DNA of 58,941 bases from positions 1-58,941 of IMG/VR virus record IMGVR_UViG_3300010354_000100. One strand, written 5' to 3'. The translations under genes were made by a program, and so were the position numbers. Positions within the stretch are counted from its first letter, which is position 1. Each line of letters opens with the position of its first letter. The notes under the pieces are model-generated. The model saw nothing but the letters and a program-made list of their open reading frames with translations, made no database searches and was not told the DNA's origin. This DNA comes from a virus. Positions 1 to 58,941 of the stretch are shown here, piece after piece.

Positions 1-22
1 CAACAACTGATTGGAGAATGAA

Positions 23-586
23 ATGGTCACACAAAACAGGGCACGAGAAAACGCAGCGTTCAACGTATGCCCGAAACAAAGAACACACGTCCCGCAAGAC
101 TCGTTCTTGCAGAACAACAAGTTCTTGATTGAAGGAGCAGCAAAGGCACCGCGAGGCGGCGCTTGCGAAGGCAAGGACGTGTCGATGTGGTTTCCCGTAT
201 CAAACCGAGGCACATTCCGGAAAGATGAAATTGAGAGACAAAAGGTTGCCGTGGCCACTTGCCGGCTCTGCCCGATTCGCGGAGAATGTCTCATGTACTC
301 GCTCGAACACGAGCCAATCGGAATCTGGGGCGGTTTCCCCGAGACCGCAAGAGCACTTCTCGGGACGTATTGGAAGATTCATAACAAGAGGTCATGGAAC
401 GTCAAGGCATCCTTCCTGAGGTATAGGAAGGTTATGGACTATATTGTGAACCCAGAAGACATCAAATTTGTAAAGGCCCTGGCACATGACAAAAATCTTG
501 CACAACCATCTTTTGCTGAACGGTCAGGCTTATCAGCCACCGCGCAGCGTCGAGTCAGTCTCGGATTGGCTGACACAACTAGTTGA
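23..586 (+). CDS. WhiB-family iron-sulfur transcription factor
   Basis: Predicted WhiB-type regulator. Four cysteines in the family pattern (C48, C80, C83, C89 counted from the ATG at 23) should bind a 4Fe-4S cluster, and they are followed by the GIWGG turn (residues 100-104). The family works by binding the primary sigma factor of actinobacteria at promoters. An in-frame TTG at 11 exists, but ATG 23 has GGAG six bases upstream. The long C-terminal tail overlaps the next gene by about 100 bases in another frame, which is unusual. Family call is firm; targets are unknown. Confidence 0.88.
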   Translation: MVTQNRARENAAFNVCPKQRTHVPQDSFLQNNKFLIEGAAKAPRGGACEGKDVSMWFPVSNRGTFRKDEIERQKVAVATCRLCPIRGECLMYSLEHEPIGIWGGFPETARALLGTYWKIHNKRSWNVKASFLRYRKVMDYIVNPEDIKFVKALAHDKNLAQPSFAERSGLSATAQRRVSLGLADTTS

Positions 587-875
587 CAAGATTGGCATGA
601 AGATTGTTACCGGTCCTCATGCTTATTACGTGGAGAGTGAAGGAAACCGCGGAATCACCGCGTGCGTGTGCATCGAGACATCGCACATCGCTTTCCACGT
701 GTGGGACGAAGAAGTTCCGGCGCGCGTACAGTTCGACTTGTACACATGCTCCACTTTGCCGGTTGACAAAGTCCTGGCTGAGTGCGAGAAGTTCTTTGAC
801 ATGGTGGATTACAACTATGTCGTACTGAACCGCGAAGACGGATTCGTCATCGAGAAAACAGGTCAGCGTATTTAG
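486..875 (+). CDS. speD: S-adenosylmethionine decarboxylase-like (SpeD) pyruvoyl enzyme
   Basis: Short bacterial-type SpeD fold of 129 aa. S66-H67 matches the self-cleaving Ser that becomes the pyruvoyl group, H71 the processing His, and C88 in the YTC motif the catalytic Cys. In classical enzymes the residue before the Ser is Glu (ESH); here it is Thr (TSH). Known role of the family: decarboxylating AdoMet to supply aminopropyl groups for spermidine. Some SpeD homologs act on ornithine or arginine instead, so the substrate is uncertain. Starts inside the end of the WhiB gene. ATG 486 is needed to keep the N-terminal strand. Confidence 0.8.
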   Translation: MTKILHNHLLLNGQAYQPPRSVESVSDWLTQLVDKIGMKIVTGPHAYYVESEGNRGITACVCIETSHIAFHVWDEEVPARVQFDLYTCSTLPVDKVLAECEKFFDMVDYNYVVLNREDGFVIEKTGQRI

Positions 876-877
876 CC

Positions 878-1084
878 ATGGGCAAGAAGAACAAGAAGGT
901 CGCCCGCGGCGCACAGCAGCGCGAGAGGTTCAACTACCTCACCGGAAAGACCGAGATTGTTCCAGGCACCAAAGCAGGAAAGCGGCGCACACGCCTTTCG
1001 TACGGAGACCCACTACGCACGCACGACCTCCACGGCCCGGTCGGCAAGAAGTCAAAGAAGAGCAGGCGCAGCGAAGACGAATAA
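878..1084 (+). CDS. small basic hypothetical protein
   Basis: 68 aa, strongly Lys/Arg-rich at both ends with a central GKTEIVPGTKAGKRR-type segment. It starts two bases after the speD stop, so it is probably co-transcribed. The charge suggests nucleic-acid binding but no family is recognised. Confidence 0.6.
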   Translation: MGKKNKKVARGAQQRERFNYLTGKTEIVPGTKAGKRRTRLSYGDPLRTHDLHGPVGKKSKKSRRSEDE

Positions 1085-1102
1085 CGCCGATAGCCTGACC
1101 CG

Positions 1103-1309
1103 ATGGACATCGACATCGACATTCCCCCTCTCGCCAACAGAATGAGAATCCTGAACGAATACAACAAGGCAATCAAGTTCATGGGCTTTGAGCACGCCTC
1201 GCGCGCATACCGCCGCTCGATGCGAGACCTCTACGAAAGATACAACCCCGAACTCGCACGCCAGCGAGCGTGGCAAGAAAAGAAAAAGGGCTACTCCGAG
1301 GATTACTAA
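1103..1309 (+). CDS. small hypothetical protein
   Basis: 68 aa, acidic start (DIDIDI) then an Arg/Tyr-rich helical body. Last gene of the leftmost plus-strand run; its stop overlaps by four bases the end of the convergent minus-strand gene. Not recognised. Confidence 0.55.
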   Translation: MDIDIDIPPLANRMRILNEYNKAIKFMGFEHASRAYRRSMRDLYERYNPELARQRAWQEKKKGYSEDY

Positions 1310-1770
1310 AAGGGAAGTTTCGCCCAGCGTCCCCGCCGCGCCGCGTCGTGGACCGACGTAATTCCAAGACGCCGATACATCGCCCGCGTTCCTGAGTTGG
1401 AATCAATCGCGTGATAAATCGACGGGTCGTCCCCGTAGCGAGAGAACACATGGTTCAGCATCTGGTGCTCTTTGATTTTCGGAGCGTCCTGCCCGTCATA
1501 GCCAGTGTCGTTGAAAAGCGCCACGTTCGGCTGCCACTCCGTCTCATCCACGATTCGCTTCAAGGTAGGAATCGCCCACTTGATGTTCCGCGCGGTAATC
1601 AGGATGACGAACTCCGGACGCAACAACTCCACCATCCACTGGCGGTACTTCTCGTGGTTCTTCACGAAGTCCTCAAAGCCGTACTGGTACATCGAGCCGA
1701 AGTTTGACGACAGCGCCACGTTCAAGTCCATGAGGACGATGCGGTTATGGACTTTCTTGTCGTCAATCAC
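1306..1770 (-). CDS. HAD-like hydrolase or nucleotidase fold protein
   Basis: 154 aa with HAD-type landmarks: a hydrophobic strand ending in MDLN near the N terminus (motif I position, the second Asp replaced by Asn), LITAR (motif II Thr) and a C-terminal DSNSG (motif IV-like). Similar stand-alone HAD proteins are common in phages and are thought to act on nucleotides or DNA 3' phosphates. The altered motif I makes activity uncertain. GTG start with GAGGGG upstream. Followed on the same strand after nine bases by the preceding minus-strand gene. Confidence 0.55.
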   Translation of the reverse strand: MIDDKKVHNRIVLMDLNVALSSNFGSMYQYGFEDFVKNHEKYRQWMVELLRPEFVILITARNIKWAIPTLKRIVDETEWQPNVALFNDTGYDGQDAPKIKEHQMLNHVFSRYGDDPSIYHAIDSNSGTRAMYRRLGITSVHDAARRGRWAKLPF

Positions 1771-1779
1771 GCGAGAAGT

Positions 1780-2274
1780 TTACCCCTCGTACTTGGTCAG
1801 TTGGTCTATGTGCACGACCCGCGTGTTCTCAGGGTCGTAATCCGACGGAACGCCAATCTCCCACCCTTGCTTCTGGGAGATGTATCCATAGACCTCGACT
1901 GAATCCATCTCTGGCCCGATAACCCGAGCAGCGAACACCTTCATGTTCTCTTTGTCGTTTTGCCTGCGCCGAATCGCCACCGTGTTGCGCGTACGCAATC
2001 TACGGACCTCTGTGTTCTTGCCTACGTCAGGAAGGTCGCGATACTTGGCATGCTCCGTCCAATGCCAGACATGACCGTGCCAGTAACTGTTGGTCAGTTT
2101 CGCAACGGCTAGTTCGCACAGCGCCGAAGCAACCTCGGCCGTACGGTTGTCCTCTTGTCGAGCCTTGTCCTGATAGTGAGGAGCGTCCTTGGAACCCCAG
2201 CGCGCCACGCACCTGGCTATCCCTACCGCATTGGCCCGTTCGTATTCCCATTTTTCAATTTTTACGATTGTCAT
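1780..2274 (-). CDS. hypothetical phage protein, possible PD-(D/E)XK-like fold
   Basis: 164 aa from the ATG at 2274. A segment PDVGKNTEVRR followed by an Arg-rich stretch and a VEVYGYIS strand resembles a widespread actinophage family with a nuclease-like core (D...EVR). I recall this pattern rather than having searched it. A longer frame up to 2373 would overlap the upstream oxygenase gene by 85 bases, so I prefer 2274 although no strong ribosome site is seen. Confidence 0.5.
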   Translation of the reverse strand: MTIVKIEKWEYERANAVGIARCVARWGSKDAPHYQDKARQEDNRTAEVASALCELAVAKLTNSYWHGHVWHWTEHAKYRDLPDVGKNTEVRRLRTRNTVAIRRRQNDKENMKVFAARVIGPEMDSVEVYGYISQKQGWEIGVPSDYDPENTRVVHIDQLTKYEG

Positions 2275-2288
2275 TATTGGCAGTGTAT

Positions 2289-2870
2289 CTAGCGATATGG
2301 ATTTCCGTGCGCCCACGCCGTCAGTGCATAGCGGACCCCGGAATCGACCGGTAAAACTTCGTGCAGAGTCCACGAAGGCCAGACTGTCGCCATCCCCTGA
2401 ACCCTGGAGATAGGCGAATCCTCCGGACCCGCGTACAGAACCACATCGCCCCCCTCGTAATTCTTCTCGGCAGTCAACTGGCAGGTCATGGACAACTTAC
2501 GCATCCGCGCCGCCCCATTCGACCAATCCGTATGGCGTCCATATCCGTCCCGCTTCTCATACTGCATCACACGGATGGAAGGAACCTCGGAATACTCCAG
2601 TTCCCAGACGTTCCCTAGAGCAAACGCCCCGTACACCCTGGAAGCCACGCTAGAGCCGTCAGGAAACGTTATGGCGTGTGGGTCTACCAAATACTCCCTA
2701 CAGCGCCTTAGAACGCTTCTAGAGGCATCCTGACGCGTGTGGACGAGTCCCTGGTGTGATTCTCCGTAGCGGATAGCCCAGTCCGTGATAGCCAAACACT
2801 CTGAAGCGCTGAACAACTGGGTTCGGGCAGACAGTCCGTCGGACACCACTGCCACTTTCTCGATTGCCAT
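2289..2870 (-). CDS. 2-oxoglutarate/Fe(II)-dependent dioxygenase (PKHD-type)
   Basis: 193 aa with the double-stranded beta-helix signature: H113-x-D115 (GRHTDW), H170 (WTLHEV) and R180 that would bind 2-oxoglutarate. Such phage enzymes hydroxylate protein side chains or bases; the substrate cannot be read from sequence. Divergent from the metallopeptidase gene at 2942 across a 71-base promoter region. AGGA lies just before the ATG. Confidence 0.85.
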   Translation of the reverse strand: MAIEKVAVVSDGLSARTQLFSASECLAITDWAIRYGESHQGLVHTRQDASRSVLRRCREYLVDPHAITFPDGSSVASRVYGAFALGNVWELEYSEVPSIRVMQYEKRDGYGRHTDWSNGAARMRKLSMTCQLTAEKNYEGGDVVLYAGPEDSPISRVQGMATVWPSWTLHEVLPVDSGVRYALTAWAHGNPYR

Positions 2871-2941
2871 TTCCTACAGTCTCCCTATACAGCCGGTACT
2901 ATCCACAGCATACAATACCCTCACCCCTACACTGAGGAATC
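2871..2941. promoter_or_regulatory. divergent promoter region
   Basis: Lies between the oxygenase gene (minus) and the metallopeptidase gene (plus). On plus, CATACAAT near 2908-2915 is a plausible -10 and GAGG sits before the ATG at 2942. On minus, TATAGGG is a weaker -10 candidate. No -35 box is convincing on either strand. Confidence 0.4.
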
Positions 2942-3496
2942 ATGAGCCTCCAAAAAACCCGCTACCCACAATGGGTAAAAGACTATGTCGTGAAACTGCA
3001 GGGAGAACTCAAACTCGCTCACTGGACAATCACCTTCGGTAAAACTTACTGCAGCGATATCGCAATGGCAGAGATATCAATCTCCCCAGCACAGCACTGC
3101 GCGACCATCACTCTGTCCAACGAGTGGAGAAAGTGGAACCCGTCGGTGATGCGGTCAACGATAGCGCACGAACTCATGCACTGTCACGTCAACCCCATCA
3201 ACGAACTCGCAGAAGAACACTTGGAAGAGTTGGCACCCCGTACGGCAGAAGAACGCAAGATGGGTCTCAACTACGTCAACGAGAGAGTCACGGACGCACT
3301 GGCGGAGATGATTGCACCTCACCTGACGCTACCGAGACTGCCGGTACGCGCACAATCCAAAACATTATCGCACACTTTAGCATACTCTCGCACGCTTAAG
3401 TCTAACAAGAAAACTGGAACGGGTGGCAAGAAGGGTAAGCGTCCCGTAAAAAAGCGGGCACATAAGCCGTCGAAAAAGGGCGCACGCAGAAAATAG
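2942..3496 (+). CDS. putative zinc metallopeptidase, HEXXH type
   Basis: 184 aa. HELMH at residues 76-80 inside a hydrophobic helix gives the zinc motif, and a downstream helix with NERVTDALAE could supply the third ligand. The size and layout recall SprT-like or phage metallopeptidase-fold proteins. The C-terminal 35 residues are very rich in Lys, Arg and Gly, a probable DNA or RNA tether. Confidence 0.65.
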   Translation: MSLQKTRYPQWVKDYVVKLQGELKLAHWTITFGKTYCSDIAMAEISISPAQHCATITLSNEWRKWNPSVMRSTIAHELMHCHVNPINELAEEHLEELAPRTAEERKMGLNYVNERVTDALAEMIAPHLTLPRLPVRAQSKTLSHTLAYSRTLKSNKKTGTGGKKGKRPVKKRAHKPSKKGARRK

Positions 3497-3574
3497 TTTG
3501 GAAATCTGGGCTCAGAACTAAAAATCCGGCTTGTCTGCGCGCGTGAAATTTTTACGAAAAGAAGGCCTAATTAA

Positions 3575-3606
3575 CCCAAAATCGCCGGAACACCATATTT
3601 TGCGTG
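3575..3606 (+). repeat. oriented dispersed repeat, copy 1 (partial)
   Basis: Only the right arm is clear: GGAACACCATATTTT begins at 3587. The left arm is degenerate. First of 11 same-strand copies; see the findings. Confidence 0.6.
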
Positions 3607-3607
3607 T

Positions 3608-3931
3608 TTAATCCTGCTCTAGCCGTCTCCTTCGCAACGTTTCGTCCGACACATTGACTTCCTTCAGATATTTTTTCTTCTCCCACGCTTCCAATGCTTT
3701 CATTCCCTTCGGCGTGATGCGAATATTCTCGCCGTCGCGTGCGCACCAGCCGTTCGAGATGTATCGCCGGATGTATTCGTACGTTTGTGAGAGTGTGGGA
3801 ACGTTCCGGCCCTTTGCGTGTGCTCCGTCTGCCGGAGTAACGAACTGGATGTATACCGGAGCGTTGAATTCTTTGCCGATTCGGTTATAAAACCGCATGA
3901 TGTTGAGAATGTTCCACTTATGATTGGTCAT
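3608..3931 (-). CDS. small winged-helix-like hypothetical protein
   Basis: 107 aa. The segment TLSQTYEYIRRYISNGWCAR followed by ENIRITPKGMKALEAW looks like a winged helix with a beta-hairpin wing (NIRITPKG). Start overlaps the stop of the upstream metallohydrolase gene by four bases (ATGA), so the two are translationally coupled. Confidence 0.55.
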   Translation of the reverse strand: MTNHKWNILNIMRFYNRIGKEFNAPVYIQFVTPADGAHAKGRNVPTLSQTYEYIRRYISNGWCARDGENIRITPKGMKALEAWEKKKYLKEVNVSDETLRRRRLEQD

Positions 3932-4461
3932 TTGTTTCTCCCGGCAATCAATCTAGCCAGCATGACATCCTTTTCCTCCTGAGTGAGAGGTTTTTTCCAG
4001 CGTGTGTGTGTCTTGGAGTACTTGCAGTTATGTTTTTTCATCGCGGCCTTCAACTTGTTTTGCGTTTCTTCGCCGAAGAACAGTCTGACGAGATGCAGAT
4101 ACGTGCGGCAGAACTCTCTTCCGTGTCCGGCATACTCTGATGGAGTGAGTACGTGAGCGATTTCGTGCACCACTACCCACTCGGTTCGTGTCTTGCGCGG
4201 GAATGCCACAGAGATGTGGGTGTCGTACCGGCAAGTAAGGGCCCGGCGGTGTCCGGCTCCGTTGAGTATCTTCAGTTTCTGCGTGCCAGATACGATTTCC
4301 CGCGCGATTGGGTATTTACTTTGGACCCACCGGTTCTCTAAAACCTTCCAGAAGTACTCCTCCAGTTCCTCCATGTCCCGGAACTTTTCTTTGGACCATC
4401 CGAACACTTCCCACTCGGAGGCATAGAGCCGGCTGCGTTGGCTGTCGCGCGGGCGCTTCAT
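3928..4461 (-). CDS. TIGR04338-type putative metallohydrolase
   Basis: 177 aa. The N-terminal RDSQRSRLYASEWE and the zinc motif HEIAH (99-103) followed by GHGREF (His 113) match the actinobacterial and actinophage TIGR04338 family as I remember it. The biochemical role of the family is unknown. The second HEXXH protein within 1.5 kb. Confidence 0.75.
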   Translation of the reverse strand: MKRPRDSQRSRLYASEWEVFGWSKEKFRDMEELEEYFWKVLENRWVQSKYPIAREIVSGTQKLKILNGAGHRRALTCRYDTHISVAFPRKTRTEWVVVHEIAHVLTPSEYAGHGREFCRTYLHLVRLFFGEETQNKLKAAMKKHNCKYSKTHTRWKKPLTQEEKDVMLARLIAGRNK

Positions 4462-4469
4462 GAGGCCTC

Positions 4470-4535
4470 AGAGAAACGGCGTACGGCAGAATAAAACCAT
4501 TTCTGCTGGAACACCATATTTTCGGGCCAGAGGCA
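4470..4535 (+). repeat. oriented dispersed repeat, copy 2
   Basis: Contains GAGAAACGGC, AGAATAAAACC, a variable stretch and GGAACACCATATTTT from 4508, then GGCCAGAGGCAGG. The left arm departs from the consensus (AAACC instead of AATCCGA). Confidence 0.7.
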
Positions 4536-4650
4536 GGAAATAAAAAACGAAATGTATTTATCAATCATGTTGGTATCAATTGTACAGGCAGCGGGCGCAG
4601 AAACCAACTTTTACCGGAAGAAAATTTCCTCAAGATTTTTTCACGGGAGG

Positions 4651-4679
4651 TTGTGATGTGTGGCAGAGCATGATACAAT
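4651..4679 (+). promoter_or_regulatory. promoter for 4709 gene
   Basis: TTGTGA, 17 bp, TACAAT. First member of the common promoter type of this region. Confidence 0.8.
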
Positions 4680-4708
4680 CTAAGTACAACCAAATGAAAG
4701 GAATACCA

Positions 4709-5002
4709 ATGACAAAAACAACTATTGAACTTGACGCCAGGATTGAGGAGGCCATTGACAAGGCCATCCAAGCATTCTGGGGAAGCATCGTAGAGAGTTT
4801 TCCGGAATCCACCGGAGGAGACTTTGACCCGATGTACGAAGGCGTCATGTACCACGAGGCGACCGGCTGGCTGCGTCACTGGCTAGAACTAAATTGCCTG
4901 ACCTGCGAGAAGTGCGGGTCGCTGGTGCCGGAAAGCGACGCGTGCTACGAGATGGCAGAAGTTTCGTGCCCGGGTTGTTTTTCAAAGCAGTTCTCCCTAT
5001 GA
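4709..5002 (+). CDS. hypothetical protein with C-terminal zinc ribbon
   Basis: 97 aa from ATG 4709, which has AAAGGA upstream and a full promoter 30 bases before it. An acidic helical N-terminal half is followed by CEKCGSLVPESDACYEMAEVSCPGC broken into CxxC and CPGC pairs, a four-Cys zinc ribbon. Function not known. Confidence 0.7.
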   Translation: MTKTTIELDARIEEAIDKAIQAFWGSIVESFPESTGGDFDPMYEGVMYHEATGWLRHWLELNCLTCEKCGSLVPESDACYEMAEVSCPGCFSKQFSL

Positions 5003-5008
5003 TAGAAT
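4980..5008 (+). promoter_or_regulatory. promoter for 5043 gene
   Basis: TTTCAA, 17 bp, TAGAAT. It overlaps the end of the zinc-ribbon gene. Confidence 0.55.
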
Positions 5009-5042
5009 GTGATAACAACAACAACCCAATGGAGGTAACTTC

Positions 5043-5312
5043 CTGAGAAAAGTATTCGGCTGGCTCTTCGTGGCCTTTATCGCTGCCAATGCGAATGCGT
5101 GGGGCATGAGCAATCCGCTCATCCCTGTAGTTCTGCTTGGCGTCATCCTGTATCCATCAATCGTGGGGACCATCGGTCTCTGGCGCTTGCTGAGATTCAA
5201 CTACTTCCCAACACCACTACAACTACTGAAAGGATTCCGCAAGATATGGCCCGCCGTAAGAAAAGGTCCAGTCGTCACTCGGGTAAGTCGCCCATCATCA
5301 CGTACACCGTGA
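5043..5312 (+). CDS. small membrane protein, probable CTG start
   Basis: 89 aa if translated from CTG 5043, which sits seven bases after a perfect GGAGG (5031-5035); no ATG, GTG or TTG lies at that distance. The next in-frame start is GTG 5070, without a ribosome site. Two hydrophobic segments (residues about 5-17 and 26-48) predict an inner-membrane protein. Its 3' end overlaps the next gene by 67 bases. Confidence 0.5.
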   Translation: MRKVFGWLFVAFIAANANAWGMSNPLIPVVLLGVILYPSIVGTIGLWRLLRFNYFPTPLQLLKGFRKIWPAVRKGPVVTRVSRPSSRTP

Positions 5313-5491
5313 GTGTCGCGCACGAACCCGGCAGCGAATGCGACGCATGCGCGCAGCCCCGACCTGTTCTGATTGAGCAGGAAGGTGGCGCGTGGATATG
5401 CGAGATTTGCGCCGGCGGTGCAGACGCAGGAGATTTGTGGCGCGCAGCCATGCTCACCGGCGTTTACTCGTGGGGAGGAGACGGACTGTGA
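5246..5491 (+). CDS. small zinc-finger protein
   Basis: 81 aa. A basic N terminus (ARRKKRSSRHSGK) is followed by CDAC and CEIC pairs about 23 residues apart, a likely zinc ribbon. Begins inside the previous gene in another frame and overlaps the next start by four bases. Confidence 0.6.
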   Translation: MARRKKRSSRHSGKSPIITYTVSVAHEPGSECDACAQPRPVLIEQEGGAWICEICAGGADAGDLWRAAMLTGVYSWGGDGL

Positions 5492-5985
5492 AGCAGATTA
5501 CCGACGAAGTCATCCACGACTACCAGGCCAACCTCTGGAAGAGCGCCGTCGAGCGACATGGGACAGCCCTCAAGGTCCCCAGTGACGAGCAGCAGCGCAT
5601 CGGAGAACTGGTCCGCGGTCTCTACGTCATGCAGACGTGGCAGGCACATGGAAGTCAGGGAAACCCTGTGCGGTTCATGAAAGATTATTCAATTTCCATG
5701 AACGTCATAGGAGTACTTATTCCGGCGTTCTTAGGAAAACAAAAACTGGTCGAGATTGAAGAAGTCAAGCCAGTGAAGCGCGCAGACAGATGGCGCACAC
5801 TCGAAGAGTGGGCCAAGAAACATACATACCACGAGGTCACGACGGAACAACTTGTCGAGATTTCCGGATTCTCCTACCAGACCGTACTGAACTACGTGAA
5901 GACTTCACCGTACTTCCGCAGGATTCAGCGCGGGCAGTGGGAAGTCAGAGACCCCAAAGAAGACAGAGCAAGAGAGAAAAACTAA
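5488..5985 (+). CDS. helix-turn-helix hypothetical protein
   Basis: 165 aa, GTG start overlapping the previous stop, with GGAGGAG seven bases upstream. The C-terminal third (VTTEQLVEISGFSYQTVLNYVKTSP) reads as a helix-turn-helix. Possible DNA-binding or phage regulatory protein. Confidence 0.65.
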   Translation: MKQITDEVIHDYQANLWKSAVERHGTALKVPSDEQQRIGELVRGLYVMQTWQAHGSQGNPVRFMKDYSISMNVIGVLIPAFLGKQKLVEIEEVKPVKRADRWRTLEEWAKKHTYHEVTTEQLVEISGFSYQTVLNYVKTSPYFRRIQRGQWEVRDPKEDRAREKN

Positions 5986-6228
5986 ATGGCAAAGAAAACA
6001 GAGTTCCGGCAGCCGCCGGGACCGAGGAACGGCAGCCCATTCCAGGTCGCCAACTTCGTAGAGAAACTTAAAGACAATCCTGGAGAGTGGGCGGTCTACT
6101 GCACCGGCAATATTGCGCGGACCGGTCACTCCAAGGCACAGCAATATAAAAAGCGTTATCCAGGCACGGAGTGGATTGTCCGGCGCGAAGAAGACGGCTA
6201 CACCGTCTTTGGGCGCTGGGTGGGGTAA
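5986..6228 (+). CDS. small hypothetical protein
   Basis: 80 aa starting directly after the previous stop. Compact alpha/beta pattern (GEWAVYCTGNIARTGHSKAQQYKKRYPG) similar in style to single-domain phage proteins, but not recognised. Confidence 0.6.
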   Translation: MAKKTEFRQPPGPRNGSPFQVANFVEKLKDNPGEWAVYCTGNIARTGHSKAQQYKKRYPGTEWIVRREEDGYTVFGRWVG

Positions 6229-6237
6229 GGTGCTGCC

Positions 6238-6474
6238 ATGAAGCCACTCACTCTGAGTATCACTATCAACACGTACCGTGAGGGCGTGACGATAGCAAAT
6301 CTCATTCGAGAGCACGACGAAACTGCTGACGTACACCTGCACGAGGCCAAGAGGGGCAACGGGTGGGTCATCGTCTCCCACATCTGCATACCCCAGGAAG
6401 AAACAAACCGGCTACGCAGGCGCATCCGGGAGACCGGTGCCCTGTGCGTGGTGCGGGACGCAGACCAGGCCTAA
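6238..6474 (+). CDS. small hypothetical protein
   Basis: 78 aa, ten bases after the previous gene and probably in the same unit. Mixed alpha/beta pattern with an Arg-rich C terminus; no recognised motif. Ends where dispersed repeat copy 3 begins. Confidence 0.55.
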   Translation: MKPLTLSITINTYREGVTIANLIREHDETADVHLHEAKRGNGWVIVSHICIPQEETNRLRRRIRETGALCVVRDADQA

Positions 6475-6540
6475 GGGAACGGCTCCGCGCTAAATAAATC
6501 CGAAATATCTGGAACACCATATTTTGGGGACAGGGGCAAG
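6474..6540 (+). repeat. oriented dispersed repeat, copy 3
   Basis: AAGGGAACGGC, then TAAATAAATCCGA, 7 variable bases, GGAACACCATATTTT from 6511 and GGACAGGGGCAAG. This copy can fold into a hairpin pairing CCGAAATA with TATTTTGG. Confidence 0.85.
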
Positions 6541-6566
6541 TGAGACAGATTCCCAAAAGTGTCTCA
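6541..6566 (+). terminator. hairpin after repeat copy 3
   Basis: TGAGACA pairs with TGTCTCA across a 12-base loop, followed by AAATAAAAT. Weak terminator or RNA end. Confidence 0.45.
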
Positions 6567-6606
6567 AATAAAATACCGGACAGTTCTTGTGAAATTATGA
6601 ACAAGG

Positions 6607-6635
6607 TTGCAAAACCAGAAAGAATGTGCTACAAT
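6607..6635 (+). promoter_or_regulatory. promoter for leaderless 6642 gene
   Basis: TTGCAA, 17 bp, TACAAT; the ATG follows six bases after the -10 box, so transcription should start at the start codon. Confidence 0.85.
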
Positions 6636-6641
6636 TTACTT

Positions 6642-6890
6642 ATGACAACACAATACCTATTACAGAAAACCAACGACAAGGGCTACCGGCGATTCGTAGC
6701 AAAACTCTTGGGAGACAAGGGCGGAACCACCAGTTCCCTCCATCACGCTCTCACTTGGGACAGCGTGGCGAATGCCGAGACCTTCCGCATCATCAATGGG
6801 CTTCACCAGTTTGAGATAGTTCTCTCTGACGGGACTGATGACCAAGATGCCGAGGCAAAAGCATTCTGGGCGGCAAAGAATGGAAAATAA
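6642..6890 (+). CDS. small hypothetical protein, leaderless
   Basis: 82 aa. No Shine-Dalgarno; ATG 6642 is placed where the +1 base of the promoter at 6607 should be. Sequence begins MTTQYLLQKTND; overall acidic, not recognised. Confidence 0.7.
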   Translation: MTTQYLLQKTNDKGYRRFVAKLLGDKGGTTSSLHHALTWDSVANAETFRIINGLHQFEIVLSDGTDDQDAEAKAFWAAKNGK

Positions 6891-7188
6891 TCTTCACTGG
6901 ACGGATATGCTCCTCGCTGACCCCTCCACAGTTCGTGAATACATCATTGAGGAAGCAATTGACTGGTGGGTGTGTCGTTGCGGCAACAATCCAGACTCAG
7001 ATGGCTTCTCCACGTGTAGCGAAATAGGCGAACGCTGCGAGCCGACCATTGGACAGTGGGACGGCAAGCACTGGCTCTGCGAGTCCTGCTACCGAGTCAT
7101 TGACGGCGACACACTGGAAGTAATCAGTGGTTGTAGCCAAGATGTCGTAAATAAAAATGAGGAATATCGCTGGCACGAAGAGTTGTAA
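6880..7188 (+). CDS. cysteine-rich hypothetical protein
   Basis: 102 aa, overlapping the previous gene by 11 bases. Cys pairs WVCRCG, FSTC, ERC and LCESC suggest one or two zinc sites. Not assigned to a family. Confidence 0.65.
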   Translation: MENNLHWTDMLLADPSTVREYIIEEAIDWWVCRCGNNPDSDGFSTCSEIGERCEPTIGQWDGKHWLCESCYRVIDGDTLEVISGCSQDVVNKNEEYRWHEEL

Positions 7189-7200
7189 GACGTGCTAGAG

Positions 7201-7211
7201 TATGCTACAAT
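7201..7211 (+). promoter_or_regulatory. extended -10 promoter for 7245 gene
   Basis: TATGCTACAAT matches the extended -10 of the region; no good -35 at 17 bp. Confidence 0.55.
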
Positions 7212-7244
7212 GTAATAACAACCCAATCACAGAAAGAGAAACAA

Positions 7245-7415
7245 ATGAGCAAAACAAAATACCGGTATCACCTTTCGGCTTACCTTTCAGACTTCGTGGA
7301 ATCAACCAACGAGGATGAGGCGTGGGAAGCATTTCAGGAGATGGTCGCCAACGCCAAGTTGCGTGACTTCATCTTTGAGATGCAAGACATTGAGGAACTG
7401 GACGACGCACAATGA
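7245..7415 (+). CDS. small hypothetical protein
   Basis: 56 aa. AGAAAGAG precedes the ATG and could pair with the CUUUCU end of 16S rRNA. Aromatic N-terminal half and an acidic helical C-terminal half. Stop overlaps the next ATG. Confidence 0.65.
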   Translation: MSKTKYRYHLSAYLSDFVESTNEDEAWEAFQEMVANAKLRDFIFEMQDIEELDDAQ

Positions 7416-7717
7416 CCGTTCTTATCAAGATGCCCTTTGACAAGTGGTGCGAGAAATACCAACCAATCGTCAATGTCTTTGACAAGGATGCGTCGTTTAA
7501 TGACGGCGATTACGGACTTATGTTTGAGACATACGGGAAAGAACTGGACTTTGTTCTTGCCTATGTCAAAGCAAAGCCCCACAATGTCTGGACATACATT
7601 GACGGCGAGGAAGGCACGGTAGTCGTGAACGGCTATCACCTAGTAAATCGCATCGGGTATTTCGTGACCTACCAACCGGCAGAATCCGAGGCTTTCTACG
7701 AAATTGAGGTTTCGTAG
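7412..7717 (+). CDS. small hypothetical protein
   Basis: 101 aa, ATGA overlap with the upstream gene, so coupled. Rich in Tyr, Asp and Val with alternating strands; not recognised. Confidence 0.65.
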   Translation: MTVLIKMPFDKWCEKYQPIVNVFDKDASFNDGDYGLMFETYGKELDFVLAYVKAKPHNVWTYIDGEEGTVVVNGYHLVNRIGYFVTYQPAESEAFYEIEVS

Positions 7718-7718
7718 G

Positions 7719-7747
7719 TTGTCAAGTGTGCTACAATGTGGTACAAT
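7719..7747 (+). promoter_or_regulatory. promoter for 7781 gene
   Basis: TTGTCA, 17 bp, TACAAT. An in-frame ATG at 7754 lies at the expected +1, so a nine-codon longer leaderless form is possible. Confidence 0.8.
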
Positions 7748-7780
7748 GTAAGTATGAACCCAACACAGAAAGAGAACACA

Positions 7781-8017
7781 ATGAAACAATTTATTATCAG
7801 GCAAACCGTTGACCTTGACCTCCAGTGGTTGATTGAGGCGGAGTCTGTGGAAGATGCCCTCGCAAAAGCGTGGGGCAACTTTGACAGCGCCAAAGTCGTG
7901 GACATCTGTCCTCTTGACTGGGACAAGCCGTGGGATGCCGAAGAAGTAGAGGGTAAAGCACCGTCTTTCCTCTCCGCTAAGGAACTCCGCAAGTGGCAGG
8001 AAGTTGGTCTCCTCTAA
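7781..8017 (+). CDS. small hypothetical protein
   Basis: 78 aa from ATG 7781, preceded by AGAAAGAGAA. The alternative start 7754 is in frame and would be leaderless. The fold looks like a small beta-alpha domain with a tryptophan-rich end (DWDKPWDAEE). Confidence 0.65.
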   Translation: MKQFIIRQTVDLDLQWLIEAESVEDALAKAWGNFDSAKVVDICPLDWDKPWDAEEVEGKAPSFLSAKELRKWQEVGLL

Positions 8018-8025
8018 CCAGAGGT

Positions 8026-8053
8026 TGCCAAACCCGAAAATAAGTGATACAAT
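8026..8053 (+). promoter_or_regulatory. promoter for 8100 gene
   Basis: TTGCCA, 16 bp, TACAAT. Confidence 0.75.
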
Positions 8054-8099
8054 CTAAGTAACAGCAATAACCAACTCAACACAGAAAGATAAAACAACT

Positions 8100-8564
8100 A
8101 TGGGATTAGATATGTACCTTTCCGCCAAGAAGTATTACTCAGGTGCGGATTGGCGAACAGAAGAGAATAAAAAAGACTTTCAGGAACTCCTGAAGAAGTC
8201 GGGTATCGCAAAGTATGTGAAAACCGAACTTGCGAGTATTCAGTTGGAAGTATCCATCGGCTATTGGAGAAAGGCGAACGCCGTTCACCAATGGTTCGTG
8301 GACAACTGCCAGAACGGCGAGGACGACTGTCGCTACGCCTATGTCGGGCGTGAGAAGTTGGAAGAACTGAAGGCTTTGTGCCAGAAGGTTCTTCTCCAGC
8401 CAGCAGTGGCAGACGAAGAACTGCCGACCCAGCAGGGCTTCTTCTTCGGCTCGTACGAGTACGACGAATATTATTTCCACGACATCAAGCACACGGTTGC
8501 CATTATTGACAACTGTCTGGCTATGCCTGATGATTGGGAGTTCTACTACCACTCATCGTGGTAG
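8100..8564 (+). CDS. conserved phage protein of the MGLDMYL family
   Basis: 154 aa. Starts MGLDMYLSAKKYY and contains IGYWRKANAVHQWFVDNCQ and QQGFFFGSYEYDEYYFHD, which I recognise as a widespread phage family of unknown role. AGAAAGATAAAAC precedes the ATG. Confidence 0.75.
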   Translation: MGLDMYLSAKKYYSGADWRTEENKKDFQELLKKSGIAKYVKTELASIQLEVSIGYWRKANAVHQWFVDNCQNGEDDCRYAYVGREKLEELKALCQKVLLQPAVADEELPTQQGFFFGSYEYDEYYFHDIKHTVAIIDNCLAMPDDWEFYYHSSW

Positions 8565-8632
8565 ACACGACTGGCTGGGCTTGTCTGCGCGACATTGTCA
8601 ACAACGGCAACATGACCCAGCCACTAGTGGCT

Positions 8633-8660
8633 TGTGGTGGGGAGGGATTTCCCCACCACA
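8633..8660 (+). terminator. strong hairpin, no U-tract
   Basis: TGTGGTGGGG pairs perfectly with CCCCACCACA across an 8-base loop. A second, wider pairing (TGGCTGGG with CCCAGCCA) precedes it. Confidence 0.7.
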
Positions 8661-8662
8661 GG

Positions 8663-8691
8663 TTGTTATTAGTGATACAATATGATACAAT
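8663..8691 (+). promoter_or_regulatory. promoter for 8728 gene
   Basis: TTGTTA, 17 bp, TACAAT; the spacer holds a second GATACAAT. An in-frame ATG at 8698 is at the leaderless position. Confidence 0.75.
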
Positions 8692-8727
8692 GTAGTTATG
8701 AACACAACTCAACAGAAAGGCAACACA

Positions 8728-8949
8728 ATGAACTTAGACGAATGGAACAACAGATACCTCGGAGCGGTCATCGCCGTCGCCGAAGGTTCGGCTAAACCGA
8801 CCGACGAGATGGAAGATGGCTTCGCAGGCTTCGTGCTTGATGGCATCTTGGCAATCAAGGATGTCGAGACCGACCTCAACGACTGGGACTTGGTGGAACA
8901 CATCGCAGACTTCTGCGAGATGTCTATCGCCATTCAGGAGCGTTTCTAA
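8728..8949 (+). CDS. small acidic hypothetical protein
   Basis: 73 aa from ATG 8728 (AGAAAGG upstream); a leaderless start at 8698 would add ten residues. Acidic and helical. Stop overlaps the next ATG. Confidence 0.65.
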   Translation: MNLDEWNNRYLGAVIAVAEGSAKPTDEMEDGFAGFVLDGILAIKDVETDLNDWDLVEHIADFCEMSIAIQERF

Positions 8950-9182
8950 TGACGACCATATGGCTTGACATAGAGAGTGGTACCTACTACTCGTGCCCGC
9001 CCCTGCGCATCAGAACAAACGACTGGTTGGCAAAAGACTGGGAGTGCTGGACTGAAACCATGTCTGACTTAGACCGTCAGGCGTGGGGCGAATACCATCT
9101 TCAGTATGGTCAGACTAAACAAGTCCGTCCGTCTGAATGGTGCGACCCAGAAAACGATATTGCGGGATGGCCATACACATGA
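8949..9182 (+). CDS. small hypothetical protein
   Basis: 77 aa, TAATG overlap with the gene before. Tryptophan-rich (DWLAKDWECWTE), otherwise unassigned. Confidence 0.6.
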   Translation: MTTIWLDIESGTYYSCPPLRIRTNDWLAKDWECWTETMSDLDRQAWGEYHLQYGQTKQVRPSEWCDPENDIAGWPYT

Positions 9183-9259
9183 GCAAGGTCACAATCGTCC
9201 TCGCTCTGTGCGTTATCTACTTGGCAGCAGTAATCATCGGAAGAAAGGCAGTCAAATGA
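9179..9259 (+). CDS. 26-aa single-span membrane peptide
   Basis: Begins MSKVTIVLALCVIYLAAV and ends in a basic GRKAVK tail, an N-out/C-in transmembrane peptide. Overlaps both neighbours by four bases (ATGA), which supports that it is translated. Confidence 0.55.
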   Translation: MSKVTIVLALCVIYLAAVIIGRKAVK

Positions 9260-9402
9260 ATATTCACATCAAAGAACCACACGAGTTCACGCCCGAGGAA
9301 GCCCGGAGGTTTATCCAAGCAATCTTGGACTACCAGCCGGAAAGCCGGTGGGAAAGACTCAATAATTGGCTCGCAAAGGTTGTGAGACGACGCAATAAGT
9401 GA
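9256..9402 (+). CDS. small hypothetical protein
   Basis: 48 aa, ATGA overlap with the membrane peptide before it. Amphipathic helices and a basic C terminus (KVVRRRNK). Confidence 0.55.
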   Translation: MNIHIKEPHEFTPEEARRFIQAILDYQPESRWERLNNWLAKVVRRRNK

Positions 9403-9408
9403 TACAAT
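9380..9408 (+). promoter_or_regulatory. promoter for 9452 gene
   Basis: TTGTGA, 17 bp, TACAAT; overlaps the last codons of the 9256 gene. Confidence 0.85.
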
Positions 9409-9451
9409 TGAGTTGTAAGCAATACCAACCCAACAACAGAAAGAGAACATA

Positions 9452-10129
9452 ATGCCAAACTGGTGCTACAGCAACATAGACATCATCGGTGACCGGGACG
9501 AACTCCAGAGTTTCGTTGACGCAACCAAAGTTGTCGCAGAGGACGGAGTTGTCCATCACGGACTAAACCACCTCTTCCCAATTCCAGCAGAACTCCAAGC
9601 AACGCCGTCGGCGTGGTACGGAGACGCAGAAGAGCAGGCTAAGCAGACCGCCCTAGAAGAGGCGATGTTTGCTAAGTACGGCTACAGGAACTGGTACGAC
9701 TGGGCTTGCGACGACAAGAACTGGTCTACCAAGTGGGGTGCGTGTGACTTTGAGTGGACTTCGTTTGATATGGATGACAACTACATCGTCGGACCGACTG
9801 AGCCGTACATCTCTGCGAAATACCAGAGTGCGTGGGGTCCAGCAGACGGACTCATCCGCAATATCTCAGCCAAGTTCCCGAAACTTATCTTCACCGTGGT
9901 CTCCACAGAAGAGAGCGACGCATTCGTCTGCTACTCCATCTTCCGTAACGGATTGCTGGAAGCAGAAGGCGGTGAGGAGCCGGTACAGCCGAAAGAACTT
10001 GAGGAACTCTACGAGAAGGACCCTGACGCCTTCTACGAGCAACTCGGTGACTGGCAGTGCGAGTACCAAGACAAATGGTCCAATGAGTGCGACAAGGCTC
10101 TCTCTGGGCTGATGTCCAGCCAGAACTAG
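9452..10129 (+). CDS. Api92-like (MPNWC) ferredoxin-fold protein
   Basis: 225 aa. The start MPNWCYSNIDIIGDRDEL and the later NWYDWACDDKNWSTKWG block are hallmarks of the phage/plasmid Api92/YubB-type family with a ferredoxin-like domain. Role unknown. AGAAAGAGAAC precedes the ATG. Highly acidic C terminus. Confidence 0.75.
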   Translation: MPNWCYSNIDIIGDRDELQSFVDATKVVAEDGVVHHGLNHLFPIPAELQATPSAWYGDAEEQAKQTALEEAMFAKYGYRNWYDWACDDKNWSTKWGACDFEWTSFDMDDNYIVGPTEPYISAKYQSAWGPADGLIRNISAKFPKLIFTVVSTEESDAFVCYSIFRNGLLEAEGGEEPVQPKELEELYEKDPDAFYEQLGDWQCEYQDKWSNECDKALSGLMSSQN

Positions 10130-10141
10130 GTCAATATGTGG

Positions 10142-10275
10142 GGGGTGACAGATTGTCACCCCTACTACATATTGTATGTGACACCCGACACAAGGGGTGA
10201 CAGTTTGTCAGGAGGGGGGTGACAGATTGTCACCCCTACCCCGGACACTACTGTCAGGGGGGGGTGACAGATTGA
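10142..10275 (+). repeat. GGGGTGACA inverted-repeat cluster
   Basis: Full palindromes GGGGTGACA-GAT-TGTCACCCC at 10142 and 10216, and half or degenerate copies starting at 10194 and 10261. Starts are 52, 22 and 45 bases apart, close to multiples of two helical turns. Confidence 0.8.
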
Positions 10276-10345
10276 CATTCCTTAACTGGTACAAGACCTC
10301 GGGAAACCCTTACCCAATAAGGCTTTGCGGGGTTTACGAATTTCC

Positions 10346-10384
10346 TAACCGTCCCTTAACCGTATTTATAACCGTCACTTAACC
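10346..10384 (+). repeat. AACCGT/TTAACC short direct repeats
   Basis: AACCGT recurs at about 10347, 10358 and 10370, then CTTAACC; one helical turn apart and AT-rich between. Confidence 0.6.
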
Positions 10385-10391
10385 ACAACGC

Positions 10392-10405
10392 GCACATAAA
10401 TGTGC
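10392..10405. promoter_or_regulatory. palindromic operator candidate
   Basis: GCACATAAATGTGC, a perfect 14-bp palindrome eight bases before the -35 box of the next promoter. Confidence 0.55.
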
Positions 10406-10412
10406 ACGGAGG

Positions 10413-10441
10413 TTGTGAATGGTTAGACAACAATGTATAAT
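10413..10441 (+). promoter_or_regulatory. promoter for ribbon-helix-helix gene
   Basis: TTGTGA, 17 bp, TATAAT, the best -10 box in the region. Confidence 0.85.
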
Positions 10442-10479
10442 GAAGATGTAATACCAACCAACATAGAAAGAAGAAAGCA

Positions 10480-10647
10480 ATGAGCAAGACCAAGACCAAG
10501 GCGCCAGCCTCCAAGTACCCACTCATCGCATTCCGCTTGACTGCAGATATGCAGAAGCAGATTGCGGTTGCGGCGAAGGAAGACGGCATCAGCAAGTCGG
10601 CTGTCATCAAGTCCGCCATCGAGGCGTACCTCAAGAAGCGCGGCTAG
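10480..10647 (+). CDS. ribbon-helix-helix DNA-binding protein
   Basis: 55 aa. A basic tail (MSKTKTKAPASK) is followed by a strand IAFRLT and two helices with the GISKSAVIKSAIEAYL pattern of CopG/Arc proteins. These bind repeated operators as dimers and often regulate replication or partition. The iteron cluster and palindrome directly upstream are candidate targets. Confidence 0.75.
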   Translation: MSKTKTKAPASKYPLIAFRLTADMQKQIAVAAKEDGISKSAVIKSAIEAYLKKRG

Positions 10648-10678
10648 TCAACGTCCCTCGGGCTGGACACACCCAGCC

Positions 10679-10743
10679 CAAGGGAACGACACAGCGCTAA
10701 ATAAATCCGATATCCAAGGAACACCATATTGTGTGGCAGGGGC
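10679..10743 (+). repeat. oriented dispersed repeat, copy 4
   Basis: AAGGGAACGAC, AAATAAATCCGA, 7 variable bases, GGAACACCATATTGT from 10718, then GGCAGGGGCAG. Confidence 0.85.
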
Positions 10744-10789
10744 AGTTTTACTGCCGGCCCGGACACCTCCAAGATTTTTTCATAAGAGG

Positions 10790-10818
10790 TTGTGTCTGTG
10801 TCCACTATGTGGTATCCT
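10790..10818 (+). promoter_or_regulatory. promoter for 10859 gene
   Basis: TTGTGT, 17 bp, TATCCT. Confidence 0.7.
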
Positions 10819-10858
10819 TGAATCATAAGCAATAACCAACCCAAGAAAGGCAATAGAA

Positions 10859-11086
10859 ATGAAAACCACCAACCCACAACAGAACACGGTTCGCAGCCGC
10901 ATGACCCAGTTGCGTATTGACGCAGGTCTCTCGCAAGAGGCACTCGCCAAAGCAGCAGGAATCGACCGCAAGACCGTGAATCGTATTGAGAACGGGCACT
11001 TCTCCCCGAACCTCGATACCTTCTTCCGTTTGTGCGTCGCGCTTGATGTGCGCCCAGCAGACCTCATGAAGGGAATCGGCAAGTGA
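10859..11086 (+). CDS. Cro/CI-type helix-turn-helix regulator
   Basis: 75 aa, essentially one HTH_3 domain: MTQLRIDAGLSQEALAKAAG then IDRKTVNRIENG and the PNLDTFFRLCVALDV helix typical of Cro/CI/Xre proteins. No dimerisation domain. A plausible regulator of the promoter array. Confidence 0.85.
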   Translation: MKTTNPQQNTVRSRMTQLRIDAGLSQEALAKAAGIDRKTVNRIENGHFSPNLDTFFRLCVALDVRPADLMKGIGK

Positions 11087-11304
11087 GTCGCCCGACAATC
11101 GCGATGAAGCACTACGCAGACTCGCTCGTAGGTAAAACTGTTTCTCGTGTTCGCACGGTGACTCAGGCTGAGATGGATGACCTGATGTGGTTTCCTATCA
11201 GCAATCCGACCACCGTAATTGAGTTCACGGACGGGACATACGCGCTAGTCGCCGCCGACCCAGAACTCAACGGTACGGGCTTCCTAGACATCGGAAAGTA
11301 CTAA
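11083..11304 (+). CDS. small hypothetical protein
   Basis: 73 aa from a GTG overlapping the previous stop; ATG 11104 is an alternative. Beta-rich (TTVIEFTDGTYALVAADPEL), reminiscent of small phage proteins that follow regulators. Not recognised. Confidence 0.6.
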   Translation: MSRPTIAMKHYADSLVGKTVSRVRTVTQAEMDDLMWFPISNPTTVIEFTDGTYALVAADPELNGTGFLDIGKY

Positions 11305-11313
11305 CCTGACCGC

Positions 11314-11469
11314 ATGGACAACCAAGAGACGATAAAGAAACTCGTGGACGAGGCCCTCGCCGGAATCTCCGGTAGAGACCTCGTGTCCTCGGCTGAGATG
11401 ACAGACCTGCTGCTTGACATCAGACTTCATCTTCTGACATCAGAAGTTGCGGAAACGCCAACTTCGTGA
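11314..11469 (+). CDS. small acidic helical protein
   Basis: 51 aa, nine bases after the previous gene. Two amphipathic helices; the last codons overlap the next promoter. No family. Confidence 0.5.
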   Translation: MDNQETIKKLVDEALAGISGRDLVSSAEMTDLLLDIRLHLLTSEVAETPTS

Positions 11470-11475
11470 TACAAT
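11447..11475 (+). promoter_or_regulatory. promoter for 11517 gene
   Basis: TTGCGG, 17 bp, TACAAT; lies inside the end of the preceding gene. Confidence 0.8.
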
Positions 11476-11516
11476 AGAGTCATAAGCAATAACCAACCCA
11501 ACAGAAAGAGAAAACA

Positions 11517-11891
11517 ATGAAAATCAAATCAACAGATAAACACACCAAGCACGGCGTACTCGTCGGTCACTGTGGCGTAGATAGCGGTCAGATTATGTTT
11601 GCTGACCCTTGCTATGTCAAGGACTTCCGTATGGAAATGGATGAGGAAGGCGGTCACTTCACTGCCGACCTCAAACCAGATGCTCGTGGTGAGTATCCAT
11701 TCACCTACAACGGTGCTTGCTCTGCTACTTGCTCGGATGAGCAGGCAGGGCAACTCGGTCACAGCACCGGCGTTGTAATGTCAAGCGGTTGGGGCGACGG
11801 TTGCTACCCCGTCTATGTCAAGTACGGAAGCGACGGGCGTGTTGCCAGCGCAACAATCGTGTTTGTCGGCGAGGACGATGATGAGTACTAA
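11517..11891 (+). CDS. DUF4241-like phage protein
   Basis: 124 aa. CGVDSGQIMFADPCYV near the start and VMSSGWGDGCYPVYV later are the two blocks I associate with DUF4241-type proteins in phages and actinobacteria. Role unknown. AGAAAGAGAAAAC before the ATG. Confidence 0.65.
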   Translation: MKIKSTDKHTKHGVLVGHCGVDSGQIMFADPCYVKDFRMEMDEEGGHFTADLKPDARGEYPFTYNGACSATCSDEQAGQLGHSTGVVMSSGWGDGCYPVYVKYGSDGRVASATIVFVGEDDDEY

Positions 11892-12165
11892 GCCTTATCG
11901 TTTTCTAGCCGACGAGCGTTTTGTCATAAGCATGATGCCAGCCGACCTCAGAAATGAGGTTGCCGAAATCTTGGCGCAGAACCCCACCCACGAGGAAGCC
12001 TTGTGGTGGGGTGATGCCAGTGACGAGGACTACGAGCAACTTGCTTATTCCATGATGAACGACGACTATTTATGGAATGTGTGGCGTGAATGCTTTTATC
12101 GCTCAATGACAGAAGAAAAGCGACACATAGAAATCCGGCAAAAAGAGTTGCAAGACAAGCAATAA
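11881..12165 (+). CDS. small hypothetical protein
   Basis: 94 aa, overlapping the previous gene by 11 bases. Acidic centre and a Lys/Glu-rich helical tail (EEKRHIEIRQKELQDKQ). Not recognised. Confidence 0.6.
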   Translation: MSTKPYRFLADERFVISMMPADLRNEVAEILAQNPTHEEALWWGDASDEDYEQLAYSMMNDDYLWNVWRECFYRSMTEEKRHIEIRQKELQDKQ

Positions 12166-12176
12166 GGTGATACAAT
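12148..12176 (+). promoter_or_regulatory. promoter for 12281 gene
   Basis: TTGCAA, 17 bp, TACAAT. Confidence 0.85.
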
Positions 12177-12181
12177 AGAGT

Positions 12182-12248
12182 TGTGGGCAGATGACATTCG
12201 TTCTGCTGTAAAGGGTTGAGGTTCTAGACCAAAAAGCCCGTTCCCACA
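12182..12248 (+). ncRNA. structured 5' leader of 12281 gene
   Basis: TGTGGG (12182-12187) pairs with CCCACA (12243-12248) and encloses GCAGA/TCTGC and GGG/CCC around GGTT-CTA-GACC. A three-part leader just after the transcription start; may stabilise the mRNA or regulate translation. Confidence 0.5.
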
Positions 12249-12280
12249 CTAAACCAATCAACTAACAGAAAGATAAAACA

Positions 12281-12748
12281 ATGGGATACTTCGTAAACAT
12301 AACTGACCAAAACTTCTTCGTATCAAAGGAAAACTTCGATGCGGCGTACAAGGCGATGTGCGCTCTCAACGACAGAGACGACCTGAAACACGGCGGCTCG
12401 TACGGTGGGGACGGAATCAACGCAGACAGCCCGCGACCGGAGGGTATGACCTACCACCCTGCTCGCTGGTTCTCGTGGATGCCCGCAAACTACCCAGAGG
12501 TGTGCAAGGACTTCATTTCAATCCTGCAACAAATGGGGTTTGATACAGACCTTGATGCTGACGGGAATCTTATTCTTGTCCACTACGACAACAAAGTAGG
12601 CGCAGAAGGTCACTTCTTTGAGGCAATCGCCCCGTTTGTAAAAGACGGGTCGTTCATTGAGTGGCGCGGCGAAGACGGTGCTGAATGGCGCTGGCTCTTT
12701 ACTGGCGGCAAGGTCGTTGAGCAATCGGCAACGAAAATCTGGGCATAG
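12281..12748 (+). CDS. hypothetical phage protein
   Basis: 155 aa. Begins MGYFVNITDQNFFVSKENFDAAYKAM and has HPARWFSWMPANYPE and EWRGEDGAEWRWLF, giving the look of a compact alpha/beta domain like other short phage proteins in this array. Function unknown. Confidence 0.65.
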   Translation: MGYFVNITDQNFFVSKENFDAAYKAMCALNDRDDLKHGGSYGGDGINADSPRPEGMTYHPARWFSWMPANYPEVCKDFISILQQMGFDTDLDADGNLILVHYDNKVGAEGHFFEAIAPFVKDGSFIEWRGEDGAEWRWLFTGGKVVEQSATKIWA

Positions 12749-12760
12749 AGCATTTCAAGG

Positions 12761-12789
12761 TTGCAAGAGTAACCTTGACGTGATACAAT
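12761..12789 (+). promoter_or_regulatory. promoter for 12881 gene, with inverted repeat
   Basis: TTGCAA, 17 bp, TACAAT. AAGGTT and AACCTT form an inverted repeat over the -35 box, a possible operator. Confidence 0.8.
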
Positions 12790-12794
12790 AGAGT

Positions 12795-12849
12795 TGTGGG
12801 GTTCGCAATGATACCCGAGTAAGAGTGCCGTAGTCGGTACCACCCCACA
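12795..12849 (+). ncRNA. structured 5' leader of 12881 gene
   Basis: TGTGGGG (12795-12801) pairs with CCCCACA (12843-12849); inside, GTGCCG pairs with CGGTAC. Same closing helix as the 12182 leader but different interior. Confidence 0.5.
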
Positions 12850-12880
12850 CTCAACAAACTCAACACAGAAAGATAAAACA

Positions 12881-13315
12881 ATGACAAAAGATACATACGG
12901 TAAAAACAAATCAGTGCCATACAGCCACACGCGCGGAACTGTCTCTGACAACTCTCGCTATCTGACCGATGCGACCGATAAGGGCGTCACTCGGACAGAA
13001 GGCAACGACACTGTCATGACCCTCCGGAACTATCAGCAGTCGTGGTATTTCACGGAAACCAAGACTCGTATCAAGAACGGCGTCCCAGTCCAATTGCGGG
13101 CAAGTATTCGCCGCAATGCGTACGACGAACAGTCGGAAATCCGCTACGAGGTCTGGAACGGCGCCAAGTGGGAAGCCAAGCACATCCTGGGCATAGAGGG
13201 CACTCCCGTGGAGCACATCTCCTACGTGACGCCGCTCTACAAACTTGACACGGAAGTGTTTCGTCAGACCGCCGACATCGTCTGGGATATCGCTCGGGCG
13301 TACGGCGACCTATAA
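12881..13315 (+). CDS. hypothetical protein
   Basis: 144 aa, beta-rich with many charged residues (RIKNGVPVQLRASIRRNAYDE; EIRYEVWNGAKWEAK). AGAAAGATAAAAC before the ATG. No recognised domain. Confidence 0.6.
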   Translation: MTKDTYGKNKSVPYSHTRGTVSDNSRYLTDATDKGVTRTEGNDTVMTLRNYQQSWYFTETKTRIKNGVPVQLRASIRRNAYDEQSEIRYEVWNGAKWEAKHILGIEGTPVEHISYVTPLYKLDTEVFRQTADIVWDIARAYGDL

Positions 13316-13330
13316 CAAAACAAAAAATCA

Positions 13331-13432
13331 CGCGAGTACAGTGGCTCGCGCGGTCGGGTCTTTCCTTCCCTTGTGTCCCGACCGTCGGCTCGTGGGCCGC
13401 TGGCGTTCTTTCCTTTCTGTCGCCAGCGGCCC
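13331..13432 (+). terminator. three tandem strong hairpins
   Basis: CGCGAG/CTCGCG; CGGTCGGG/CCCGACCG; GGGCCGCTGGCG/CGCCAGCGGCCC. The last two have pyrimidine-rich loops (CTTTCC type). No U-tract. Confidence 0.75.
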
Positions 13433-13451
13433 CGCTGCCCGGCCCGGGTGC

Positions 13452-13526
13452 CCAAGGGAACGGCCGCGCCCTAAATAAATCCGAAATCTGTGGAACACCA
13501 TATTTTTGGGAGGCGGGCAGAGGCAA
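13452..13526 (+). repeat. oriented dispersed repeat, copy 5
   Basis: AAGGGAACGGC, TAAATAAATCCGA, 7 variable bases, GGAACACCATATTTT from 13492, GGGCAGAGGCAA. Confidence 0.85.
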
Positions 13527-13556
13527 TCATCTATTCCGGGGGCCACCGGGCGAAAG

Positions 13557-13577
13557 TTATCCACAGCCTGTGGATAA
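13557..13577. promoter_or_regulatory. pair of inverted consensus DnaA boxes
   Basis: TTATCCACA and TGTGGATAA separated by three bases, followed by an AT-rich stretch. Matches the bacterial DnaA-box consensus exactly on both strands. Confidence 0.7.
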
Positions 13578-13594
13578 ATAATCTTGTAAATAGG

Positions 13595-13623
13595 TTGTGG
13601 TTTCGGTATTTACCCTATACATT
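13595..13623 (+). promoter_or_regulatory. upstream promoter
   Basis: TTGTGG, 17 bp, TACATT. Confidence 0.65.
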
Positions 13624-13663
13624 GTAAGTATGCGAGACGGACGAAAGAAAGTTTCGCAGAGAG

Positions 13664-13692
13664 TTGCAACAACGCTAACTCTGTGATACACT
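13664..13692 (+). promoter_or_regulatory. promoter for 13746 gene
   Basis: TTGCAA, 17 bp, TACACT. Confidence 0.85.
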
Positions 13693-13745
13693 TAGTAATG
13701 TAAGTAATACCAACCACATCAACCAAACAAGAAAGGCAATACACA

Positions 13746-14792
13746 ATGTCCAAAGAAACCATGGAGTGGCTCAACTCCAACATTCTCGTCGGGTTCACCG
13801 ATGAGCGTGGTCATGCGTGGCACTACCGCGCCGACCTACAAGGCAACGAGCCGAACCACTACAAGGGCGCAGTCCCTACGGATGACATTCTCCGCAGACT
13901 GTTCTCGTGGAAGGCAATCAGCGCGCCAGTGTTCATCCGAGTCCCCGCGACTCTCGATGACGCGACGGGCGTTGATGACGCAGGCAATCCGTACAAGTTC
14001 ATTCAGGCAGGCAATCGGCAGGCAATCTTGCGCGATGACACGCTTGACCTAATGGAAATCTTCAAGGACGGATACCGTTCGCACCAATACGGCGAATGGC
14101 TCGTTCAGAACCTTGCGAACATCGTTGATGACGAAATCAACTTTGGCTCGGCAGGACTCTTGAAGAACGGCGCGGTCGCGTTCGTATCGTTGGAGATGCC
14201 AGAGTCGGTGGAAGTGTTGAGCGGATTCTCAGTCCGTCCGCACCTACTGGCAACGACATCGCACAACGGACAACTCGCCACGACATACAAGAGCGTTAGC
14301 ACATTCGTAGTGTGCGACAACACTCACGCTATGGCGATGGGAGAGAACACGAGTCAGTTCAAGGCTCGTCACAGCAAGAACTCCGTGATGCGGATTCAAT
14401 CCGCGCGCGACGCACTCGGCATCGTTCACAAGATGACCGATGACATCGTTGCGGAAGTTCTCGCACTCTCGTCGCACAAAGTGAGTGACGCACAGTGGGA
14501 GAAGGTTCTCACCGCGCTCGCGCCGATTCCGACGCTTGACGATGACAACGCAAACAAAGCGGCAGTGACTCGCGCGGAGAACAAGCGCGACGAACTCGTG
14601 AACCTCTACAACTACGACACGCGCGTAGCACCGTGGAAAGGTTCGGCTCTTGGGGTTCTCCAAGCGTTCAACACATACAACCACCACATCGTGGGCGCGA
14701 ATGGCAACCGCGCTGAGCGCAACATGATGAACGCGCTCATGGGCAAGACCGAGCAGTCTGACCGCAAGGTTCTAGACCTACTCGGAGTCTGA
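13746..14792 (+). CDS. DUF932 / TIGR03299-type phage-plasmid protein
   Basis: 348 aa, the largest product of the array. GFTDERGHAWHYRADLQG..HYKGAVP near the start, LRDDTLDLMEIFKDGYRSHQYGEWL, and the VVCDNTHAMAMGE core match the family found on phages and plasmids beside defence or replication genes. Biochemical role unknown. AAGAAAGGC precedes the ATG. Confidence 0.8.
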   Translation: MSKETMEWLNSNILVGFTDERGHAWHYRADLQGNEPNHYKGAVPTDDILRRLFSWKAISAPVFIRVPATLDDATGVDDAGNPYKFIQAGNRQAILRDDTLDLMEIFKDGYRSHQYGEWLVQNLANIVDDEINFGSAGLLKNGAVAFVSLEMPESVEVLSGFSVRPHLLATTSHNGQLATTYKSVSTFVVCDNTHAMAMGENTSQFKARHSKNSVMRIQSARDALGIVHKMTDDIVAEVLALSSHKVSDAQWEKVLTALAPIPTLDDDNANKAAVTRAENKRDELVNLYNYDTRVAPWKGSALGVLQAFNTYNHHIVGANGNRAERNMMNALMGKTEQSDRKVLDLLGV

Positions 14793-14800
14793 CCGCAAGG

Positions 14801-14827
14801 TTCGGGTGGGGCGAGTCCCCACCCGAA
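14801..14827 (+). terminator. hairpin terminator of DUF932 gene
   Basis: TTCGGGTGGGG pairs perfectly with CCCCACCCGAA, 5-base loop. Confidence 0.75.
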
Positions 14828-14896
14828 CACGCGTTCGCCCCGCGGACACGAATCCGCCCCCGGGCGGAAACAGGCTCCCCCGGGCGGGAGCAGGGG

Positions 14897-14909
14897 CCAC
14901 TCTGCGTGG
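14897..14909. repeat. CCAC-type palindrome
   Basis: CCACTCTGCGTGG; one of nine related 13-bp sites. Confidence 0.55.
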
Positions 14910-14941
14910 CCGGCCGACCACAAAAGAAATCTTTCACAAGG

Positions 14942-14970
14942 TTGCGAAAGCGACCGCGATGTGATACAGT
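14942..14970 (+). promoter_or_regulatory. first tandem promoter upstream of RNA candidate
   Basis: TTGCGA, 17 bp, TACAGT. The transcript would begin with the hairpin AGGGCA-GT-TGCCCT. Confidence 0.75.
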
Positions 14971-15012
14971 ATAGGTAGGGCAGTTGCCCTGAGAATAATT
15001 ATCGCGTCCGAG

Positions 15013-15041
15013 TTGCGAAAGCGACAAAGATGTGATACACT
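15013..15041 (+). promoter_or_regulatory. second tandem promoter, drives RNA candidate
   Basis: TTGCGA, 17 bp, TACACT. Confidence 0.8.
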
Positions 15042-15047
15042 TAGAGT

Positions 15048-15275
15048 ATAAGGCAATACGAATACAGTAAGCAATTACTGACAACACATAGGAATACATC
15101 ACTTACACAAGTTGTATCACCAGCAATACTTACCGACGACCGTCCTAGGCGGTCGGCTCGTAGTCCCTTCTGCGTCGAGCCTTCCCTGTCAGTCCCTGTA
15201 ATCCGACGCAGGCGGAGTTGCTATCCGCCGAGTGTCAGTATGTGCGCGACGACGGTCGCTGTCGGTAGTTGCTTA
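15048..15275 (+). ncRNA. candidate structured non-coding RNA 1
   Basis: No ORF. A long-range helix pairs AGCAA and TACCGAC (15122-15126, 15131-15137) with GTCGGTA and TTGCT (15261-15267, 15269-15273). It encloses GACCG/CGGTC (loop TCCTAGG), GGCTCG/CGAGCC, GGCGGA/TCCGCC and GCGAC/GTCGC. A 5' hairpin CAGTAA-GCAA-TTACTG has a GNRA loop. CTGCGTC (15170) could instead pair with GACGCAG (15205), excluding the GGCTCG helix. Has its own promoters. Confidence 0.65.
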
Positions 15276-15297
15276 GTGTATCCGTATGTGATACACT
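15269..15297 (+). promoter_or_regulatory. promoter for 15319 gene
   Basis: TTGCTT, 17 bp, TACACT; the -35 box is the 3' strand of the closing helix of RNA candidate 1. Confidence 0.75.
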
Positions 15298-15318
15298 GTA
15301 AATAGAAAGGTAAACACA

Positions 15319-15495
15319 ATGACAAACCAATACCGAGGGTTCATCTCGTTCGCCACGAGCGATGCCGAGTTTGACCTCTTCAAACACAAGATAAATCGTT
15401 ACTACAACTGGTGCGGTGCTCTTCGCATTGACCCGATGGATGACGAGAACTACAACTCATTCTGCGAGGCCGACTCGGTCTTAGAGAATGCCTGA
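15319..15495 (+). CDS. small hypothetical protein
   Basis: 58 aa, AGAAAGG upstream. Acidic and aromatic (INRYYNWCGALRIDPMDDENYN). Unassigned; directly downstream of the RNA candidate. Confidence 0.6.
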   Translation: MTNQYRGFISFATSDAEFDLFKHKINRYYNWCGALRIDPMDDENYNSFCEADSVLENA

Positions 15496-15500
15496 CCTAG

Positions 15501-15538
15501 GTCCCGGCGCGCCTTACCTCCTTTCCGCGCGCCGGGAC
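15501..15538 (+). terminator. terminator with anti-Shine-Dalgarno loop
   Basis: Perfect 12-bp stem GTCCCGGCGCGC/GCGCGCCGGGAC; the loop is CTTACCTCCTTTCC, which contains ACCTCCTTTC, the 3' tail of 16S rRNA. Confidence 0.8.
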
Positions 15539-15545
15539 CATCGGG

Positions 15546-15618
15546 CCCAAGGAAATCGCCGCGCCGAATAAATCCAACAATCAAGGAACACCATAAATTC
15601 GGGGGGCGGAGGCAGGTT
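15546..15618 (+). repeat. oriented dispersed repeat, copy 6
   Basis: CAAGGAAATCGCCGCGC, GAATAAATCC, variable bases, GGAACACCATAAATT from 15585, GGCGGAGGCAGG. Confidence 0.8.
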
Positions 15619-15684
15619 TGCCGGGAGCAGGGGCAGGCCCCGGGCGACCGGCACAGGGCCGCACGCATCTCACCCGCTACTACT

Positions 15685-15713
15685 ATTGTAGCACAAACTG
15701 ACGCAGAAAGCAA
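15685..15713 (-). promoter_or_regulatory. minus-strand promoter, no clear gene
   Basis: On minus: TTGCTT, 17 bp, TACAAT. It fires leftward across the repeat and toward the terminator at 15501. Confidence 0.65.
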
Positions 15714-15750
15714 CCCAAAAAGAAATTTATCTTTCTTCCCGTAGAGGTTG

Positions 15751-15779
15751 CTATCTGTCTAACAATATGGTACCATTGA
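15751..15779 (+). promoter_or_regulatory. promoter for 15824 gene
   Basis: TTGCTA, 17 bp, TACCAT; the spacer carries CTGTCTAACA. A hairpin GTGGGG-AATAA-CCCCAC variant follows at the RNA 5' end. Confidence 0.75.
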
Positions 15780-15823
15780 GTTGTGGGGAATAAGCCCCAC
15801 CGAACAGAATAGGAGCAATAACA

Positions 15824-16045
15824 ATGGATACCGAACAGAAAGCACGACAGAGCGCAAATCTCTATTCGTGGAATACGAGAGTAGACCAAATCAGCGTTCG
15901 CCTAAATGGTGGATATGTGGAGGTCAAAATCGGGGATATCGCTATCTGCCTTGGCGCAGCAGCAGGCGTTGAGCCTCTTGACCTCGTCAAGAAGTTTGGC
16001 GAGGTAGAAGTGACCCAGACCACTACCGGAAAAATCAGGGTCTAG
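15824..16045 (+). CDS. small hypothetical protein
   Basis: 73 aa with AGGAG upstream. Beta-rich middle (ISVRLNGGYVEVKIGDIAIC) and short helices; not recognised. Confidence 0.6.
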   Translation: MDTEQKARQSANLYSWNTRVDQISVRLNGGYVEVKIGDIAICLGAAAGVEPLDLVKKFGEVEVTQTTTGKIRV

Positions 16046-16051
16046 TCGGTC

Positions 16052-16081
16052 GGTCGGGCAGGTGGGATTACCTGCCCGACC
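16052..16081 (+). terminator. hairpin terminator
   Basis: GGTCGGGCAGGT pairs with ACCTGCCCGACC, 6-base loop. Confidence 0.7.
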
Positions 16082-16090
16082 ACTACCGAG

Positions 16091-16119
16091 TTGTGAAACT
16101 TCCGAAAGTGTGATACACT
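16091..16119 (+). promoter_or_regulatory. promoter for 16162 gene
   Basis: TTGTGA, 17 bp, TACACT. Confidence 0.85.
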
Positions 16120-16161
16120 TAGGGTACAAGGCAATACCAACCCAAGACAGGAGACAAGACA

Positions 16162-16389
16162 ATGGCAAACTTCCCCGTTCCCTTTCAGGGAACAAAGGAA
16201 CAACGAGATGCGAACTTCGCTACCCATTCGTGGGGTGCTTTCGGAGACGACTGCCCCGTGTGTATGGAGTGCGACGCTAAGGTCTGGCATCAGGCGGCTA
16301 ACTACCCCTGCGGCACAGAGCCCGACCGCATCACCTGCGATTACGACGAGTGGGTGGCTCTACTCCGTAGCGCAGTCGTGAAAGCGTAA
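16162..16389 (+). CDS. small cysteine-rich protein
   Basis: 75 aa. CPVCMEC in the middle and two further Cys (YPC, ITC) form a likely zinc site. GGAG upstream. No family recognised. Confidence 0.6.
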   Translation: MANFPVPFQGTKEQRDANFATHSWGAFGDDCPVCMECDAKVWHQAANYPCGTEPDRITCDYDEWVALLRSAVVKA

Positions 16390-16402
16390 ACAGAACGAGT
16401 GC

Positions 16403-16436
16403 GGCTGGTGGGGTTCACCTCCTTCCCCCACCAGCC
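16403..16436 (+). terminator. terminator with anti-Shine-Dalgarno loop
   Basis: GGCTGGTGGGG pairs with CCCCACCAGCC; loop TTCACCTCCTTC contains TCACCTCCTT. Confidence 0.8.
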
Positions 16437-16501
16437 CAAACTCGCCGGCAGCGGGCAGAGGCCGCCGGCAGCGGGCCGGAGGCAGAATTTCTCGCGTGGA
16501 G

Positions 16502-16530
16502 TTGCAAAACTCGCGTGAGTGTGATACACT
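16502..16530 (+). promoter_or_regulatory. promoter for 16575 gene
   Basis: TTGCAA, 17 bp, TACACT. Confidence 0.85.
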
Positions 16531-16574
16531 TAGATTATCAGGAAATACCAACTCAACAGAAAAGGAAAATACAA

Positions 16575-16922
16575 ATGAGAACCTACACAATGGCAATTAT
16601 TGACCGCGAAGGTCGCGACTGCGACGCTCACGAAGTAATCCGCCAAATCGGCAGAATGAACACATACGCCATTAGCGGCGGCGTGTGGTCTCCACTGCGA
16701 GACAGCACCGACCAAACGCGCATTATCGGCGCGTGGCTTCACTGCGGCACCTCGCGCGCCGTTGAGGTAGTCCTTGATTGGGACGATACCTACATTGTGC
16801 GCCGCGTCCGCCGCATTACGCGAGGCGTAGACCGCAATAACGGCGTGGTGGAGTTTGAGCAAAAAGGCGTCTACTGCGACGAACTAGCCGAAGTTGCCTA
16901 CCGCGCGAGTTGCTGGCGATGA
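16575..16922 (+). CDS. hypothetical protein
   Basis: 115 aa, AGAAAAGGA upstream. Arg-rich strand pattern (TYIVRRVRRITRGVDRNNGVVEF) and several Cys. Function unknown. Stop overlaps the next ATG. Confidence 0.6.
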   Translation: MRTYTMAIIDREGRDCDAHEVIRQIGRMNTYAISGGVWSPLRDSTDQTRIIGAWLHCGTSRAVEVVLDWDDTYIVRRVRRITRGVDRNNGVVEFEQKGVYCDELAEVAYRASCWR

Positions 16923-17095
16923 ACCAACAGCACCACTACGGCGCGTTCAGGAACTTCGAGGGCTGGGAGGTCTGGCTCTATGACGGGACTACACGCGTAG
17001 ACCGAGAGCGGGGAAACTTCCGCTCTGAGCAAGATGCCCGCCGTTACGCAAGTCGCCTAAACAGTTGCAAAATAGCAGAAAGTGTGATACACTAG
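16919..17095 (+). CDS. small hypothetical protein, paralog of 17100 gene
   Basis: 58 aa, ATGA overlap. Shares with the next gene the order EGWE(V/L)W, then Arg/Glu-rich, then SEQ(D/E)ARR and a final RLN/QLN helix, so the two are a tandem duplication. Confidence 0.6.
   Translation: MNQQHHYGAFRNFEGWEVWLYDGTTRVDRERGNFRSEQDARRYASRLNSCKIAESVIH
17065..17093 (+). promoter_or_regulatory. promoter for leaderless 17100 gene
   Basis: TTGCAA, 17 bp, TACACT, six bases before the ATG. Confidence 0.85.
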
Positions 17096-17099
17096 AACT

Positions 17100-17288
17100 A
17101 TGAGAACAAAACACCCATACCCATACAACTACCAAGTATTCCCGACCCGCGAGGGCTGGGAACTGTGGTTCTGCGACGAGAACGAGCCGGAGAGCCGCGA
17201 ACAAGTGTTTGCCACCGAGCAGGAAGCACGGCGGGCAGCGGCACAACTGAACTTGGAGTACGAACTCCACAACATTCCCACGCCGTAA
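17100..17288 (+). CDS. small hypothetical protein, leaderless
   Basis: 62 aa with no ribosome site; the ATG is at the promoter +1. EGWELWFCDE and FATEQEARRAAAQLN match its upstream paralog. Similar short beta-beta-alpha proteins occur in phages, function unknown. Confidence 0.65.
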   Translation: MRTKHPYPYNYQVFPTREGWELWFCDENEPESREQVFATEQEARRAAAQLNLEYELHNIPTP

Positions 17289-17290
17289 GG

Positions 17291-17319
17291 TTGCGAAACC
17301 CCAAAGCGTGTGATACAAT
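17291..17319 (+). promoter_or_regulatory. promoter for 17376 gene
   Basis: TTGCGA, 17 bp, TACAAT, then a 5' hairpin CTAGTGG/CCACTAG. Confidence 0.85.
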
Positions 17320-17375
17320 AATACTAGTGGGGCAACCGCTCCACTAGAAACCAAACAGGAAAGGCATACAACATA

Positions 17376-17786
17376 ATGAGTAAGACAATAAATGTGCGAG
17401 TGACAAAGGCAAAATTGCTTGCGGCACTCAAAGCAGCACTAGCGAAGCAGGAACAGGAAGCCAAGGACTACGCCAACGCAGAGAAGGCGCGGGCGAAGGC
17501 AACCGCCGACATCAAGAAGTCGGTGGCGGCACTCGTCAAGTCAGGCAAACTGACCCCGAAGGAAGTCTCCTTCCCATACTCGTACCGTCACGATACGAAC
17601 GAGTTTGAGGAAGTGACCGTCACCTTCTCGCACAAAATCACTCTGCCCAAGAAGGACAATCGCTTCTGCGAGCACACCAACAGGGCAGCAGTAGAGGAAC
17701 TCAGCAACGCAATCCGCGTTCTGGAACTCACCGACGAGGAGTATGTCCGTACTTCCTCCTACGGCGCAGTAGCCAAGTACCTCTAA
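17376..17786 (+). CDS. hypothetical protein with helical N terminus
   Basis: 136 aa. The first 50 residues form a Lys/Ala/Glu-rich, possibly coiled helix (LLAALKAALAKQEQEAKDYA); the rest is mixed. AGGAAAGG upstream. Not recognised. Confidence 0.6.
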   Translation: MSKTINVRVTKAKLLAALKAALAKQEQEAKDYANAEKARAKATADIKKSVAALVKSGKLTPKEVSFPYSYRHDTNEFEEVTVTFSHKITLPKKDNRFCEHTNRAAVEELSNAIRVLELTDEEYVRTSSYGAVAKYL

Positions 17787-17794
17787 GCAGGTTC

Positions 17795-17824
17795 GGCTGG
17801 TGGGGCTCTCCTTACCCACCAGCC
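17795..17824 (+). terminator. hairpin terminator, partial anti-SD loop
   Basis: GGCTGGTGGG pairs with CCCACCAGCC; loop GCTCTCCTTA. Confidence 0.75.
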
Positions 17825-17847
17825 ACAACCCGCCGCCGGGCAGAGGC

Positions 17848-17920
17848 CAAGGGAAACGCAGCGCGTGGAATAAATCCGATTATCTTGGAACACCATTTCT
17901 TGCGCGGAGGCAGGGGCAGG
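17848..17920 (+). repeat. oriented dispersed repeat, copy 7
   Basis: CAAGGGAAACGCAGCGC, GAATAAATCCGA, 7 variable bases, GGAACACCATTTCTT from 17887, GGAGGCAGGGGCAGG. Confidence 0.8.
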
Positions 17921-17928
17921 CGGGCCGG

Positions 17929-17961
17929 CCACGCAGAGTGGTCGCCGGCCACCCAGAGTGA
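17929..17961. repeat. pair of CCAC-type palindromes
   Basis: CCACGCAGAGTGG at 17929 and CCACCCAGAGTGA at 17949, 20 bp apart. Confidence 0.6.
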
Positions 17962-17997
17962 CCAGCCGGCTGTAATCAGATTGTAATACTAATAGTG

Positions 17998-18026
17998 TTG
18001 CAAATCTGTCTAACATACCCTACAAT
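17998..18026 (+). promoter_or_regulatory. promoter for leaderless 18033 gene
   Basis: TTGCAA, 17 bp with CTGTCTAACA inside, TACAAT, six bases to the ATG. Confidence 0.85.
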
Positions 18027-18032
18027 CTAAGT

Positions 18033-18353
18033 ATGACACACACACAAGGAACCAGCCCGTACGCTGGACGCGCAATACCCGAATGGACATCAGTGGAGGA
18101 ATTCACGGAATACTGCCGTGAGTTCTATTCAGTAGAGCGTCCAGGTGCTATCTATCCATTCGCCTACGAAATGGAGATAGTCACCGCTGTCAATGCCCAC
18201 CTAACGGACCCGAACCCGCTATTCCCGTTTGACGGAGATAGCGCCGACCGTGAGGCTGTCCGTGACCGCATCCTCGCGGAGCGCCGTTTGACGGGCTTTG
18301 AGGAATGTGACTTTGACAGGGCAGTAGAGGTTGGCAAAACTAAGATAGTGTGA
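18033..18353 (+). CDS. hypothetical protein, leaderless
   Basis: 106 aa. Acidic, with EWTSVEEFTEYCREFYS and a C-terminal acidic helix. No ribosome site; ATG at the promoter +1. Unassigned. Confidence 0.6.
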   Translation: MTHTQGTSPYAGRAIPEWTSVEEFTEYCREFYSVERPGAIYPFAYEMEIVTAVNAHLTDPNPLFPFDGDSADREAVRDRILAERRLTGFEECDFDRAVEVGKTKIV

Positions 18354-18359
18354 TACACT
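18331..18359 (+). promoter_or_regulatory. promoter for 18408 gene
   Basis: TTGGCA, 17 bp, TACACT, then the leader hairpin GTAGGGC-AATCCC-GCCCTAC. Confidence 0.8.
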
Positions 18360-18407
18360 GTAAGTAGTAGGGCAATCCCGCCCTACGCAACGGAATAGGA
18401 GAACCCA

Positions 18408-18641
18408 ATGGCAAGAGTAAGACAATACAGATACGAACCCGTAGGTATGGACATCTTTGATGCCCGCAAGTACCAGCCAGCACGCGGCACGCTCGTCGTG
18501 AAATGCTCTGGCGGTGCAGGCGCGCCACCCAATGGCACTATGGGCCACTGCTATGTCAAAGACGCGATTACAGGCGCGTTCTATGGCCTAGTGCTGGTGA
18601 AGTCCCTCGTCCCCGCTGGCCTCGTCTCTACCGAAAGGTAG
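18408..18641 (+). CDS. small hypothetical protein
   Basis: 77 aa, AGGAG upstream. Basic start (MARVRQYRYEP) and a Gly-rich middle (CSGGAGAPPNGTMGHCYVKD). Unassigned. Confidence 0.6.
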   Translation: MARVRQYRYEPVGMDIFDARKYQPARGTLVVKCSGGAGAPPNGTMGHCYVKDAITGAFYGLVLVKSLVPAGLVSTER

Positions 18642-18667
18642 GGCCGAGTCCGCGCGGCGGGCCGGAG

Positions 18668-18742
18668 ACACTGGCGTGGTGGGGCCCAGCACGATTGCGA
18701 TGCTTAGCGCTCGCATAGCACAACGGCCTCGCCCGCCAGTGT
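18668..18742 (+). terminator. long branched hairpin between genes
   Basis: ACACTGGCG (18668) pairs with CGCCAGTGT (18734), then GGGGCC with GGCCTC, enclosing TGCGA/TCGCA. Probably the terminator of the 18408 gene, but elaborate enough to be an RNA in its own right. Confidence 0.5.
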
Positions 18743-18770
18743 TGCAAAACATAAACTAATGTGATACACT
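18742..18770 (+). promoter_or_regulatory. promoter for 18792 gene
   Basis: TTGCAA, 17 bp, TACACT. Confidence 0.85.
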
Positions 18771-18791
18771 ATAAATAGAAGGGAGAACCCA

Positions 18792-18947
18792 ATGGATAAA
18801 AAACTAACGTGGTGGGACTACTTGCCAGATGATGTGCAAGAAGGCCTCGCACCGCTCACGGAAGAAGACTTCTGGGAGGCAATGGCGGAAGCCCGCAATT
18901 GCGACGTCTCGGAAATCGGAGACCGCGACCCAATCGAATTCCTCTGA
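18792..18947 (+). CDS. small acidic protein
   Basis: 51 aa, GGGAG upstream. Very acidic (DDVQEGLAPLTEEDFWEAMAEA), net charge strongly negative, the profile of a DNA mimic or protein inhibitor, though that is only a suggestion. Confidence 0.6.
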   Translation: MDKKLTWWDYLPDDVQEGLAPLTEEDFWEAMAEARNCDVSEIGDRDPIEFL

Positions 18948-18954
18948 TTGGCAA

Positions 18955-18988
18955 GCGTGCCGGCATCGCCTCCTTGGTGCCGGCACGC
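18955..18988 (+). terminator. terminator with anti-Shine-Dalgarno loop
   Basis: GCGTGCCGGCA pairs with TGCCGGCACGC; loop TCGCCTCCTTGG contains CCTCCTT. Confidence 0.8.
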
Positions 18989-19007
18989 AACGCCAGCGGG
19001 CAGAGGC

Positions 19008-19080
19008 CAAGAGAAACGCCGCTCGCGAAATAAATCCGATTACGAAGGAACACCATAAATTCGGGCGGGAGCCAGGAGCA
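19008..19080 (+). repeat. oriented dispersed repeat, copy 8
   Basis: CAAGAGAAACGCCGC, GAAATAAATCCGA, 7 variable bases, GGAACACCATAAATT from 19047; CCGA can pair with TCGG. Confidence 0.85.
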
Positions 19081-19137
19081 GGTTTGTGAAAGTGTGAACA
19101 ATCACAAACCTTGTAACACACTTGTAACACTCAGGAT

Positions 19138-19166
19138 TAGACAAGTGTCTAACAGTATGGTATCCT
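19138..19166 (+). promoter_or_regulatory. promoter without an obvious gene
   Basis: TAGACA, 17 bp including TGTCTAACA, TATCCT. Confidence 0.55.
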
Positions 19167-19211
19167 ATTACTAGTGGGGCAACCCACCGAATAAAAAAAC
19201 TGTCGGGCAGG

Positions 19212-19240
19212 TTGTCAATCTGTCTAACAGTCGCTACAAT
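19212..19240 (+). promoter_or_regulatory. promoter for 19293 gene
   Basis: TTGTCA, 17 bp including CTGTCTAACA, TACAAT; leader hairpin GTGGGC-AATCCC-GCCCAC follows. Confidence 0.85.
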
Positions 19241-19292
19241 CTAAGTAGTGGGCAATCCCGCCCACTACAACCCAATGAAAGAGGTAATGAGA

Positions 19293-19550
19293 ATGAAAAC
19301 TACAATCCACCAGACAACGCCGAACAGCACGGCAATCGCCAAGTGGGCGTTCTACTCCGACAACGAGAGTGGTATCGGCACACTGTTCGTATCATTCCAG
19401 AATGGCAGTGAGTACGCCTACGGTGACTGCCCACTCAATCTGGTAGTGCCGATGCTCACCCAAGCGTCAATCGGGCGCTACTTCGCTCACACGGTGAAGC
19501 CCGCAATCCCAGCCCACAAGGTTGAGAAGGTCGGCAACCTAGTCCACTAA
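19293..19550 (+). CDS. KTSC-domain-like protein
   Basis: 85 aa. The run GIGTLFVSFQNGSEYAYGDCP followed by a helix ending in S-GRYF resembles the KTSC domain (small beta protein linked to lysyl-tRNA synthetases and phages, role unclear). ATGs at 19275 and 19287 are possible but too close to or upstream of GAGG. Confidence 0.6.
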   Translation: MKTTIHQTTPNSTAIAKWAFYSDNESGIGTLFVSFQNGSEYAYGDCPLNLVVPMLTQASIGRYFAHTVKPAIPAHKVEKVGNLVH

Positions 19551-19558
19551 TCGGGCAA

Positions 19559-19586
19559 GGTTCGGGCGGGACAACCCGCCCGAACC
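19559..19586 (+). terminator. hairpin terminator
   Basis: GGTTCGGGCGGG pairs perfectly with CCCGCCCGAACC, loop ACAA. Confidence 0.75.
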
Positions 19587-19640
19587 AACCCGATAGGGCA
19601 GGCGGCAGGGGCAGGCGGGCAAAAAAGTTTGCCTCTCAGG

Positions 19641-19669
19641 TTGCGAGAATAGAATAAGTGTGATACAAT
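19641..19669 (+). promoter_or_regulatory. promoter for 19716 gene
   Basis: TTGCGA, 17 bp, TACAAT; leader hairpin GTGGGC-AATCCC-GCCCAC. Confidence 0.85.
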
Positions 19670-19715
19670 AATAGTAGTGGGCAATCCCGCCCACACGAAC
19701 AGCAAGGAGAACAGA

Positions 19716-19997
19716 ATGACACTCAAAAGAATGCCGAGAGGCGCAAAACTGACTACGGCGTGGTGCGAGGTGAGTTCGTATGCCTACCCCAAAGGGTGGA
19801 ATAACGAAGTCACTATCTGCCACTACGAGGCTGATATGACATACGCAGACGGGTTCGTAATTCCCGCAGCGATGGTTGCCGTCTATGACGATGGCAAGTG
19901 TGTCTATCGGCAAGCGTTCTACGGAGAGACAGCCGTAAGCGATGCTGAACGGTTCGGCAACGATGCCGTCAGCAAAGCGTTGTACGCCAACGCCTAA
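19716..19997 (+). CDS. hypothetical protein
   Basis: 93 aa, AAGGAG upstream. Beta-rich with several aromatic residues (SSYAYPKGWNNEVTICHYEADMTY). Unassigned. Confidence 0.6.
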   Translation: MTLKRMPRGAKLTTAWCEVSSYAYPKGWNNEVTICHYEADMTYADGFVIPAAMVAVYDDGKCVYRQAFYGETAVSDAERFGNDAVSKALYANA

Positions 19998-20011
19998 GCG
20001 CAACGGAATAA

Positions 20012-20040
20012 CTGTCGGGCAGGCAACACCTGCCCGACAG
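20012..20040 (+). terminator. hairpin terminator
   Basis: CTGTCGGGCAGG pairs with CCTGCCCGACAG, 5-base loop. Confidence 0.75.
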
Positions 20041-20042
20041 AT

Positions 20043-20072
20043 AACCGTGTAACACCCTCTCGCTACAATGGG
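20043..20072 (+). repeat. 30-base repeat, copy 1
   Basis: AACCGTGTAACACCC, then CTCGCTACAATGGG. Near-identical to 20976-21005; carries a TACAAT that could be a -10. Confidence 0.6.
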
Positions 20073-20106
20073 AGGGGGAGACTTCACGCGCGCGGGCGGG
20101 TGCCAT

Positions 20107-20175
20107 CAAGGAAACGCAGCGCACGGAATAAATCCGATTGTGAAGGAACACCATATTGTCAGGGGGCGGAGGCAG
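20107..20175 (+). repeat. oriented dispersed repeat, copy 9
   Basis: CAAGGAAACGCAGCGC, GAATAAATCCGA, 7 variable bases, GGAACACCATATTGT from 20145, GGCGGAGGCAG. Confidence 0.85.
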
Positions 20176-20218
20176 AATTGTTGCCGGGAGCCGGCGGCCG
20201 CGGAGCGTGACTGCCCGA

Positions 20219-20231
20219 CCACTCAGAGTGG
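20219..20231. repeat. CCAC-type perfect palindrome
   Basis: CCACTCAGAGTGG. Confidence 0.6.
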
Positions 20232-20300
20232 TGAATAACTTGTAACACAAATGAAACAAAAATAATGCCTCAAAAGTGAGGAAATCGTACACCCCTGTGA

Positions 20301-20306
20301 TACAAT
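20301..20306 (+). promoter_or_regulatory. -10 box for 20356 gene
   Basis: TGTGATACAAT without a good -35; GTACACCC lies in the spacer as in two other promoters, so an activator may be needed. Leader hairpin around AATCCC follows. Confidence 0.6.
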
Positions 20307-20355
20307 TGTATTAGTGAGGTAATCCCGCCTCACCGAACACAACGGAGGTAATGAA

Positions 20356-20598
20356 ATGCTCACACTAATCGGCACGGCAGAAATGCCGACACCGCCACAA
20401 AACGACACCGCTTGGCTGCGTGATAACGCCCGCTTCGGTGCCGCTATCGTCACCCGCAACGGAGTACGCACCCGCGAATTCCTGCCCGTGACCTACACCG
20501 ACCCCGATACGGGCAAGCAGGCTCACCCGCTGTTCCCTGCCCGTGAGCGTGGCGGCAAGCGGTACATTGACACCAGCGCCAAGCCCCAACTGGACTAA
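20356..20598 (+). CDS. AWLRDNAR-family small protein A
   Basis: 80 aa, GGAGG upstream. Contains TAWLRDNARFGAAIVTRNGV, shared with the 23297 and 28222 genes, then a PDTGKQAHPLFPAR segment shared with 23297. A phage-specific family, role unknown. Confidence 0.65.
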   Translation: MLTLIGTAEMPTPPQNDTAWLRDNARFGAAIVTRNGVRTREFLPVTYTDPDTGKQAHPLFPARERGGKRYIDTSAKPQLD

Positions 20599-20607
20599 GC
20601 GTCTAAC

Positions 20608-20629
20608 GGGTGGGGCGAAAGCCCCACCC
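20608..20629 (+). terminator. hairpin terminator with GNRA loop
   Basis: GGGTGGGGC-GAAA-GCCCCACCC. Confidence 0.75.
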
Positions 20630-20689
20630 AACAGGGCAGGCGGCAGAGGCAAGCGGGCGACCGGCACGCAAAAAAACTTGCGTACCGAG

Positions 20690-20718
20690 TTGCGAAACTA
20701 AAACAACTGTGATACAAT
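20690..20718 (+). promoter_or_regulatory. promoter for 20740 gene
   Basis: TTGCGA, 17 bp, TACAAT. Confidence 0.85.
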
Positions 20719-20739
20719 AATAGTAGGAGGAATAACCAA

Positions 20740-20985
20740 ATGAAAATCACAAACCTAATCACAAATGAAATGAAAACGGGGCGCACCCTCAAAGCGTCAT
20801 CGTGGCGAGCGGTTCAGGTATCCGACACCCGTCGGGAAATCTGGCACTACTCCACGCTAATGGCGGTGCTCAACGGCAACGAATTCCAGCAGGTTAGCAA
20901 CGGTTGGGGTTCAATGTCGGACAAGCACGGAATGGGCAAACTCCGCAAAGGCGTTACCTTGAAGGGTTACACCGAAACCGTGTAA
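20740..20985 (+). CDS. small hypothetical protein
   Basis: 81 aa, AGGAGG upstream. Basic, with SSWRAVQVSDTRREIWHYS; unassigned. Its last codons overlap the second copy of the 30-base repeat. Confidence 0.6.
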   Translation: MKITNLITNEMKTGRTLKASSWRAVQVSDTRREIWHYSTLMAVLNGNEFQQVSNGWGSMSDKHGMGKLRKGVTLKGYTETV

Positions 20986-21005
20986 CACCCCCTCGCTACA
21001 ATGGG
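20976..21005 (+). repeat. 30-base repeat, copy 2
   Basis: AACCGTGTAACACCC and CTCGCTACAATGGG, as at 20043. Confidence 0.6.
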
Positions 21006-21030
21006 GTTAGGTGGGAAACCACCTAACCCC
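21003..21030 (+). terminator. hairpin terminator
   Basis: GGGGTTAGGTGG pairs with CCACCTAACCCC, loop GAAA. Confidence 0.75.
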
Positions 21031-21074
21031 AGAGGGCGACAGAGGCAGGCGGGCAAAAAATCTTTCTTGGATAG

Positions 21075-21103
21075 TTGCAAAACTGCCGAGACTGTGATAC
21101 ACT
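21075..21103 (+). promoter_or_regulatory. promoter for 21143 gene
   Basis: TTGCAA, 17 bp, TACACT. Confidence 0.85.
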
Positions 21104-21142
21104 AATAACATAAGGCAATACCAAACCAACAAGGAGAAAAAA

Positions 21143-21340
21143 ATGAACCACTACATACACGCACACGACGTAAAGGCGGAGGACGTAATAGTTACCGTCA
21201 ATGGCAATCCCTACGACAGCGCATCGCTGACCGTTGAGATTACCGACACGAACCGCAATACGACCAGCATCCACTTCTACACGAACGAATTGCTGGAAGT
21301 CCTGCGAAAGTTCGCCCAAGAAGCCGTAGCCGTACGCTAA
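21143..21340 (+). CDS. small hypothetical protein
   Basis: 65 aa, AAGGAG upstream. Two or three strands then an amphipathic helix (NELLEVLRKFAQEAVAV). Unassigned. Confidence 0.6.
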   Translation: MNHYIHAHDVKAEDVIVTVNGNPYDSASLTVEITDTNRNTTSIHFYTNELLEVLRKFAQEAVAVR

Positions 21341-21346
21341 CGGCTG

Positions 21347-21382
21347 GGCTGGCGGTGGGACGAGAAGCGCCCACCGCCAGCC
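21347..21382 (+). terminator. hairpin terminator
   Basis: GGCTGGCGGTGGG pairs with CCCACCGCCAGCC, 10-base loop. Confidence 0.75.
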
Positions 21383-21426
21383 ACCGGGCGACAGAGGCAG
21401 GCGGGCAAGAATTCCCCCCGCACGAG

Positions 21427-21455
21427 TTGCAAAACTATCAGGAGTGTGATACACT
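21427..21455 (+). promoter_or_regulatory. promoter for leaderless 21462 gene
   Basis: TTGCAA, 17 bp, TACACT, six bases to the ATG. Confidence 0.8.
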
Positions 21456-21461
21456 AGAACT

Positions 21462-21602
21462 ATGAGGAAACAACAGCACAACAACAAGCGCCGAGCGTGG
21501 AACGCAACAGACCGACAAGCATACGCCGACGGGCTGCGCACACGAGCGGTGACTATCCACCACAAGCGCAAGCCTGCGCCGACAGTCCGAGAATGGGACT
21601 GA
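21462..21602 (+). CDS. 46-aa basic protein, leaderless
   Basis: Sequence begins MRKQQHNNKRRAWNATDRQ and is rich in Arg, Lys and His, suggesting nucleic-acid contact. No ribosome site; ATG at +1 of the promoter. Confidence 0.55.
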   Translation: MRKQQHNNKRRAWNATDRQAYADGLRTRAVTIHHKRKPAPTVREWD

Positions 21603-21635
21603 ACAGCGGGCCGGCAAAAATAATCCTCTCAGGAG

Positions 21636-21664
21636 TTGCGAAACTCTCAGGAGTGTGATACACT
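21636..21664 (+). promoter_or_regulatory. promoter for 21709 gene
   Basis: TTGCGA, 17 bp, TACACT; leader hairpin GTGGGGC-AAAA-GCCTCAC. Confidence 0.85.
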
Positions 21665-21708
21665 AATAGTAGTGGGGCAAAAGCCTCACCTAACCAAAGG
21701 AGAAAAAA

Positions 21709-21867
21709 ATGAAAGAACATAACTGGACATTCGTAGACGAGGACAGCATCCGCTGCTCAGACTGCGACTGCCGTTTTGGTGGACGCTGGCACGACCTGCC
21801 CTGCGGTTCGTCGGAGGAGGAGTACATCGCCTTCGCCAACGCTCGCCAGAGCGAATACCTCAAATAA
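21709..21867 (+). CDS. small cysteine-rich protein
   Basis: 52 aa, AAGGAG upstream. C-SDCDC and PC give four Cys in 17 residues with a nearby His, a probable zinc finger. Acidic C-terminal helix. Confidence 0.6.
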   Translation: MKEHNWTFVDEDSIRCSDCDCRFGGRWHDLPCGSSEEEYIAFANARQSEYLK

Positions 21868-21875
21868 GCCGAGAC

Positions 21876-21909
21876 GCCCCGCGGGTTCCACCTCCTTCCC
21901 CCGCGGGGC
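21876..21909 (+). terminator. terminator with anti-Shine-Dalgarno loop
   Basis: GCCCCGCGGG pairs perfectly with CCCGCGGGGC; loop TTCCACCTCCTTCC contains CACCTCCTT. Confidence 0.8.
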
Positions 21910-21932
21910 AATTCGGGGCCGCCGGGCGGGGC

Positions 21933-22014
21933 CCAAGGAACGCTCAGCGCGAAATAAATCCGAACATTCTGGAACACCATATTTTCGGAAGCGGGCGGAG
22001 GCAGATTGTGAAAG
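21933..22014 (+). repeat. oriented dispersed repeat, copy 10
   Basis: CAAGGAACGCTCAGCGC, GAAATAAATCCGA, 7 variable bases, GGAACACCATATTTT from 21971; CCGAA can pair with TTCGG. Confidence 0.85.
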
Positions 22015-22015
22015 T

Positions 22016-22039
22016 TCGCACTTTCACAAGACCGAGGAA
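22016..22039 (+). terminator. perfect hairpin
   Basis: TTGTGAAAGT-TCGC-ACTTTCACAA directly after repeat copy 10. Confidence 0.6.
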
Positions 22040-22045
22040 GGCCGA

Positions 22046-22079
22046 CCACTCTCCGTGACTAGCCGACCACTCTCCGTGA
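22046..22079. repeat. tandem CCAC-type palindromes
   Basis: CCACTCTCCGTGA at 22046 and 22067, 21 bp apart, identical. Confidence 0.6.
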
Positions 22080-22136
22080 AGTGTAACAATTGTGTGACAT
22101 CTGCCGAAATCGGGAGTAAATGGTACACCCATAGTG

Positions 22137-22142
22137 TACACT
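22137..22142 (+). promoter_or_regulatory. -10 box for 22191 gene
   Basis: TACACT with GTACACCC in the spacer and no good -35; leader hairpin GTGGGG-AAAAC-GCCCCAC follows. Confidence 0.55.
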
Positions 22143-22190
22143 GTTATTAGTGGGGAAAACGCCCCACCTAACCAAATGGAGGTAAGCAGA

Positions 22191-22523
22191 ATGAAAATCA
22201 CACTAGAACATCTCACTTCGGGCGTAGCCCGAAAAGTGGAGTACTGGTACGGCGAATGCGACCCAGCCGAAATTGAGGATGGCGTACTTGACGTAACCTA
22301 CGGCACTTTGGAAGTTACCTTTACTTCGGGACGCTCTTATGAGTACGCCGAAGTCACGGTAGGAACCTTTGCCGAACTAATCAAGGCAGTGAGTTTCGGC
22401 AAGTTTCTCAATCAGGAAATCAAGCCGTACCACGAGGTTCGTGAGACCACCCCAGCCGAATTGCTCGCCGAAATCAAGGCAAAGCAGGCTGAGGCAAAGG
22501 CTCTCAAAGCCTCGCTCGCCTAG
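22191..22523 (+). CDS. KTSC-like hypothetical protein
   Basis: 110 aa, GGAGG upstream. GTLEVTFTSGRSYEYAEV and a helix ending SFGKFLNQEIKP parallel the KTSC-like gene at 19293. A Lys/Ala/Glu coiled helix forms the C terminus (LLAEIKAKQAEAKALKASLA). Confidence 0.55.
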   Translation: MKITLEHLTSGVARKVEYWYGECDPAEIEDGVLDVTYGTLEVTFTSGRSYEYAEVTVGTFAELIKAVSFGKFLNQEIKPYHEVRETTPAELLAEIKAKQAEAKALKASLA

Positions 22524-22531
22524 TCGGGTCG

Positions 22532-22559
22532 GGTCGGTGGGGCGAAAGCCTCACCGACC
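22532..22559 (+). terminator. hairpin terminator with GNRA loop
   Basis: GGTCGGTGGGGC-GAAA-GCCTCACCGACC. Confidence 0.75.
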
Positions 22560-22590
22560 ACCACCGGGCAGGGGCAGTTTGTGCGTTCTG

Positions 22591-22735
22591 GTATGTCTGT
22601 CTAACAGCCCACTAGACGCAATAGGAAGCGATTAGAGAGGCTCTACAAAAAAGATAAGACTAGGGCAGAATAACTACCTTGTCTCACAGCCTGAGCAATC
22701 TGGAAGCGTCTGGCAAGGGGCGAACATACGTTCGG
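22591..22735 (+). ncRNA. twin non-coding element A
   Basis: About 145 bases closely related to element B at 23614. Begins GTATGTCTGTCTAACA like the spacer of other promoters, contains the shared core AGACTAGGGCAGAATAA and TGTCTCACA, and ends in the hairpin CGAAC-ATAC-GTTCG. Stop codons in every frame; AGACGC can pair with GCGTCT over the full length. Confidence 0.6.
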
Positions 22736-22791
22736 TCGGCGGGCGAAGAGCACCGGGCAGCGGGCTTGTGAAAAGTTTCTTTTGTTTGGAG

Positions 22792-22820
22792 TTGCGAAAC
22801 TGTCGCAAGTGTGATACACT
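22792..22820 (+). promoter_or_regulatory. promoter for 22871 gene
   Basis: TTGCGA, 17 bp, TACACT; leader hairpin GTGGGGC-AATC-GCCTCAC. Confidence 0.85.
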
Positions 22821-22870
22821 TTTATTAGTGGGGCAATCGCCTCACATAACACAACAAGGAGAAAAAAGTA

Positions 22871-23119
22871 ATGCGACACAAAGGAATGGTGGCAAGTGCC
22901 GAAGTGGTACTTAGCCCGACAATTGAGTACGGAGTCCGTACTGAGTGGGCAATAGCCCTCCACTTTCAGAGCCCGACTGGTGACAGTTCGGACTTTATGG
23001 TGCGAGAGTTGCCCTGCCTCTCACGAGAGCAGGCAGTCATTATTGCCGACAAGTGGAATAGCGAAGTATGCCCCGAACTGGTGGGCAGGTTCGCAGTATC
23101 CGACCTGTTGCCGAACTAA
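22871..23119 (+). CDS. hypothetical protein
   Basis: 82 aa, AAGGAG upstream. Two-strand plus helix pattern (TEWAIALHFQSP; SREQAVIIADKWNSE). Unassigned. Confidence 0.6.
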   Translation: MRHKGMVASAEVVLSPTIEYGVRTEWAIALHFQSPTGDSSDFMVRELPCLSREQAVIIADKWNSEVCPELVGRFAVSDLLPN

Positions 23120-23130
23120 CCAACCCAAAA

Positions 23131-23152
23131 GGGTGGGGCGAAAGCCCCACCC
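23131..23152 (+). terminator. hairpin terminator with GNRA loop
   Basis: GGGTGGGGC-GAAA-GCCCCACCC. Confidence 0.75.
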
Positions 23153-23221
23153 GACAGGGGGCGGCAGAGGCAGCGGGCGAATTCTGTAACACAAAAGTAA
23201 CAAAAAAAAGTGTGTTTCGGG

Positions 23222-23250
23222 TTGACAACCGTACACCCTTGTGATACACT
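23222..23250 (+). promoter_or_regulatory. promoter for 23297 gene
   Basis: TTGACA, 17 bp with GTACACCC, TACACT; leader hairpin AGTGGGG-AAAA-CCCCACT. Confidence 0.9.
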
Positions 23251-23296
23251 GTAATTAGTGGGGAAAACCCCACTACAACACAAAGGAGAAAACCAA

Positions 23297-23536
23297 ATGA
23301 ACGGAATAGTCGGAACAAGGGTGGCAATGCCAGCCAACCCAACAGCGTGGCTGAGGGACAACGCTCGCAAGGGCGCAATGCTCTACACCCGAGACGGCGT
23401 GACCGTGGCACTGGTGAACACCCAGACCACCTACGGAGACCCAGACAAGGGCACCCAGCAGCACCCCCTCTACGCCCCCCAGGGCGAGGGCAAGCGGGTC
23501 TACTCGGCTCGCCCAGTAATGCCAATGCTTGACTAA
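23297..23536 (+). CDS. AWLRDNAR-family small protein B
   Basis: 79 aa, AAGGAG upstream. TAWLRDNARKGAMLYTRDGV and a later PDKGTQQHPLYAP block match the 20356 gene closely. Role unknown. Confidence 0.65.
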   Translation: MNGIVGTRVAMPANPTAWLRDNARKGAMLYTRDGVTVALVNTQTTYGDPDKGTQQHPLYAPQGEGKRVYSARPVMPMLD

Positions 23537-23547
23537 GAACCCCCGAA

Positions 23548-23571
23548 GGGGAAGGGCGAAAGCCCTTCCCC
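23548..23571 (+). terminator. hairpin terminator
   Basis: GGGGAAGGGC pairs with GCCCTTCCCC, loop GAAA. Confidence 0.75.
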
Positions 23572-23613
23572 GAACGGCGGGCAGAGGCAGCCCCCGGGCG
23601 AGCGGGCGTTTCT

Positions 23614-23757
23614 GTATGTCTGTCTAACACCCGATTAGAAGCGTCAGGAAGCCCCAGGACGCGAGCAGAAAAAAAGTGGAGACTAGGGCAGAATAAATAG
23701 TCTGTCTCACAACCTGACGCACTAGGGCACGTCTGGCAGAGGGCGAACGTATGTTCG
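23614..23757 (+). ncRNA. twin non-coding element B
   Basis: Same order of conserved blocks as element A: TGTCTGTCTAACA, AGACTAGGGCAGAATAA, TGTCTCACA, CGTCTGGCA, and the end hairpin GCGAAC-GTAT-GTTCGC. GCGTCAGG pairs with CCTGACGC and AGACTA with TAGTCT. No ORF. Confidence 0.6.
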
Positions 23758-23807
23758 CTCGGAGGGCGAGGAAGGCAGCGGGCCGGCAAAAAAAGTTTCT
23801 CTCGGAG

Positions 23808-23836
23808 TTGACAAACCGCTTAGGCTGTGATACACT
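23808..23836 (+). promoter_or_regulatory. promoter of RNA candidate 2
   Basis: TTGACA, 17 bp, TACACT, a full-strength match with no coding sequence for about 390 bases downstream. Confidence 0.85.
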
Positions 23837-23842
23837 AATAAC

Positions 23843-24150
23843 ATAAGCAACAACGGCGAAAGCGGGTAGTCCGCTAGTAACCAGACAACTAGCAGCCCCC
23901 ACTCTCTGGGCAACAATCCCCGTGAGAAGATAAGTGGCGACCCAAGCGGTCGGGCAAACGGGTGCGACGTTGGCGGTAGGTGAAAGCCCTACGACATACA
24001 ACCCCGAAAGGGGTGAAACGCGCCAAGGCTTCGGCGTGCGAGACGCACGTTACGGCTACGAAGCAAGAGGGCACGGTGAGGCTTTACCTGACGGGCAACA
24101 ATCCCCTAGTAGGCAAAGATAGCCACCCGCAGCGGGTGAGAACCCCGCAA
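23843..24150 (+). ncRNA. candidate structured non-coding RNA 2
   Basis: About 300 nt, no plausible ORF. Helices seen: GCTAGT/ACTAGC (23873/23888), CCACT/AGTGG (23899/23933), TTGGCG/CGCCAA (23970/24021) enclosing GTAGG/CCTAC and ACCCC-GAAA-GGGGT, GCTTCG/CGAAGC (24028/24059) enclosing CGTGCG-AGA-CGCACG, and CACCCG-CAG-CGGGTG (24124). GGGCAACAATCCCC occurs twice (23908, 24093). Does not match tmRNA, RNase P or group I intron cores that I can recall. Confidence 0.65.
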
Positions 24151-24168
24151 AAATAATTCTCTCAGGAG

Positions 24169-24197
24169 TTGACAAACTCCCGAGGGTGTGATACACT
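24169..24197 (+). promoter_or_regulatory. promoter for 24235 gene
   Basis: TTGACA, 17 bp, TACACT. Confidence 0.9.
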
Positions 24198-24234
24198 GGA
24201 ATTATCAGGCAATAACCAACCCAAGGAGGAAACA

Positions 24235-24489
24235 ATGGACACAATGGATTATCTCTCGGCAGAGCAGGTCAACGGAATAGACCCATTCTGCGAATGGTGC
24301 GGGCGGGTCACCTGCCACATTGGGGAGCACGAGCACGAACTGGCGCTAGGGCTTGTCACCTACGAGGAGAACAGTTACGTCAAGGTAACCGCCCTCGGGT
24401 ATGCGGTCAAGGCGAACGAGGAGGTTTCTCGCAAACTCTCGGATGCGCTCTACGGGCTCTACCTCATCGAGGGAGAGGTTGCTCAATGA
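24235..24489 (+). CDS. small protein with Cys motif
   Basis: 84 aa, AAGGAGG upstream. CEWCGRVTCHIGEHEHE near the N terminus looks like a zinc knuckle; the rest is acidic and helical. Stop overlaps the next ATG. Confidence 0.6.
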   Translation: MDTMDYLSAEQVNGIDPFCEWCGRVTCHIGEHEHELALGLVTYEENSYVKVTALGYAVKANEEVSRKLSDALYGLYLIEGEVAQ

Positions 24490-24617
24490 GACTCCAACTA
24501 TTGCTCACCTGCCCCGAATGCGGGCAGACGCTCACGAGGGAGGAGATGGCTTACGGTCACGACTGCGAAGTCCCAGCCGAAGGACAGTGGAGCCCCGAGG
24601 AGGACGATAACGCCTAG
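24486..24617 (+). CDS. 43-aa zinc-ribbon-like protein
   Basis: ATGA overlap with the preceding gene. MRLQLLLTCPECGQTLTREE with a later HDC gives a CxxC-HxC zinc site. Confidence 0.55.
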   Translation: MRLQLLLTCPECGQTLTREEMAYGHDCEVPAEGQWSPEEDDNA

Positions 24618-24719
24618 CCCCCGGGCAGCGTTGCCGAAGGGCGGCAGAGGCAGAGGAGAGAGGCGGCGGGCGAGCGGGGCGGTCTCTCCCCGACTTTTCC
24701 TCCCTGCCCCTCTACTTCC

Positions 24720-24748
24720 ATTGTAGCACAACCCGACGCAAAAAGCAA
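24720..24748 (-). promoter_or_regulatory. minus-strand promoter, no clear gene
   Basis: On minus: TTGCTT, 17 bp, TACAAT. The flanking 75 bases resemble those at 15673-15757. Confidence 0.65.
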
Positions 24749-24783
24749 CCTCTAAAAATAAATTTTTTTTCTTCCCGTAAGAG

Positions 24784-24812
24784 TTGACAGTACGCCCCAC
24801 ACTTGGTACAAT
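24784..24812 (+). promoter_or_regulatory. promoter for 24859 gene
   Basis: TTGACA, 17 bp, TACAAT; leader hairpin TGTAAGGC-AATCCC-GCCTTACA. Confidence 0.9.
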
Positions 24813-24858
24813 GTAGTTGTAAGGCAATCCCGCCTTACAAACAGAAAGAGGTAACTCA

Positions 24859-25101
24859 ATGAGTCAAGTCCAAGAAGGTGAGATGGTGAACGTGTTCCAG
24901 TTCCGCTTTCTCATCCACTGCTACATCACAGAGATTCTCTCAGGTCTCCGTGTGTGTCAAATCCCACTGAGCCGAGTCGCCCCACGATTCGGTGTCACCA
25001 CCAAGAACAAGAAGAAGGCACTCACCCAACTCCTCGCCAACTACGAGGCAACAATGGGCGAGCCTTACGAAGACGACCGCCTAGTGCGAATCTTCGGCTA
25101 G
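24859..25101 (+). CDS. hypothetical protein
   Basis: 80 aa. RFLIHCYITEILSGLRVCQIP then RFGVTTKNKKKALTQLLANYEA, helical with a basic turn; could be DNA-binding. Not recognised. Confidence 0.6.
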   Translation: MSQVQEGEMVNVFQFRFLIHCYITEILSGLRVCQIPLSRVAPRFGVTTKNKKKALTQLLANYEATMGEPYEDDRLVRIFG

Positions 25102-25108
25102 CGAGTCC

Positions 25109-25135
25109 GCTCGGGCAGGCAACCCCTGCCCGAGC
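25109..25135 (+). terminator. hairpin terminator, possibly bidirectional
   Basis: GCTCGGGCAGG pairs with CCTGCCCGAGC, 5-base loop. Confidence 0.7.
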
Positions 25136-25165
25136 ACTTTCGCACGAGGGCGGCAGAGGCAGGCG

Positions 25166-25183
25166 GGCGAACGTATGTTCGCC
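25166..25183. repeat. GCGAAC-N4-GTTCGC hairpin
   Basis: GGCGAAC-GTAT-GTTCGCC; same element ends twin RNA B and recurs at 26444. Confidence 0.6.
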
Positions 25184-25303
25184 CCCGGGCGATGAGAGCG
25201 GCGGGCTGCGGCGGTGGCGGGCCGAGGAGAAGAGAGGCGGCGGGCAAGAAGGGCGGCGGGCCAGAGCCGAGGAGGGAGACGGTCTCTCCCCTCCCCCACT
25301 ATC

Positions 25304-25332
25304 AGTGTATCACATCTAAGCGAATTTGTCAA
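25304..25332 (-). promoter_or_regulatory. minus-strand promoter, no clear gene
   Basis: On minus: TTGACA, 17 bp, TACACT, pointing into the GC-rich repeat block. Confidence 0.7.
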
Positions 25333-25366
25333 CCTCAAAAGATTTATTTTTTTTTGGCGTTTTAGG

Positions 25367-25395
25367 TTGACAAATGTCTGACAATACCCTATACT
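25367..25395 (+). promoter_or_regulatory. promoter for 25442 peptide
   Basis: TTGACA, 17 bp, TATACT; leader hairpin of the GTGGGG class follows. Confidence 0.9.
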
Positions 25396-25441
25396 GGAAT
25401 TAGTGGGGAAAACCTCACCTAACACAATAAAGGAGAACAAA

Positions 25442-25516
25442 ATGACTAACGAAGAGTTCCTCGCAAAGGTTGCCGAGATTGTAGAAGAGATTCTCGCAAT
25501 CGTTGACGAAGAGTAA
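25442..25516 (+). CDS. 24-aa acidic peptide
   Basis: MTNEEFLAKVAEIVEEILA and DEE end, an acidic amphipathic helix. It has its own strong promoter, a 5' hairpin and AAGGAG before the ATG, so it is likely translated despite its size. Confidence 0.55.
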   Translation: MTNEEFLAKVAEIVEEILAIVDEE

Positions 25517-25530
25517 ATAAAAAATAGGGG

Positions 25531-25552
25531 TTCGGGTTGACAAAAGCCCGAA
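25531..25552 (+). terminator. short hairpin overlapping next promoter
   Basis: TTCGGG pairs with CCCGAA; the next -35 box lies in the loop, so terminator and promoter overlap. Confidence 0.55.
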
Positions 25553-25565
25553 CCTCTGTTATACT
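25537..25565 (+). promoter_or_regulatory. promoter for 25602 gene
   Basis: TTGACA, 17 bp, TATACT. Confidence 0.9.
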
Positions 25566-25601
25566 TAGATTAGTAGGGAATACCAACCAAAGGAGAACAA
25601 A

Positions 25602-25748
25602 ATGGAAAACGAAGACCTAGACAGAATTATCTGGAATGAGTACGAGGCAGGCTGGTACGGAGTGCCAGTAGGCAAGTACACCTACCGACAAATGCTCGCC
25701 AAGTGGAGAGCCGAAAACGAAGAAATCCGAAAGGCGAAAGCCAACTAG
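25602..25748 (+). CDS. 48-aa hypothetical protein
   Basis: AAGGAG upstream. WNEYEAGWYGVPVGKYTYRQ then a charged helix; unassigned. Confidence 0.6.
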   Translation: MENEDLDRIIWNEYEAGWYGVPVGKYTYRQMLAKWRAENEEIRKAKAN

Positions 25749-25764
25749 GACCGAGAGTCCCGAA

Positions 25765-25784
25765 GGGGGAGGGCGACCTCCCCC
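25765..25784 (+). terminator. hairpin terminator
   Basis: GGGGGAGG pairs with CCTCCCCC, 4-base loop. Confidence 0.65.
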
Positions 25785-25840
25785 GAGAGGGGCGACAGGG
25801 GCAGCCCCGGGCGGCGGACAAGAAATATTTGCCCGAGAGG

Positions 25841-25869
25841 TTGACAAATCAAAAGTAATGTGATACACT
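25841..25869 (+). promoter_or_regulatory. promoter for 25910 gene
   Basis: TTGACA, 17 bp, TACACT. Confidence 0.9.
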
Positions 25870-25909
25870 GGTTTTAGTAGGGAATACCAACAACAAAAGG
25901 AGAAACACA

Positions 25910-26119
25910 ATGGATAAGAACAAGCAACTACAAAACCTCGCCGAGGAGTTCTTCGGTGAGTGGGCAATCGTCGCCAGCGACATTCCTGCTGTCGTGAAGA
26001 CTTTCGCCCGATACCTTCGCAGTGAGAAGGGCTTCACGCTCAACATCACCGACGAGGCGTGGGAGCGCTACACGGCGGGCTGGTTCGCCAAGCGGCTCTC
26101 GCCAGCGGGCCGCCGCTAA
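25910..26119 (+). CDS. small helical protein
   Basis: 69 aa, AAGGAG upstream. Mostly alpha (LQNLAEEFFGEWAIVASDIP; VVKTFARYLRSEKG) with a basic end. Unassigned. Confidence 0.6.
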   Translation: MDKNKQLQNLAEEFFGEWAIVASDIPAVVKTFARYLRSEKGFTLNITDEAWERYTAGWFAKRLSPAGRR

Positions 26120-26157
26120 ACCCCAAGGGGAGAGGCGAGAAATATTTGCCCACGGAG

Positions 26158-26186
26158 TTGACAAACCGAGGGTGGTGTGATACACT
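26158..26186 (+). promoter_or_regulatory. promoter for 26226 gene
   Basis: TTGACA, 17 bp, TACACT. Confidence 0.9.
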
Positions 26187-26225
26187 GGAATTATCAGGTA
26201 ATAACCAACACAAAGGAGAAACATA

Positions 26226-26423
26226 ATGAAGGAATACACACTGGTAGCAGAACTCACCGACGCAGAGGGTGGCGAGTGGACGGCGGACGCCGGAATCCTC
26301 GCAGCCGATGATGCGTCGGCAGTTCGTCAGGCTCGCATTTGGGCAAAGGACGAGGCGACGGCACAGGGTGCCAAACTCGTCGAGTTCTACGCTCAGGATG
26401 CCCAGGGCGTGGCGCACCGCTAA
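26226..26423 (+). CDS. small hypothetical protein
   Basis: 65 aa, AAGGAG upstream. Strand-helix-strand (YTLVAELTDAEGGEW; DDASAVRQARIWAKDEA; AKLVEFYAQD) like small phage proteins with a ferredoxin-like half-fold. Confidence 0.6.
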   Translation: MKEYTLVAELTDAEGGEWTADAGILAADDASAVRQARIWAKDEATAQGAKLVEFYAQDAQGVAHR

Positions 26424-26443
26424 ACCCCCAAGGGGAGAGGCGA

Positions 26444-26459
26444 GCGAACACTTGTTCGC
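26444..26459. repeat. GCGAAC-N4-GTTCGC hairpin
   Basis: GCGAAC-ACTT-GTTCGC after the 26226 gene. Confidence 0.6.
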
Positions 26460-26528
26460 CCTCCCCTGAGGGAGGCGGCAGAGGCAGAAATAGGAGGGCG
26501 AGCGCAAAAAATGTTCGCCCGAGAATGC

Positions 26529-26557
26529 TTGACAAATGTCAGAGAGTGTGATACACT
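26529..26557 (+). promoter_or_regulatory. promoter for 26584 gene
   Basis: TTGACA, 17 bp, TACACT. Confidence 0.9.
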
Positions 26558-26583
26558 GGTATTAGTAGGGAAAGGAGACCCGA

Positions 26584-26712
26584 ATGACACCAAGAGACCA
26601 GAACAGAATCACGAGGGACGAGCACGAGGTCGTACCGATTTACGACTGGGCGCTTGACCCCGAAATGAACGAGGACTTCGCCCAGTGGGCTGAGGAACTC
26701 GCCGAGGGCTGA
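26584..26712 (+). CDS. 42-aa acidic protein
   Basis: AAGGAG upstream. RDEHEVVPIYDWALDPEMNE and an acidic C terminus; no family. Confidence 0.55.
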   Translation: MTPRDQNRITRDEHEVVPIYDWALDPEMNEDFAQWAEELAEG

Positions 26713-26818
26713 GAGGTCCGAGGAGAAGGGCGACAAAAGAAAATAGTCCTACCAAGGGGGACGGCCTTGCCTGACGGCGGGCCTCCCCCGAGGAGGAGAA
26801 GGATTCCGGAGGGAGAGG

Positions 26819-26847
26819 TTGTCTTTCCCCGAGGGAAGTTGTATAAT
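26819..26847 (+). promoter_or_regulatory. promoter for 26872 peptide
   Basis: TTGTCT, 17 bp, TATAAT. Confidence 0.8.
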
Positions 26848-26871
26848 AAAAGTAACAAGAAAGGGAAAGTA

Positions 26872-26937
26872 ATGCATTGGGCGTTCGGATTCGCACTCGT
26901 TGCGCTAACCATTCGGTTAGTCGGAAAGAGTCAATAA
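26872..26937 (+). CDS. 21-aa membrane peptide
   Basis: MHWAFGFALVALTIRLVGKSQ is one short hydrophobic span with a basic end. AAGGGAAAG precedes the ATG and the promoter is near-consensus. Confidence 0.45.
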   Translation: MHWAFGFALVALTIRLVGKSQ

Positions 26938-26943
26938 CAAAGG

Positions 26944-26972
26944 TTGCAAAAACTCAAGACATCTGTTATACT
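26944..26972 (+). promoter_or_regulatory. promoter for 27008 peptide
   Basis: TTGCAA, 17 bp, TATACT. Confidence 0.85.
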
Positions 26973-27007
26973 AATAACAGGGCAGAGAGAAAGGAAAAGG
27001 TAAACAC

Positions 27008-27103
27008 ATGGTTATCGAAATTTATGACTGGATGTGTGCCGTGCCGGTGGCAGTTGCTGCCGTCGTCATCGCCGTCATCTTCAAAGCCAAGAAAATGAAG
27101 TAA
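27008..27103 (+). CDS. 31-aa membrane peptide
   Basis: A hydrophobic span VPVAVAAVVIAVIF followed by KAKKMK, a single-pass membrane peptide with cytoplasmic basic tail. GAAAGGAAAAGG upstream. Confidence 0.55.
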   Translation: MVIEIYDWMCAVPVAVAAVVIAVIFKAKKMK

Positions 27104-27288
27104 TCCAAGGGCGCAGCCCTGCGGGCGAGTGTGTTCGCCTGCGGGGCTCGCCTACGGGCGAGGCTTGTGAAAATCTGCACGAACCACGGGCGGCGGGCAA
27201 GAGCGGAGGAGAAGGGCGACCATCTCACGATTTTGGTCAAAACCCGAGGATGCGGCGGGCGAAGAGAGAAAAAAATGTGCCGCGGGAG

Positions 27289-27317
27289 TTGCGCGCGGGC
27301 TGAATCTGTGATACACT
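27289..27317 (+). promoter_or_regulatory. promoter for 27361 gene
   Basis: TTGCGC, 17 bp, TACACT; leader hairpin GTGGGG-AAAA-CCCCAC. Confidence 0.8.
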
Positions 27318-27360
27318 GGGATTAGTGGGGAAAACCCCACCAAACACAAAGGAGAAGACA

Positions 27361-27579
27361 ATGAAAACCATCAACGAGCAAGCACAAGAAATGCGAGAGT
27401 TACTGAGCCACTTGGTCTCCCGGATAGACGAAGCGGTGAACCAAGCCAACGAGGAAAGCGACAAGGAGTACGCAGACAATCAACTCGCAGATGAGTTGAG
27501 CAGCGTGGCCTTCCGGTGCGACCACCTCGCCTACGACTACAAGTACGGCCAAGACATCCTCCGAGCCTCCGAGCGGTAA
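27361..27579 (+). CDS. small helical protein
   Basis: 72 aa, AAGGAG upstream. Nearly all alpha-helical and acidic (EQAQEMRELLSHLVSRIDEA; NQLADELSSVAFRC). Unassigned. Confidence 0.6.
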   Translation: MKTINEQAQEMRELLSHLVSRIDEAVNQANEESDKEYADNQLADELSSVAFRCDHLAYDYKYGQDILRASER

Positions 27580-27582
27580 AGA

Positions 27583-27623
27583 CTTCGGCGGTCGCACAAA
27601 AAGTCAAGTGCGACCGCCGGAAG
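27583..27623 (+). terminator. long hairpin terminator
   Basis: CTTCGGCGGTCGCAC pairs with GTGCGACCGCCG-GAAG with one bulged G. Confidence 0.75.
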
Positions 27624-27735
27624 TTTCTTCCGGAAAGCCCCAGGACGGTAAGGTCTGCGGGCGAGGTATGCGGGCGATACAGCGGGCAAGCGACACCGGC
27701 TGCGAAGGGCAGTGGCAGAGGAGAAGGAAGGGCGA

Positions 27736-27768
27736 CCACGGAGAGTGATTGCCGGCCACGGAGAGTGA
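27736..27768. repeat. tandem CCAC-type palindromes
   Basis: CCACGGAGAGTGA at 27736 and 27756, identical and 20 bp apart. Confidence 0.6.
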
Positions 27769-27878
27769 GCAATTTATCTCGCGTTTTTGGAAAAAAACCG
27801 AGGATGGCGGGCAAGGCCAAGGGCAAGGGCGGTAACGCGACCGGGGCGGCGGGCCGCCCGGGTGCCGACGCCCGGGAG

Positions 27879-27945
27879 CCAAGGAAACGCTACGCGCAGA
27901 ATAAATCCGAATATCTTGGAACACCATATTTTGGGCCGGGGAGGA
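27879..27945 (+). repeat. oriented dispersed repeat, copy 11
   Basis: CCAAGGAAACGCTACGCGC, GAATAAATCCGA, 7 variable bases, GGAACACCATATTTT from 27918. Confidence 0.85.
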
Positions 27946-27986
27946 AGGGGCTCGCGCGCGTGTTAGGCGAGCCTGACACGGTTTGA

Positions 27987-28008
27987 CCACTCTCCGCGGT
28001 TATCCACA
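27987..28008. promoter_or_regulatory. CCAC site abutting a DnaA box
   Basis: CCACTCTCCGCGG ends at 27999 and TTATCCACA starts at 28000. Confidence 0.6.
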
Positions 28009-28170
28009 GGCTCGGCGATTGTGTGACAATCCGACGAAACTACCTTGTGCGCTCGTGAATGGTGACGCGCTCGCCGTCCCTCTCTCGCGCCCTCCCTCCC
28101 TCCCTCGCCGTGTGTCAAATGTCATACAACTGTAACGCGCACAATGCGACGGAATGTCTAACAGTGTGCC

Positions 28171-28176
28171 TATACT
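28171..28176 (+). promoter_or_regulatory. -10 box upstream of 28222 gene
   Basis: TATACT preceded by TGTCTAACA; the -35 is poor. An in-frame ATG at 28183 lies at the leaderless position. Confidence 0.55.
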
Positions 28177-28221
28177 GTCTGTATGGCAACAACGCCACAA
28201 CACAACAAGGAGAGCAACACA

Positions 28222-28494
28222 ATGAGCACATACACAGAACACACGCCGTCCAGCGTGTGGCCTCAACCCGTCAATGTCACGGCGTACTTGCGCGACAACG
28301 CGCGACACGGCGCGACACTCGTCACGCGTAACGGCGTGAGCGTCGTTGAGACAGGACACAAGGTGAACCGCTACAACGCGCAACCGCCGAAGCGTCTCGC
28401 CTACCGCGCCACCAATCGCGGCGTTATCGGAAGCACCGCAACGCTCGGACACTCTCAGAGTGACCTGCTTCGCGGAGACATCTCCGAAGCGTGA
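28222..28494 (+). CDS. AWLRDNAR-family small protein C
   Basis: 90 aa, AAGGAG upstream; a leaderless start at 28183 would add 13 residues. TAYLRDNARHGATLVTRNGV places it with the 20356 and 23297 genes, but its C-terminal half is different and its codons are far richer in CG. Confidence 0.65.
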   Translation: MSTYTEHTPSSVWPQPVNVTAYLRDNARHGATLVTRNGVSVVETGHKVNRYNAQPPKRLAYRATNRGVIGSTATLGHSQSDLLRGDISEA

Positions 28495-28499
28495 GACAC

Positions 28500-28530
28500 G
28501 GCACGGCGCGCGCCCTCCGCGCGCCGTGCC
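28500..28530 (+). terminator. strong hairpin terminator
   Basis: GGCACGGCGCGC pairs perfectly with GCGCGCCGTGCC, 7-base loop. Confidence 0.75.
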
Positions 28531-28610
28531 ACTCTCAGAGTGTGCGACACGCGCGCACATTCTGAGAGTGGCACTAACGCCACTCTCAACACAACAAGGA
28601 GAAACACACA

Positions 28611-29045
28611 ATGAACACATACACGCCACGACACACGGCGCGCCCGTCGCGCTCGCGTGTCATTCGCGCCCGCGTTAGCGGGTTCGTAGACAGACACGAT
28701 GACGCGCTCACGCTCGCCGTCGTTGCGACAATCGTCGTGCTAGTCAGCGCGCTTACGGCGGTCGCACTCGCGCAAGATTACTCAGTGAGCACACGCGACG
28801 CGCTCGCGGTTGCGGTTCTCACGGTTGCGCTAGGCACACTGTCTGGCGCATTCTCGTACCTCGTCGGCAGTGAGCGCGCATCGCGTCGCGTATCGCGTCG
28901 CTACTCGCGCTATCTCAACGAGCAGAGCGACAAGTACCGCGACGAGTTAGAGCGCGTCACGCGTGAGCGCGACGACGCACGACGCGAGAACTCGCGCACC
29001 GCGTACGCGCTACTCTCCGCGCTAGAACAGAGCGACACGCACTAA
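28611..29045 (+). CDS. two-span membrane protein with coiled coil
   Basis: 144 aa, AAGGAG upstream after a leader hairpin GAGAGTGGC/GCCACTCTC. Basic N terminus, hydrophobic spans at about residues 34-54 and 63-82, then an Arg/Glu coiled coil (RYLNEQSDKYRDELERVTRE). The topology fits a holin or inner-membrane spanin-like protein but that is only a guess. Confidence 0.6.
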   Translation: MNTYTPRHTARPSRSRVIRARVSGFVDRHDDALTLAVVATIVVLVSALTAVALAQDYSVSTRDALAVAVLTVALGTLSGAFSYLVGSERASRRVSRRYSRYLNEQSDKYRDELERVTRERDDARRENSRTAYALLSALEQSDTH

Positions 29046-29067
29046 GTACCGCGCAAGGTATACGCGC

Positions 29068-29101
29068 ACGGCGCGCACACTCTCGCGAGTGTGCGCGCCG
29101 T
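29068..29101 (+). terminator. 15-bp hairpin terminator
   Basis: ACGGCGCGCACACTC pairs perfectly with GAGTGTGCGCGCCGT, loop TCGC. Confidence 0.8.
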
Positions 29102-29115
29102 TGTCGTGTGTACGG

Positions 29116-29151
<36 letters not shown>

Positions 29152-29376
29152 GCGACGCGCTCACGCTTAGGCGGTCGCACACGCTCGCGCTCGCGCTCGC
29201 CGTCGCACACTTACGAGCCAGAGCCACACGGCGCGACACACGCCACGCGCCACACGCGTTGAGAGCCTCTCAGAGCGTCGCAACGCGCCTACCCTTACCC
29301 GACATAGCCTCCCCTATTCTGAGCGCGTCCTAGCGCGTCCTATTGCGTCCCCGCACAAGCGCACAAGCGGGGACAG

Positions 29377-29385
29377 TTATCCACA
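29377..29385. promoter_or_regulatory. DnaA box
   Basis: TTATCCACA, followed by GGC and TGTGGAAAT, a degenerate inverted second box. Confidence 0.6.
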
Positions 29386-29568
29386 GGCTGTGGAAATCCG
29401 ACGAAATAGGAGAAATAGGAGAAATACCCCCCCCCTCTCGACCACGCTGCGCGTTCGCCCCCGCGCCGGGGCAAGCCAAACTCCAGTGTGGAACCTACTT
29501 GACCTGTATAGACGTACTAGACCAACTGTTATGCAGATAGGATTCCCGAAAGGGTTGATGAAGAATCG

Positions 29569-30384
29569 ATGAGCCAATATCCGTTGCGCGTGCTGTCTTT
29601 AGGCGCAGGCGTGCAGTCAACGACACTGCTGCTCATGATGCTGCACGACGAGATACCCAGAGCCGACCACGCTGTTTTTGCTGATACTGGATGGGAATCC
29701 CAAAAGACCTACCGGCACCTTGAATATCTGGAAGGACTGATGGAGAAGGCAAAAATGCCGTTCCATAGGGTCACCAACGGCAATATCCGTGAAGACTTTT
29801 TACGTGACGACAAACGATATGTGTCAATGCCTTTGTATGTGATTGGGGAAGATGGTAAGCGTGGAATGGTGCGTCGCCAATGTACCCGTGAGTACAAACT
29901 GGACCCGCTTCGCGTAAAGCAAAGGGAACTGGCTGGCTTGAAGTATCGCCAGCGCTGCAAAGAGCATCGAATCACGACGGTCATCGGCATCTCTTGGGAT
30001 GAGGTTCAGCGCGTAAGAGACCCGCAGTTTCCATGGATGCAGCATGAGTATCCATTGATTGACAGACGCATGACACGACAGGACTGCCTGGACTGGTGCA
30101 AAGAAAAAGGATACGAACTTCCGCCAAGGTCGGCATGCATCGGATGTCCGTTCAAGAATGAAAGTGAATGGAAGGATTTGAAAGAGTCACCACAAGAATG
30201 GGCCGATGCTGTGGACTTTGACCATTCCATCCGCTCCCTACCGCACGTACGGGAAAGATTCACCTCTGCCCCGTTCCTTCACAGACAAAGAGTTCCTCTA
30301 GAGAACGTTGATTTGCGTATGGACCAAGACAAAGGAATCGAGACATTGTTCAATCAAGAGTGCGAAGGAATGTGCGGGACATAG
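29569..30384 (+). CDS. PP-loop ATP pyrophosphatase, PAPS-reductase/DndC-like
   Basis: 271 aa. SLGAGVQSTT (residues 10-19) is the PP-loop that binds ATP, followed by FADTGWESQKTYRHLEYL as in PAPS reductase-like adenine nucleotide hydrolases. RSACIGCPFKNESEW adds a CxxC near the C terminus. Phage members are often linked to sulfur chemistry or DNA/RNA modification, but no partner gene is seen here. Weak ribosome site (GAAGAA). Confidence 0.75.
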   Translation: MSQYPLRVLSLGAGVQSTTLLLMMLHDEIPRADHAVFADTGWESQKTYRHLEYLEGLMEKAKMPFHRVTNGNIREDFLRDDKRYVSMPLYVIGEDGKRGMVRRQCTREYKLDPLRVKQRELAGLKYRQRCKEHRITTVIGISWDEVQRVRDPQFPWMQHEYPLIDRRMTRQDCLDWCKEKGYELPPRSACIGCPFKNESEWKDLKESPQEWADAVDFDHSIRSLPHVRERFTSAPFLHRQRVPLENVDLRMDQDKGIETLFNQECEGMCGT

Positions 30385-30569
30385 CCCAAAAAATCCAGTC
30401 CACCGGTATAGGTATTCTACCCTGCGATGTGATATACTGGTGTCAAGCATTGGGGTTGACCTCGGCGTTTCTTTCTGTTGGCGCCAGTTCATCCTCCTTA
30501 ACACCGCTGGCAGACCGGCGTCCGATGTGTAAGTCTGCCTTACAAATTCACGAACACAAAAGGACACGT

Positions 30570-30653
30570 ATGAACCTCCACATACCCGCTGCGTTTATTG
30601 CGATTGCTGCCTTCTGGTTCGCCGTATTGTGGTGGTTGGGTAATTCCGAATAG
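30570..30653 (+). CDS. 27-aa membrane peptide
   Basis: MNLHIPAAFIAIAAFWFAVLWWLGNSE: one hydrophobic, Trp/Phe-rich span. AAAGGA precedes the ATG. A TGTGATATACT promoter-like box lies about 130 bases upstream. Ends directly before the tRNA. Confidence 0.5.
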   Translation: MNLHIPAAFIAIAAFWFAVLWWLGNSE

Positions 30654-30725
30654 GCCCAGTTAGCACAGTGGTAGTGCATCCGCCTTGTAAGCGGAAGGTC
30701 CTCAGTTCAATCCTGAGACTGGGCT
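30654..30725 (+). tRNA. tRNA-Thr(TGT)
   Basis: 72-nt cloverleaf: acceptor GCCCAGT/ACTGGGC, D stem GCAC/GTGC, anticodon stem TCCGC/GCGGA with loop CTTGTAA (anticodon TGT), T stem CTCAG/CTGAG with TTCAATC. No encoded CCA. It would read ACA codons. Confidence 0.92.
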
Positions 30726-30747
30726 CTGTGTGGCGGATTCGTCCACC

Positions 30748-30762
30748 GTCACGAAATTCGTG
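30748..30762. promoter_or_regulatory. palindrome after tRNA
   Basis: TCACGAAATTCGTGA, a perfect inverted repeat in the gap after the tRNA; operator or weak terminator. Confidence 0.45.
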
Positions 30763-30812
30763 ATATGAGAGGAAACTGATACGAATTCCCCTCACCCCAG
30801 CGATACAAATAG

Positions 30813-30841
30813 TTGACACTGGCGGCAACTGTCCGTATCGT
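30813..30841 (+). promoter_or_regulatory. promoter for 30881 gene
   Basis: TTGACA, 17 bp, TATCGT. Confidence 0.6.
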
Positions 30842-30880
30842 AAAAGTGTTAGCGATAGTGGTACATAAGGGAAGAACAAC

Positions 30881-31039
30881 ATGGCCAAAAAGAAGAAGAA
30901 AGAACCGATGGAACCGCTGCGCAGATGGATGGATGACCGGATGAATCGCGGCGACATTTCCTACGTCCACCGAGTGAACGGCATCGAGGTGTACCGGGCT
31001 TTGCGCAATCCGTATCCAGAAGAACAAGACACCGAGTGA
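30881..31039 (+). CDS. 52-aa basic hypothetical protein
   Basis: Begins MAKKKKKEPMEPLRRWMDDR; ends acidic. AAGGGAAG upstream. Its stop overlaps the next GTG. Confidence 0.55.
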   Translation: MAKKKKKEPMEPLRRWMDDRMNRGDISYVHRVNGIEVYRALRNPYPEEQDTE

Positions 31040-31167
31040 TAGCCGACCATCACAACGTCGTTGACACAACGATGTGGGATGTCTTTGGCATCTTTCTTGT
31101 GATTGTGTGTGTGGGTATAGGCATGATGGTGAAAAACCTGCTTGATGACAAGGAAAACGGGTACTGA
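31036..31167 (+). CDS. 43-aa single-span membrane protein
   Basis: GTG overlapping the previous stop (GTGA). A hydrophobic span FGIFLVIVCVGIGMMV then a charged tail. ATG 31072 is an alternative start. Confidence 0.5.
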   Translation: MIADHHNVVDTTMWDVFGIFLVIVCVGIGMMVKNLLDDKENGY

Positions 31168-31202
31168 CTTGACTATCCGGCTCGGGCCAATAGTTTCCGG
31201 TC

Positions 31203-31400
31203 ATGAATTCATTTACACAGAAGGAAGTAAAGAGCCTCTTACATAGAGTGGAAGCCGTCGAGGACGATTGCCGTGAATGGCAGGATGTCGCGAGCAAACT
31301 GTACAGAGCCCTGGTGGTGGAAAAGAATCATCGGGGTATCCGCTGGCAGGACGCCGAGATGGTTGCAGAAGCGCTAGAGTCATACGAGAAGATTGCGTAG
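31203..31400 (+). CDS. small hypothetical protein, paralog of 31409 gene
   Basis: 65 aa. W-x-x-V...LYRAL...RGI...AEALESYEKIA repeats the pattern of the next gene. Helical; unassigned. Confidence 0.6.
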   Translation: MNSFTQKEVKSLLHRVEAVEDDCREWQDVASKLYRALVVEKNHRGIRWQDAEMVAEALESYEKIA

Positions 31401-31408
31401 GTAACACA

Positions 31409-31747
31409 ATGGCACAAAGCAAATGGGAGAAGATTTCCCGCGACCTGTACGAAGCGTTGATGCAGATGCGCCATTCCCGAGGTATCGAAATCAACGACTT
31501 TGACATCGTCCTTGATGCAATGGAGCGGTACGAGGCTGCCACGAATCACCCGAGCGACACGATGATGTGGCGGTCAAACTGGCACAAGTCCGTCAAGCCC
31601 TACTGGGTGGTGACCTGCCGGTTGTGCCGTGTAGGTGAGGTTCGTTTACCTAACGTGGAGATTGCCCGTAAGTGGTGTGTTCAGCACTCGTGCGAGGATG
31701 TCATTCATCACGTGGACGAGAAAGAAGCCGCTGCGCTCGAAGAATGA
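31409..31747 (+). CDS. hypothetical protein with zinc-ribbon-like C terminus
   Basis: 112 aa from ATG 31409. The first 50 residues are a paralog of the 31203 gene (DLYEALMQMRHSRGIE; DAMERYEAA). The rest holds CRLC and CVQHSC, a possible zinc site. Its end overlaps the convergent WhiB gene by 47 bases. Confidence 0.6.
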   Translation: MAQSKWEKISRDLYEALMQMRHSRGIEINDFDIVLDAMERYEAATNHPSDTMMWRSNWHKSVKPYWVVTCRLCRVGEVRLPNVEIARKWCVQHSCEDVIHHVDEKEAAALEE

Positions 31748-32006
31748 GACTGCGCTCGCGGGCGCTCTTTCCTCCCCAGATACCGAACCGCTCGTTGGTG
31801 TCTAAGGCGAACTGAAGACAATCCAAGCGGACTTCACAGTCCTTACAGATTGACTTGGCGCGACGGAGTTTGTCCACGTCTCCGGGGGCTGGGTAGAAAG
31901 TATCGACGGGCTCATCAAAGCAGTTTTTTAACTTCATCCACTTGGGCCTATTTATCTGCAGGCCAATGGACGGAAAGTCCAAGTCGAATTCGTTCCAGTG
32001 AGCCAT
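31701..32006 (-). CDS. WhiB-family transcription factor 2
   Basis: 101 aa on the minus strand. C29, C54, C57 and C63 form the cluster pattern and GIWGG is at 75-79. Closer to canonical WhiB size than the copy at 23. Sits alone between plus-strand genes, so it has its own control. Confidence 0.88.
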   Translation of the reverse strand: MAHWNEFDLDFPSIGLQINRPKWMKLKNCFDEPVDTFYPAPGDVDKLRRAKSICKDCEVRLDCLQFALDTNERFGIWGGKSARERSLILRAQRLLSRPRDE

Positions 32007-32047
32007 ACGAGTGTGCGATACTGTAACAGAGTGTGATAACTTGACGG

Positions 32048-32368
32048 ATGACTCTTGCTATTGGGGGCGTGTACTGTGTGGGTCATGAATTTTGCAACGG
32101 AGCAAAAATCAGATACAAAGTCGGCGGGCTGCCAAAAACAAGAAAGGTTCGAATAGACGTGATATACGAGATGATTATGAAAAAAAATCCGGTTTCGGTC
32201 CCCGAGTATTGGGCGACATTGCTCAGCAAGTTGGAGGACGAGTTGAACATGGGGTGGTCCATCGTTTCTCCCACGCCGGAGAAACTGGATGAAAGACAAA
32301 AGGTACTCAAGGAAATCGTCGAACTGGTGCACAAGACGGTGGTGGAGGCTGAAAATGCGCGAAAGTAA
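32048..32368 (+). CDS. hypothetical protein, probably leaderless
   Basis: 106 aa. ATG lies five bases after TGTGATAACTT and lacks a ribosome site. C-terminal half is a charged coiled helix (EKLDERQKVLKEIVELVHKT). Unassigned. Confidence 0.55.
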   Translation: MTLAIGGVYCVGHEFCNGAKIRYKVGGLPKTRKVRIDVIYEMIMKKNPVSVPEYWATLLSKLEDELNMGWSIVSPTPEKLDERQKVLKEIVELVHKTVVEAENARK

Positions 32369-32816
32369 TCCGCAAGAAGAGTTGGAGATGGCTTTCCACG
32401 GTTTCTGGAACGACGACAATCCGGAGTCAACACACGATGAAACCGGTGAGGAGTATTACGCGCGAGTTCCGTTGTACGTGTTGCACGAGGCGATTGAAAG
32501 ACTTGAGCGATACGAGACAATCGTGAACAACCTGACGGATGTGGGTGAGTTCTTGTGGCAGGAGAATCTCAGGAAGTACGGAGGACGCAAGATTCACAAA
32601 GGCGAGACTCCGCTCGGGTCAACTGAGGACCCGGTTTTCCAACGGATGAGTTGTCTCGTCACCGAGGGCAAGGAACTGGAAGAGTTGACCCTTGATGATG
32701 CCTATGTCGAACTGACGTTGTCGCACTGCAGGCTTGACACGGACGACCCGACCGGACTGAACCAGTATTTGGACAAAGAACAAGAATTGTTCAAGCAACT
32801 CGAACAGGGCGAATGA
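32355..32816 (+). CDS. acidic hypothetical protein
   Basis: 153 aa from ATG 32355, with GGAGG upstream, overlapping the previous gene by 14 bases. Helical and acidic throughout (LHEAIERLERYETIVNNLTD). Part of the operon running to the terminase. Confidence 0.6.
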   Translation: MRESNPQEELEMAFHGFWNDDNPESTHDETGEEYYARVPLYVLHEAIERLERYETIVNNLTDVGEFLWQENLRKYGGRKIHKGETPLGSTEDPVFQRMSCLVTEGKELEELTLDDAYVELTLSHCRLDTDDPTGLNQYLDKEQELFKQLEQGE

Positions 32817-32817
32817 C

Positions 32818-33135
32818 ATGGCAGAAAAGGTCCGAGTAATGCCGGTGGCCCACAAGGCCAGACTTCTTTCAGACGCCGACGCGGCACGTTTGCGCCGACG
32901 AAGGGAAGCCCTTGACGCGCTGAGGAAGCAAACCAAAGCAGCCGAGAACCGTCTTCGCTGGGACATCTTCAATACTTGGAGGACTGGGTCGGGAACGATG
33001 GACGCAATTGCGGAAGCGACGAATTACCGACGCGACTGGATTTGGCGGCTCATCAACCGAATCAGGAACAACGACAAGTTCCTGCAGATGGCCATTGACG
33101 AGTACCTGAAGGAGAATCCCGGTGCAACACTCTGA
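32818..33135 (+). CDS. basic hypothetical protein with HTH-like segment
   Basis: 105 aa. Arg/Lys-rich helix in the first half, then TMDAIAEATNYRRDWIWRLINRIR resembling a helix-turn-helix. Could be a packaging or DNA-binding factor. Confidence 0.55.
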   Translation: MAEKVRVMPVAHKARLLSDADAARLRRRREALDALRKQTKAAENRLRWDIFNTWRTGSGTMDAIAEATNYRRDWIWRLINRIRNNDKFLQMAIDEYLKENPGATL

Positions 33136-33406
33136 GCAGCAACCAGAACAAGACACCCGTCCGCTCCGCGAGAGACTGACCTTTCCTGACACCCCGACGG
33201 CGGAGTTGTATCCGTACGACGACTGGTTCGACGGCGATGTGTGGAAGTTGAAGATGTTCGAGGATTTTTTCGTTGAGCCGGGCTCGATGCAATCCGCCGT
33301 GTATCAGGCTGCGCGTAAGCGTGGACTAAAAGTCCGCACTCATATCCCCACGACAGAAGATTGTCTCTACATCCAAGTCACCAAGAAGAACACGAAAAAC
33401 CGATGA
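33122..33406 (+). CDS. small hypothetical protein
   Basis: 94 aa, GTG start inside the end of the previous gene with GAGAA upstream. Contains SMQSAVYQAARKRGLKVRTHI, a helix-strand typical of small DNA-binding phage proteins. Overlaps the next start. Confidence 0.55.
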   Translation: MQHSEQQPEQDTRPLRERLTFPDTPTAELYPYDDWFDGDVWKLKMFEDFFVEPGSMQSAVYQAARKRGLKVRTHIPTTEDCLYIQVTKKNTKNR

Positions 33407-33993
33407 GCGAAGAAACCTCAGCAGCAGATTTCCAAAAGAGCATGGAGATGTCCGAAGGGCGCATGACTCTCGTGGCGCGCAAGGGCTCAACCATCATTGA
33501 ATTGATGAAGGGTGGGCTGACTCCGACTCGTGCGGCTGAAGTTGCTGAGGTATCCAAGAACACGGTCACCAACTGGCTCAAGCGCGGATTGCTCGAACAA
33601 AGAAGGATTGAGGAGGGCGGAGAGCCGAATCCAGAAGAAAAGATTTATATGGACTTCGCCCTGGGTGCACTGAAGGCAGAATCAGAAGCACAGGCGGGAC
33701 TCGTTCTGGCGTGGTTCCGTGAGGCGCGTCAGGGTGACTGGAAGGCCGCGGAGCGATTCCTGGCCAAGAGGTTCCCGCAGGAGTGGGGGGACAACAACAC
33801 TGTCAAACTTGAGGTGAGCGCAATGGGTATCTCATCGGATACATCAAGACCCGTTGTCCAAGAAGACGATGACACCCGCCAACGCGCGGTTCTGGCTGCT
33901 CTCGTGGAGGCCGGAGATTTGCCGAGGGATGTTCTTTCTGCGTGGGACGGCGAGGGAGTTATTGAGGGAGTCGTAGTTGAAGAAGAAGAGTGA
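33403..33993 (+). CDS. putative terminase small subunit
   Basis: 196 aa from ATG 33403. GGLTPTRAAEVAEVSKNTVTN is a clear helix-turn-helix, then a helical body with GALKAESEAQAGLVLAWFREA and an acidic tail. Position directly before the large terminase supports the DNA-recognition subunit. Confidence 0.7.
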   Translation: MSEETSAADFQKSMEMSEGRMTLVARKGSTIIELMKGGLTPTRAAEVAEVSKNTVTNWLKRGLLEQRRIEEGGEPNPEEKIYMDFALGALKAESEAQAGLVLAWFREARQGDWKAAERFLAKRFPQEWGDNNTVKLEVSAMGISSDTSRPVVQEDDDTRQRAVLAALVEAGDLPRDVLSAWDGEGVIEGVVVEEEE

Positions 33994-34084
33994 GACCAGT
34001 TTGGTTCCCGCGGGAAGGAAATGTCCGTGTTCGCCCATGAATACCGACCCGTTCTGCGAGTCGGCTGAAAGCGACGACGACTAA
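33977..34084 (+). CDS. 35-aa cysteine-rich peptide
   Basis: TTG start with GGGAG just upstream, in another frame over the end of the previous gene; the stop overlaps the terminase ATG (TAATG). CPCSPMNTDPFC gives three Cys in 12 residues, a possible metal site. The overlaps on both sides argue that it is real. Confidence 0.45.
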   Translation: MKKKSETSLVPAGRKCPCSPMNTDPFCESAESDDD

Positions 34085-35418
34085 TGGACAAAGAGAGCAT
34101 CAGGAAGAAACTTGCCGGACTTACCGGTTACAAGATTCCCTGCGGGTTGGAACTTCCCCACCACATGCACCCCAAACAGGCGGCGTTCTTAACATGGTCA
34201 ACGACCCGCGAAGCCCTGTACGGCGGCGCGGCTGGTGGAGGTAAATCAGATGCCCTACTCATGTCCGCACTCCAATACACCTGCGTGCCTGGATACTCTG
34301 CACTGCTCTTGCGTCAGACATATCCGCAACTTGCGGGTCCGGACGGGTTCATCGACCGATGCAATGCCTGGCTCGCCAACACCGACGCAACGTATGTCGG
34401 GACGAACAAAAGATGGACGTTCCCTTCTGGGGCGACTCTTTCGTTCGACCACTGCGAACGAGACGACGACAGGTACAAGTTCCAGTCGTTCGCCTACCAC
34501 TTCGTAGGTGTTGATGAGTTGACCCAGTACAAAACCGACCGTGTCTACAGGTATGTCGGCTTTTCCCGTGTACGTAAACCGTCAGAAGCAGCCAACCTCC
34601 CGCGCTGCCCGAACTGCGGAATGAGTGCTGCCGATGTTCCGCTGCGAACCAGGGCAGCAACAAACCCCGGAGGTCCGGGCAATAACTGGGTGTACGAGCG
34701 TTTCATCTTGAACAAAGGAGACGACCGGAAGTTCATGCCAGCCCGCATCTCTGACAACCCGTCTCTTGATGCCGACACCTACATCAAGTCGCTGGACGAA
34801 CTTGACGCAATTGAACGCGCCCGACTGCTTGACGGAAACTGGGAGGTCCGTGAAGAGGGAGGAATGTTTAAGCGGGAATGGTTCAACATCACCGGAGTGT
34901 TCCCAGAAGACATGACCAAGGTCCGCTATTGGGACTTGGCCGCCACCGCCGCAAAACACGGCACTGACCCCGACTGGACAGTCGGAGCGCTCGTTGGAAT
35001 GAAGGACGGAAGATATTTCATCTTGGATATACGAAGGATGAGAGGCACGCCATACGAAGTGGAAAGGCTCATCCGCGCAACGGCAGACGAGGACGGAATC
35101 GGTACGCGAATCATCATGGAACAAGAGCCAGGCTCGTCTGGGGTCAACGTCATTGACCACTACTCGCGATTGGTGGTTCCGGGGTTCAACTTCAAGGGAC
35201 AAAAGACCAACACGTCCAAAAAGGACAGGGCCGGAGTCTTTTCTGCCGCTGCAGAATCAGGCAATGTCATGGTGGCCCGAGGACCTTGGAATACTCCGTT
35301 CTTTGACGAGTGCGAAGTCTTCCCCTACGGAGCACACGACGACCAAGTTGACGCAATCTCTGGCGCGATTCTTTCCTTGACTCAGCGCAAGATGAAGCAA
35401 GTCAGAATCATCGTATGA
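34084..35418 (+). CDS. terL: terminase large subunit
   Basis: 444 aa. Walker A GGAAGGGKS (47-55), Walker B VGVDE (141-145) and the ATPase coupling TNPGGPG (193-199). The RNase H-like nuclease has D284 (YWD), E346/E348 and HDDQVD (418-423). An insert with CPNC at about 175 is unusual. Packages phage DNA into proheads using ATP. Confidence 0.95.
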   Translation: MDKESIRKKLAGLTGYKIPCGLELPHHMHPKQAAFLTWSTTREALYGGAAGGGKSDALLMSALQYTCVPGYSALLLRQTYPQLAGPDGFIDRCNAWLANTDATYVGTNKRWTFPSGATLSFDHCERDDDRYKFQSFAYHFVGVDELTQYKTDRVYRYVGFSRVRKPSEAANLPRCPNCGMSAADVPLRTRAATNPGGPGNNWVYERFILNKGDDRKFMPARISDNPSLDADTYIKSLDELDAIERARLLDGNWEVREEGGMFKREWFNITGVFPEDMTKVRYWDLAATAAKHGTDPDWTVGALVGMKDGRYFILDIRRMRGTPYEVERLIRATADEDGIGTRIIMEQEPGSSGVNVIDHYSRLVVPGFNFKGQKTNTSKKDRAGVFSAAAESGNVMVARGPWNTPFFDECEVFPYGAHDDQVDAISGAILSLTQRKMKQVRIIV

Positions 35419-35885
35419 AAAAATTTTCCCACAAGGGATATTGCGAAGGACGAGAAGAAAATTGCGGACACCTCAACTGTGGGAAGTTTGGAAATCTTTA
35501 CCTTGAGGAAGGGCAAAAAGACGCCAGAGCAAGGCTGAAATACTGCCTAGATAAGCCAATTAAAATACGCGAACGCAAACTTAAGTCGACTCGACTCAAC
35601 CCTGCATCCCAAAAGACGAGGAAGAACGCCGCAAAGAGGACAGAGGTTCGCCGTATAGTCCATCAACGCGACATGGGGTTGTGTCAGGCAAGATTCCTGG
35701 TAGGGTCGATTACGTGTTCAGGACCACTGGACATTGATGAAGTGATACCTAGGGGTCGAGGAGGCAACTACTTAGACCCGGACAACTGCCAGGTGCTGTG
35801 CCGAGCGCACCACCGGTGGAAGCATGACAACCCAGCCGAGGCTGAAAGGTTAGGACTCACGAAGTCTCTCCCGCCTCAGGCCTGA
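35415..35885 (+). CDS. HNH endonuclease
   Basis: 156 aa, overlapping the terminase stop by four bases. LDIDEVIPRGRGGN...NCQVLCRAHHRWKH is the beta-beta-alpha metal core. HNH proteins beside terminases often help packaging cuts, though a free-standing homing nuclease is possible. Confidence 0.85.
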   Translation: MKKFSHKGYCEGREENCGHLNCGKFGNLYLEEGQKDARARLKYCLDKPIKIRERKLKSTRLNPASQKTRKNAAKRTEVRRIVHQRDMGLCQARFLVGSITCSGPLDIDEVIPRGRGGNYLDPDNCQVLCRAHHRWKHDNPAEAERLGLTKSLPPQA

Positions 35886-35899
35886 CGTTAGGAGATACT

Positions 35900-36646
35900 T
35901 TGATTAGCAAAGAAGCAGTAATTGGCTTTACCCTATGGCTGGCAGCGGCGATAGGTGTCGGAACTGCCAACGGCGGAATCACCAGACAAGAGGCCTCCGA
36001 GCGACCTTATTCAAGGGTCTCGGTGGCCAGCCAGTCGATTCGGCAGACAGAATCCAATGAAACAATTGCGGCCCCCCGACCCGAGGCCATCCTCCAAGAG
36101 GTCTTCGTTTTCAACGAAAGAAGCGAGCGCGTCGCCAAACTTCAGGGATTCCTGGGGCTGACCGTCGACCAACATTACGGAAAGATGACAAGAAAGGCCC
36201 ACCTCGCCGCCCTTCAGGCTGCCGGGATGGAGACTGCTTTTGTCCCCGCCGTCCCCAACCCGCTCATCACGGATGGCAAGAGGCGCTACAACATCTCAGA
36301 TGACCCCACTCACCGATGCCCCCAGTTTGAGCCGCTGTTTCAGCAGTACGGACTGGAGCCCGTCGAGGTCTTCTCTTACATCGCCTACCGCGAGTCAAGG
36401 TGCAATCCAAAGGCTGTGAACGCCAAATTCGACTCCAAGGGCAATGTGATTTGGACCCTCAACAAGAACGGGTCGATTGACCGTGGCTTAGTGCAAATTA
36501 ACTCCTGCTGGAAGACGGTCACCCAGAACGTCTGTGGGACGGGCCTGGAGGGGTTGTTCGATGTCCATTGCAATTTGAAGGTTGCCAAGCACATCATGGA
36601 TAATTCGTCCGGCGGTCTGGCAAACTGGAACGTATGGAACAAGTGA
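35900..36646 (+). CDS. lytic transglycosylase-like lysis/virion protein
   Basis: 248 aa from a TTG with GGAG five bases before it. N-terminal hydrophobic span (residues 7-24), a peptidoglycan-binding-like block (SERVAKLQGFLGLTVDQHYG) and an SLT-type block with catalytic Glu in AYRESRCNP and RGLVQINSCW. Probably cuts peptidoglycan. Confidence 0.75.
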   Translation: MISKEAVIGFTLWLAAAIGVGTANGGITRQEASERPYSRVSVASQSIRQTESNETIAAPRPEAILQEVFVFNERSERVAKLQGFLGLTVDQHYGKMTRKAHLAALQAAGMETAFVPAVPNPLITDGKRRYNISDDPTHRCPQFEPLFQQYGLEPVEVFSYIAYRESRCNPKAVNAKFDSKGNVIWTLNKNGSIDRGLVQINSCWKTVTQNVCGTGLEGLFDVHCNLKVAKHIMDNSSGGLANWNVWNK

Positions 36647-36858
36647 GAAAACTCTTCACCAAGAACATCTACTTCTTCGTCGTCTATTCGGTCATTTCCG
36701 TGATTGGGATATGGGTGTATGAGAGAGTGATTCGCCCACGCAAGGTTCAGCGCGACATCCAAAAGGCAATCGATGAGATTCGCATGATGCGAGAAGAGCG
36801 AACCGATAATCTCGCATCGCTTTTCACAGGCACGAAAGACTCGATATCCAAACTGTAA
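36634..36858 (+). CDS. single-span membrane protein with coiled coil
   Basis: 74 aa overlapping the previous gene. Hydrophobic span at residues 12-30, then a charged helix (VQRDIQKAIDEIRMMREE). May be part of the lysis cassette. Confidence 0.6.
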   Translation: MEQVRKLFTKNIYFFVVYSVISVIGIWVYERVIRPRKVQRDIQKAIDEIRMMREERTDNLASLFTGTKDSISKL

Positions 36859-36864
36859 GAACGA

Positions 36865-36940
36865 GCCCTCGTATCGGCTCACTCTTATAAGGTGTAGAAA
36901 CCGCAGCGGTGACACGGTGGTTCAAATCCACCCGAGGGCA
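36865..36940 (+). tRNA. degenerate tRNA-like element
   Basis: Acceptor GCCCTCG/CGAGGGC and T arm GGTGG-TTCAAAT-CCACC are perfect. An anticodon-like arm has loop CTTATAA (anticodon TAT, Ile), with a four-pair stem. The D arm is missing and an extra arm ACCGC-A-GCGGT lies before the T arm. It may be a decayed tRNA, a D-armless tRNA, or an attachment-site relic. Confidence 0.45.
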
Positions 36941-36980
36941 CTCTGCGCTATCATTTGCCCAAACGTTCCACCCCATTGAC

Positions 36981-36998
36981 AAGAACCCGCGGGTTCTT
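36981..36998. promoter_or_regulatory. 18-bp palindrome
   Basis: AAGAACCCGCGGGTTCTT, overlapping a TTGACA (36977). Operator or terminator candidate. Confidence 0.5.
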
Positions 36999-37028
36999 CG
37001 CCGCTCGTTAGCGATAGGTGGGGTGGTC

Positions 37029-37271
37029 ATGAGAACTACTTCTATTCGATTTCGTCAAGTCAGAATGACCCGCATGAAAAGACGGACTAGGGCACTGCTT
37101 CTCGCCACTCTCGGTGTTGTCGCCCTCTCTGCGTGCGGTTACCAAGGAAGTTATCGTTACGAGTGCCAAGACCCAGAAAACTGGGAAAATCCTGAATGCA
37201 ATCCGCCAGCCTGCAAGGTCAATGGGGACTGCTGGAAAGATTTGGTGGGTTACGAAGAGGAGCAGCCGTGA
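37029..37271 (+). CDS. small lipoprotein
   Basis: 80 aa from ATG 37029 (AGGTGGGG upstream). Basic N terminus, hydrophobic core LLLATLGVVALSAC with lipobox LSAC, then a Cys/Pro-rich domain (CQDPENWENPECNPPACKVNGDC). Similar short Cys-rich lipoproteins occur near lysis genes in other phages. Confidence 0.7.
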   Translation: MRTTSIRFRQVRMTRMKRRTRALLLATLGVVALSACGYQGSYRYECQDPENWENPECNPPACKVNGDCWKDLVGYEEEQP

Positions 37272-37540
37272 GCAATCGGATGACACCAGAGGAATTAGAT
37301 GCGAGACTTAAGTTCGTTGTTGGTTGCATTCTTGGCGGAGTTCTCACCATCACTACCATCGGCGTCCTCTACGCGCTTGTCTTCGTTGCGCAGCCGATTG
37401 GCGTTCAGGCAGAAAACGACAAAATGTTCTTCGGAGTGTTGTCGTCGGTAGCCACCTTTATTACCGGTACTCTTGCTGGCCTCATGATTTCAACTGGTCG
37501 AAACAAAGAAACGAGCAGCGAGGAGGCGGCAAGTGAGTGA
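37268..37540 (+). CDS. two-span membrane protein, holin candidate
   Basis: 90 aa, GTG overlapping the lipoprotein stop. Two hydrophobic spans (FVVGCILGGVLTITTIGVLY and a second VLSSVATFITGTLAGLMI) and a charged C terminus fit a class II holin. Location beside the transglycosylase supports this. Confidence 0.6.
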   Translation: MSNRMTPEELDARLKFVVGCILGGVLTITTIGVLYALVFVAQPIGVQAENDKMFFGVLSSVATFITGTLAGLMISTGRNKETSSEEAASE

Positions 37541-37643
37541 AACGTTGAGGGTCATTTTGGCGCTTCTTGTCGGCGGTGCCGCAGGATTTATCCTTGCCGC
37601 AAGAACGGTTCATTGCGAAAACTGCGATTGCGGGGCTGAGTAA
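37533..37643 (+). CDS. 36-aa membrane peptide
   Basis: GTG overlapping the previous stop. ETLRVILALLVGGAAGFILAA span then CENCDC, three Cys in six residues. Likely membrane-anchored. Confidence 0.5.
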   Translation: MSETLRVILALLVGGAAGFILAARTVHCENCDCGAE

Positions 37644-37645
37644 CC

Positions 37646-37927
37646 ATGACTCTGGACGACTTCCTCAACACGAACTTTGGAGTGACCCTGGCCTTCGCGC
37701 TCACATGGGGTGCTGCAGTCTGGGCTTATCGCAAGAACACCGAAGACCATAACGCCCTGGGTGACAAGGTTGATGACGCAAAGAGCGAAATGCTTGAATC
37801 GGTAAGGCAACTTGGCGAGAAGATTGACGCAGTTCGTGAGGCAATCTCTCATCACGAGACTGTGTGGCATGCCCCAGAGCACGTGGAAGCAAAACCCAAG
37901 CGAAAGAGTGCCGCCAAGAAAAAGTAG
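37646..37927 (+). CDS. membrane-anchored coiled-coil protein
   Basis: 93 aa. Span at 12-28 (VTLAFALTWGAAVWAY), a heptad-like helix (LGDKVDDAKSEMLESVRQLG) and a basic tail (KPKRKSAAKKK). A spanin- or holin-associated role is possible. Confidence 0.6.
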   Translation: MTLDDFLNTNFGVTLAFALTWGAAVWAYRKNTEDHNALGDKVDDAKSEMLESVRQLGEKIDAVREAISHHETVWHAPEHVEAKPKRKSAAKKK

Positions 37928-37942
37928 GCATTGGTAATCTTT

Positions 37943-38683
37943 ATGGAACAAGAACAAGAGAGGAAATCCTGGATGATAGTCGTAGCGACTACTATCCACG
38001 CCTACGTCATGGACAACCCAGACCACTGGGGCTCGTGGATGAAAAACGCCGAAAAGGTCAAAGCCGAATATGCAAAATTCGGAGACTGGGCTGGAGTCCA
38101 GTACTTTGCAGCAATACAAATGGACTCACGTGGACTGGAGCCATTCAAGCCATTTTTGGAAAGGCTCACCGAAATCGGTGGCGGCTTTTGGACATACACG
38201 CTTGATGATGGCAGAACTCAAGTAACCACAAAAAACAGAATCAGGCACATTGTTGCCGGTCAAAACCTTTGCAATGACTTTTCAATGTCAACTCACGGAT
38301 GCACACACATGCTCTTCATGGCTGCTGATTGCATGCCGCCAGACGACATTCTGCCCAAGATGCTGGAGATGGACCATCCGCTTTGCGCACCATACATTCG
38401 CACATACAACCTTCGCGGAACCAAGATTGACAAATACCCATTTCCAGTTGAGGATGCGATGGCTTCGGCGGCGGCAATTTTCATGGATAGACGAGTTTTT
38501 TCTTCCATCAGATGGCGTTGGGATTTTGACAAAAACATGTCCGATGACCCATGTTTCCACCACGACGCACTTCACTACCTGGGAATACCGACATACGTCC
38601 GTCACGACTGCATTGCCAGACATTTTCCAGAATCGGTCGGCGCAATTGAGACTCGCGGACATAACATGATTGTTCACAGATGA
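37943..38683 (+). CDS. glycosyltransferase-like protein (GT-A)
   Basis: 246 aa from ATG 37943. HMLFMAADCMPPDDILPKML corresponds to the strand and acidic motif of GT-A enzymes, and DPCFHHDALHYLGIPTYV to the acceptor side. Probably adds a sugar to a virion or host glycan. First of three overlapping genes. Confidence 0.6.
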   Translation: MEQEQERKSWMIVVATTIHAYVMDNPDHWGSWMKNAEKVKAEYAKFGDWAGVQYFAAIQMDSRGLEPFKPFLERLTEIGGGFWTYTLDDGRTQVTTKNRIRHIVAGQNLCNDFSMSTHGCTHMLFMAADCMPPDDILPKMLEMDHPLCAPYIRTYNLRGTKIDKYPFPVEDAMASAAAIFMDRRVFSSIRWRWDFDKNMSDDPCFHHDALHYLGIPTYVRHDCIARHFPESVGAIETRGHNMIVHR

Positions 38684-39240
38684 TTAAGCAACTAAGACCA
38701 TTCCACGACAGCGAGGCGCTTGCCAGGATTTACGCAAAGCCTCATGACCACAGGATTTATGGACGTGGACACCATGTCCGAGTTGAGGTAACCAAGAACA
38801 TCGTTCGCGATGCGATTTCAATGTCAAGAGGGAGCAGTATTGCCGACCTGAGTTGCGGAAACGGGGACATAGTTCGCTCAATGGGTTTGCAAAATATGTT
38901 TCTTGGTGACTATGCGCCTGGCTACGAGTTGGTCGGACCAATCGACAAGACGATAATTCAAATTCCGAAAGTCCACGTTTATGTATGTTCTGAATCGTTG
39001 GAACACGTCGAAGACCCTTTGCAAATCCTGAAACTGGTGCGTGACAAGTCCAAGTATCTTGTTCTTTCTACGCCAATCGAAAACTGGGAAGACACGAACG
39101 AAGAGCACTATTGGTCGTGGGACCGAGAAGGGATTGAAGAGTTGTTTTCTCAGTCTGGCTGGAAGCCCGACATGTTTCTTTTCCTCGACACAACAGTTTT
39201 TGGAGAGCCATACAAGTACGGAATTTGGGTCTGTAAGTGA
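38680..39240 (+). CDS. class I SAM-dependent methyltransferase
   Basis: 186 aa, ATGA overlap. IADLSCGNGDIV is motif I for S-adenosylmethionine and VCSESLEHVEDP is the motif II/III region. Likely methylates a sugar or nucleotide-sugar, given its neighbours. Confidence 0.75.
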   Translation: MIKQLRPFHDSEALARIYAKPHDHRIYGRGHHVRVEVTKNIVRDAISMSRGSSIADLSCGNGDIVRSMGLQNMFLGDYAPGYELVGPIDKTIIQIPKVHVYVCSESLEHVEDPLQILKLVRDKSKYLVLSTPIENWEDTNEEHYWSWDREGIEELFSQSGWKPDMFLFLDTTVFGEPYKYGIWVCK

Positions 39241-40103
39241 AGATTCTGATAACCGGCGATGCCGGTTTTGTCGGTGGATACTTTCGCAAGTCCCTTGAAG
39301 GTCACGACATTGTCGGAGTGGACATCAAGAATGGTCTTGATGCCAGGAAATTCTTTGCTGAAGATGACACCAAATTTGACCTAGTCGTGCATCTCGCTGC
39401 CATAGTTGGAGGTCGTGCAACAATCGAGGGAGCACCTCTTTCTGTCGCTGTCGATTTAGCAATCGACTCAGAGTTATTCCAATGGGCTTTGCGAACTCGC
39501 CCAGGAAGAATTATTTACTACTCGTCATCCGCTGCTTACCCAATACACCTTCAGGCTGCTGGAAGCACGCACAGGTTGAAGGAGTCCGACATAGACCTTT
39601 CAGACATAAAGTCTCCTGACTACACATACGGGTGGGCAAAACTAACTGGAGAAATGCTCGCCAGTTATGCAGAAAAAGAAGGATTGAGAGTTCATGTATT
39701 TAGGCCATTCTCTGGATACGGAGAAGACCAATCATTGGACTATCCGTTTCCATCGTTCATCATGCGAGGAGTGCAAAGGCAGGACCCATTCCTTATTTGG
39801 GGTACTGGAAAACAAACGCGGGATTTCATGCACATGGAAGATGTTGTCGCAGCAACGCTGGAAGCAGTCAAGCAAGACGTTCCCGGCCCAGTGAATCTTG
39901 GGCTCGGAAGGGCCACCTCGTTCAATGAACTTGCTGAAATAGTCACCAAGCAGTGCGGATATTTCCCTTTCTACGAAAGAAAACTTGGAGCCCCAGAGGG
40001 AGTTCAATATCGGGTATGTGACCCTACAAAAATGCTTTCTTTCTATAAGCCAAAAATAACTTTAGAAGAAGGCGTATCAAGAGCAATTAAATATCTTTCA
40101 TGA
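39237..40103 (+). CDS. NAD-dependent epimerase/dehydratase
   Basis: 288 aa, GTG overlapping the previous stop. TGDAGFVGGY is the Rossmann glycine motif (residues 6-15), SSSAAYP holds the catalytic Ser, and YGWAK the Tyr-Lys pair. Extended SDR family, making or interconverting nucleotide sugars. Confidence 0.88.
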   Translation: MKILITGDAGFVGGYFRKSLEGHDIVGVDIKNGLDARKFFAEDDTKFDLVVHLAAIVGGRATIEGAPLSVAVDLAIDSELFQWALRTRPGRIIYYSSSAAYPIHLQAAGSTHRLKESDIDLSDIKSPDYTYGWAKLTGEMLASYAEKEGLRVHVFRPFSGYGEDQSLDYPFPSFIMRGVQRQDPFLIWGTGKQTRDFMHMEDVVAATLEAVKQDVPGPVNLGLGRATSFNELAEIVTKQCGYFPFYERKLGAPEGVQYRVCDPTKMLSFYKPKITLEEGVSRAIKYLS

Positions 40104-40163
40104 AAGTTGCTTTGGTGCACCGAAACCCGTAGGCTTTACTCAACCAATTGAAAGGCAAACCAA

Positions 40164-41342
40164 ATGCTCAAATTCATCGTTTCACTGTTCGTCTCTGCCG
40201 CATCCCTGATGTCGCAGCCGTTGCCAAACGACAACGGGTACCGTCCCGCATGGGGTCTTGACAGAATTGACCAACGTCAATCAACGCTCAATGACAACTA
40301 CACCTACAACCTGACCGGAGAGGGAGTCAACGTTTACGTTTTTGACTCTGGAATTACTTCCGGTCACGACGATTTTGAAGGGCGAGTAGATGCGGGCTTC
40401 AGTGTCATAACCGACGGATTAGGAACAGAGGACTGCGCAGGACACGGCACGCACACGGCAAGTCTCGTTGGTGGCAAGACCTACGGGGTGGCAAAGAAAG
40501 TCAGACTGATTCCCGTGCGTGTTCTGAATTGCAACAACAGCAACTCCTCAAGTGCAACGTTGTACCCGGCAATCGATTGGATTATTGAACACCACAAGCC
40601 AGCAACTCCGGCAGTGGTCAACATGAGTGTCGGCATGCCAAAATCTGAGGCGTTCAACGAGGCAGTCCGCAGGCTCATTGCCGACGGTCTCATCGTCGTT
40701 GGTGCCGCTGGTAATCAATCCAAAGATGCGTGCCTGTATTCCCCCGCTTCGGAGCCTTCAATCATTTCTGTTGGCGGAACAGACAAAACGGACCTCCGCG
40801 GGACTCAATCAAACTTCGGCTCATGCGTTGATTTGTTTGCTCCCGGCTGGGACCTTGTAGGCGCATGGACTGGAGGTGCATCCGTATACCGCTCAAGCAG
40901 CGGCACCTCAAATGCGGCACCAATCGTCAGCGGAATTGCTGCGCTTATGCTGCAAGAAAATCCAACACTCACCCAGTCCCAGGTAGAGGCAAATCTCAAG
41001 TCAACTGCCACAGCGGGAGCACTGTTCAACATTGGCGCAGGGAGTCCCAACCTTCTCGCCTACTCGCATTTTGCTGCTCAGCAAGTTGTACCAACGACGA
41101 CAACGATTGTCACGACGACAACGACTGTTCCAGTTGCCCCTGTTCCAACCCCGGTCGTAACAACGACTACGGTCGTTCAGAACGTCACAACCACCACCGC
41201 TGCACCACAACCGCAACAGTTGGAACTGTCCTGTTCGAATCCAGCAGAACGGACGCGCTTCTACGGCGTTCCCTACGTTTGCGTGAACACCGGCAACCAG
41301 TTGATGTGGATTCCCCAGCGCTATTCGCCAGGACGTCCATAA
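40164..41342 (+). CDS. secreted subtilisin-like serine protease (S8)
   Basis: 392 aa. Signal peptide (MLKFIVSLFVSAASLMSQP), catalytic D61 (VFDSG), H94 (GHGTHTA), oxyanion N184 and S249 (GTSNAAP). A Thr/Pro/Val linker (about 310-350) precedes a small Cys-containing C-terminal domain. All catalytic residues are intact. Ends one base from the convergent RNR gene. Rare in phages; could degrade host surface proteins or be a virion protease. Confidence 0.88.
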   Translation: MLKFIVSLFVSAASLMSQPLPNDNGYRPAWGLDRIDQRQSTLNDNYTYNLTGEGVNVYVFDSGITSGHDDFEGRVDAGFSVITDGLGTEDCAGHGTHTASLVGGKTYGVAKKVRLIPVRVLNCNNSNSSSATLYPAIDWIIEHHKPATPAVVNMSVGMPKSEAFNEAVRRLIADGLIVVGAAGNQSKDACLYSPASEPSIISVGGTDKTDLRGTQSNFGSCVDLFAPGWDLVGAWTGGASVYRSSSGTSNAAPIVSGIAALMLQENPTLTQSQVEANLKSTATAGALFNIGAGSPNLLAYSHFAAQQVVPTTTTIVTTTTTVPVAPVPTPVVTTTTVVQNVTTTTAAPQPQQLELSCSNPAERTRFYGVPYVCVNTGNQLMWIPQRYSPGRP

Positions 41343-43268
41343 CTACTTGATTGGGCAAGCGCCTGTCGCGCAGTTGTCCAAGTCCAACTCTCCGTCGAAC
41401 GACTTCTGCTGAAGTGGGATGGTGAAGTCAATGCCTGCAAGCATCTTCTCGTAATCCTCTTTTGAGCATGCCTCGTATGGAGGCAATGGGAAGTTGTGGT
41501 CGCTGTGAAGCAAGAACGACACGGATTTGACTCCATTGTCGTAGTTCTTTTCCAGCCACTCCTTCATTGATGCGAGTTCTTCCTTGCGGTAGTACACGGT
41601 CACCGAAACTGCGTTGTCAGCCCACACTGTCTGCATCTTCTTGACCCACTCCAACTGCTCAACTGCGGTCATGGATGTTGCGAGTACAGAGCCTTCCGGC
41701 GACATGCATGGGAAGTCAACGACGTAGCGAGTGTGGTCCTCGCGACCGTCAAGACCGATGTCCCATTGGACCTTGTATCCACGCTTACGGCAAGCGTCAA
41801 CCAGCGGGTCTGCCGAGCCGAAACGCACGCGACGTACGTAATACTGCGCAAACGCTGGGTGGATTCCTGGGGTAACGCCGGGAAGCAGCGACAGTGTTCC
41901 GGATGGCTGAACAGTGGTCAAGCGGACGGAAACTGGCCAGCCCTTTTCCTTGGAGTATTTCTTGTCGAATGCTGCAAGGTTCTTGTACGCCTCATCAAGC
42001 CACTCCACCTTCTCGACAGGAACCTGCAAGATTCCAGTCACATTTTGACCCAATCGTGCGTTCTTCTTGACGATGTTGGTGGTCTTCTCGTACGGGTAAG
42101 CAAGGCGTGTAATTTGCTTTTGGACCTTGTAAAGAAGGATTGAGATTTCCTTCAGTTGCTCAAGGCTCTCAACGTTCGGCAAATAGATGGTCGCCAAGTT
42201 GCACGACTCTCCGTCAGCCAACGCAATCTCCGCACACGGGTTGAAACCCTCGATTGAGGGGTCTGGGTTCTTCTCGCCCAAGCGGCCGACACTGCGGGCC
42301 AATTTGCGATTAAGCAGTCCGTATGGCTCGCCAGAGCCGTCATAGCCCTTCCATAGTTCAGGCATGATTTCTTCGTATGAGTCGGCGTAGATGCTGTTGT
42401 TGCTGTTGGCTCGCCATGCCGGGATGGAGCCAGTAGCCCAGTTCTTGGCTCGCAAGAACAGAACGTCATCTGGGTCACCCATCGCAATCTGTGCAGAGCG
42501 ACGTGACGAACCCGACACGACGATTCGCCCGATGATGTTGCAAATGTCAAGAACATCGATTGAGCGAAGTTTCTTGCCCACGCGACCGTCCAGTACTTTG
42601 CAGATGTCCGCTATGCCGTCGATGAGCGCACCAGGTCCAGATGCGGTACCACCGAAAGTCTTGAGTGGCGCACCGTACTCGCGGATAAGAATCGTGGAGT
42701 AGGAGAAGGACTTACCAGTCTCAAAGTACGACTTCAAGACTGCGTGCAAGAGTCGCTTCCAACCGTGACGCGAATCAGGGACAATGATGTCGGCGTCATT
42801 GCTGCGCTCATGGGTGATGCTCACGCCTGACTTGACTTTTGGAAGGTCATGAATCTTTGCCCGCTCCACGGAGAATCCGACGCCACCGCCAAGCATGAGA
42901 TACTCAAACAGGAGTTCAAAATCCTCAATCTTTTCAATGTTTGTGAAGTAGCAGTTGTTTAACGACGACCCGTTGAATTTCTGAACGAGTGGCGTTCCAA
43001 GTTGCCAAAGTGCTCGGCCGGAGAATGAGCAGCGCAAATTGAACATGTGGTCGAAGAGAGCCTCTGCTTCTTCCTTCGTGTACTCGACTCCAATTTCGTG
43101 AGCACCGTTAACCACGCGCTGAAGAGTTTCAGTCCAAGTTTCATTGTCGCCGTTCTCCTTCTTGCGACTATAGGTGCGCAAGAAAACGATTTCTCCCATG
43201 CCGTTAAATCCCCAAGGAGCAAGTTTTTGGGAATAGGAGTCCACAAAGGACTGGTCTAGCAATGTCAT
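41343..43268 (-). CDS. nrdJ: adenosylcobalamin-dependent ribonucleotide reductase (class II)
   Basis: 641 aa on the minus strand. C106 (NNCYFTN), C345/E347 (NPCAE) and C356 form the active site, and CATGAC at 633-638 holds the redox pair. Monomeric RTPR-like type, requiring B12, converts NTPs to dNTPs. GGAAGG precedes the ATG. The only large minus-strand gene in the right half. Confidence 0.92.
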   Translation of the reverse strand: MTLLDQSFVDSYSQKLAPWGFNGMGEIVFLRTYSRKKENGDNETWTETLQRVVNGAHEIGVEYTKEEAEALFDHMFNLRCSFSGRALWQLGTPLVQKFNGSSLNNCYFTNIEKIEDFELLFEYLMLGGGVGFSVERAKIHDLPKVKSGVSITHERSNDADIIVPDSRHGWKRLLHAVLKSYFETGKSFSYSTILIREYGAPLKTFGGTASGPGALIDGIADICKVLDGRVGKKLRSIDVLDICNIIGRIVVSGSSRRSAQIAMGDPDDVLFLRAKNWATGSIPAWRANSNNSIYADSYEEIMPELWKGYDGSGEPYGLLNRKLARSVGRLGEKNPDPSIEGFNPCAEIALADGESCNLATIYLPNVESLEQLKEISILLYKVQKQITRLAYPYEKTTNIVKKNARLGQNVTGILQVPVEKVEWLDEAYKNLAAFDKKYSKEKGWPVSVRLTTVQPSGTLSLLPGVTPGIHPAFAQYYVRRVRFGSADPLVDACRKRGYKVQWDIGLDGREDHTRYVVDFPCMSPEGSVLATSMTAVEQLEWVKKMQTVWADNAVSVTVYYRKEELASMKEWLEKNYDNGVKSVSFLLHSDHNFPLPPYEACSKEDYEKMLAGIDFTIPLQQKSFDGELDLDNCATGACPIK

Positions 43269-43350
43269 AAAGTAACCTTCCGTATGAGTTTGAGCCGAGT
43301 AGGTTAGTGCAGGCTAGTTACTACGGTCGTCTAATCGTTGTGTATGCGGC

Positions 43351-43356
43351 TATGAT
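43351..43356 (+). promoter_or_regulatory. -10 box of leaderless MazG gene
   Basis: TATGAT six bases before the ATG. Confidence 0.55.
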
Positions 43357-43362
43357 TTCTGT

Positions 43363-43722
43363 ATGGACGTAACTTCTTTTGATAAGCAGGCATTCATGGA
43401 CTTCAACCAGTATCAATTCAGGTCAAGCCTCACGGCAAAGTATCCACAGGACAGGGCTGTTGAGTATTTAGTTCTTGGCCTTGCATCAGAAGCGGGAGAA
43501 GTTGCCGGCAAGTACAAGAAGATTATTCGCGACAAAGACGGAGTAATGACCGACGAAATGAAGCAGGACATGTCCGATGAAATTGGAGATGTGCTTTGGT
43601 ACTGTGCTCAACTCGCCAAAGCGCTTGACAACAGTCTTGGTGCCATTGCGGCAAACAATCTTGCAAAACTTGAATCGCGCCTTGAGCGAGGCAAGATAAG
43701 TGGTAGTGGCGACAAGCGATGA
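43363..43722 (+). CDS. mazG: MazG-like nucleoside triphosphate pyrophosphohydrolase
   Basis: 119 aa. ASEAGEVAGKYKK and DEIGDVLWYCAQLAKAL are the EEXXE/EXXD-like metal helices of MazG proteins, ending NLAKLESRLERGKI. Hydrolyses NTPs or dNTPs, fitting beside the RNR. No ribosome site; leaderless. Confidence 0.85.
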   Translation: MDVTSFDKQAFMDFNQYQFRSSLTAKYPQDRAVEYLVLGLASEAGEVAGKYKKIIRDKDGVMTDEMKQDMSDEIGDVLWYCAQLAKALDNSLGAIAANNLAKLESRLERGKISGSGDKR

Positions 43723-43747
43723 CTGTGATTAGCCTGTGGACATCAAA

Positions 43748-44029
43748 ATGAGCAAGCAAGATAAAATAAAAGAGACCCTTGAGATTCTCGCTGATGCGGT
43801 TGAAAAATCAGAGGAAGCCAATTCTGAATTCACAGTCAGGATTCATTCCACAGTTCTGCGTGATGCCTTGGAGTCGATTGAGACATGGAAGTTGATAGCC
43901 GAAGAATTTGCCAGGTCGATAACGGTAACGCAGGGCGAGATAAAGCCAAAGATTGCGGTCGATATTGAAAGATTTCTTGCGGCTCAGTGGACGTACAATC
44001 AGGTGGCAAGTGAAGATAATCCGCTATAG
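43748..44029 (+). CDS. small hypothetical protein
   Basis: 93 aa from ATG 43748; GTG 43736 is an in-frame alternative. Helical and acidic (ETLEILADAVEKSEEAN). Unassigned. Confidence 0.55.
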   Translation: MSKQDKIKETLEILADAVEKSEEANSEFTVRIHSTVLRDALESIETWKLIAEEFARSITVTQGEIKPKIAVDIERFLAAQWTYNQVASEDNPL

Positions 44030-44056
44030 TGGTACAAACAACAAATCGGAGGACTA

Positions 44057-44392
44057 ATGTCCAAAATTTCAGGAATTGACCTTGGTGACCCCAACAAGCC
44101 CTTTCAGGTATTTGGAAGTCAACTTGGAGGGCGCGACCAAGCAATAACCGTGCAACGTCCCAGTGCAAATATCAACAGGGACAAGATTGCTGCTCTTTCC
44201 AAGAATCTGAGTGCGCACATGAAGCAGATTCGTGCGACCATCGACAAACTTGAGGTCATGCAGGAGATGCTGACGGTCGATGATGACACCGACTCAATCG
44301 TGATGGACAAGGGTTTCGCTGACGAATACGAAACGCACGTCAAGAAACTGAAGGAATTGTTCGAGGAAGTGCTCAGGGCCTCGCAGCAATAG
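44057..44392 (+). CDS. helical hypothetical protein
   Basis: 111 aa, CGGAGG upstream. Long helices with heptad character (ALSKNLSAHMKQIRATIDKL; VKKLKELFEEVLRA). Overlaps the next GTG by one base. Confidence 0.6.
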   Translation: MSKISGIDLGDPNKPFQVFGSQLGGRDQAITVQRPSANINRDKIAALSKNLSAHMKQIRATIDKLEVMQEMLTVDDDTDSIVMDKGFADEYETHVKKLKELFEEVLRASQQ

Positions 44393-44658
44393 TGGCAACG
44401 AAAAAGAAACCGGCGCGGCAAAAAGCCACGTCCAAGAACAAGACAGAGACAAAGTGCGAGATTGACCTCATAGGCGGAAAATACGACGGTCAAAAATTTG
44501 GTGTGGTTTTCCCGACGCCCAAATACATCGTTTTATCCCTTGGCACGGAGTTGTACGAACGCCAAGACCCTGATATAGTGATAGACGCAACATACAGGTA
44601 CACAGACAATTGGGTCGCTTACAGAGAGTGGCTCAAGGAACAGGCACAGAACATCTAA
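44392..44658 (+). CDS. small hypothetical protein
   Basis: 88 aa, GTG start. Basic N-terminal tail then a beta-rich domain (EIDLIGGKYDGQKFGVVFP) resembling small phage proteins found before Cas4-like genes. Unassigned. Confidence 0.55.
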   Translation: MATKKKPARQKATSKNKTETKCEIDLIGGKYDGQKFGVVFPTPKYIVLSLGTELYERQDPDIVIDATYRYTDNWVAYREWLKEQAQNI

Positions 44659-45431
44659 TGACGAATCCAAAAGTTCAGACCGTAACGGTCAGCGGATATC
44701 GCTACTACAAGCATCCAAGCCTCAAAGTGCAGGCACCTTCAGTCACGTCAATCATTGACATGCTGCCGGCGCCATTCTTGCGGCAATGGAACAGCAAGGT
44801 CACCGCTAACGCTGCCGTCGACAACATCGAGTACGTCAACGAACTCATCATGGCGAACAAGCAAGAGAAAGCACGCTTGTGGCTCAAGGCTGCTCCAGAG
44901 CGAGAACTGTCCATCGCTGCGGATACTGGAGACCGCGTACACAAAGCGATTGAGAACAGAATTGCCGACCCATCAGCACCATACGACCACGACCTCGAAC
45001 CATACATTCAGAACTTTGACCAGTTCTGTGTTGAGTACGAACCAGAGTGGCTTCATGTAGAGCGGTCTGTTTTCTCAATCACGCATCTTTACGCCGGCTC
45101 ATTTGACGCGATAGCAATGATTCGCAACAAAATGACATTGCTTGACTTCAAGACGACACGCTCAGGCATCAGCGCAAAAGTTGCGCTTCAGTTGGCTGCG
45201 TATTCCAGGGCAGACGAAATGTTCGACGACAACATGAACTCCATGCCGCTGCCAGACATTCAACAGGGTGCCGCACTTTGGCTCAGGCCAGACAAGTGGG
45301 GATTCTTTCCGCTTCGGATAGAAGACGACATCTTCGACACATTCCTTGCCCTGCGCAGAACATTTGAATGGGAAGCCCGTCAATCAAAGACGGCAATGCT
45401 CGCACCAATAACTTACGAAAGGCAACAATGA
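44658..45431 (+). CDS. Cas4/RecB-like PD-(D/E)XK exonuclease
   Basis: 257 aa from ATG 44658 (TAATG overlap). GSFDAIA, LLDFKTT and LQLAAYS give the D, E/D-x-K and QxxxY motifs of RecB-family nucleases. Probable recombination or DNA-processing nuclease. No Fe-S cysteines seen. Confidence 0.85.
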   Translation: MTNPKVQTVTVSGYRYYKHPSLKVQAPSVTSIIDMLPAPFLRQWNSKVTANAAVDNIEYVNELIMANKQEKARLWLKAAPERELSIAADTGDRVHKAIENRIADPSAPYDHDLEPYIQNFDQFCVEYEPEWLHVERSVFSITHLYAGSFDAIAMIRNKMTLLDFKTTRSGISAKVALQLAAYSRADEMFDDNMNSMPLPDIQQGAALWLRPDKWGFFPLRIEDDIFDTFLALRRTFEWEARQSKTAMLAPITYERQQ

Positions 45432-45964
45432 GCACTATTGGAACAGAACCAACCACGTGGAATCAAGCAGCGTCCAGAGTGATTGTTGACGCGATGCTTG
45501 ATGCCTCACGTCTTAATCACAACGGGACGCTAGAGACTTCAACTTGCCAGGCAAGCATCATTAACGTGTTCGAGCAACTCGTTGACGATGTATTCCACTC
45601 CGAAATCCCAGGTACGGATTTTGTGCGAAGAAATATGTTCTGTTCATTGGCAGCCAATGGCATCATCGGCTATTCCAACGAAACACAGGTTTCCGTCGAC
45701 AAGGCGGGAATACAACTGCTGCAGACCGTAATTGGTAAGCAGCGGATGTACGGACACGGCAACATTGCACGCTTCGGGGTTCCGGGGCTCGTAATTCGTC
45801 TTAACGACAAATTAGAGAGACTCAAGAACATCCAAAAGCACGATGGCCCGGTTCTGTTTGAACCACTGCATGACACATGGCTTGACATTTGCGGTTATTC
45901 CGTGATTGCGGTCATGTGGATGAGCGACTGGTTCATGCTGGAACTGGAAGCCGGCCAACAATAA
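45428..45964 (+). CDS. DUF1599-like nucleotide-modification-associated protein
   Basis: 178 aa, ATGA overlap. RMYGHGNIARFGVPGLVIRLNDKLERL and DTWLDICGYSVIAVMW match, as I recall, the DUF1599/Nmad1 helical domain linked to nucleotide metabolism in phages. Preceded by an unassigned 80-residue N-terminal part. Confidence 0.6.
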   Translation: MSTIGTEPTTWNQAASRVIVDAMLDASRLNHNGTLETSTCQASIINVFEQLVDDVFHSEIPGTDFVRRNMFCSLAANGIIGYSNETQVSVDKAGIQLLQTVIGKQRMYGHGNIARFGVPGLVIRLNDKLERLKNIQKHDGPVLFEPLHDTWLDICGYSVIAVMWMSDWFMLELEAGQQ

Positions 45965-45988
45965 ACATCAGGTACATAGGAGATAAAT

Positions 45989-46408
45989 ATGACAGCACAG
46001 GTAACAGTGGTCGGGAATCTCACTGCAGAGCCCGAAATCAAGACCACTAAGACGGGGAGCAGTGTCCTCAAGGTTGGCGTAGCAGTCAACCGTCGCTGGA
46101 AGAACAAGCAGGACGAATGGGAAGAGGAAGTCTCTTTCTTTGACGTCAACGCTTGGGGCGAACTGGCAGACAACGTTGCTCAAAGCCTTTCCAAGGGCTC
46201 GCGAGTAATCGTCTCCGGAAGGCTTGAGCAGCAGAGTTGGGAGAACAAGGAAGGTCAGAAGCAGTCCAAGGTCGTCTTGGTCGCCGATGACATCGGTGTC
46301 TCCCTGCGCAAGGCCCAGGTAACCGGAATCAACAAGACCGGTCAGCAGGCGCAGCAGCAAAAGCCAGCGCCAAAGGGCAACACTTCCTGGGACGACGAGT
46401 CGTTCTGA
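45989..46408 (+). CDS. ssb: single-stranded DNA-binding protein
   Basis: 139 aa. OB fold (VTVVGNLTAEPEIKTTKTGS; FFDVNAWGELADNVAQSLSKG; VIVSGRLEQQSWENKEG), a Gln/Lys-rich linker and the acidic tip WDDESF. GGAGATAAAT upstream. Confidence 0.93.
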   Translation: MTAQVTVVGNLTAEPEIKTTKTGSSVLKVGVAVNRRWKNKQDEWEEEVSFFDVNAWGELADNVAQSLSKGSRVIVSGRLEQQSWENKEGQKQSKVVLVADDIGVSLRKAQVTGINKTGQQAQQQKPAPKGNTSWDDESF

Positions 46409-46417
46409 AGTAAGACT

Positions 46418-46471
46418 TACACCAATGGTGGTGCGAACACCTTTCCGGGTGCCAGCACTACCATTGGTGTA
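46418..46471 (+). terminator. 17-bp hairpin terminator after ssb
   Basis: TACACCAATGGTGGTGC pairs with GCACTACCATTGGTGTA with one G-U, with an inner CACC/GGTG hairpin, then GTTTCAT. Confidence 0.85.
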
Positions 46472-46520
46472 GTTTCATAAATATGGAAAAGTTGTCTGTT
46501 GGCACGGCAAAGGATAAGTC

Positions 46521-46751
46521 ATGGTTCTAGGAGCAATCATCGCCGCGGTACTTGCGATAGGCGTGTTTTTTGCGAGCAGATTTGTTCTTTTCTCAGACCG
46601 TGAGAGAGTTTCGATGTCGGTGCTGTTTGCTGGCGGGACTTGCATTTCCACTGGTGGATTCATGGTGGGACCAGAAGTTGGATTTTTTGTAACTGGCGCT
46701 CTTTTGATTTTCTTGAGCCTCTTGCTTGCGTATGAAAACGAAGGTGAATAA
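46521..46751 (+). CDS. small membrane protein
   Basis: 76 aa, AAAGGA upstream. Three hydrophobic segments (residues 2-20, 31-48, 54-72). Sits just before the portal gene; role unknown. Confidence 0.6.
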   Translation: MVLGAIIAAVLAIGVFFASRFVLFSDRERVSMSVLFAGGTCISTGGFMVGPEVGFFVTGALLIFLSLLLAYENEGE

Positions 46752-46753
46752 CG

Positions 46754-48916
46754 GTGGCATTCTTTAAGACTTTCAACAGGGCAGGCGCTGACGGATTCGT
46801 CGGGCTCACAGAAAAAAAGCGTTATGCGACAACCGGATATAGCCGCCCAGGAGAGCCATACAAGGACGGTTGGGATGTTGAACGTGGAATCAACCAGGCT
46901 CTTGACCGCGTGGTATGGGTATATAAAGCGGTTTACGCAATCGCCTCCAATGCAGCGTCACTACCGCTCGGAATACGAGTCGATGACTGGCGCATCGGTG
47001 AACTGACCTGGGAAGACCCGATTCTCAATCTTTTGAATCGCCGCCCCAATAAAAACACTGACGCCTTCTCGTTCAGGTTCATGCTCTCCTCGCAGGTGCT
47101 TTTGTCCAAGAAGGGCGCGTACGTAGAAGTTACGCGAAACAGGCTTGGTGATGTGACCTCGTTGTTCCTTCACCAGCCGCAGTATGTATTCCCAATTCCA
47201 GACCCAGTCAACTATGTCTCTGGCTATGCGGTTGAATATCCAAATACTCCGCGCAAAATAGTTGAGCCGGAGAACATGCTGTGGATTCGTGTTCCGCACC
47301 CGATTGACCCCTATAAGGGCCAGACACCACTGGAGTCTGCTGGACTTGCGATTGAGTTTGATTACTACTCGCGCGTCTATAACCGTAACTTTGTCATCAA
47401 CGACGGCCGCCCAGGTGGAATGTTGGTAATCAAAGGCGACATGGAAGAAGAGCAGAGCGAAGAAATCGCTCGCAGGTTCCGTGGAACGACTGGCTCAAAC
47501 ATCGGTGGTGCGGGTCGAATCACCGTGCTTTCGGCAGAAGACGCAAGTTTCATTGACACTGCTGTCAATCAGCGTGATGCGCAATACACAGAAGCGCGAA
47601 TGCAAAACAAGGAAGAAATTCTTCTTGCGTTTGGCGTCCCGGAGTCGGTGATTGGAAACGCTTCAGGTCGCACGTTTGCAAACGCAGACGTTGAACTTGA
47701 AGTGTTCTGGCGAGAAACGATGCTTCCGCATTTGACACTCCTTGAGCGTGCATTTGACATCCTTGACGATGACCCAAATACTTACTTCTCTTACGACCTT
47801 TCGTCTGTTGCCATTCTCAGCCGCGACGACAGAGAGCGCGCCAAGTTCCATCTTGAGGAACTAAAGCAGGGCGCAATCAGCATTGATGAATACCGAGAAC
47901 TGACTGGCCGAGAAGGCGTCGGTATGGACGACTTGCTCGTGCCGACCAACTTGTCGCCGGTGGTCATGTCTACCGATGGCAACGGGGCACAGCCTGGGGA
48001 GCGGGTAAACCCGAATCAAAATCCTGGTCGTCGACCAAATGACGCTCCCGATGCGGCAGTTCCTTCTGCGGGAGCCAATGCGCCATCTTCCCCGCAGGTT
48101 GATACCGACAACACCAATGACCCAAATCCTCGCCCTATTTACGCTCCAGCCATGTCGGAACTTTCCATCCCCGAACCAGAGGCGACCAAGGAAACGGTCA
48201 ACATTCAGCGCAGGACCCGCCAACTGGACCGACTTGAGGCCAGTGTGACCCTACAAATCGCTTCCTACTTCAAGCGCCAACAGCGTGTGGTGATGGAAAA
48301 AGCAGGCTCCAAGAAACTCAAGGAGCGTTGGGACTCAGGCGAAAAGATTGAAGTGGACGATTTCTTTGATATCGATATCTGGAATGGGCAGTTGGAGACT
48401 GACGGTAAGACGTGGATTTCAGCCGTATTCCTTGACGGCGCAATCGACATTGCCGGAGAAGGTTTCGATAAGTTGGACATGCAGGGCAAGGCTGTCCAGG
48501 AATTGATTGCCGACAGAATCAGCAATCTCCTGCTCGTGAACCAGACCACAAAAGTCAACATGCAGAAGATGCTTGATGCCTTTGCTGGACGCCCACACGC
48601 CTCCTTTGTCGCCGAACTGACAAAGTGGATGTCAGACTCCTTCTCCAAGAGAATTAAAACAATTGTCAGGACTGAAGTGTCCGGAGCGTTTAATGCCGGT
48701 CTACTCTGGGCGGCCCTTCAACTTGGCTACACGAAGAAGACTTGGGTCCATTCGAACGATGAGGACGGGCGTGCAGAACATCATCATGTCTCCAATGTGA
48801 CGATTGGAATCGCAGATAATTTTGATATCGAAGGCAAGTCAGTTCGCTTCCCGGGCGACTTCGTCGGCGATGGCACTTCAGTTATCAACTGCCGCTGCAC
48901 ATTGGCGTTTGCTTAG
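46754..48916 (+). CDS. portal protein fused to MuF-like head protein
   Basis: 720 aa, GTG start. Residues about 30-400 match HK97-type portals (VYKAVYAIASNAASLPLGIR; LRFPP-like GAYVEV; PLESAGLAIEFDYYSR; FGVPESVIGN). A Pro/Asn-rich linker (400-470) leads to a helical domain and a MuF-like end (RTEVSGAFNAG; HHVSN; INCRC). Forms the DNA-entry ring of the capsid. Confidence 0.88.
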   Translation: MAFFKTFNRAGADGFVGLTEKKRYATTGYSRPGEPYKDGWDVERGINQALDRVVWVYKAVYAIASNAASLPLGIRVDDWRIGELTWEDPILNLLNRRPNKNTDAFSFRFMLSSQVLLSKKGAYVEVTRNRLGDVTSLFLHQPQYVFPIPDPVNYVSGYAVEYPNTPRKIVEPENMLWIRVPHPIDPYKGQTPLESAGLAIEFDYYSRVYNRNFVINDGRPGGMLVIKGDMEEEQSEEIARRFRGTTGSNIGGAGRITVLSAEDASFIDTAVNQRDAQYTEARMQNKEEILLAFGVPESVIGNASGRTFANADVELEVFWRETMLPHLTLLERAFDILDDDPNTYFSYDLSSVAILSRDDRERAKFHLEELKQGAISIDEYRELTGREGVGMDDLLVPTNLSPVVMSTDGNGAQPGERVNPNQNPGRRPNDAPDAAVPSAGANAPSSPQVDTDNTNDPNPRPIYAPAMSELSIPEPEATKETVNIQRRTRQLDRLEASVTLQIASYFKRQQRVVMEKAGSKKLKERWDSGEKIEVDDFFDIDIWNGQLETDGKTWISAVFLDGAIDIAGEGFDKLDMQGKAVQELIADRISNLLLVNQTTKVNMQKMLDAFAGRPHASFVAELTKWMSDSFSKRIKTIVRTEVSGAFNAGLLWAALQLGYTKKTWVHSNDEDGRAEHHHVSNVTIGIADNFDIEGKSVRFPGDFVGDGTSVINCRCTLAFA

Positions 48917-48934
48917 CCTATACGCCAGGTTTAG

Positions 48935-48963
48935 TTACCCTGGACGTCTGCTCAATGTATAAT
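48935..48963 (+). promoter_or_regulatory. promoter for head genes
   Basis: TTACCC, 17 bp, TATAAT in the 65-base gap after the portal gene. Confidence 0.55.
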
Positions 48964-48981
48964 CGCTCGCCAGGAGGCTAG

Positions 48982-51594
48982 ATGGACCGCAAGAACGTTC
49001 CAGTTTCATCAGTTCGCGGCTTGAGCGAAGCAGATGGGATTGTAGAGGCAATCGTCTCCGTCACCAATGTCGTTGACTCTGTCAATGATGTCATCGAGCC
49101 TGGCGCGTATAAAAACACGCTACGCAAGCGCAATCCAAAAGGTGTGTGGTCTCACGACACAAACATTCCCGTTGCAAAAACTTTGAAAGTTGAAGAATTG
49201 ATGCCCGGCGACCAGAGACTGCCGGAAGATTTGCGACAGCAAGGCGCTGGGGCATTGCTAGTGAAGATGCAATTTAACTTGAACACGAGTCGTGGTCGTG
49301 ATGCTTTCTATGATGTTCAGTTCTTTGCAGAAGAGCAGGAATGGTCAATCGGTTATTCGGTTCCGGAAGGCAAGTCGACAACTGACGAAAAGAGCGGAGT
49401 GCGATTTATTAAGGCTCTTGAACTTTACGAATACTCGCCAGTCATTTTTGGCGCTGCTCCCAACACGCGAACTCTTAGCGTGAAAGATGATTTGACAATT
49501 GACGAAGAGAAGGCCTCACCAGAAGATGTAATGGTGGGTACGCCTGTCTCCTTCTCCGTCCCCAAGCCCCCCGACCAGACTGAGTCTGCTCACGGGATTG
49601 TCGAAAGAATTGCTCGCTCTGGAGAAGTGCGCCTACCAAACACATCTGAAACGCTTGAAGCAACTAGCGACGACCCAGTAGCCACCGTCCGCGTTTACGC
49701 GCGCATGGAGGATGGTTCGCATGAGCGAACAGACCGTCGCGTTATCAAGAATGTTTCAAAACTGCGCGTCATTGAAGACTTCCGCGAAGACGAAAAGGAA
49801 TACGCAGAGTACGAAGAAAAAGCCGGCAAGTATGACGACCTTGATTTTCGCATTCCTTCTGGCGTCAAGAAGCAGGCTCAAATTGGTCTTGACTGGTCAA
49901 AGGAATACAACCGTGGTGGTACTGCCGTTGGCAAGAACACCGCTCGCTATCTCATCAATAACAGCGTTGCCGGACCAGAAAAAGTGCGACATATCGCACG
50001 GTACTTCCCGCGCCATGAAGTTGACCTTCGCACACCATCCAACAGTCGACCCGGCGCAGATGGATACCCGGGCGCTGGCCTCATCGCTTGGAAGTTGTGG
50101 GGCGGAGATGCCGGCAAGACATGGTCAATGAAACTCGTCGAGGCAATGAATCGCCGTGACCAAAAATCACTTGAGGAAGAACTTGAGCAAAAGGCACCAG
50201 CAGTTTCCGCTTCAGTGGAAAAGACATTGCGTCAAAAAGTTGCAGACCATAACGAAAAGTACGGAGACAGTGCTGGCAAGCGCGCGACATACGCGATGCT
50301 CGCCGCCTCATATCGTCGCGGCATAGGTGCATACCGCACCAACCCGTCGTCTGTCCGTCCGTCTGTTTCTTCCGCAGAGCAGTGGGCGATGGCTCGCGTA
50401 AACGGTCTTTTGTATGCGCTGCGAACCGGCAGGTTCCGCCGCAAGCCTTATGACACCGACCTTCTGCCATCCGCTCATCCTTTGAGCACGCGCAGCAAAG
50501 ATATTTACACCGATATGCCCGAAGGCGAGCCGAGTGCATTTGGGGAGCCGCAAGGACTCAACCCTCCACGACGTCCACGTCGTCGCCGTCGTCGCACGGA
50601 CGAAGGCAAGCCGTATCGCATCTCGCGCAATATGGAAGGCTGCAGCGGGTATGCGGTTGTCAAAGAAGGTGAAAACTCACCGGTTCCTGGCGGCTGCCAC
50701 GAGACACTCGGCGAGGCTCGCCGACACATGGCTGCCCTGTATGCGGCAGAGACGTCAAAGTCAGATGATGTTGATACGGAGTCAAAGATGTATGAGCACG
50801 GAAGATTGCATCCCAACCTGACAGCAGATGAACAGGCTTTGCACGACGCCCTCATTCACATTGCCGACGTGCACGGCAAGTTTGATGAGGATGGCTCTGG
50901 AATCTGGGCTGGGTATGAAAGCCCTGCAGAAAATGATGAGAAGAGTATTGGCGTTAAGTGCGCCAACTGCACCCTGTATCAGGGTGATGGTGTTTGCTCG
51001 ATTATCAAGCAAAAAGTCAATGAAAATGGCAAGTGCCGTTTTGCTGTCATTCCCGACGGAGTGGTGGAGTGGAGCGGCATGAAGTCATATGCCGCTGCCA
51101 TCGATGAGTGGGAGCAGAGCGAAGAAGGAATCGACTGGGACGCCATTGAGGCAAAAGCAGACGGCGGTCCGATTCGCTCACACTCCTCTGCCGTACGCGA
51201 TGACACACCGATTGACCGCAGTGCAATTCTTGCTGTTCGCTCCCCGGAAACCCCAGAGTATTTCCGAAAGATTTTTGCGTATCAAACACCAAAGACTGAC
51301 GGAACCAGAAAGACCCACTACACCTTCATCCACCATCACATTTCAGAAGATGGTCGACCTGGCGCAGCAGCAATGTCTGAACTTCGTGTTCAGATGTCGG
51401 TGTTGAACGGCGCTCGCGGTGGTACTATTTTGCGCGGAGCAGACCGAAAGGCAGTTTACAATCATCTTGCCCGTCACTATCGTGACGGAGGAACCACACC
51501 ACCTTCTTTGAAGTCTGACGAGGAAGTGGATAATCTGATGATTAAGGCTGGATACATTACTGAGCCGCTTACGAAAGCAGAAGTAGATGAGTGA
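48982..51594 (+). CDS. multi-domain prohead protease fusion
   Basis: 870 aa, AGGAGG upstream. Residues 1-165 are an HK97-type prohead protease (ND-VIEPGAYK, H58 in WSHD, S122). Then a Tudor-like strand region (about 175-275), a domain with GGTAVGKNTARYLIN, a domain with GAYRTNPSSVRP and TDLLPSAHPLS, an Arg-rich linker (RRPRRRRRR), and a C-terminal domain with FAYQTP..THYTFIHH. Matures the capsid; the extra domains may act after injection or in the virion. Confidence 0.8.
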   Translation: MDRKNVPVSSVRGLSEADGIVEAIVSVTNVVDSVNDVIEPGAYKNTLRKRNPKGVWSHDTNIPVAKTLKVEELMPGDQRLPEDLRQQGAGALLVKMQFNLNTSRGRDAFYDVQFFAEEQEWSIGYSVPEGKSTTDEKSGVRFIKALELYEYSPVIFGAAPNTRTLSVKDDLTIDEEKASPEDVMVGTPVSFSVPKPPDQTESAHGIVERIARSGEVRLPNTSETLEATSDDPVATVRVYARMEDGSHERTDRRVIKNVSKLRVIEDFREDEKEYAEYEEKAGKYDDLDFRIPSGVKKQAQIGLDWSKEYNRGGTAVGKNTARYLINNSVAGPEKVRHIARYFPRHEVDLRTPSNSRPGADGYPGAGLIAWKLWGGDAGKTWSMKLVEAMNRRDQKSLEEELEQKAPAVSASVEKTLRQKVADHNEKYGDSAGKRATYAMLAASYRRGIGAYRTNPSSVRPSVSSAEQWAMARVNGLLYALRTGRFRRKPYDTDLLPSAHPLSTRSKDIYTDMPEGEPSAFGEPQGLNPPRRPRRRRRRTDEGKPYRISRNMEGCSGYAVVKEGENSPVPGGCHETLGEARRHMAALYAAETSKSDDVDTESKMYEHGRLHPNLTADEQALHDALIHIADVHGKFDEDGSGIWAGYESPAENDEKSIGVKCANCTLYQGDGVCSIIKQKVNENGKCRFAVIPDGVVEWSGMKSYAAAIDEWEQSEEGIDWDAIEAKADGGPIRSHSSAVRDDTPIDRSAILAVRSPETPEYFRKIFAYQTPKTDGTRKTHYTFIHHHISEDGRPGAAAMSELRVQMSVLNGARGGTILRGADRKAVYNHLARHYRDGGTTPPSLKSDEEVDNLMIKAGYITEPLTKAEVDE

Positions 51595-53017
51595 AGAGCA
51601 AGAAGTAGAACTGAAAGAAGCCGGACCCAACGGTCGCGTCGTCCCTGTTCACTCCACTTCGGTCGATTTGAGTTCTGCATGGGACCGAACTGCGCAATTC
51701 AAGAAGATGCGCTCCCCGGCGACTGCTGACTACTACAACGATATTTTTGCTTTTCAGTTGCCAAACACAAAGGGAACTCGCAAAACTCACTACTCTTTTA
51801 TTCACCACTTTGTCGGGACAAATGGTGCTGCAGGCGCAGCCTCTGGCCGGGCATTGGCAAACTCAGTTGCCGTCTTGAACGGCGGACGCCAAGGGACTGT
51901 TCTCCGTGGTGCAGCGCGACAGGGCGTGTACCGCCATATTGCTGCTCACTACAAGGACGCAGATAGGGAAGCACCAGAACTGAAGTCTGACGAGGACGTA
52001 GATGCAATCATGATGTTTAAGGGTCTTATCTCCGCCCCATTGGCAGAAACACTGGACCTGACCATCAAGGGTCTGGAGGATTTGGACAACATCATCGATG
52101 TCGAGAGCGATGTTTCTTGGTTTGACGGGGAACAAGAAATAAAGGGCATCGTTGTCGAGGCCGATGATGATGTCGCCCTCGTAGAGGAAGTTGACGAGAC
52201 TGGCGAGCGCACCGGCGAGTTGTATGAACTTGAGTATTCAGAAATAAAACTCCGAACATTCGTGGTTATGGAAAAAGCAGATGACATGCCAGAAAAGGGC
52301 GCAATCGTTTCTTGGGACACCTCAAAGGGCAAGTACTACGGCGATGTGGTTGAGGTCGTAACAGACGGGATGGCCCGCGGCGAGCCTCAGGGCCTTGAAA
52401 TCGAGGGCACGGAGGAGAATCCTGCCTTTATCGTCAGGGTCTGGATGATGGAGGAATACGAGGAAGAAGAAGACGAGCCAGAGGACGACGAGGACATGGA
52501 AGAGTCCTCAAAATCGACCAAATCAGAGGGCGAATGGCACTCAACCAACGTAACCGTCGTCGCCCGCGGCGACGCCCTGAAGGTAGAGGAAGCCTTGCCC
52601 ACCGGGACCGAAGAAAGTGACTACGATAGTGAAGAAGAAGATGAGGAGACAGCAATGAAGAGCATCGACCCAGAGTTCAGCGCGCTTGTCAAGCGTGTCA
52701 TCGAGCAGAACGCCGAAGTTCTGAAGCGTCTCGCAGAGTTGGACAGCGAAGAGAAGTCAGACGCAGTCGAAGAGACTCCTGCCGTTGAAGAGACTGTCAC
52801 CGAGGAAGTGAAGTCAGAGGAAGTTGCAGTCTCAACTGAGGAAGTCATCGCAGAAGAGACACCAGTCGTTGAAGCAGCAGCCGAAGAAGTCAAGTCAGAA
52901 GAAGTTGCGGTTGAAGCAGTTCAGGAAGAGCAGCCAATTGTTGAAGAGAAGGCCTCCATTTCGTTTGACGAACTCAAGGAGTTCCACAACTTGCTGAAGG
53001 AAGTCACCAAACAGTAA
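51587..53017 (+). CDS. scaffold-like acidic protein with duplicated protease-tail domain
   Basis: 476 aa overlapping the protease gene. Residues 30-125 (IFAFQLPNTKGTRKTHYSFIHH; AVLNGGRQGTVLRGAARQGVYRHIAAHY) duplicate the C-terminal domain of the protease. Then strand-rich KOW/Tudor-like segments, a very acidic run and Val/Glu repeats (VEETVTEEVKSEEVAV), the style of phage scaffolds. Confidence 0.65.
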   Translation: MSEEQEVELKEAGPNGRVVPVHSTSVDLSSAWDRTAQFKKMRSPATADYYNDIFAFQLPNTKGTRKTHYSFIHHFVGTNGAAGAASGRALANSVAVLNGGRQGTVLRGAARQGVYRHIAAHYKDADREAPELKSDEDVDAIMMFKGLISAPLAETLDLTIKGLEDLDNIIDVESDVSWFDGEQEIKGIVVEADDDVALVEEVDETGERTGELYELEYSEIKLRTFVVMEKADDMPEKGAIVSWDTSKGKYYGDVVEVVTDGMARGEPQGLEIEGTEENPAFIVRVWMMEEYEEEEDEPEDDEDMEESSKSTKSEGEWHSTNVTVVARGDALKVEEALPTGTEESDYDSEEEDEETAMKSIDPEFSALVKRVIEQNAEVLKRLAELDSEEKSDAVEETPAVEETVTEEVKSEEVAVSTEEVIAEETPVVEAAAEEVKSEEVAVEAVQEEQPIVEEKASISFDELKEFHNLLKEVTKQ

Positions 53018-53068
53018 CCACGCATGTGTTAAACTCTCCATGGGCGGATTTACCAACCATGGAGGCAC

Positions 53069-53323
53069 ATGGACTTCTACGAAGAATGCAAATCGGATAC
53101 CAAGCAGCACAAGTCGCTAAAAGTCGACAATCTGCTTGCGTCGTTAAATAAAAAAGATGCTGAGAGCCTCAAGAAGGCTTTGTTGGACCCAGATGTTCCC
53201 ACTCGTGCGATTGAGCGAGTTTTGCTCAATAACAAAATTGAATGCGGTTGCTGGGCAATAAATCAATGGCGTAAAACTAACGGGATTACGCTCCGCTCTT
53301 CTAACGCTATTGGAGGGAAATAA
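53069..53323 (+). CDS. small conserved-looking phage protein
   Basis: 84 aa, TGGAGG upstream after a CTCCATGG/CCATGGAG hairpin. LLDPDVPTRAIERVLLNNKIECGCWAINQWR resembles a helix-turn-helix found in phage structural operons. Unassigned. Confidence 0.6.
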   Translation: MDFYEECKSDTKQHKSLKVDNLLASLNKKDAESLKKALLDPDVPTRAIERVLLNNKIECGCWAINQWRKTNGITLRSSNAIGGK

Positions 53324-53325
53324 TC

Positions 53326-54510
53326 ATGCCATTGTCAGACGACATAAACAAAGTGTCCGAGAAATCACACATTGAGGCAGTTGCAAAACTGCTCAAGGAC
53401 CACAACATCAAGCCAGACGAAGTCGGCTCAATCAAATCGATGAGGGTTGGCAAATGGCAGACGGTCACCAAAGATGAGGCCGGTGAAGCACAAATTCACG
53501 ACCTCAAAGGCGCAAGTCTCGTGCTTAGCCCCAAATGGGATTCGGGTCCCGAATGGCCAGTAATCGTTCCTGGTCCAAAGCACAACATTCCAAAAATAAA
53601 AGCAAAGTCTCGCAAGACGAAAGAGTGGGAAACCGCAGTCATCTTGCCAGACATGCAGATGGGCTACTACAAAAAGTCATTGGAGCAAAATGCGCAGTTG
53701 GAACCAATCCACGACGAGAAGGCAATTTCAATTGCACTGAAACTCGTTGAGGATATGAACCCAGACCAAGTTGTGTTGTTGGGGGATAACCTTGACTTCG
53801 CCGAGTTCGGTAAGTATTTGACTGCTCCGACTTTCAAGCAACTTACGCAAGCGACAATTGACCGCGCAACGCTTTTGTGCGCACAGATTCGCGCTGCTGC
53901 ACCAAACGCAAAGATTACTTGGATTGCCGGAAACCACGAGGCACGACTTGCAAGATACGTCCAAATGAATGCTGAAGCAGCGTTCGGTCTTACACGCGGG
54001 AAACTCAACGACGAACTGCGCGACAACTGGCCTGTTCTGTCCGTTCCGAACCTGTGTCGCATGGACGAATTCCAAGTGGAATATTTGTCCGGATACCCAG
54101 AGTCGTTCCTTGCGCTGAATGAGAATCTCATCATCAGACATGGTGACCGAGTGACTTCAAATGGGTCAACCACGACCAAGTACCTGAATGATGCCCACAA
54201 GTCAGTCATCTATGGACACATTCACAGAGTTGAGGTTGCATACCGAACGCGAGTCTCAGAGGCGGGCCCGCGAACAATCATGGCGGCCAGCCCTGGTTGC
54301 TTGTGCAGAATCGACGGCGCAGTCCCGTCAACCAAGTCTGGCTCTGACGAGTTCGGTCGACCATTGATGCAGGGTGCAGAGAATTGGCAGCAGGGTCTTG
54401 CTGTGGTTCAGTATCAGCCCAAGGGCGTCAAGGAAGAGTGGTTCAATTACGAACAGATGTGGATTTACAACGGGAGGGGCATCTTTAGGGGTGTCGAGTA
54501 TGCGGCCTGA
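53326..54510 (+). CDS. calcineurin-like metallophosphoesterase
   Basis: 394 aa. ILPDMQMG, LLGDNLDF, IAGNHEARL and IYGHIHRVE are the metal-binding motifs of the family (D-x, GD-x, GNH, GHxH). Roughly 120 N-terminal residues carry no recognised domain. Substrate unknown; such genes occur in phage head operons. Confidence 0.8.
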   Translation: MPLSDDINKVSEKSHIEAVAKLLKDHNIKPDEVGSIKSMRVGKWQTVTKDEAGEAQIHDLKGASLVLSPKWDSGPEWPVIVPGPKHNIPKIKAKSRKTKEWETAVILPDMQMGYYKKSLEQNAQLEPIHDEKAISIALKLVEDMNPDQVVLLGDNLDFAEFGKYLTAPTFKQLTQATIDRATLLCAQIRAAAPNAKITWIAGNHEARLARYVQMNAEAAFGLTRGKLNDELRDNWPVLSVPNLCRMDEFQVEYLSGYPESFLALNENLIIRHGDRVTSNGSTTTKYLNDAHKSVIYGHIHRVEVAYRTRVSEAGPRTIMAASPGCLCRIDGAVPSTKSGSDEFGRPLMQGAENWQQGLAVVQYQPKGVKEEWFNYEQMWIYNGRGIFRGVEYAA

Positions 54511-54799
54511 TTTTCAGGACGACAGTGATATCCAGTTCCCAGTAATCACCATCTCGGTCTCCCATGATGACCTGGATGAGCCGATTCACGTGGATTTGGG
54601 CTCCATACCCCCGTTTGTTGCTGCGGCTGTCCTTGACAAGGTGGCATCAATACTCAAAGCAGCCACCCCAGCCCCCAAAATCAGTTTCAAGGGGAACGTG
54701 TTGGTCGAGCCATTCAATACCAACTCGGTGACGATGATTGACAACCTGTTTGATGTCTTCCTTGACGAGGATGATAAGGATGAAGAAGAAGACGACTAG
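54500..54799 (+). CDS. small acidic protein
   Basis: 99 aa from ATG 54500 with AGGGG upstream, overlapping the previous gene. Beta-rich start and a DEDDKDEEEDD tail. Head-operon gene of unknown role. Confidence 0.6.
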   Translation: MRPDFQDDSDIQFPVITISVSHDDLDEPIHVDLGSIPPFVAAAVLDKVASILKAATPAPKISFKGNVLVEPFNTNSVTMIDNLFDVFLDEDDKDEEEDD

Positions 54800-54806
54800 C
54801 GCCTGC

Positions 54807-54835
54807 TTGACAACCTGTTTATGTTGTAGCATACT
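54807..54835 (+). promoter_or_regulatory. promoter of major capsid gene
   Basis: TTGACA, 17 bp, CATACT; gives the capsid gene its own transcript. Confidence 0.75.
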
Positions 54836-54902
54836 CTGTCACGGCGAGGTGCTTACCTTGTCGTCCTATAAGTTACAAACACTCTAAAAAGGAGTACCTA
54901 CT

Positions 54903-56171
54903 ATGGCTATGGACAGCCGTTTGAAGGAACTTAAGGGTGCACTCAAGGATGTCCTCGCACAGAACGACGCAATCGTCGACCATGTCGAGGCCAACCGCGA
55001 AGAGGGCGGCCCTGAAGTTCAAGTTGAAGCAAAGCATGTCGAGGCGTTCCGTTCGGGACTTGCCAAGGCTCGCGAAATCCGTTCAGAGATTGAGGCCCTT
55101 GAGGGTCTTCAGGAAGTCAAGGCTTGGGCCGCCGGTTCGTCGGCTCAAATCTCGACTGCCCAGAAGTCGCTCTACTTGCCTGGTGACGAAAAGAAGTCAC
55201 TTGGTCAGCGCTTCGTTGACTCTGACGAGTTCAAGAGCATGGGCAATGGCCGCAATGGTTACACCATGCATGCTCCGTATCAGGTGAAGGACATCTTCAC
55301 TGCATTGCCGACAGGCACCCCTGGCGACTTCGGTACGCCAGTTCGCGAAGGCATCGTGGAGCGCGCAAAGCGTGCTATGCGAGTCCGCGACCTGTTCCCG
55401 GTGCAGCAGACCAACACCAACATGATTGAGTACTTCCGCGTCAGCGGATTTACCAACAACGCGTCGACAGTTGCTGAGCGCTCGGGTTCGCCCGCCGTGT
55501 TCACAGCCAAGCCGCAGTCATCCATGACCGTCGTGGGTGTGCAGGCTCCGGTCCGCACAATCGCCCACTACGAGGTTGCCCACCGCAACGTTCTTGACGA
55601 TGAGCCCACACTTCGTGGCATCATCGACAACGAGTTGCTCTACGGCCTCCGCCTCGTGGAAGATGACCAGATTTTGAACGGTGACGGAACAGGTTCAAAC
55701 CTGACCGGTATCCGTGAGACATCGGGCATCCAGACTCAGGTGTGGAGCGATGGCGTCGCTGGTGACACCCGCATTGACGTTATCCGTCGTGCAATCACCA
55801 AGTCGTTGCTCGCCTACTACGAGCCAACGGGCATCATCGTTCACCCGAACGACATGGAAGACCTCGAACTGACCAAGGATGCCGAAGAGCGTCACTTGAT
55901 GGTCATGTCGGTGTCGCTTGGTGCAGAAGCACGCCTGTGGCGTCTGCCGATGGTCGCCACTCCGGCAATCACCGAGGGCTACGCTCTCGTTGGTTCGTTC
56001 GGTATCGGCGCCACGCTGTACGACCGCATGGAAGGCAACATCCGCGTTGCTGAGCAGCACAGCGACTTCTTCATCCGGAACGCAGTTGCGATTCTGGCCG
56101 AAGAGCGTCTTGCTCTTGCTGTCAAGCGTCCGGAGTCGTTCGTCGAGGTTGAATTCGACGCAGCGCCCTGA
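54903..56171 (+). CDS. major capsid protein (HK97 fold)
   Basis: 422 aa, AAAGGAG upstream. Coiled N-terminal delta-like region (about 1-100), then HK97-type core: RDLFPVQQTNTNMIEYFR, AERSGSPAVFTAKPQSSMTV, ILNGDGTGSNLTGI and IIVHPNDMEDLEL, ending with AILAEERLALAVKRPESFVEV. Bracketed by its own promoter and terminator as for a highly expressed gene. Confidence 0.92.
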   Translation: MAMDSRLKELKGALKDVLAQNDAIVDHVEANREEGGPEVQVEAKHVEAFRSGLAKAREIRSEIEALEGLQEVKAWAAGSSAQISTAQKSLYLPGDEKKSLGQRFVDSDEFKSMGNGRNGYTMHAPYQVKDIFTALPTGTPGDFGTPVREGIVERAKRAMRVRDLFPVQQTNTNMIEYFRVSGFTNNASTVAERSGSPAVFTAKPQSSMTVVGVQAPVRTIAHYEVAHRNVLDDEPTLRGIIDNELLYGLRLVEDDQILNGDGTGSNLTGIRETSGIQTQVWSDGVAGDTRIDVIRRAITKSLLAYYEPTGIIVHPNDMEDLELTKDAEERHLMVMSVSLGAEARLWRLPMVATPAITEGYALVGSFGIGATLYDRMEGNIRVAEQHSDFFIRNAVAILAEERLALAVKRPESFVEVEFDAAP

Positions 56172-56195
56172 TTCTGAGCAGTCAGAAAAGATTGG

Positions 56196-56227
56196 CCCGG
56201 GGGGAAACCTCCGGGTCTTTCTTTTTG
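56196..56227 (+). terminator. intrinsic terminator after capsid gene
   Basis: CCCGGGGG pairs with CCTCCGGG, followed by TCTTTCTTTTT. The clearest U-tract terminator in the window. Confidence 0.9.
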
Positions 56228-56241
56228 TATCGATGATGGGT

Positions 56242-56247
56242 TATGAT
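56242..56247 (+). promoter_or_regulatory. -10 box of leaderless 56254 gene
   Basis: TATGAT six bases before the ATG; TTCTTT at -35. Confidence 0.6.
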
Positions 56248-56253
56248 GTAGTC

Positions 56254-56412
56254 ATGACACACGTAATCGCACCACGAGATATCTTCGAGACCCACAACGG
56301 CGTTGCCGTCAAGGTCAAGAGCCGAGGCGACCGGATGACGGTCGAAGAGGCGAAAAAGTACAAAGTCCTTCCAATCACTGTTTCGTCTGTCGCAAATATC
56401 GAAACGAAGTAG
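56254..56412 (+). CDS. 52-aa hypothetical protein
   Basis: Begins MTHVIAPRDIFETHNGVAVKV. Leaderless. An earlier in-frame ATG (56233) lies before the promoter and is unlikely. Possible head decoration or accessory protein. Confidence 0.55.
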   Translation: MTHVIAPRDIFETHNGVAVKVKSRGDRMTVEEAKKYKVLPITVSSVANIETK

Positions 56413-56415
56413 TCC

Positions 56416-56811
56416 GTGGACGAGTCCGAGAAAGACGGCTCCACGTCCTATGACTTCTCCGGCGCATGGGAGTTTCCCAACGCTTTCGCAGTAATCAAAA
56501 TGGGCATCTTGAAGATGTTCATGAATAGGGAGGACTTCTCCCCAGAAAACCCGTACGAGCAACTTATCTCAATAGTTACCGCAACTGGAATGATTCATAG
56601 CGCTTACGAACTTGGCAAAAATATCGAGATTAGGTATGGCTGGGAACTCCTGGATGACGAAAACATCATTATGCACTCCTGTTACGGAACCGTGGACAAG
56701 ATTGACATAAGGATTAAGGCTGACGAACCTGGATTCTTGCTGGATATGGGGGATGACGATTACGCGGCTTTTGCCTACAAGGATGTCTTCTGGGTTTGCG
56801 AGGCAAAGTAA
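56416..56811 (+). CDS. hypothetical protein
   Basis: 131 aa, GTG start. Acidic, mixed fold with WELLDDENIIMHSCYG. Between capsid and connector genes; unassigned. Confidence 0.55.
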   Translation: MDESEKDGSTSYDFSGAWEFPNAFAVIKMGILKMFMNREDFSPENPYEQLISIVTATGMIHSAYELGKNIEIRYGWELLDDENIIMHSCYGTVDKIDIRIKADEPGFLLDMGDDDYAAFAYKDVFWVCEAK

Positions 56812-56840
56812 GCCAATTTCAATAATTTTCGTTGCTGGTG

Positions 56841-56846
56841 TATTAT
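56841..56846 (+). promoter_or_regulatory. -10 box of leaderless connector gene
   Basis: TATTAT seven bases before the ATG; TTCAAT at -35. Confidence 0.55.
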
Positions 56847-56853
56847 CGGCCGC

Positions 56854-57414
56854 ATGGCCATTCTCACTCCGGGCGACTTAGAGATATATATGGGCAAGAC
56901 CTTTACGGATGCCCAAGAAGACGCCGCACAGTCAATTCTTTCGAGCCTTGAAGCCGAACTTGAGTACTATCTCAACCGGCCCCTAGGTGCTCGTGTTTAT
57001 ACCGAGGAAGAACACAAACTTGTCCCTGGACAACGACAAATATTCTTGCGCCATGCTCCTGTTCAGAGTGTGACATCGTTTTATGTAGGAATGCCTGGTG
57101 AGGAAGTGCAGCAAAACATTGCTGACTTTGACATCTTTCCTTGGGGTATTGACAACATTCGGATTGCCGGAACGGGCAATCAGGCCTTGGTTACCTACAG
57201 CGCAGGAATGACGAGTACCGACACGGTAGCCCTAGAAAGAATTGTTTATTCTGCTGCTACCAGGGAGATGGGTAAATACCTGATTGATGCACAGGGCCTT
57301 GCTCGTCTCAATGTTGAGGGTACCGATTACATATTTCCAAATGCTGGAGAAGGAGGCTTCACGCAAGCAGAACTGAATTCTGTAAAGCGATTCAAGAGAA
57401 GGGTCATCGCTTAA
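56854..57414 (+). CDS. head-tail connector (gp6/DNA-packaging-like)
   Basis: 186 aa. Helical start (DLEIYMGKTFTDAQEDAAQSILSSLEAELEYYLNRPL) and a beta centre (RQIFLRHAPVQSVTSFYVG) typical of HK97-gp6-type adaptor proteins. Binds under the portal. Confidence 0.7.
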   Translation: MAILTPGDLEIYMGKTFTDAQEDAAQSILSSLEAELEYYLNRPLGARVYTEEEHKLVPGQRQIFLRHAPVQSVTSFYVGMPGEEVQQNIADFDIFPWGIDNIRIAGTGNQALVTYSAGMTSTDTVALERIVYSAATREMGKYLIDAQGLARLNVEGTDYIFPNAGEGGFTQAELNSVKRFKRRVIA

Positions 57415-57416
57415 TT

Positions 57417-57758
57417 ATGCGTGGGGCGGCTACGGCAATCGTCATTCGTAATATGAACGCAGAGTTCGCCGACTCTTCTGCCGAAGACGAAGGCATCTGG
57501 ACGAATGGTGGCAATGACACAACCATCTATGGTTCTGTTCACCAGAAAATGTCAGAAGAGGTTAACGAATCAACTGTCGGACAGTTGAGCGAGCAGAGGA
57601 ACATAATCTGTCGCATACCCCTTAGCGCATCTGTCACCTACGGAGACCAGATAGTTATCGCCGATGTGAATCCAGTAATCAACGGTACTTACGAAATCGA
57701 TTCTTTGATGTACACGAAGACTCATGTCCGGGCTGAATGCAGAAGGACGTTGCGCTGA
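57417..57758 (+). CDS. putative head-tail stopper
   Basis: 113 aa, beta-rich (CRIPLSASVTYGDQIVIADVNPVINGTYEID), the size and position of a head-closure protein. Confidence 0.6.
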   Translation: MRGAATAIVIRNMNAEFADSSAEDEGIWTNGGNDTTIYGSVHQKMSEEVNESTVGQLSEQRNIICRIPLSASVTYGDQIVIADVNPVINGTYEIDSLMYTKTHVRAECRRTLR

Positions 57759-57759
57759 T

Positions 57760-58269
57760 ATGGCAAAGACAACACCTACGCAAAAAGTATATAAAGCGTT
57801 GGAAGGCGTTGATGCCTCAATAAAAGGCATGGTGCTTGCCGGCATTTGGCAGATGCGACAAACGTCGGGCAAATTGGCAGATATGGGCAAAAAAGCCGTA
57901 CTGGTATCAATTTTGAAAAAGGGAAGTTACAAGCCATATTACAAAAAAGGACGCAAGAGATATTCATCGCACCCGGGCAGTCCGCCAGCAGCAGAAAGAG
58001 GCGAAGAACTAGAGCCGACAATATACGCAGAAACAAAGAGCAAGAACAATCAGAACCCTGCTGTTGCTGAATTTGGTTCTACTGCACCGTTTGCGCGCAA
58101 GTTGGAGTTCGGCACACCATCATTACCAGCCCGACCGTTTATGCTCCCGGCACGACAGACCGTTGCTCAAATTGCCAGACAGGTGGTTATGACTGACCTC
58201 GGACGTGCTTACGCAAAAAAGGCAAAGAAGATGAAGGCTCAAGAAATCAAGTTTGAGTTGGGGTTGTAA
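57760..58269 (+). CDS. HK97-gp10-like tail-completion/neck protein
   Basis: 169 aa from ATG 57760. FARKLEFGTPSLPARPFMLPA is the signature end of gp10-type neck proteins; basic middle region. Overlaps the next ATG. Confidence 0.75.
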   Translation: MAKTTPTQKVYKALEGVDASIKGMVLAGIWQMRQTSGKLADMGKKAVLVSILKKGSYKPYYKKGRKRYSSHPGSPPAAERGEELEPTIYAETKSKNNQNPAVAEFGSTAPFARKLEFGTPSLPARPFMLPARQTVAQIARQVVMTDLGRAYAKKAKKMKAQEIKFELGL

Positions 58270-58658
58270 TGGCATCGACAGGTGGCGCAATCCGAACCGC
58301 TCTGGTTGATGCGGCTATAACCGGCATCTCTTCGCGGATATACAGGGACATTGCTCCTCCGGAGACGACGTACCCGTACGTAACGATAAGCGATGAGATA
58401 ACAAATCAACCTGCTCTCCTTGGCGACAAAAGAGTTCTGGCCAGAAGTAGGCAGTTGCGTGTCAATCTTTGGCAACTGCGCACAGAAGAAAGCGTCGGAT
58501 TGATTGACGAAATTGTTGCCGCCCTTGACTCTGCCAATATTTCTGCAAACCAGTACGTTTATGGAGTTAGGGTGTTTGACATTCAAAGGCAGTTTGATTC
58601 AGAAGATGATACAATTTTGCACGCAATAACCCTCAACGTGATTCAAAAGGCCGAATAA
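58269..58658 (+). CDS. tail terminator-like protein
   Basis: 129 aa. ALVDAAITGISSRIYRDIAPPETTYPYVTISDE is the start pattern of gp17/DUF3168-type tail terminators. Caps the tail tube. Confidence 0.7.
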   Translation: MASTGGAIRTALVDAAITGISSRIYRDIAPPETTYPYVTISDEITNQPALLGDKRVLARSRQLRVNLWQLRTEESVGLIDEIVAALDSANISANQYVYGVRVFDIQRQFDSEDDTILHAITLNVIQKAE

Positions 58659-58941
58659 TGGCATTTACACAAGTAGTCGTAACCGGAACGTACCTTGAGA
58701 GCGGTACTGGCACGCCGAGAGATGGGCGTGTCACATTTTTGGCCACAGCGCCAATGCGTCAAGCATCGATAAACCAGACAATCGCTCCCACGGAAATAAC
58801 TGCCACATTGAGTGCTTCGGGCTCTTTTTCAGTCACGCTTTATGCAACAAACGACACTGACACTGAACCAAAAGGTGTAACCTACGAAGTGACAGAGCGC
58901 ATTAAGGGCGCTGCGCTAAACAAATATTTCATTTCCCTTGA
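58658..58941 (+). CDS. tail protein, cut by the window end
   Basis: First 94 residues only. MAFTQVVVTGTYLESGTGTP..GRVTFLATAPM then repeated strands, an Ig-like or carbohydrate-binding fold as in minor tail proteins. Confidence 0.6.
   Translation, partial: MAFTQVVVTGTYLESGTGTPRDGRVTFLATAPMRQASINQTIAPTEITATLSASGSFSVTLYATNDTDTEPKGVTYEVTERIKGAALNKYFISL

Follow-up and report, generated by a model that had tools for sequence, protein, structure and literature searches.

A duplicated, conserved non-coding element between gene cassettes of a tailed phage

The closest described counterparts of the locus reported here are the operator and stoperator sites of the Cluster A mycobacteriophages L5 and Bxb1 (PMC5712189, PMC6550527), the non-coding RNAs of Cluster A phages (PMC5712189) and the SOS boxes bound by LexA, among them the recA box of Mycobacterium tuberculosis with the same core, CGAACAGGTGTTCG, as found in relatives of our phage (PMC8607333). 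Here we describe two copies, A and B, of an element that is real, conserved, duplicated and non-coding, and compare them with these systems.

Elements A and B in an island of small genes

The window, by which we mean the whole stretch of DNA that was analysed, comes from a tailed phage; the virus record is 58,941 bases long and encodes a large terminase, a portal and a head protease as well as a ribonucleotide reductase and a single-strand binding protein. Its terminase is less than 60% identical to that of any deposited phage, and the best listed matches (~40–44%) belong to Gordonia and Brevibacterium phages and to the archaeal phages psiM2 and psiM100. Because of these terminase matches, the host is probably an actinobacterium; it is probably a freshwater one. 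BLAST searches with the element region and with a third copy, C, revealed no DNA similarity to deposited or annotated phages, and B had no match among the plasmids searched.

Tiny genes form an island from ~13.4 to 29 kb, and many of them are preceded by a promoter of their own, TTGCGAAA/TTGACAAA-N-TGTGATACACT. Two promoter classes occur there, TTGCGAAA...TGTGATACACT and TTGNNA-TGTCTAACA-N5-6-TATAAT; TGTGATACA, which represents the former, is present 24 times in the window, and a hairpin such as GTGGGGcaatcgCCTCAC opens many promoter leaders of the island. The part from 21 to 27.7 kb, through which the window continues, matches the region where the contigs of all six relatives (G001–G005, G007) end; assemblies break in this island, which is variable or rich in repeats. 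Elements A and B have the following features and neighbours:

22191–22523, plus strand: KTSC-domain gene left of A (Pfam PF13619, E 4.8e-12)
22586–22740, plus strand: element A, 74% identical to B (E 2e-24) and 83.6% to C in the related phage L084
22598–22606, plus strand: site 1 of A, TGTCTAACA, a motif of promoter spacers
22612–22713, plus strand: possible RNA basal stem in A, 22612–22619 (CTAGACGC) with 22706–22713 (GCGTCTGG)
22657–22667, plus strand: longest invariant block in A, AGACTAGGGCA, the same in A, B and C
22680–22688, plus strand: site 2 of A, TGTCTCACA, with TGT-N3-ACA kept; the aligned site of C is TGTCTAACA
22721–22734, no strand assigned: SOS-box-like perfect palindrome at the end of A, CGAACATACGTTCG
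22792–22820, plus strand: promoter of the gene right of A, TTGCGA-N17-TACACT, repeat family D1
23297–23536, plus strand: 79-aa gene of the AWLRDNARKGAM family left of B, without a Pfam match
23609–23763, plus strand: element B, 74% identical to A (E 2e-24) and 72% to C
23621–23629, plus strand: site 1 of B, TGTCTAACA, a motif of promoter spacers
23680–23690, plus strand: longest invariant block in B, AGACTAGGGCA, the same in A, B and C
23703–23711, plus strand: site 2 of B, TGTCTCACA, with TGT-N3-ACA kept
23744–23757, no strand assigned: SOS-box-like perfect palindrome at the end of B, CGAACGTATGTTCG
23808–23836, plus strand: promoter right of B, TTGACA-17-TACACT, leading into a non-coding stretch

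BLAST pairs 22586–22758 with 23610–23783 at 74.4% identity, and with an E value of 2e-24 the duplication is far beyond chance. The word AGACTAGGGCAGAATAA occurs twice in the window in comparison to 0.08 expected occurrences (at most three mismatches). The sequence-only reading had placed two related stretches here, and the common words it quoted are present; its extent (22591–22735 and 23614–23757) has the right location, while the conserved block is slightly wider, ~22586–22740 and ~23609–23763. Its further claims that no reading frame is conserved and that one non-coding element was duplicated also hold: A and B share no ORF, and both contain stops in the plus-strand frames. A coding function of the element was rejected in six frames. 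The element is always oriented along the direction of the genes on its right.

Further non-coding features are present in the window. A dispersed repeat of ~60 nt, CCAAGGGAACG..GC...AAATAAATCCGA......GGAACACCATATTTT, often followed by GGGGCAGGGGCA, has 10 plus-strand copies in the window (4490, 6493, 10700, 13474, 15567, 17869, 19029, 20127, 21953 and 27900) and 47 copies in the six related phages. Behind the strong promoter at 23808–23836 lie ~310 nt without ORF (23837–24150, plus strand) that are well folded (z −2.5) and a candidate for a large non-coding RNA; BLAST found no homolog in the relatives, and GGCAACAATCCC words are common to this stretch and a promoter-led non-coding stretch in G002. 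Another candidate phage RNA is the promoter-led non-coding stretch 15040–15300 (plus strand), which is 97% conserved in G004 and, in parts, 69–82% in three other relatives, and has complementary ends (15056–15083 with 15260–15287).

Copies in related phages

Five related contigs were found by means of the DUF932 gene and a sixth, L084, through the AWLRDNAR gene. L084 carries the full-length third copy C (L084:2583–2735), and diverged partial copies are present in G001, G002, G003 and G005; the G004 contig stops just short of the place of A. The partial copies of G002, G003 and G005 hold TGTCTAACAgCC.ACCAGACGCAATAGGAAGC and GACTAAGGGC, the counterpart of AGACTAGGGCA, and their partial units repeat every 133 nt, while the copy at the contig end of G001 consists only of CAGACGC...AGGAAGCCCC. 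A spaced core pattern retrieved C again from IMG/VR and no further full-length copy, and had no match in ~85,000 bacterial and archaeal genomes. An exact-word scan of IMG/VR with GACTAGGGCAGAATA gave 20 matches, all of them due to chance. No relatives emerged from a pattern scan with the KTSC protein.

A, B and C align gap-free across ~150 nt. The identity of A and C (83.6%) is higher than that of the AWLRDNAR gene with its promoter (76.8%) and of other neighbouring genes (72–77%), and the KTSC gene body gave no DNA alignment between the window and L084 at the threshold used. Since the element is more similar than its neighbouring genes, its sequence is under selection. By identity and place, C is the ortholog of A, and B is an older paralog, which is placed behind the AWLRDNAR gene like the copies in G002, G003 and G005. 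In L084 the KTSC gene beside C has the opposite orientation to that in the window; C is thus more than the 3′ end of that gene.

Putative sites for DNA-binding proteins

In the window TGTCTAACA occurs 7 times, always on the plus strand, whereas 0.29 occurrences are expected. In six phages we counted 40 sites on the gene strand and 0 on the other strand (G003, read only in part and with the same copy as G002, was counted apart). Promoter spacers hold 35 of the 40, 29 by a strict promoter test and 6 by eye, and the remaining five all belong to the element family, one each in A, B, C, G002 and G005. Every full copy has two sites 82 bp apart, one of which is TGTCTAACA; in C the first site is TGTATAACA and the second TGTCTAACA. 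TGT-N3-ACA is kept at both positions in A, B and C, variant sites included, and the spacing is fixed because the three copies align without gaps. The copies were rejected as promoters of the TGTCTAACA class, since they lack both a suitable −35 and a −10 that ends in T. A candidate regulator of these sites is encoded elsewhere in the window:

10859–11086, plus strand: ORF of a 75-aa HTH_3 protein (PF01381 above cut-off)

The HTH_3 protein is found in five of six records (PF01381 above cut-off in the window and four relatives), and we infer that it may bind TGTCTAACA-type sites. S24 repressor domains were not found in the six records.

Every full copy closes with CGAAC-RNNY-GTTCG. Exact matches to this palindrome occur five times in the window (14824, 22721, 23744, 25168 and 26445; 0.05 expected), each time within the small-gene island, and 2 to 7 times per record or piece read of the relatives, where the spacer is R..Y each time. 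In the relatives the palindromes are sometimes paired, 15 bp apart. Those of A and B lie ~50–57 bp upstream of the next −35 and neither overlap nor abut a promoter. The sequence-only reading had described the ends of A and B as related hairpins; the ends are related, and are better described as perfect palindromes. With invariant arms and a 4-nt spacer of the R..Y type in every case, they fit a protein site better than a hairpin. In G002 and G005 the palindrome contains CGAACAGGTGTTCG, the core of the M. tuberculosis recA box. By analogy, the host LexA or a similar protein could bind the palindrome, the SOS box of the host being assumed from those of other actinobacteria.

Competing explanations and likeness to known systems

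We tentatively favour a composite cis-acting DNA operator or road-block between gene cassettes; this is the best supported reading, with a structured RNA as a close rival. Preference is given to the DNA because independent support, namely the motifs, exists at the DNA level only. The fixed spacing of the sites, the conservation above the coding neighbours and the presence of an HTH_3 protein in five of six records also speak for it. Three observations argue against an operator: the palindromes of A and B do not sit on a promoter, neither motif accounts for the longest invariant block AGACTAGGGCA or for AGGAAGC, and in G002, G003 and G005 the second half is missing from the partial copies, which have no terminal palindrome there. 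That A and B are a duplicated structured RNA, either independent or processed, is somewhat doubtful but a serious possibility. In such an RNA a basal stem (GCCC/GGGC, CTAGACGC/GCGTCTGG and, in A, TAGG/CCTG) would close a domain whose AGAC/GTCT pairing exposes the invariant loop TAGGGCA; the linkers are A-rich. Complementarity between the conserved blocks follows a nested order (pairing in 90% of cells versus 25–38% with the partner slid), the central part of the consensus fold reaches z −2.4 (column-shuffled; best of ten related tests), ~150 nt are free of indels, and a non-coding stretch with its own promoter adjoins B. The sequence-only reading had likewise argued that the copies differ in ways that keep pairing. 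However, pairs changed on both sides number 0 in every helix tried, including both that it named, so its proposed check of homologs for compensatory changes yielded none, with the weak power of three full copies. In its pair TAG/CTA versus AGACTA/TAGTCT all three copies have the same 5′ AGACTAG, variation is confined to the 3′ side, and the TAG/CTA pairs are lost in C; GCGTCAGG/CCTGACGC pairs perfectly, but only in B. The stem CTAGACGC/GCGTCTGG is fully paired in A and C and mismatched at 2 of 8 positions in B, where 4 of 12 basal pairs are broken, and an uncompensated T/G difference separates the hairpins of the partial copies in G002 and G003, two nearly identical phages. The whole-element consensus fold has z −1.3, and the folding energy of A alone is ordinary (z −0.85) and that of B moderate (z −2.5, single sequence). 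Neither phage promoter type was found directly upstream of A, B or C, and the left neighbour of C is transcribed away from it, so that C is not the 3′ UTR of that neighbour. Rfam 15 gave no match at gathering and permissive thresholds. A covariance model recovers A, B, C and the G002/G003 copies (36.9 bits), its weaker matches resting mainly on the terminal palindrome. Duplication and selection are supported, and the element may be a small RNA as first suggested: there is no compensatory change and no promoter directly upstream, although the non-coding stretch from 23837 has one, and the fold is ordinary in A, moderate in B and at best z −2.4 for the consensus. The accompanying idea of an inhibitor or decoy RNA fits the repeated binding-site-like motifs as far as the decoy is concerned, which would then be DNA. 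A hairpin GTCTA...TAGAC around site 1 was rejected by inspection, as a pair is broken, uncompensated, in B, C, G002 and G005. A minus-strand terminator (hairpin, then T-run) is visible by eye, and the terminator scan reported none in A or B.

It is distinctly unlikely that A and B are cassette-boundary repeats for recombination, which mark junctions of gene duplication, inversion or exchange. In L084, the source of C, the KTSC cassette is inverted and both breakpoints have CGAAC....GTTCG palindromes; the partial units of the relatives are spaced at 133 nt, and the contigs of all six relatives end in the element region. In contrast, the conservation of A and C above the genes is more than a recombination scar needs, and no tyrosine integrase or resolvase domain was found in the six records searched. 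The inverted stretch (L084:2036–2566) comprises the KTSC gene, its promoter and a 3′ hairpin. Remnants of a decayed duplicated gene, the outcome that the sequence-only reading itself had set against its proposal, are highly improbable. A and B each lie directly behind a gene, and GACTAAGGGC recurs at position 1379 of G005, where one AWLRDNAR gene ends, but apart from the copies of the element itself no ORF in the phages searched matches any of the frames, and conservation above real neighbouring genes is the opposite of decay.

We return to the favoured cis-acting DNA element, of which A and B would be two conserved copies between cassettes of the small-gene island. A phage regulator, possibly the 75-aa HTH_3 protein, would act on the TGTCTAACA-type sites, and the host LexA or a similar protein on the terminal palindrome. 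By acting as an operator, a road-block or a titration site, the occupied element could uncouple or regulate the transcription of neighbouring cassettes. Unannotated non-coding DNA is abundant in phages of uncultured freshwater bacteria; the piece described here is kept more strictly than the adjoining genes and concentrates regulator-like motifs. If the SOS-box reading is true, it links the phage to the DNA-damage response of its host; if the RNA reading is true, it represents a new RNA family. We speculate, while considering it unlikely, that a new family of phage elements couples a TGTCTAACA-type operator with a host SOS box, and perhaps with a structured transcript, by which the phage would read or titrate the DNA-damage regulator of the host during infection.

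Compared with the stoperators of L5 and Bxb1, the TGTCTAACA sites are likewise short, recur along the phage genome with a single orientation relative to transcription, and lie partly in promoters and partly in intergenic regions away from them. They differ in sequence (TGTCTAACA in comparison to GGTGGc/aTGTCAAG in L5/Bxb1), in having only a candidate repressor, the HTH_3 protein, and in their distribution: most sites of L5 lie away from promoters, whereas here 35 of 40 are in promoter spacers and the non-promoter sites are built into a conserved element of 150 nt. Like the Cluster A non-coding RNAs (PMC5712189), A and B are non-coding stretches of a probable actinophage without a conserved ORF; those RNAs were seen in RNA-seq, while A and B are known from their sequence and have no promoter directly upstream. 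The palindromes share the identical core CGAAC-N4-GTTCG with the LexA/SOS boxes of actinobacteria and Bacillus (PMC8607333, PMC4234289), from which they differ in lying 50–57 bp upstream of the next −35 and in being flanked by G/C instead of T/A.

Follow-up and report, generated by a model that had tools for sequence, protein, structure and literature searches.

A candidate small-RNA cassette with a duplicated hairpin unit in the early region of an uncultured tailed phage

Results

Genomic context

The window, i.e., the whole stretch of DNA that was analysed, is an IMG/VR record of 58,941 bases from a tailed phage found in an environmental DNA sample. It carries structural genes for terminase (34084), portal (46754) and the major head protein (54903). 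Since its terminase and its head protein share 40-47% identity with Gordonia and Brevibacterium phage proteins, which are among the best matches listed, the host is likely an actinobacterium; archaeal psiM phages likewise stand among the best terminase matches listed, within the same identity range. For bases 20000 to 40000 of the window, the phage collection contains no close match. The relatives used for comparison (G001 to G043) comprise 41 IMG/VR loci with a related terminase and two records reached via a small early protein.

From about 15 to 29 kb, the window shows a succession of small genes, many of them with their own promoter. These early-region promoters have the form TTG-N3-N12-TGTGATACACT, and a script found about 38 of this class in the window, counting both strands. 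By a crude test, 7/38 are not followed by an SD-led ORF, and four of these lie on the plus strand: the one at 17290 is a false case (gene at 17376), those at 14941 and 15012 belong to a second RNA treated below, and the fourth, at 23808, leads into the stretch studied here.

Further features of the region were recorded. Minus-strand promoters of the same class start near 25332, 24748 and 15713 and would yield antisense transcripts over the preceding genes; similar ones are also present in relatives. An intergenic element, AATAAATCC-RA-N-GGAACACCAT, occurs in nine plus-strand copies in the window (6492, 10699, 13473, 15566, 17868, 19028, 20126, 21952 and 27899) as well as in the relatives G001 and G003 (6 copies each), G042 and G043 (5 each), G009 (4) and G004 (2), with 0 copies in G008, G014, G016, G021 and G023. 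The second copy of a 103-nt intergenic repeat (22647-22749 vs. 23670-23772, 77% identity) lies just upstream of the promoter at 23808, and relatives of the repeat are found before the RNA in G042 and at the equivalent place in G003 and G043. Three paralogous small proteins (20356-20598, 23297-23536 and 28222-28494) have a TAWLRDNAR-type motif in common, which is repeated in relatives too; the one paralogue tested has no family match in Pfam or PHROGs. Finally, G008 shows a promoter-led stretch without an SD-led ORF (L078 14730-14930) with an outer pairing CACCTG/CAGGTG, which by eye is unrelated to either window RNA.

Promoter and gene-free stretch

The promoter of the RNA unit lies on the plus strand at 23808..23836 and reads TTGACA-N17-TACACT with TG before the second hexamer. 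The first-pass annotation had called it near-consensus, which the sequence bears out, but the window has about 38 promoters of this class. That is, the promoter is real but ordinary, a general mark of gene starts.

A gene-free stretch behind this promoter, also reported from the initial reading, is present: 398 nt separate the promoter end from the start codon at 24235, and no credible gene lies between them. No plus-strand ATG-started ORF of at least 20 aa is found inside the RNA stretch. The RNA unit is closed by the promoter of the next gene at 24169..24197 (+). This gene (24235..24489, +) has its own SD and encodes an 84-aa protein; it belongs to the flank and lies outside the RNA. The protein has no Pfam match, its best PHROGs match has an E-value of 0.053, and no relatives of it were found. 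Taking the first promoter and the last hairpin as guides, the RNA would span 23843..24148 (+), i.e., about 306 nt.

Unit architecture

In the relative G042, the unit stands alone in about 130 nt. Read against this single unit, the window stretch resolves into two copies (copy 1 with core and hairpin at 23899-23992, copy 2 at 24080-24148), so that by comparison the RNA appears to be a tandem duplication of a ~130-160 nt unit, not a single ornate 300-nt molecule. In plan, each unit has a GC hairpin whose 8-nt loop is CAACAAUC and a stem with an AGAUA bulge, followed by a 5-bp hairpin with a 7-nt UGARARC loop.

All elements lie on the plus strand. A 5' hairpin GCUAGU/ACUAGC (23873..23893) is seen in the fold of a 318-nt stretch, and its sequence is unconserved in relatives. 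The copy 1 core (23899..23937) consists of an outer stem CCAC/GUGG, an AGAUAA bulge, a stem UCUC/GAGA and, within it, the hairpin UGGG-CAACAAUC-CCCG; this core was compared with the units of G042, G004 and G023. The 3' hairpin of copy 1 is GUAGG-UGAAAGC-CCUAC (23976..23992, 5 bp with a 7-nt loop). Two hairpins lie between the copies, namely ACCCC-GAAA-GGGGU (24001..24014), found in the sequence and in the 318-nt fold, and CGUGCG-AGA-CGCACG (24035..24049). The former, with its CCCC-GAAA-GGGG core, is a GNRA-type loop of the kind noticed at first reading. The copy 2 core (24080..24124) shows an outer stem GGCU/AGCC, an AGAU bulge, the stems UU/AA and CCUG/UAGG and, within it, the hairpin GGG-CAACAAUC-CCC. 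Copy 2 closes with the 3' hairpin GCGGG-UGAGAAC-CCCGC (24132..24148), presumably the 3' end of the RNA.

The motif reported as used twice, GGGCAACAATCCCC, is present exactly at 23908 and 24093. Allowing for up to two mismatches, there are 3 matches vs. 0.59 expected, and 3 matches were reached by 2/100 shuffles. The 7-nt loop of the 3' hairpin could form a T-loop, which we treat as no more than a possibility because the gene-end hairpins of these phages, e.g., GGTGGGGCGAAAGCCCCACC, resemble the 3' hairpin of the unit.

Relatives and covariation

The known members amount to five units in four records. No copy is seen in most relatives, G003 and G043 among them, and the record of G001 (95% terminase identity) breaks at the unit's place. 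In G042 (L206 6993-7124), a promoter is followed by one gene-less unit of ~130 nt and then by the next promoter; the unit consists, in order, of CTAGG-CAACAATC-CCTAG, AGATAGCC and GGGG-TGAAAGC-CCCC, and it contains GGCAACAATCC. The G004 unit (L076 4396-4540), also behind a promoter, shows TCGGG-CGATAAAC-CCCGA, a GATGA bulge and GTGGG-TGAAAGC-CCCAC. Behind a further promoter, G023 (L082, ~12780-12900) shows GTGCGGG-CAACAAAC-CCCGCAC and a GATTA bulge with a different 3' hairpin that is not UGARARC; we take this unit as a diverged version, less surely than the one in G004. Both the G004 and the G023 unit have ATATGCCTACG on the 5' side.

Within the hairpin alignment of the five units, 9 of the 22 columns are invariant. 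Five of the seven hairpin pairs are changed on both sides and two never vary, a result that 8/500 shuffles match. With regard to the other statistics, the covariation score was reached by 29/500 shuffles and the percentage of paired positions by 38/500. With only five rows, we regard the hairpin covariation as support, not proof. The comparison suggests that unit architecture and loop are kept while the stem pairs change.

We also searched about 1.5 Mb of the relatives' DNA for GGC[AG]A[CT]AA[AT]CC and obtained 13 distinct sites. Five of them have the hairpin stem, and all five lie inside promoter-led gene-less stretches. The UGARARC hairpin is also present at 4/13 sites, i.e., the two window copies, G042 and G004. 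Both hairpins together occur at none of 164 distinct sites (67 + 97) from unrelated IMG/VR loci chosen for the motif and at 0/4 genome loci (0/224 sites before duplicate removal, genome loci included). The descriptor was built from copies 1 and 2 and G042, and G004 was first noticed via its 3' hairpin. With three of the four positives used to build the descriptor, 4/13 vs. 0/164 is not an independent test, and its Fisher value of 1.8e-5 is descriptive only.

Folding energy

The whole 318-nt fold has an energy of -114.1 kcal/mol (z -2.41), which 0/100 shuffles equalled. Folding windows of 240 nt starting from 23841 to 24081 give z values of -0.9, -1.7, -2.6, -2.0 and -1.1, and the early-region background has a mean z of -2.83 (235 windows of 240 nt). 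Since the early region is hairpin-rich overall, the thermodynamic structure of the stretch is unremarkable, and energy alone would not single out the RNA region. The 'at least seven helices' that the first-pass annotation had put forward are not supported as an argument by these values. Furthermore, the single copies fold no better than shuffles (z 0.19 for copy 1, -0.68 for copy 2), and in the minimum-energy fold of the G042 unit UCACCCC pairs with GGGGUGA such that the proposed 3' hairpin is broken.

Database searches

An Rfam scan of the whole window at gathering score returned a tRNA as its sole match. At an E-value threshold of 10, the range 23700-24260 gave only noise (12.8-13.1 bits, E 2.1-2.5), i.e., nothing credible. 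A tmRNA was rejected, as ARAGORN finds only a tRNA-Thr at 30654-30726 and there is no Rfam tmRNA match; 6S RNA, RNase P RNA and a group I intron were rejected for want of any match to an Rfam model. This agrees with the earlier judgement by eye on these four classes. Likewise rejected were a group II intron (12.8 bits vs. a cut-off of 49, one D1-D4 model), a DUF3800-XI RNA (13.1 bits vs. a cut-off of 37.8) and GOLLD or ROOL (neither Rfam model matches the window at gathering score or the range 23700-24260 at E 10). Rfam searches with the G042, G023 and G004 units yielded noise only.

The RNA body has no DNA similarity match in 50,697 phage records, and local blastn and nhmmer runs with it gave short noise only. 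A 481-base query against the 41 terminase-related records matched in 10, chiefly in promoter stretches. The exact double-motif pattern is found in 0 stretches of IMG/VR. The 14-mer by itself occurs in at least 119 stretches there, and none of the 80 loci listed has a second copy within 500 bases. When the patterns were tightened, one retrieved only G042 and another only G023 and G004; a looser one gave 95 stretches, none of which besides G042 shows both hairpins. The genome collection holds four stretches with the motif, 0/4 with stems. Among open-licence papers, we found none that describes a comparable RNA in phages of this sort.

A second RNA in the early region

Another gene-less stretch of about 214 nt (15065-15278, +), led by a promoter at 15013-15041, presumably encodes a second RNA. 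G001 has it with 93% identity over 337 nt. An alignment of seven records gives a 19-pair closing helix and a hairpin with a GACG loop; 97.0% of the alignment cells are paired and 11/24 pairs are changed on both sides. None of 500 shuffles scored as high on paired cells, double changes or covariation, and 5/500 did on further pair types. RNAalifold predicts 49 pairs, 22 of them with double changes. The derived covariance model matches 9/44 records at E <1e-10, namely the seven training records, G043 (the sister of G042) and G021, whose match is independent of the training set (31.0 bits, E 5.7e-11). G039 was rejected as a member (7.5 bits, E 0.069) and taken as noise. The model has no match to the 23843-24148 stretch, and Rfam shows nothing above cut-offs at the second RNA. 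Judged by these alignments, the second RNA, apparently undescribed, is better supported than the RNA at 23843-24148. It is conserved across several relatives and could readily be put forward as an Rfam family.

Gain, loss and exchange

Over 84,190 aligned bases, G042 and G043 share 99.84% identity. At the unit's place, G042 has 215 nt (promoter and RNA) vs. 35 nt in G043: promoter and RNA are missing as one piece, the next promoter is retained, and the gene after that promoter differs. This is PeSL-like, i.e., a discrete promoter-led unit is present in one and absent from the other of two close relatives. The gene downstream of the unit also differs between the window and G042, and a near-identical promoter in G003 drives a gene for a ~73-aa protein instead. 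Based on the G042/G043 difference and the G003 protein gene, RNA and protein genes appear to be exchanged behind like promoters, and the RNA unit would be a small-RNA cassette subject to gain and loss.

Discussion

An undescribed phage RNA, as the first-pass annotation had suggested, is the best reading of the stretch: the absence of an Rfam match and of coding potential, the own and the following promoter, and the relatives all point to it. The part of that suggestion that did not hold is the single molecule of ~300 nt.

Where a loop stays fixed while its stem changes, it is usually one that a protein or a partner RNA reads. We therefore propose, leaving the partner open, a trans-acting, early, promoter-driven non-coding RNA cassette with a duplicated unit whose loop and bulge bind a partner; we think it about equally probable that this account is right or wrong. 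The cassette would belong to the early region, where the genes of this tailed phage are shuffled; the phage probably infects an actinobacterium. Each unit would present the 8-nt loop C-R-A-Y-A-A-W-C on a GC hairpin, over a stem with a GAUNA-type bulge, together with a short end hairpin. The RNA would act in trans early in infection, with loop and bulge binding either an RNA that contains UUGUUG or a host protein. The two copies would then be two binding sites, like a sponge or decoy, and G042 would have one. Transcription, RNA ends, trans action, partner and early timing are what we infer here.

The loop variants, i.e., A to G at position 2 and C to U at position 4, would keep the UUGUUG pairing through G-U pairs. 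They would fit an RNA partner, but they also fit common transitions. UUGUUG is not enriched on the plus strand of the window (10 sites; 42 on the minus strand) and therefore suggests no target.

The strongest competitor is recombination debris: a promoter and a decaying, functionless spacer left by cassette exchange, with the motif as a remnant of a repeated intergenic element. Genes are indeed swapped at promoters in this region, several repeated intergenic elements are present, and the folds of the single copies, no better than shuffles, would be expected from it. However, loop and bulge are kept among relatives while the hairpin stem changes in pairs, and the five stem-bearing motif sites all lie in promoter-led gene-less stretches. 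We consider debris unlikely, though a serious contender.

A cis-acting leader or attenuator, in which transcripts started at 23808 continue to the gene at 24235 while the structure controls how much of it is read, would suit the common strand and the 86 nt between last hairpin and start codon. It is rather improbable given that this gene has its own promoter (24169-24197), that in G042 another promoter and an unrelated small gene come after the RNA, and that G043 keeps the promoter without the RNA; the gene after the unit, too, is not the same in the window and G042.

Phage location and repeated identical loops would also suit a GOLLD/ROOL-like structural or assembly RNA that forms homo-oligomers via these loops, but Rfam gives no match, CAACAAUC is not self-complementary, and the RNA is far below the size of GOLLD, whose members are often longer than 800 nt according to a passage of PMC12286853, so that we rate this as very improbable. 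That the stretch is a short protein-coding gene starting at a non-standard codon has next to no probability: GTG-started ORFs of 62 and 58 aa do lie there, at 23934-24122 and 23980-24156, but their starts are ~100-140 nt from the promoter, neither Pfam nor PHROGs gave a match up to E 0.1 for the four ORFs tested from the stretch, and the G042 and G004 units contain no like ORF, i.e., the coding potential named in the first-pass annotation as counter-evidence is not seen.

Returning to the trans-acting RNA, the comparison makes it plausible that the unit represents a small family of phage RNAs that changes fast and offers a natural presence/absence pair. Improbable, by our own estimate, is the bolder version of a new class of phage sponge RNAs, in which the fixed CAACAAUC-type loop would titrate, early in infection, either an RNA-binding protein of the host or an RNA from host or defence, with tandem duplication for capacity and with gain and loss as a promoter cassette between near-identical phages. 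The usual reading of early regions in environmental phages is a series of small proteins of unknown function; the present data suggest that RNA genes, too, are among the units exchanged there. With the unit in G042 but not in G043, in sequence that is otherwise 99.8% identical, this natural pair makes the effect of such an RNA directly testable.

Among known systems, the antitoxin RNAs of type III toxin-antitoxin systems consist of tandem repeats, and tandem RNA units are the likeness to our candidate. Here, in contrast, the units measure ~130-160 nt, there are two copies only, and the promoter unit has no toxin gene.

With GOLLD and ROOL, the candidate has in common that it is phage-borne, non-coding, structured and of unknown function. 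These RNAs are, as far as the cited passages of PMC12286853 describe them, far larger and often near tRNA islands, whereas the candidate has ~130-300 nt, a single tRNA (30654-30726) in its window and no Rfam match; the size difference noted at first reading is thereby upheld.

Small regulatory RNAs of phages include SprY, a sponge of RNAIII (review PMC12197685). The likeness would be that of a small trans-acting phage RNA, with the sponge as the mechanism proposed here; the candidate differs in that it comes from a phage of an uncultured clade.

Similar in arrangement are the PeSL promoter/stem-loop cassettes described for T4-like phages (Arbiol 2010, Comeau 2014, both as cited in PMC4503421). 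As far as that secondary account goes, small early genes framed by hairpin and promoter are swapped among close relatives in both cases, while the phage group is another one, and one of the cassettes exchanged here would be an RNA gene, not a protein gene.
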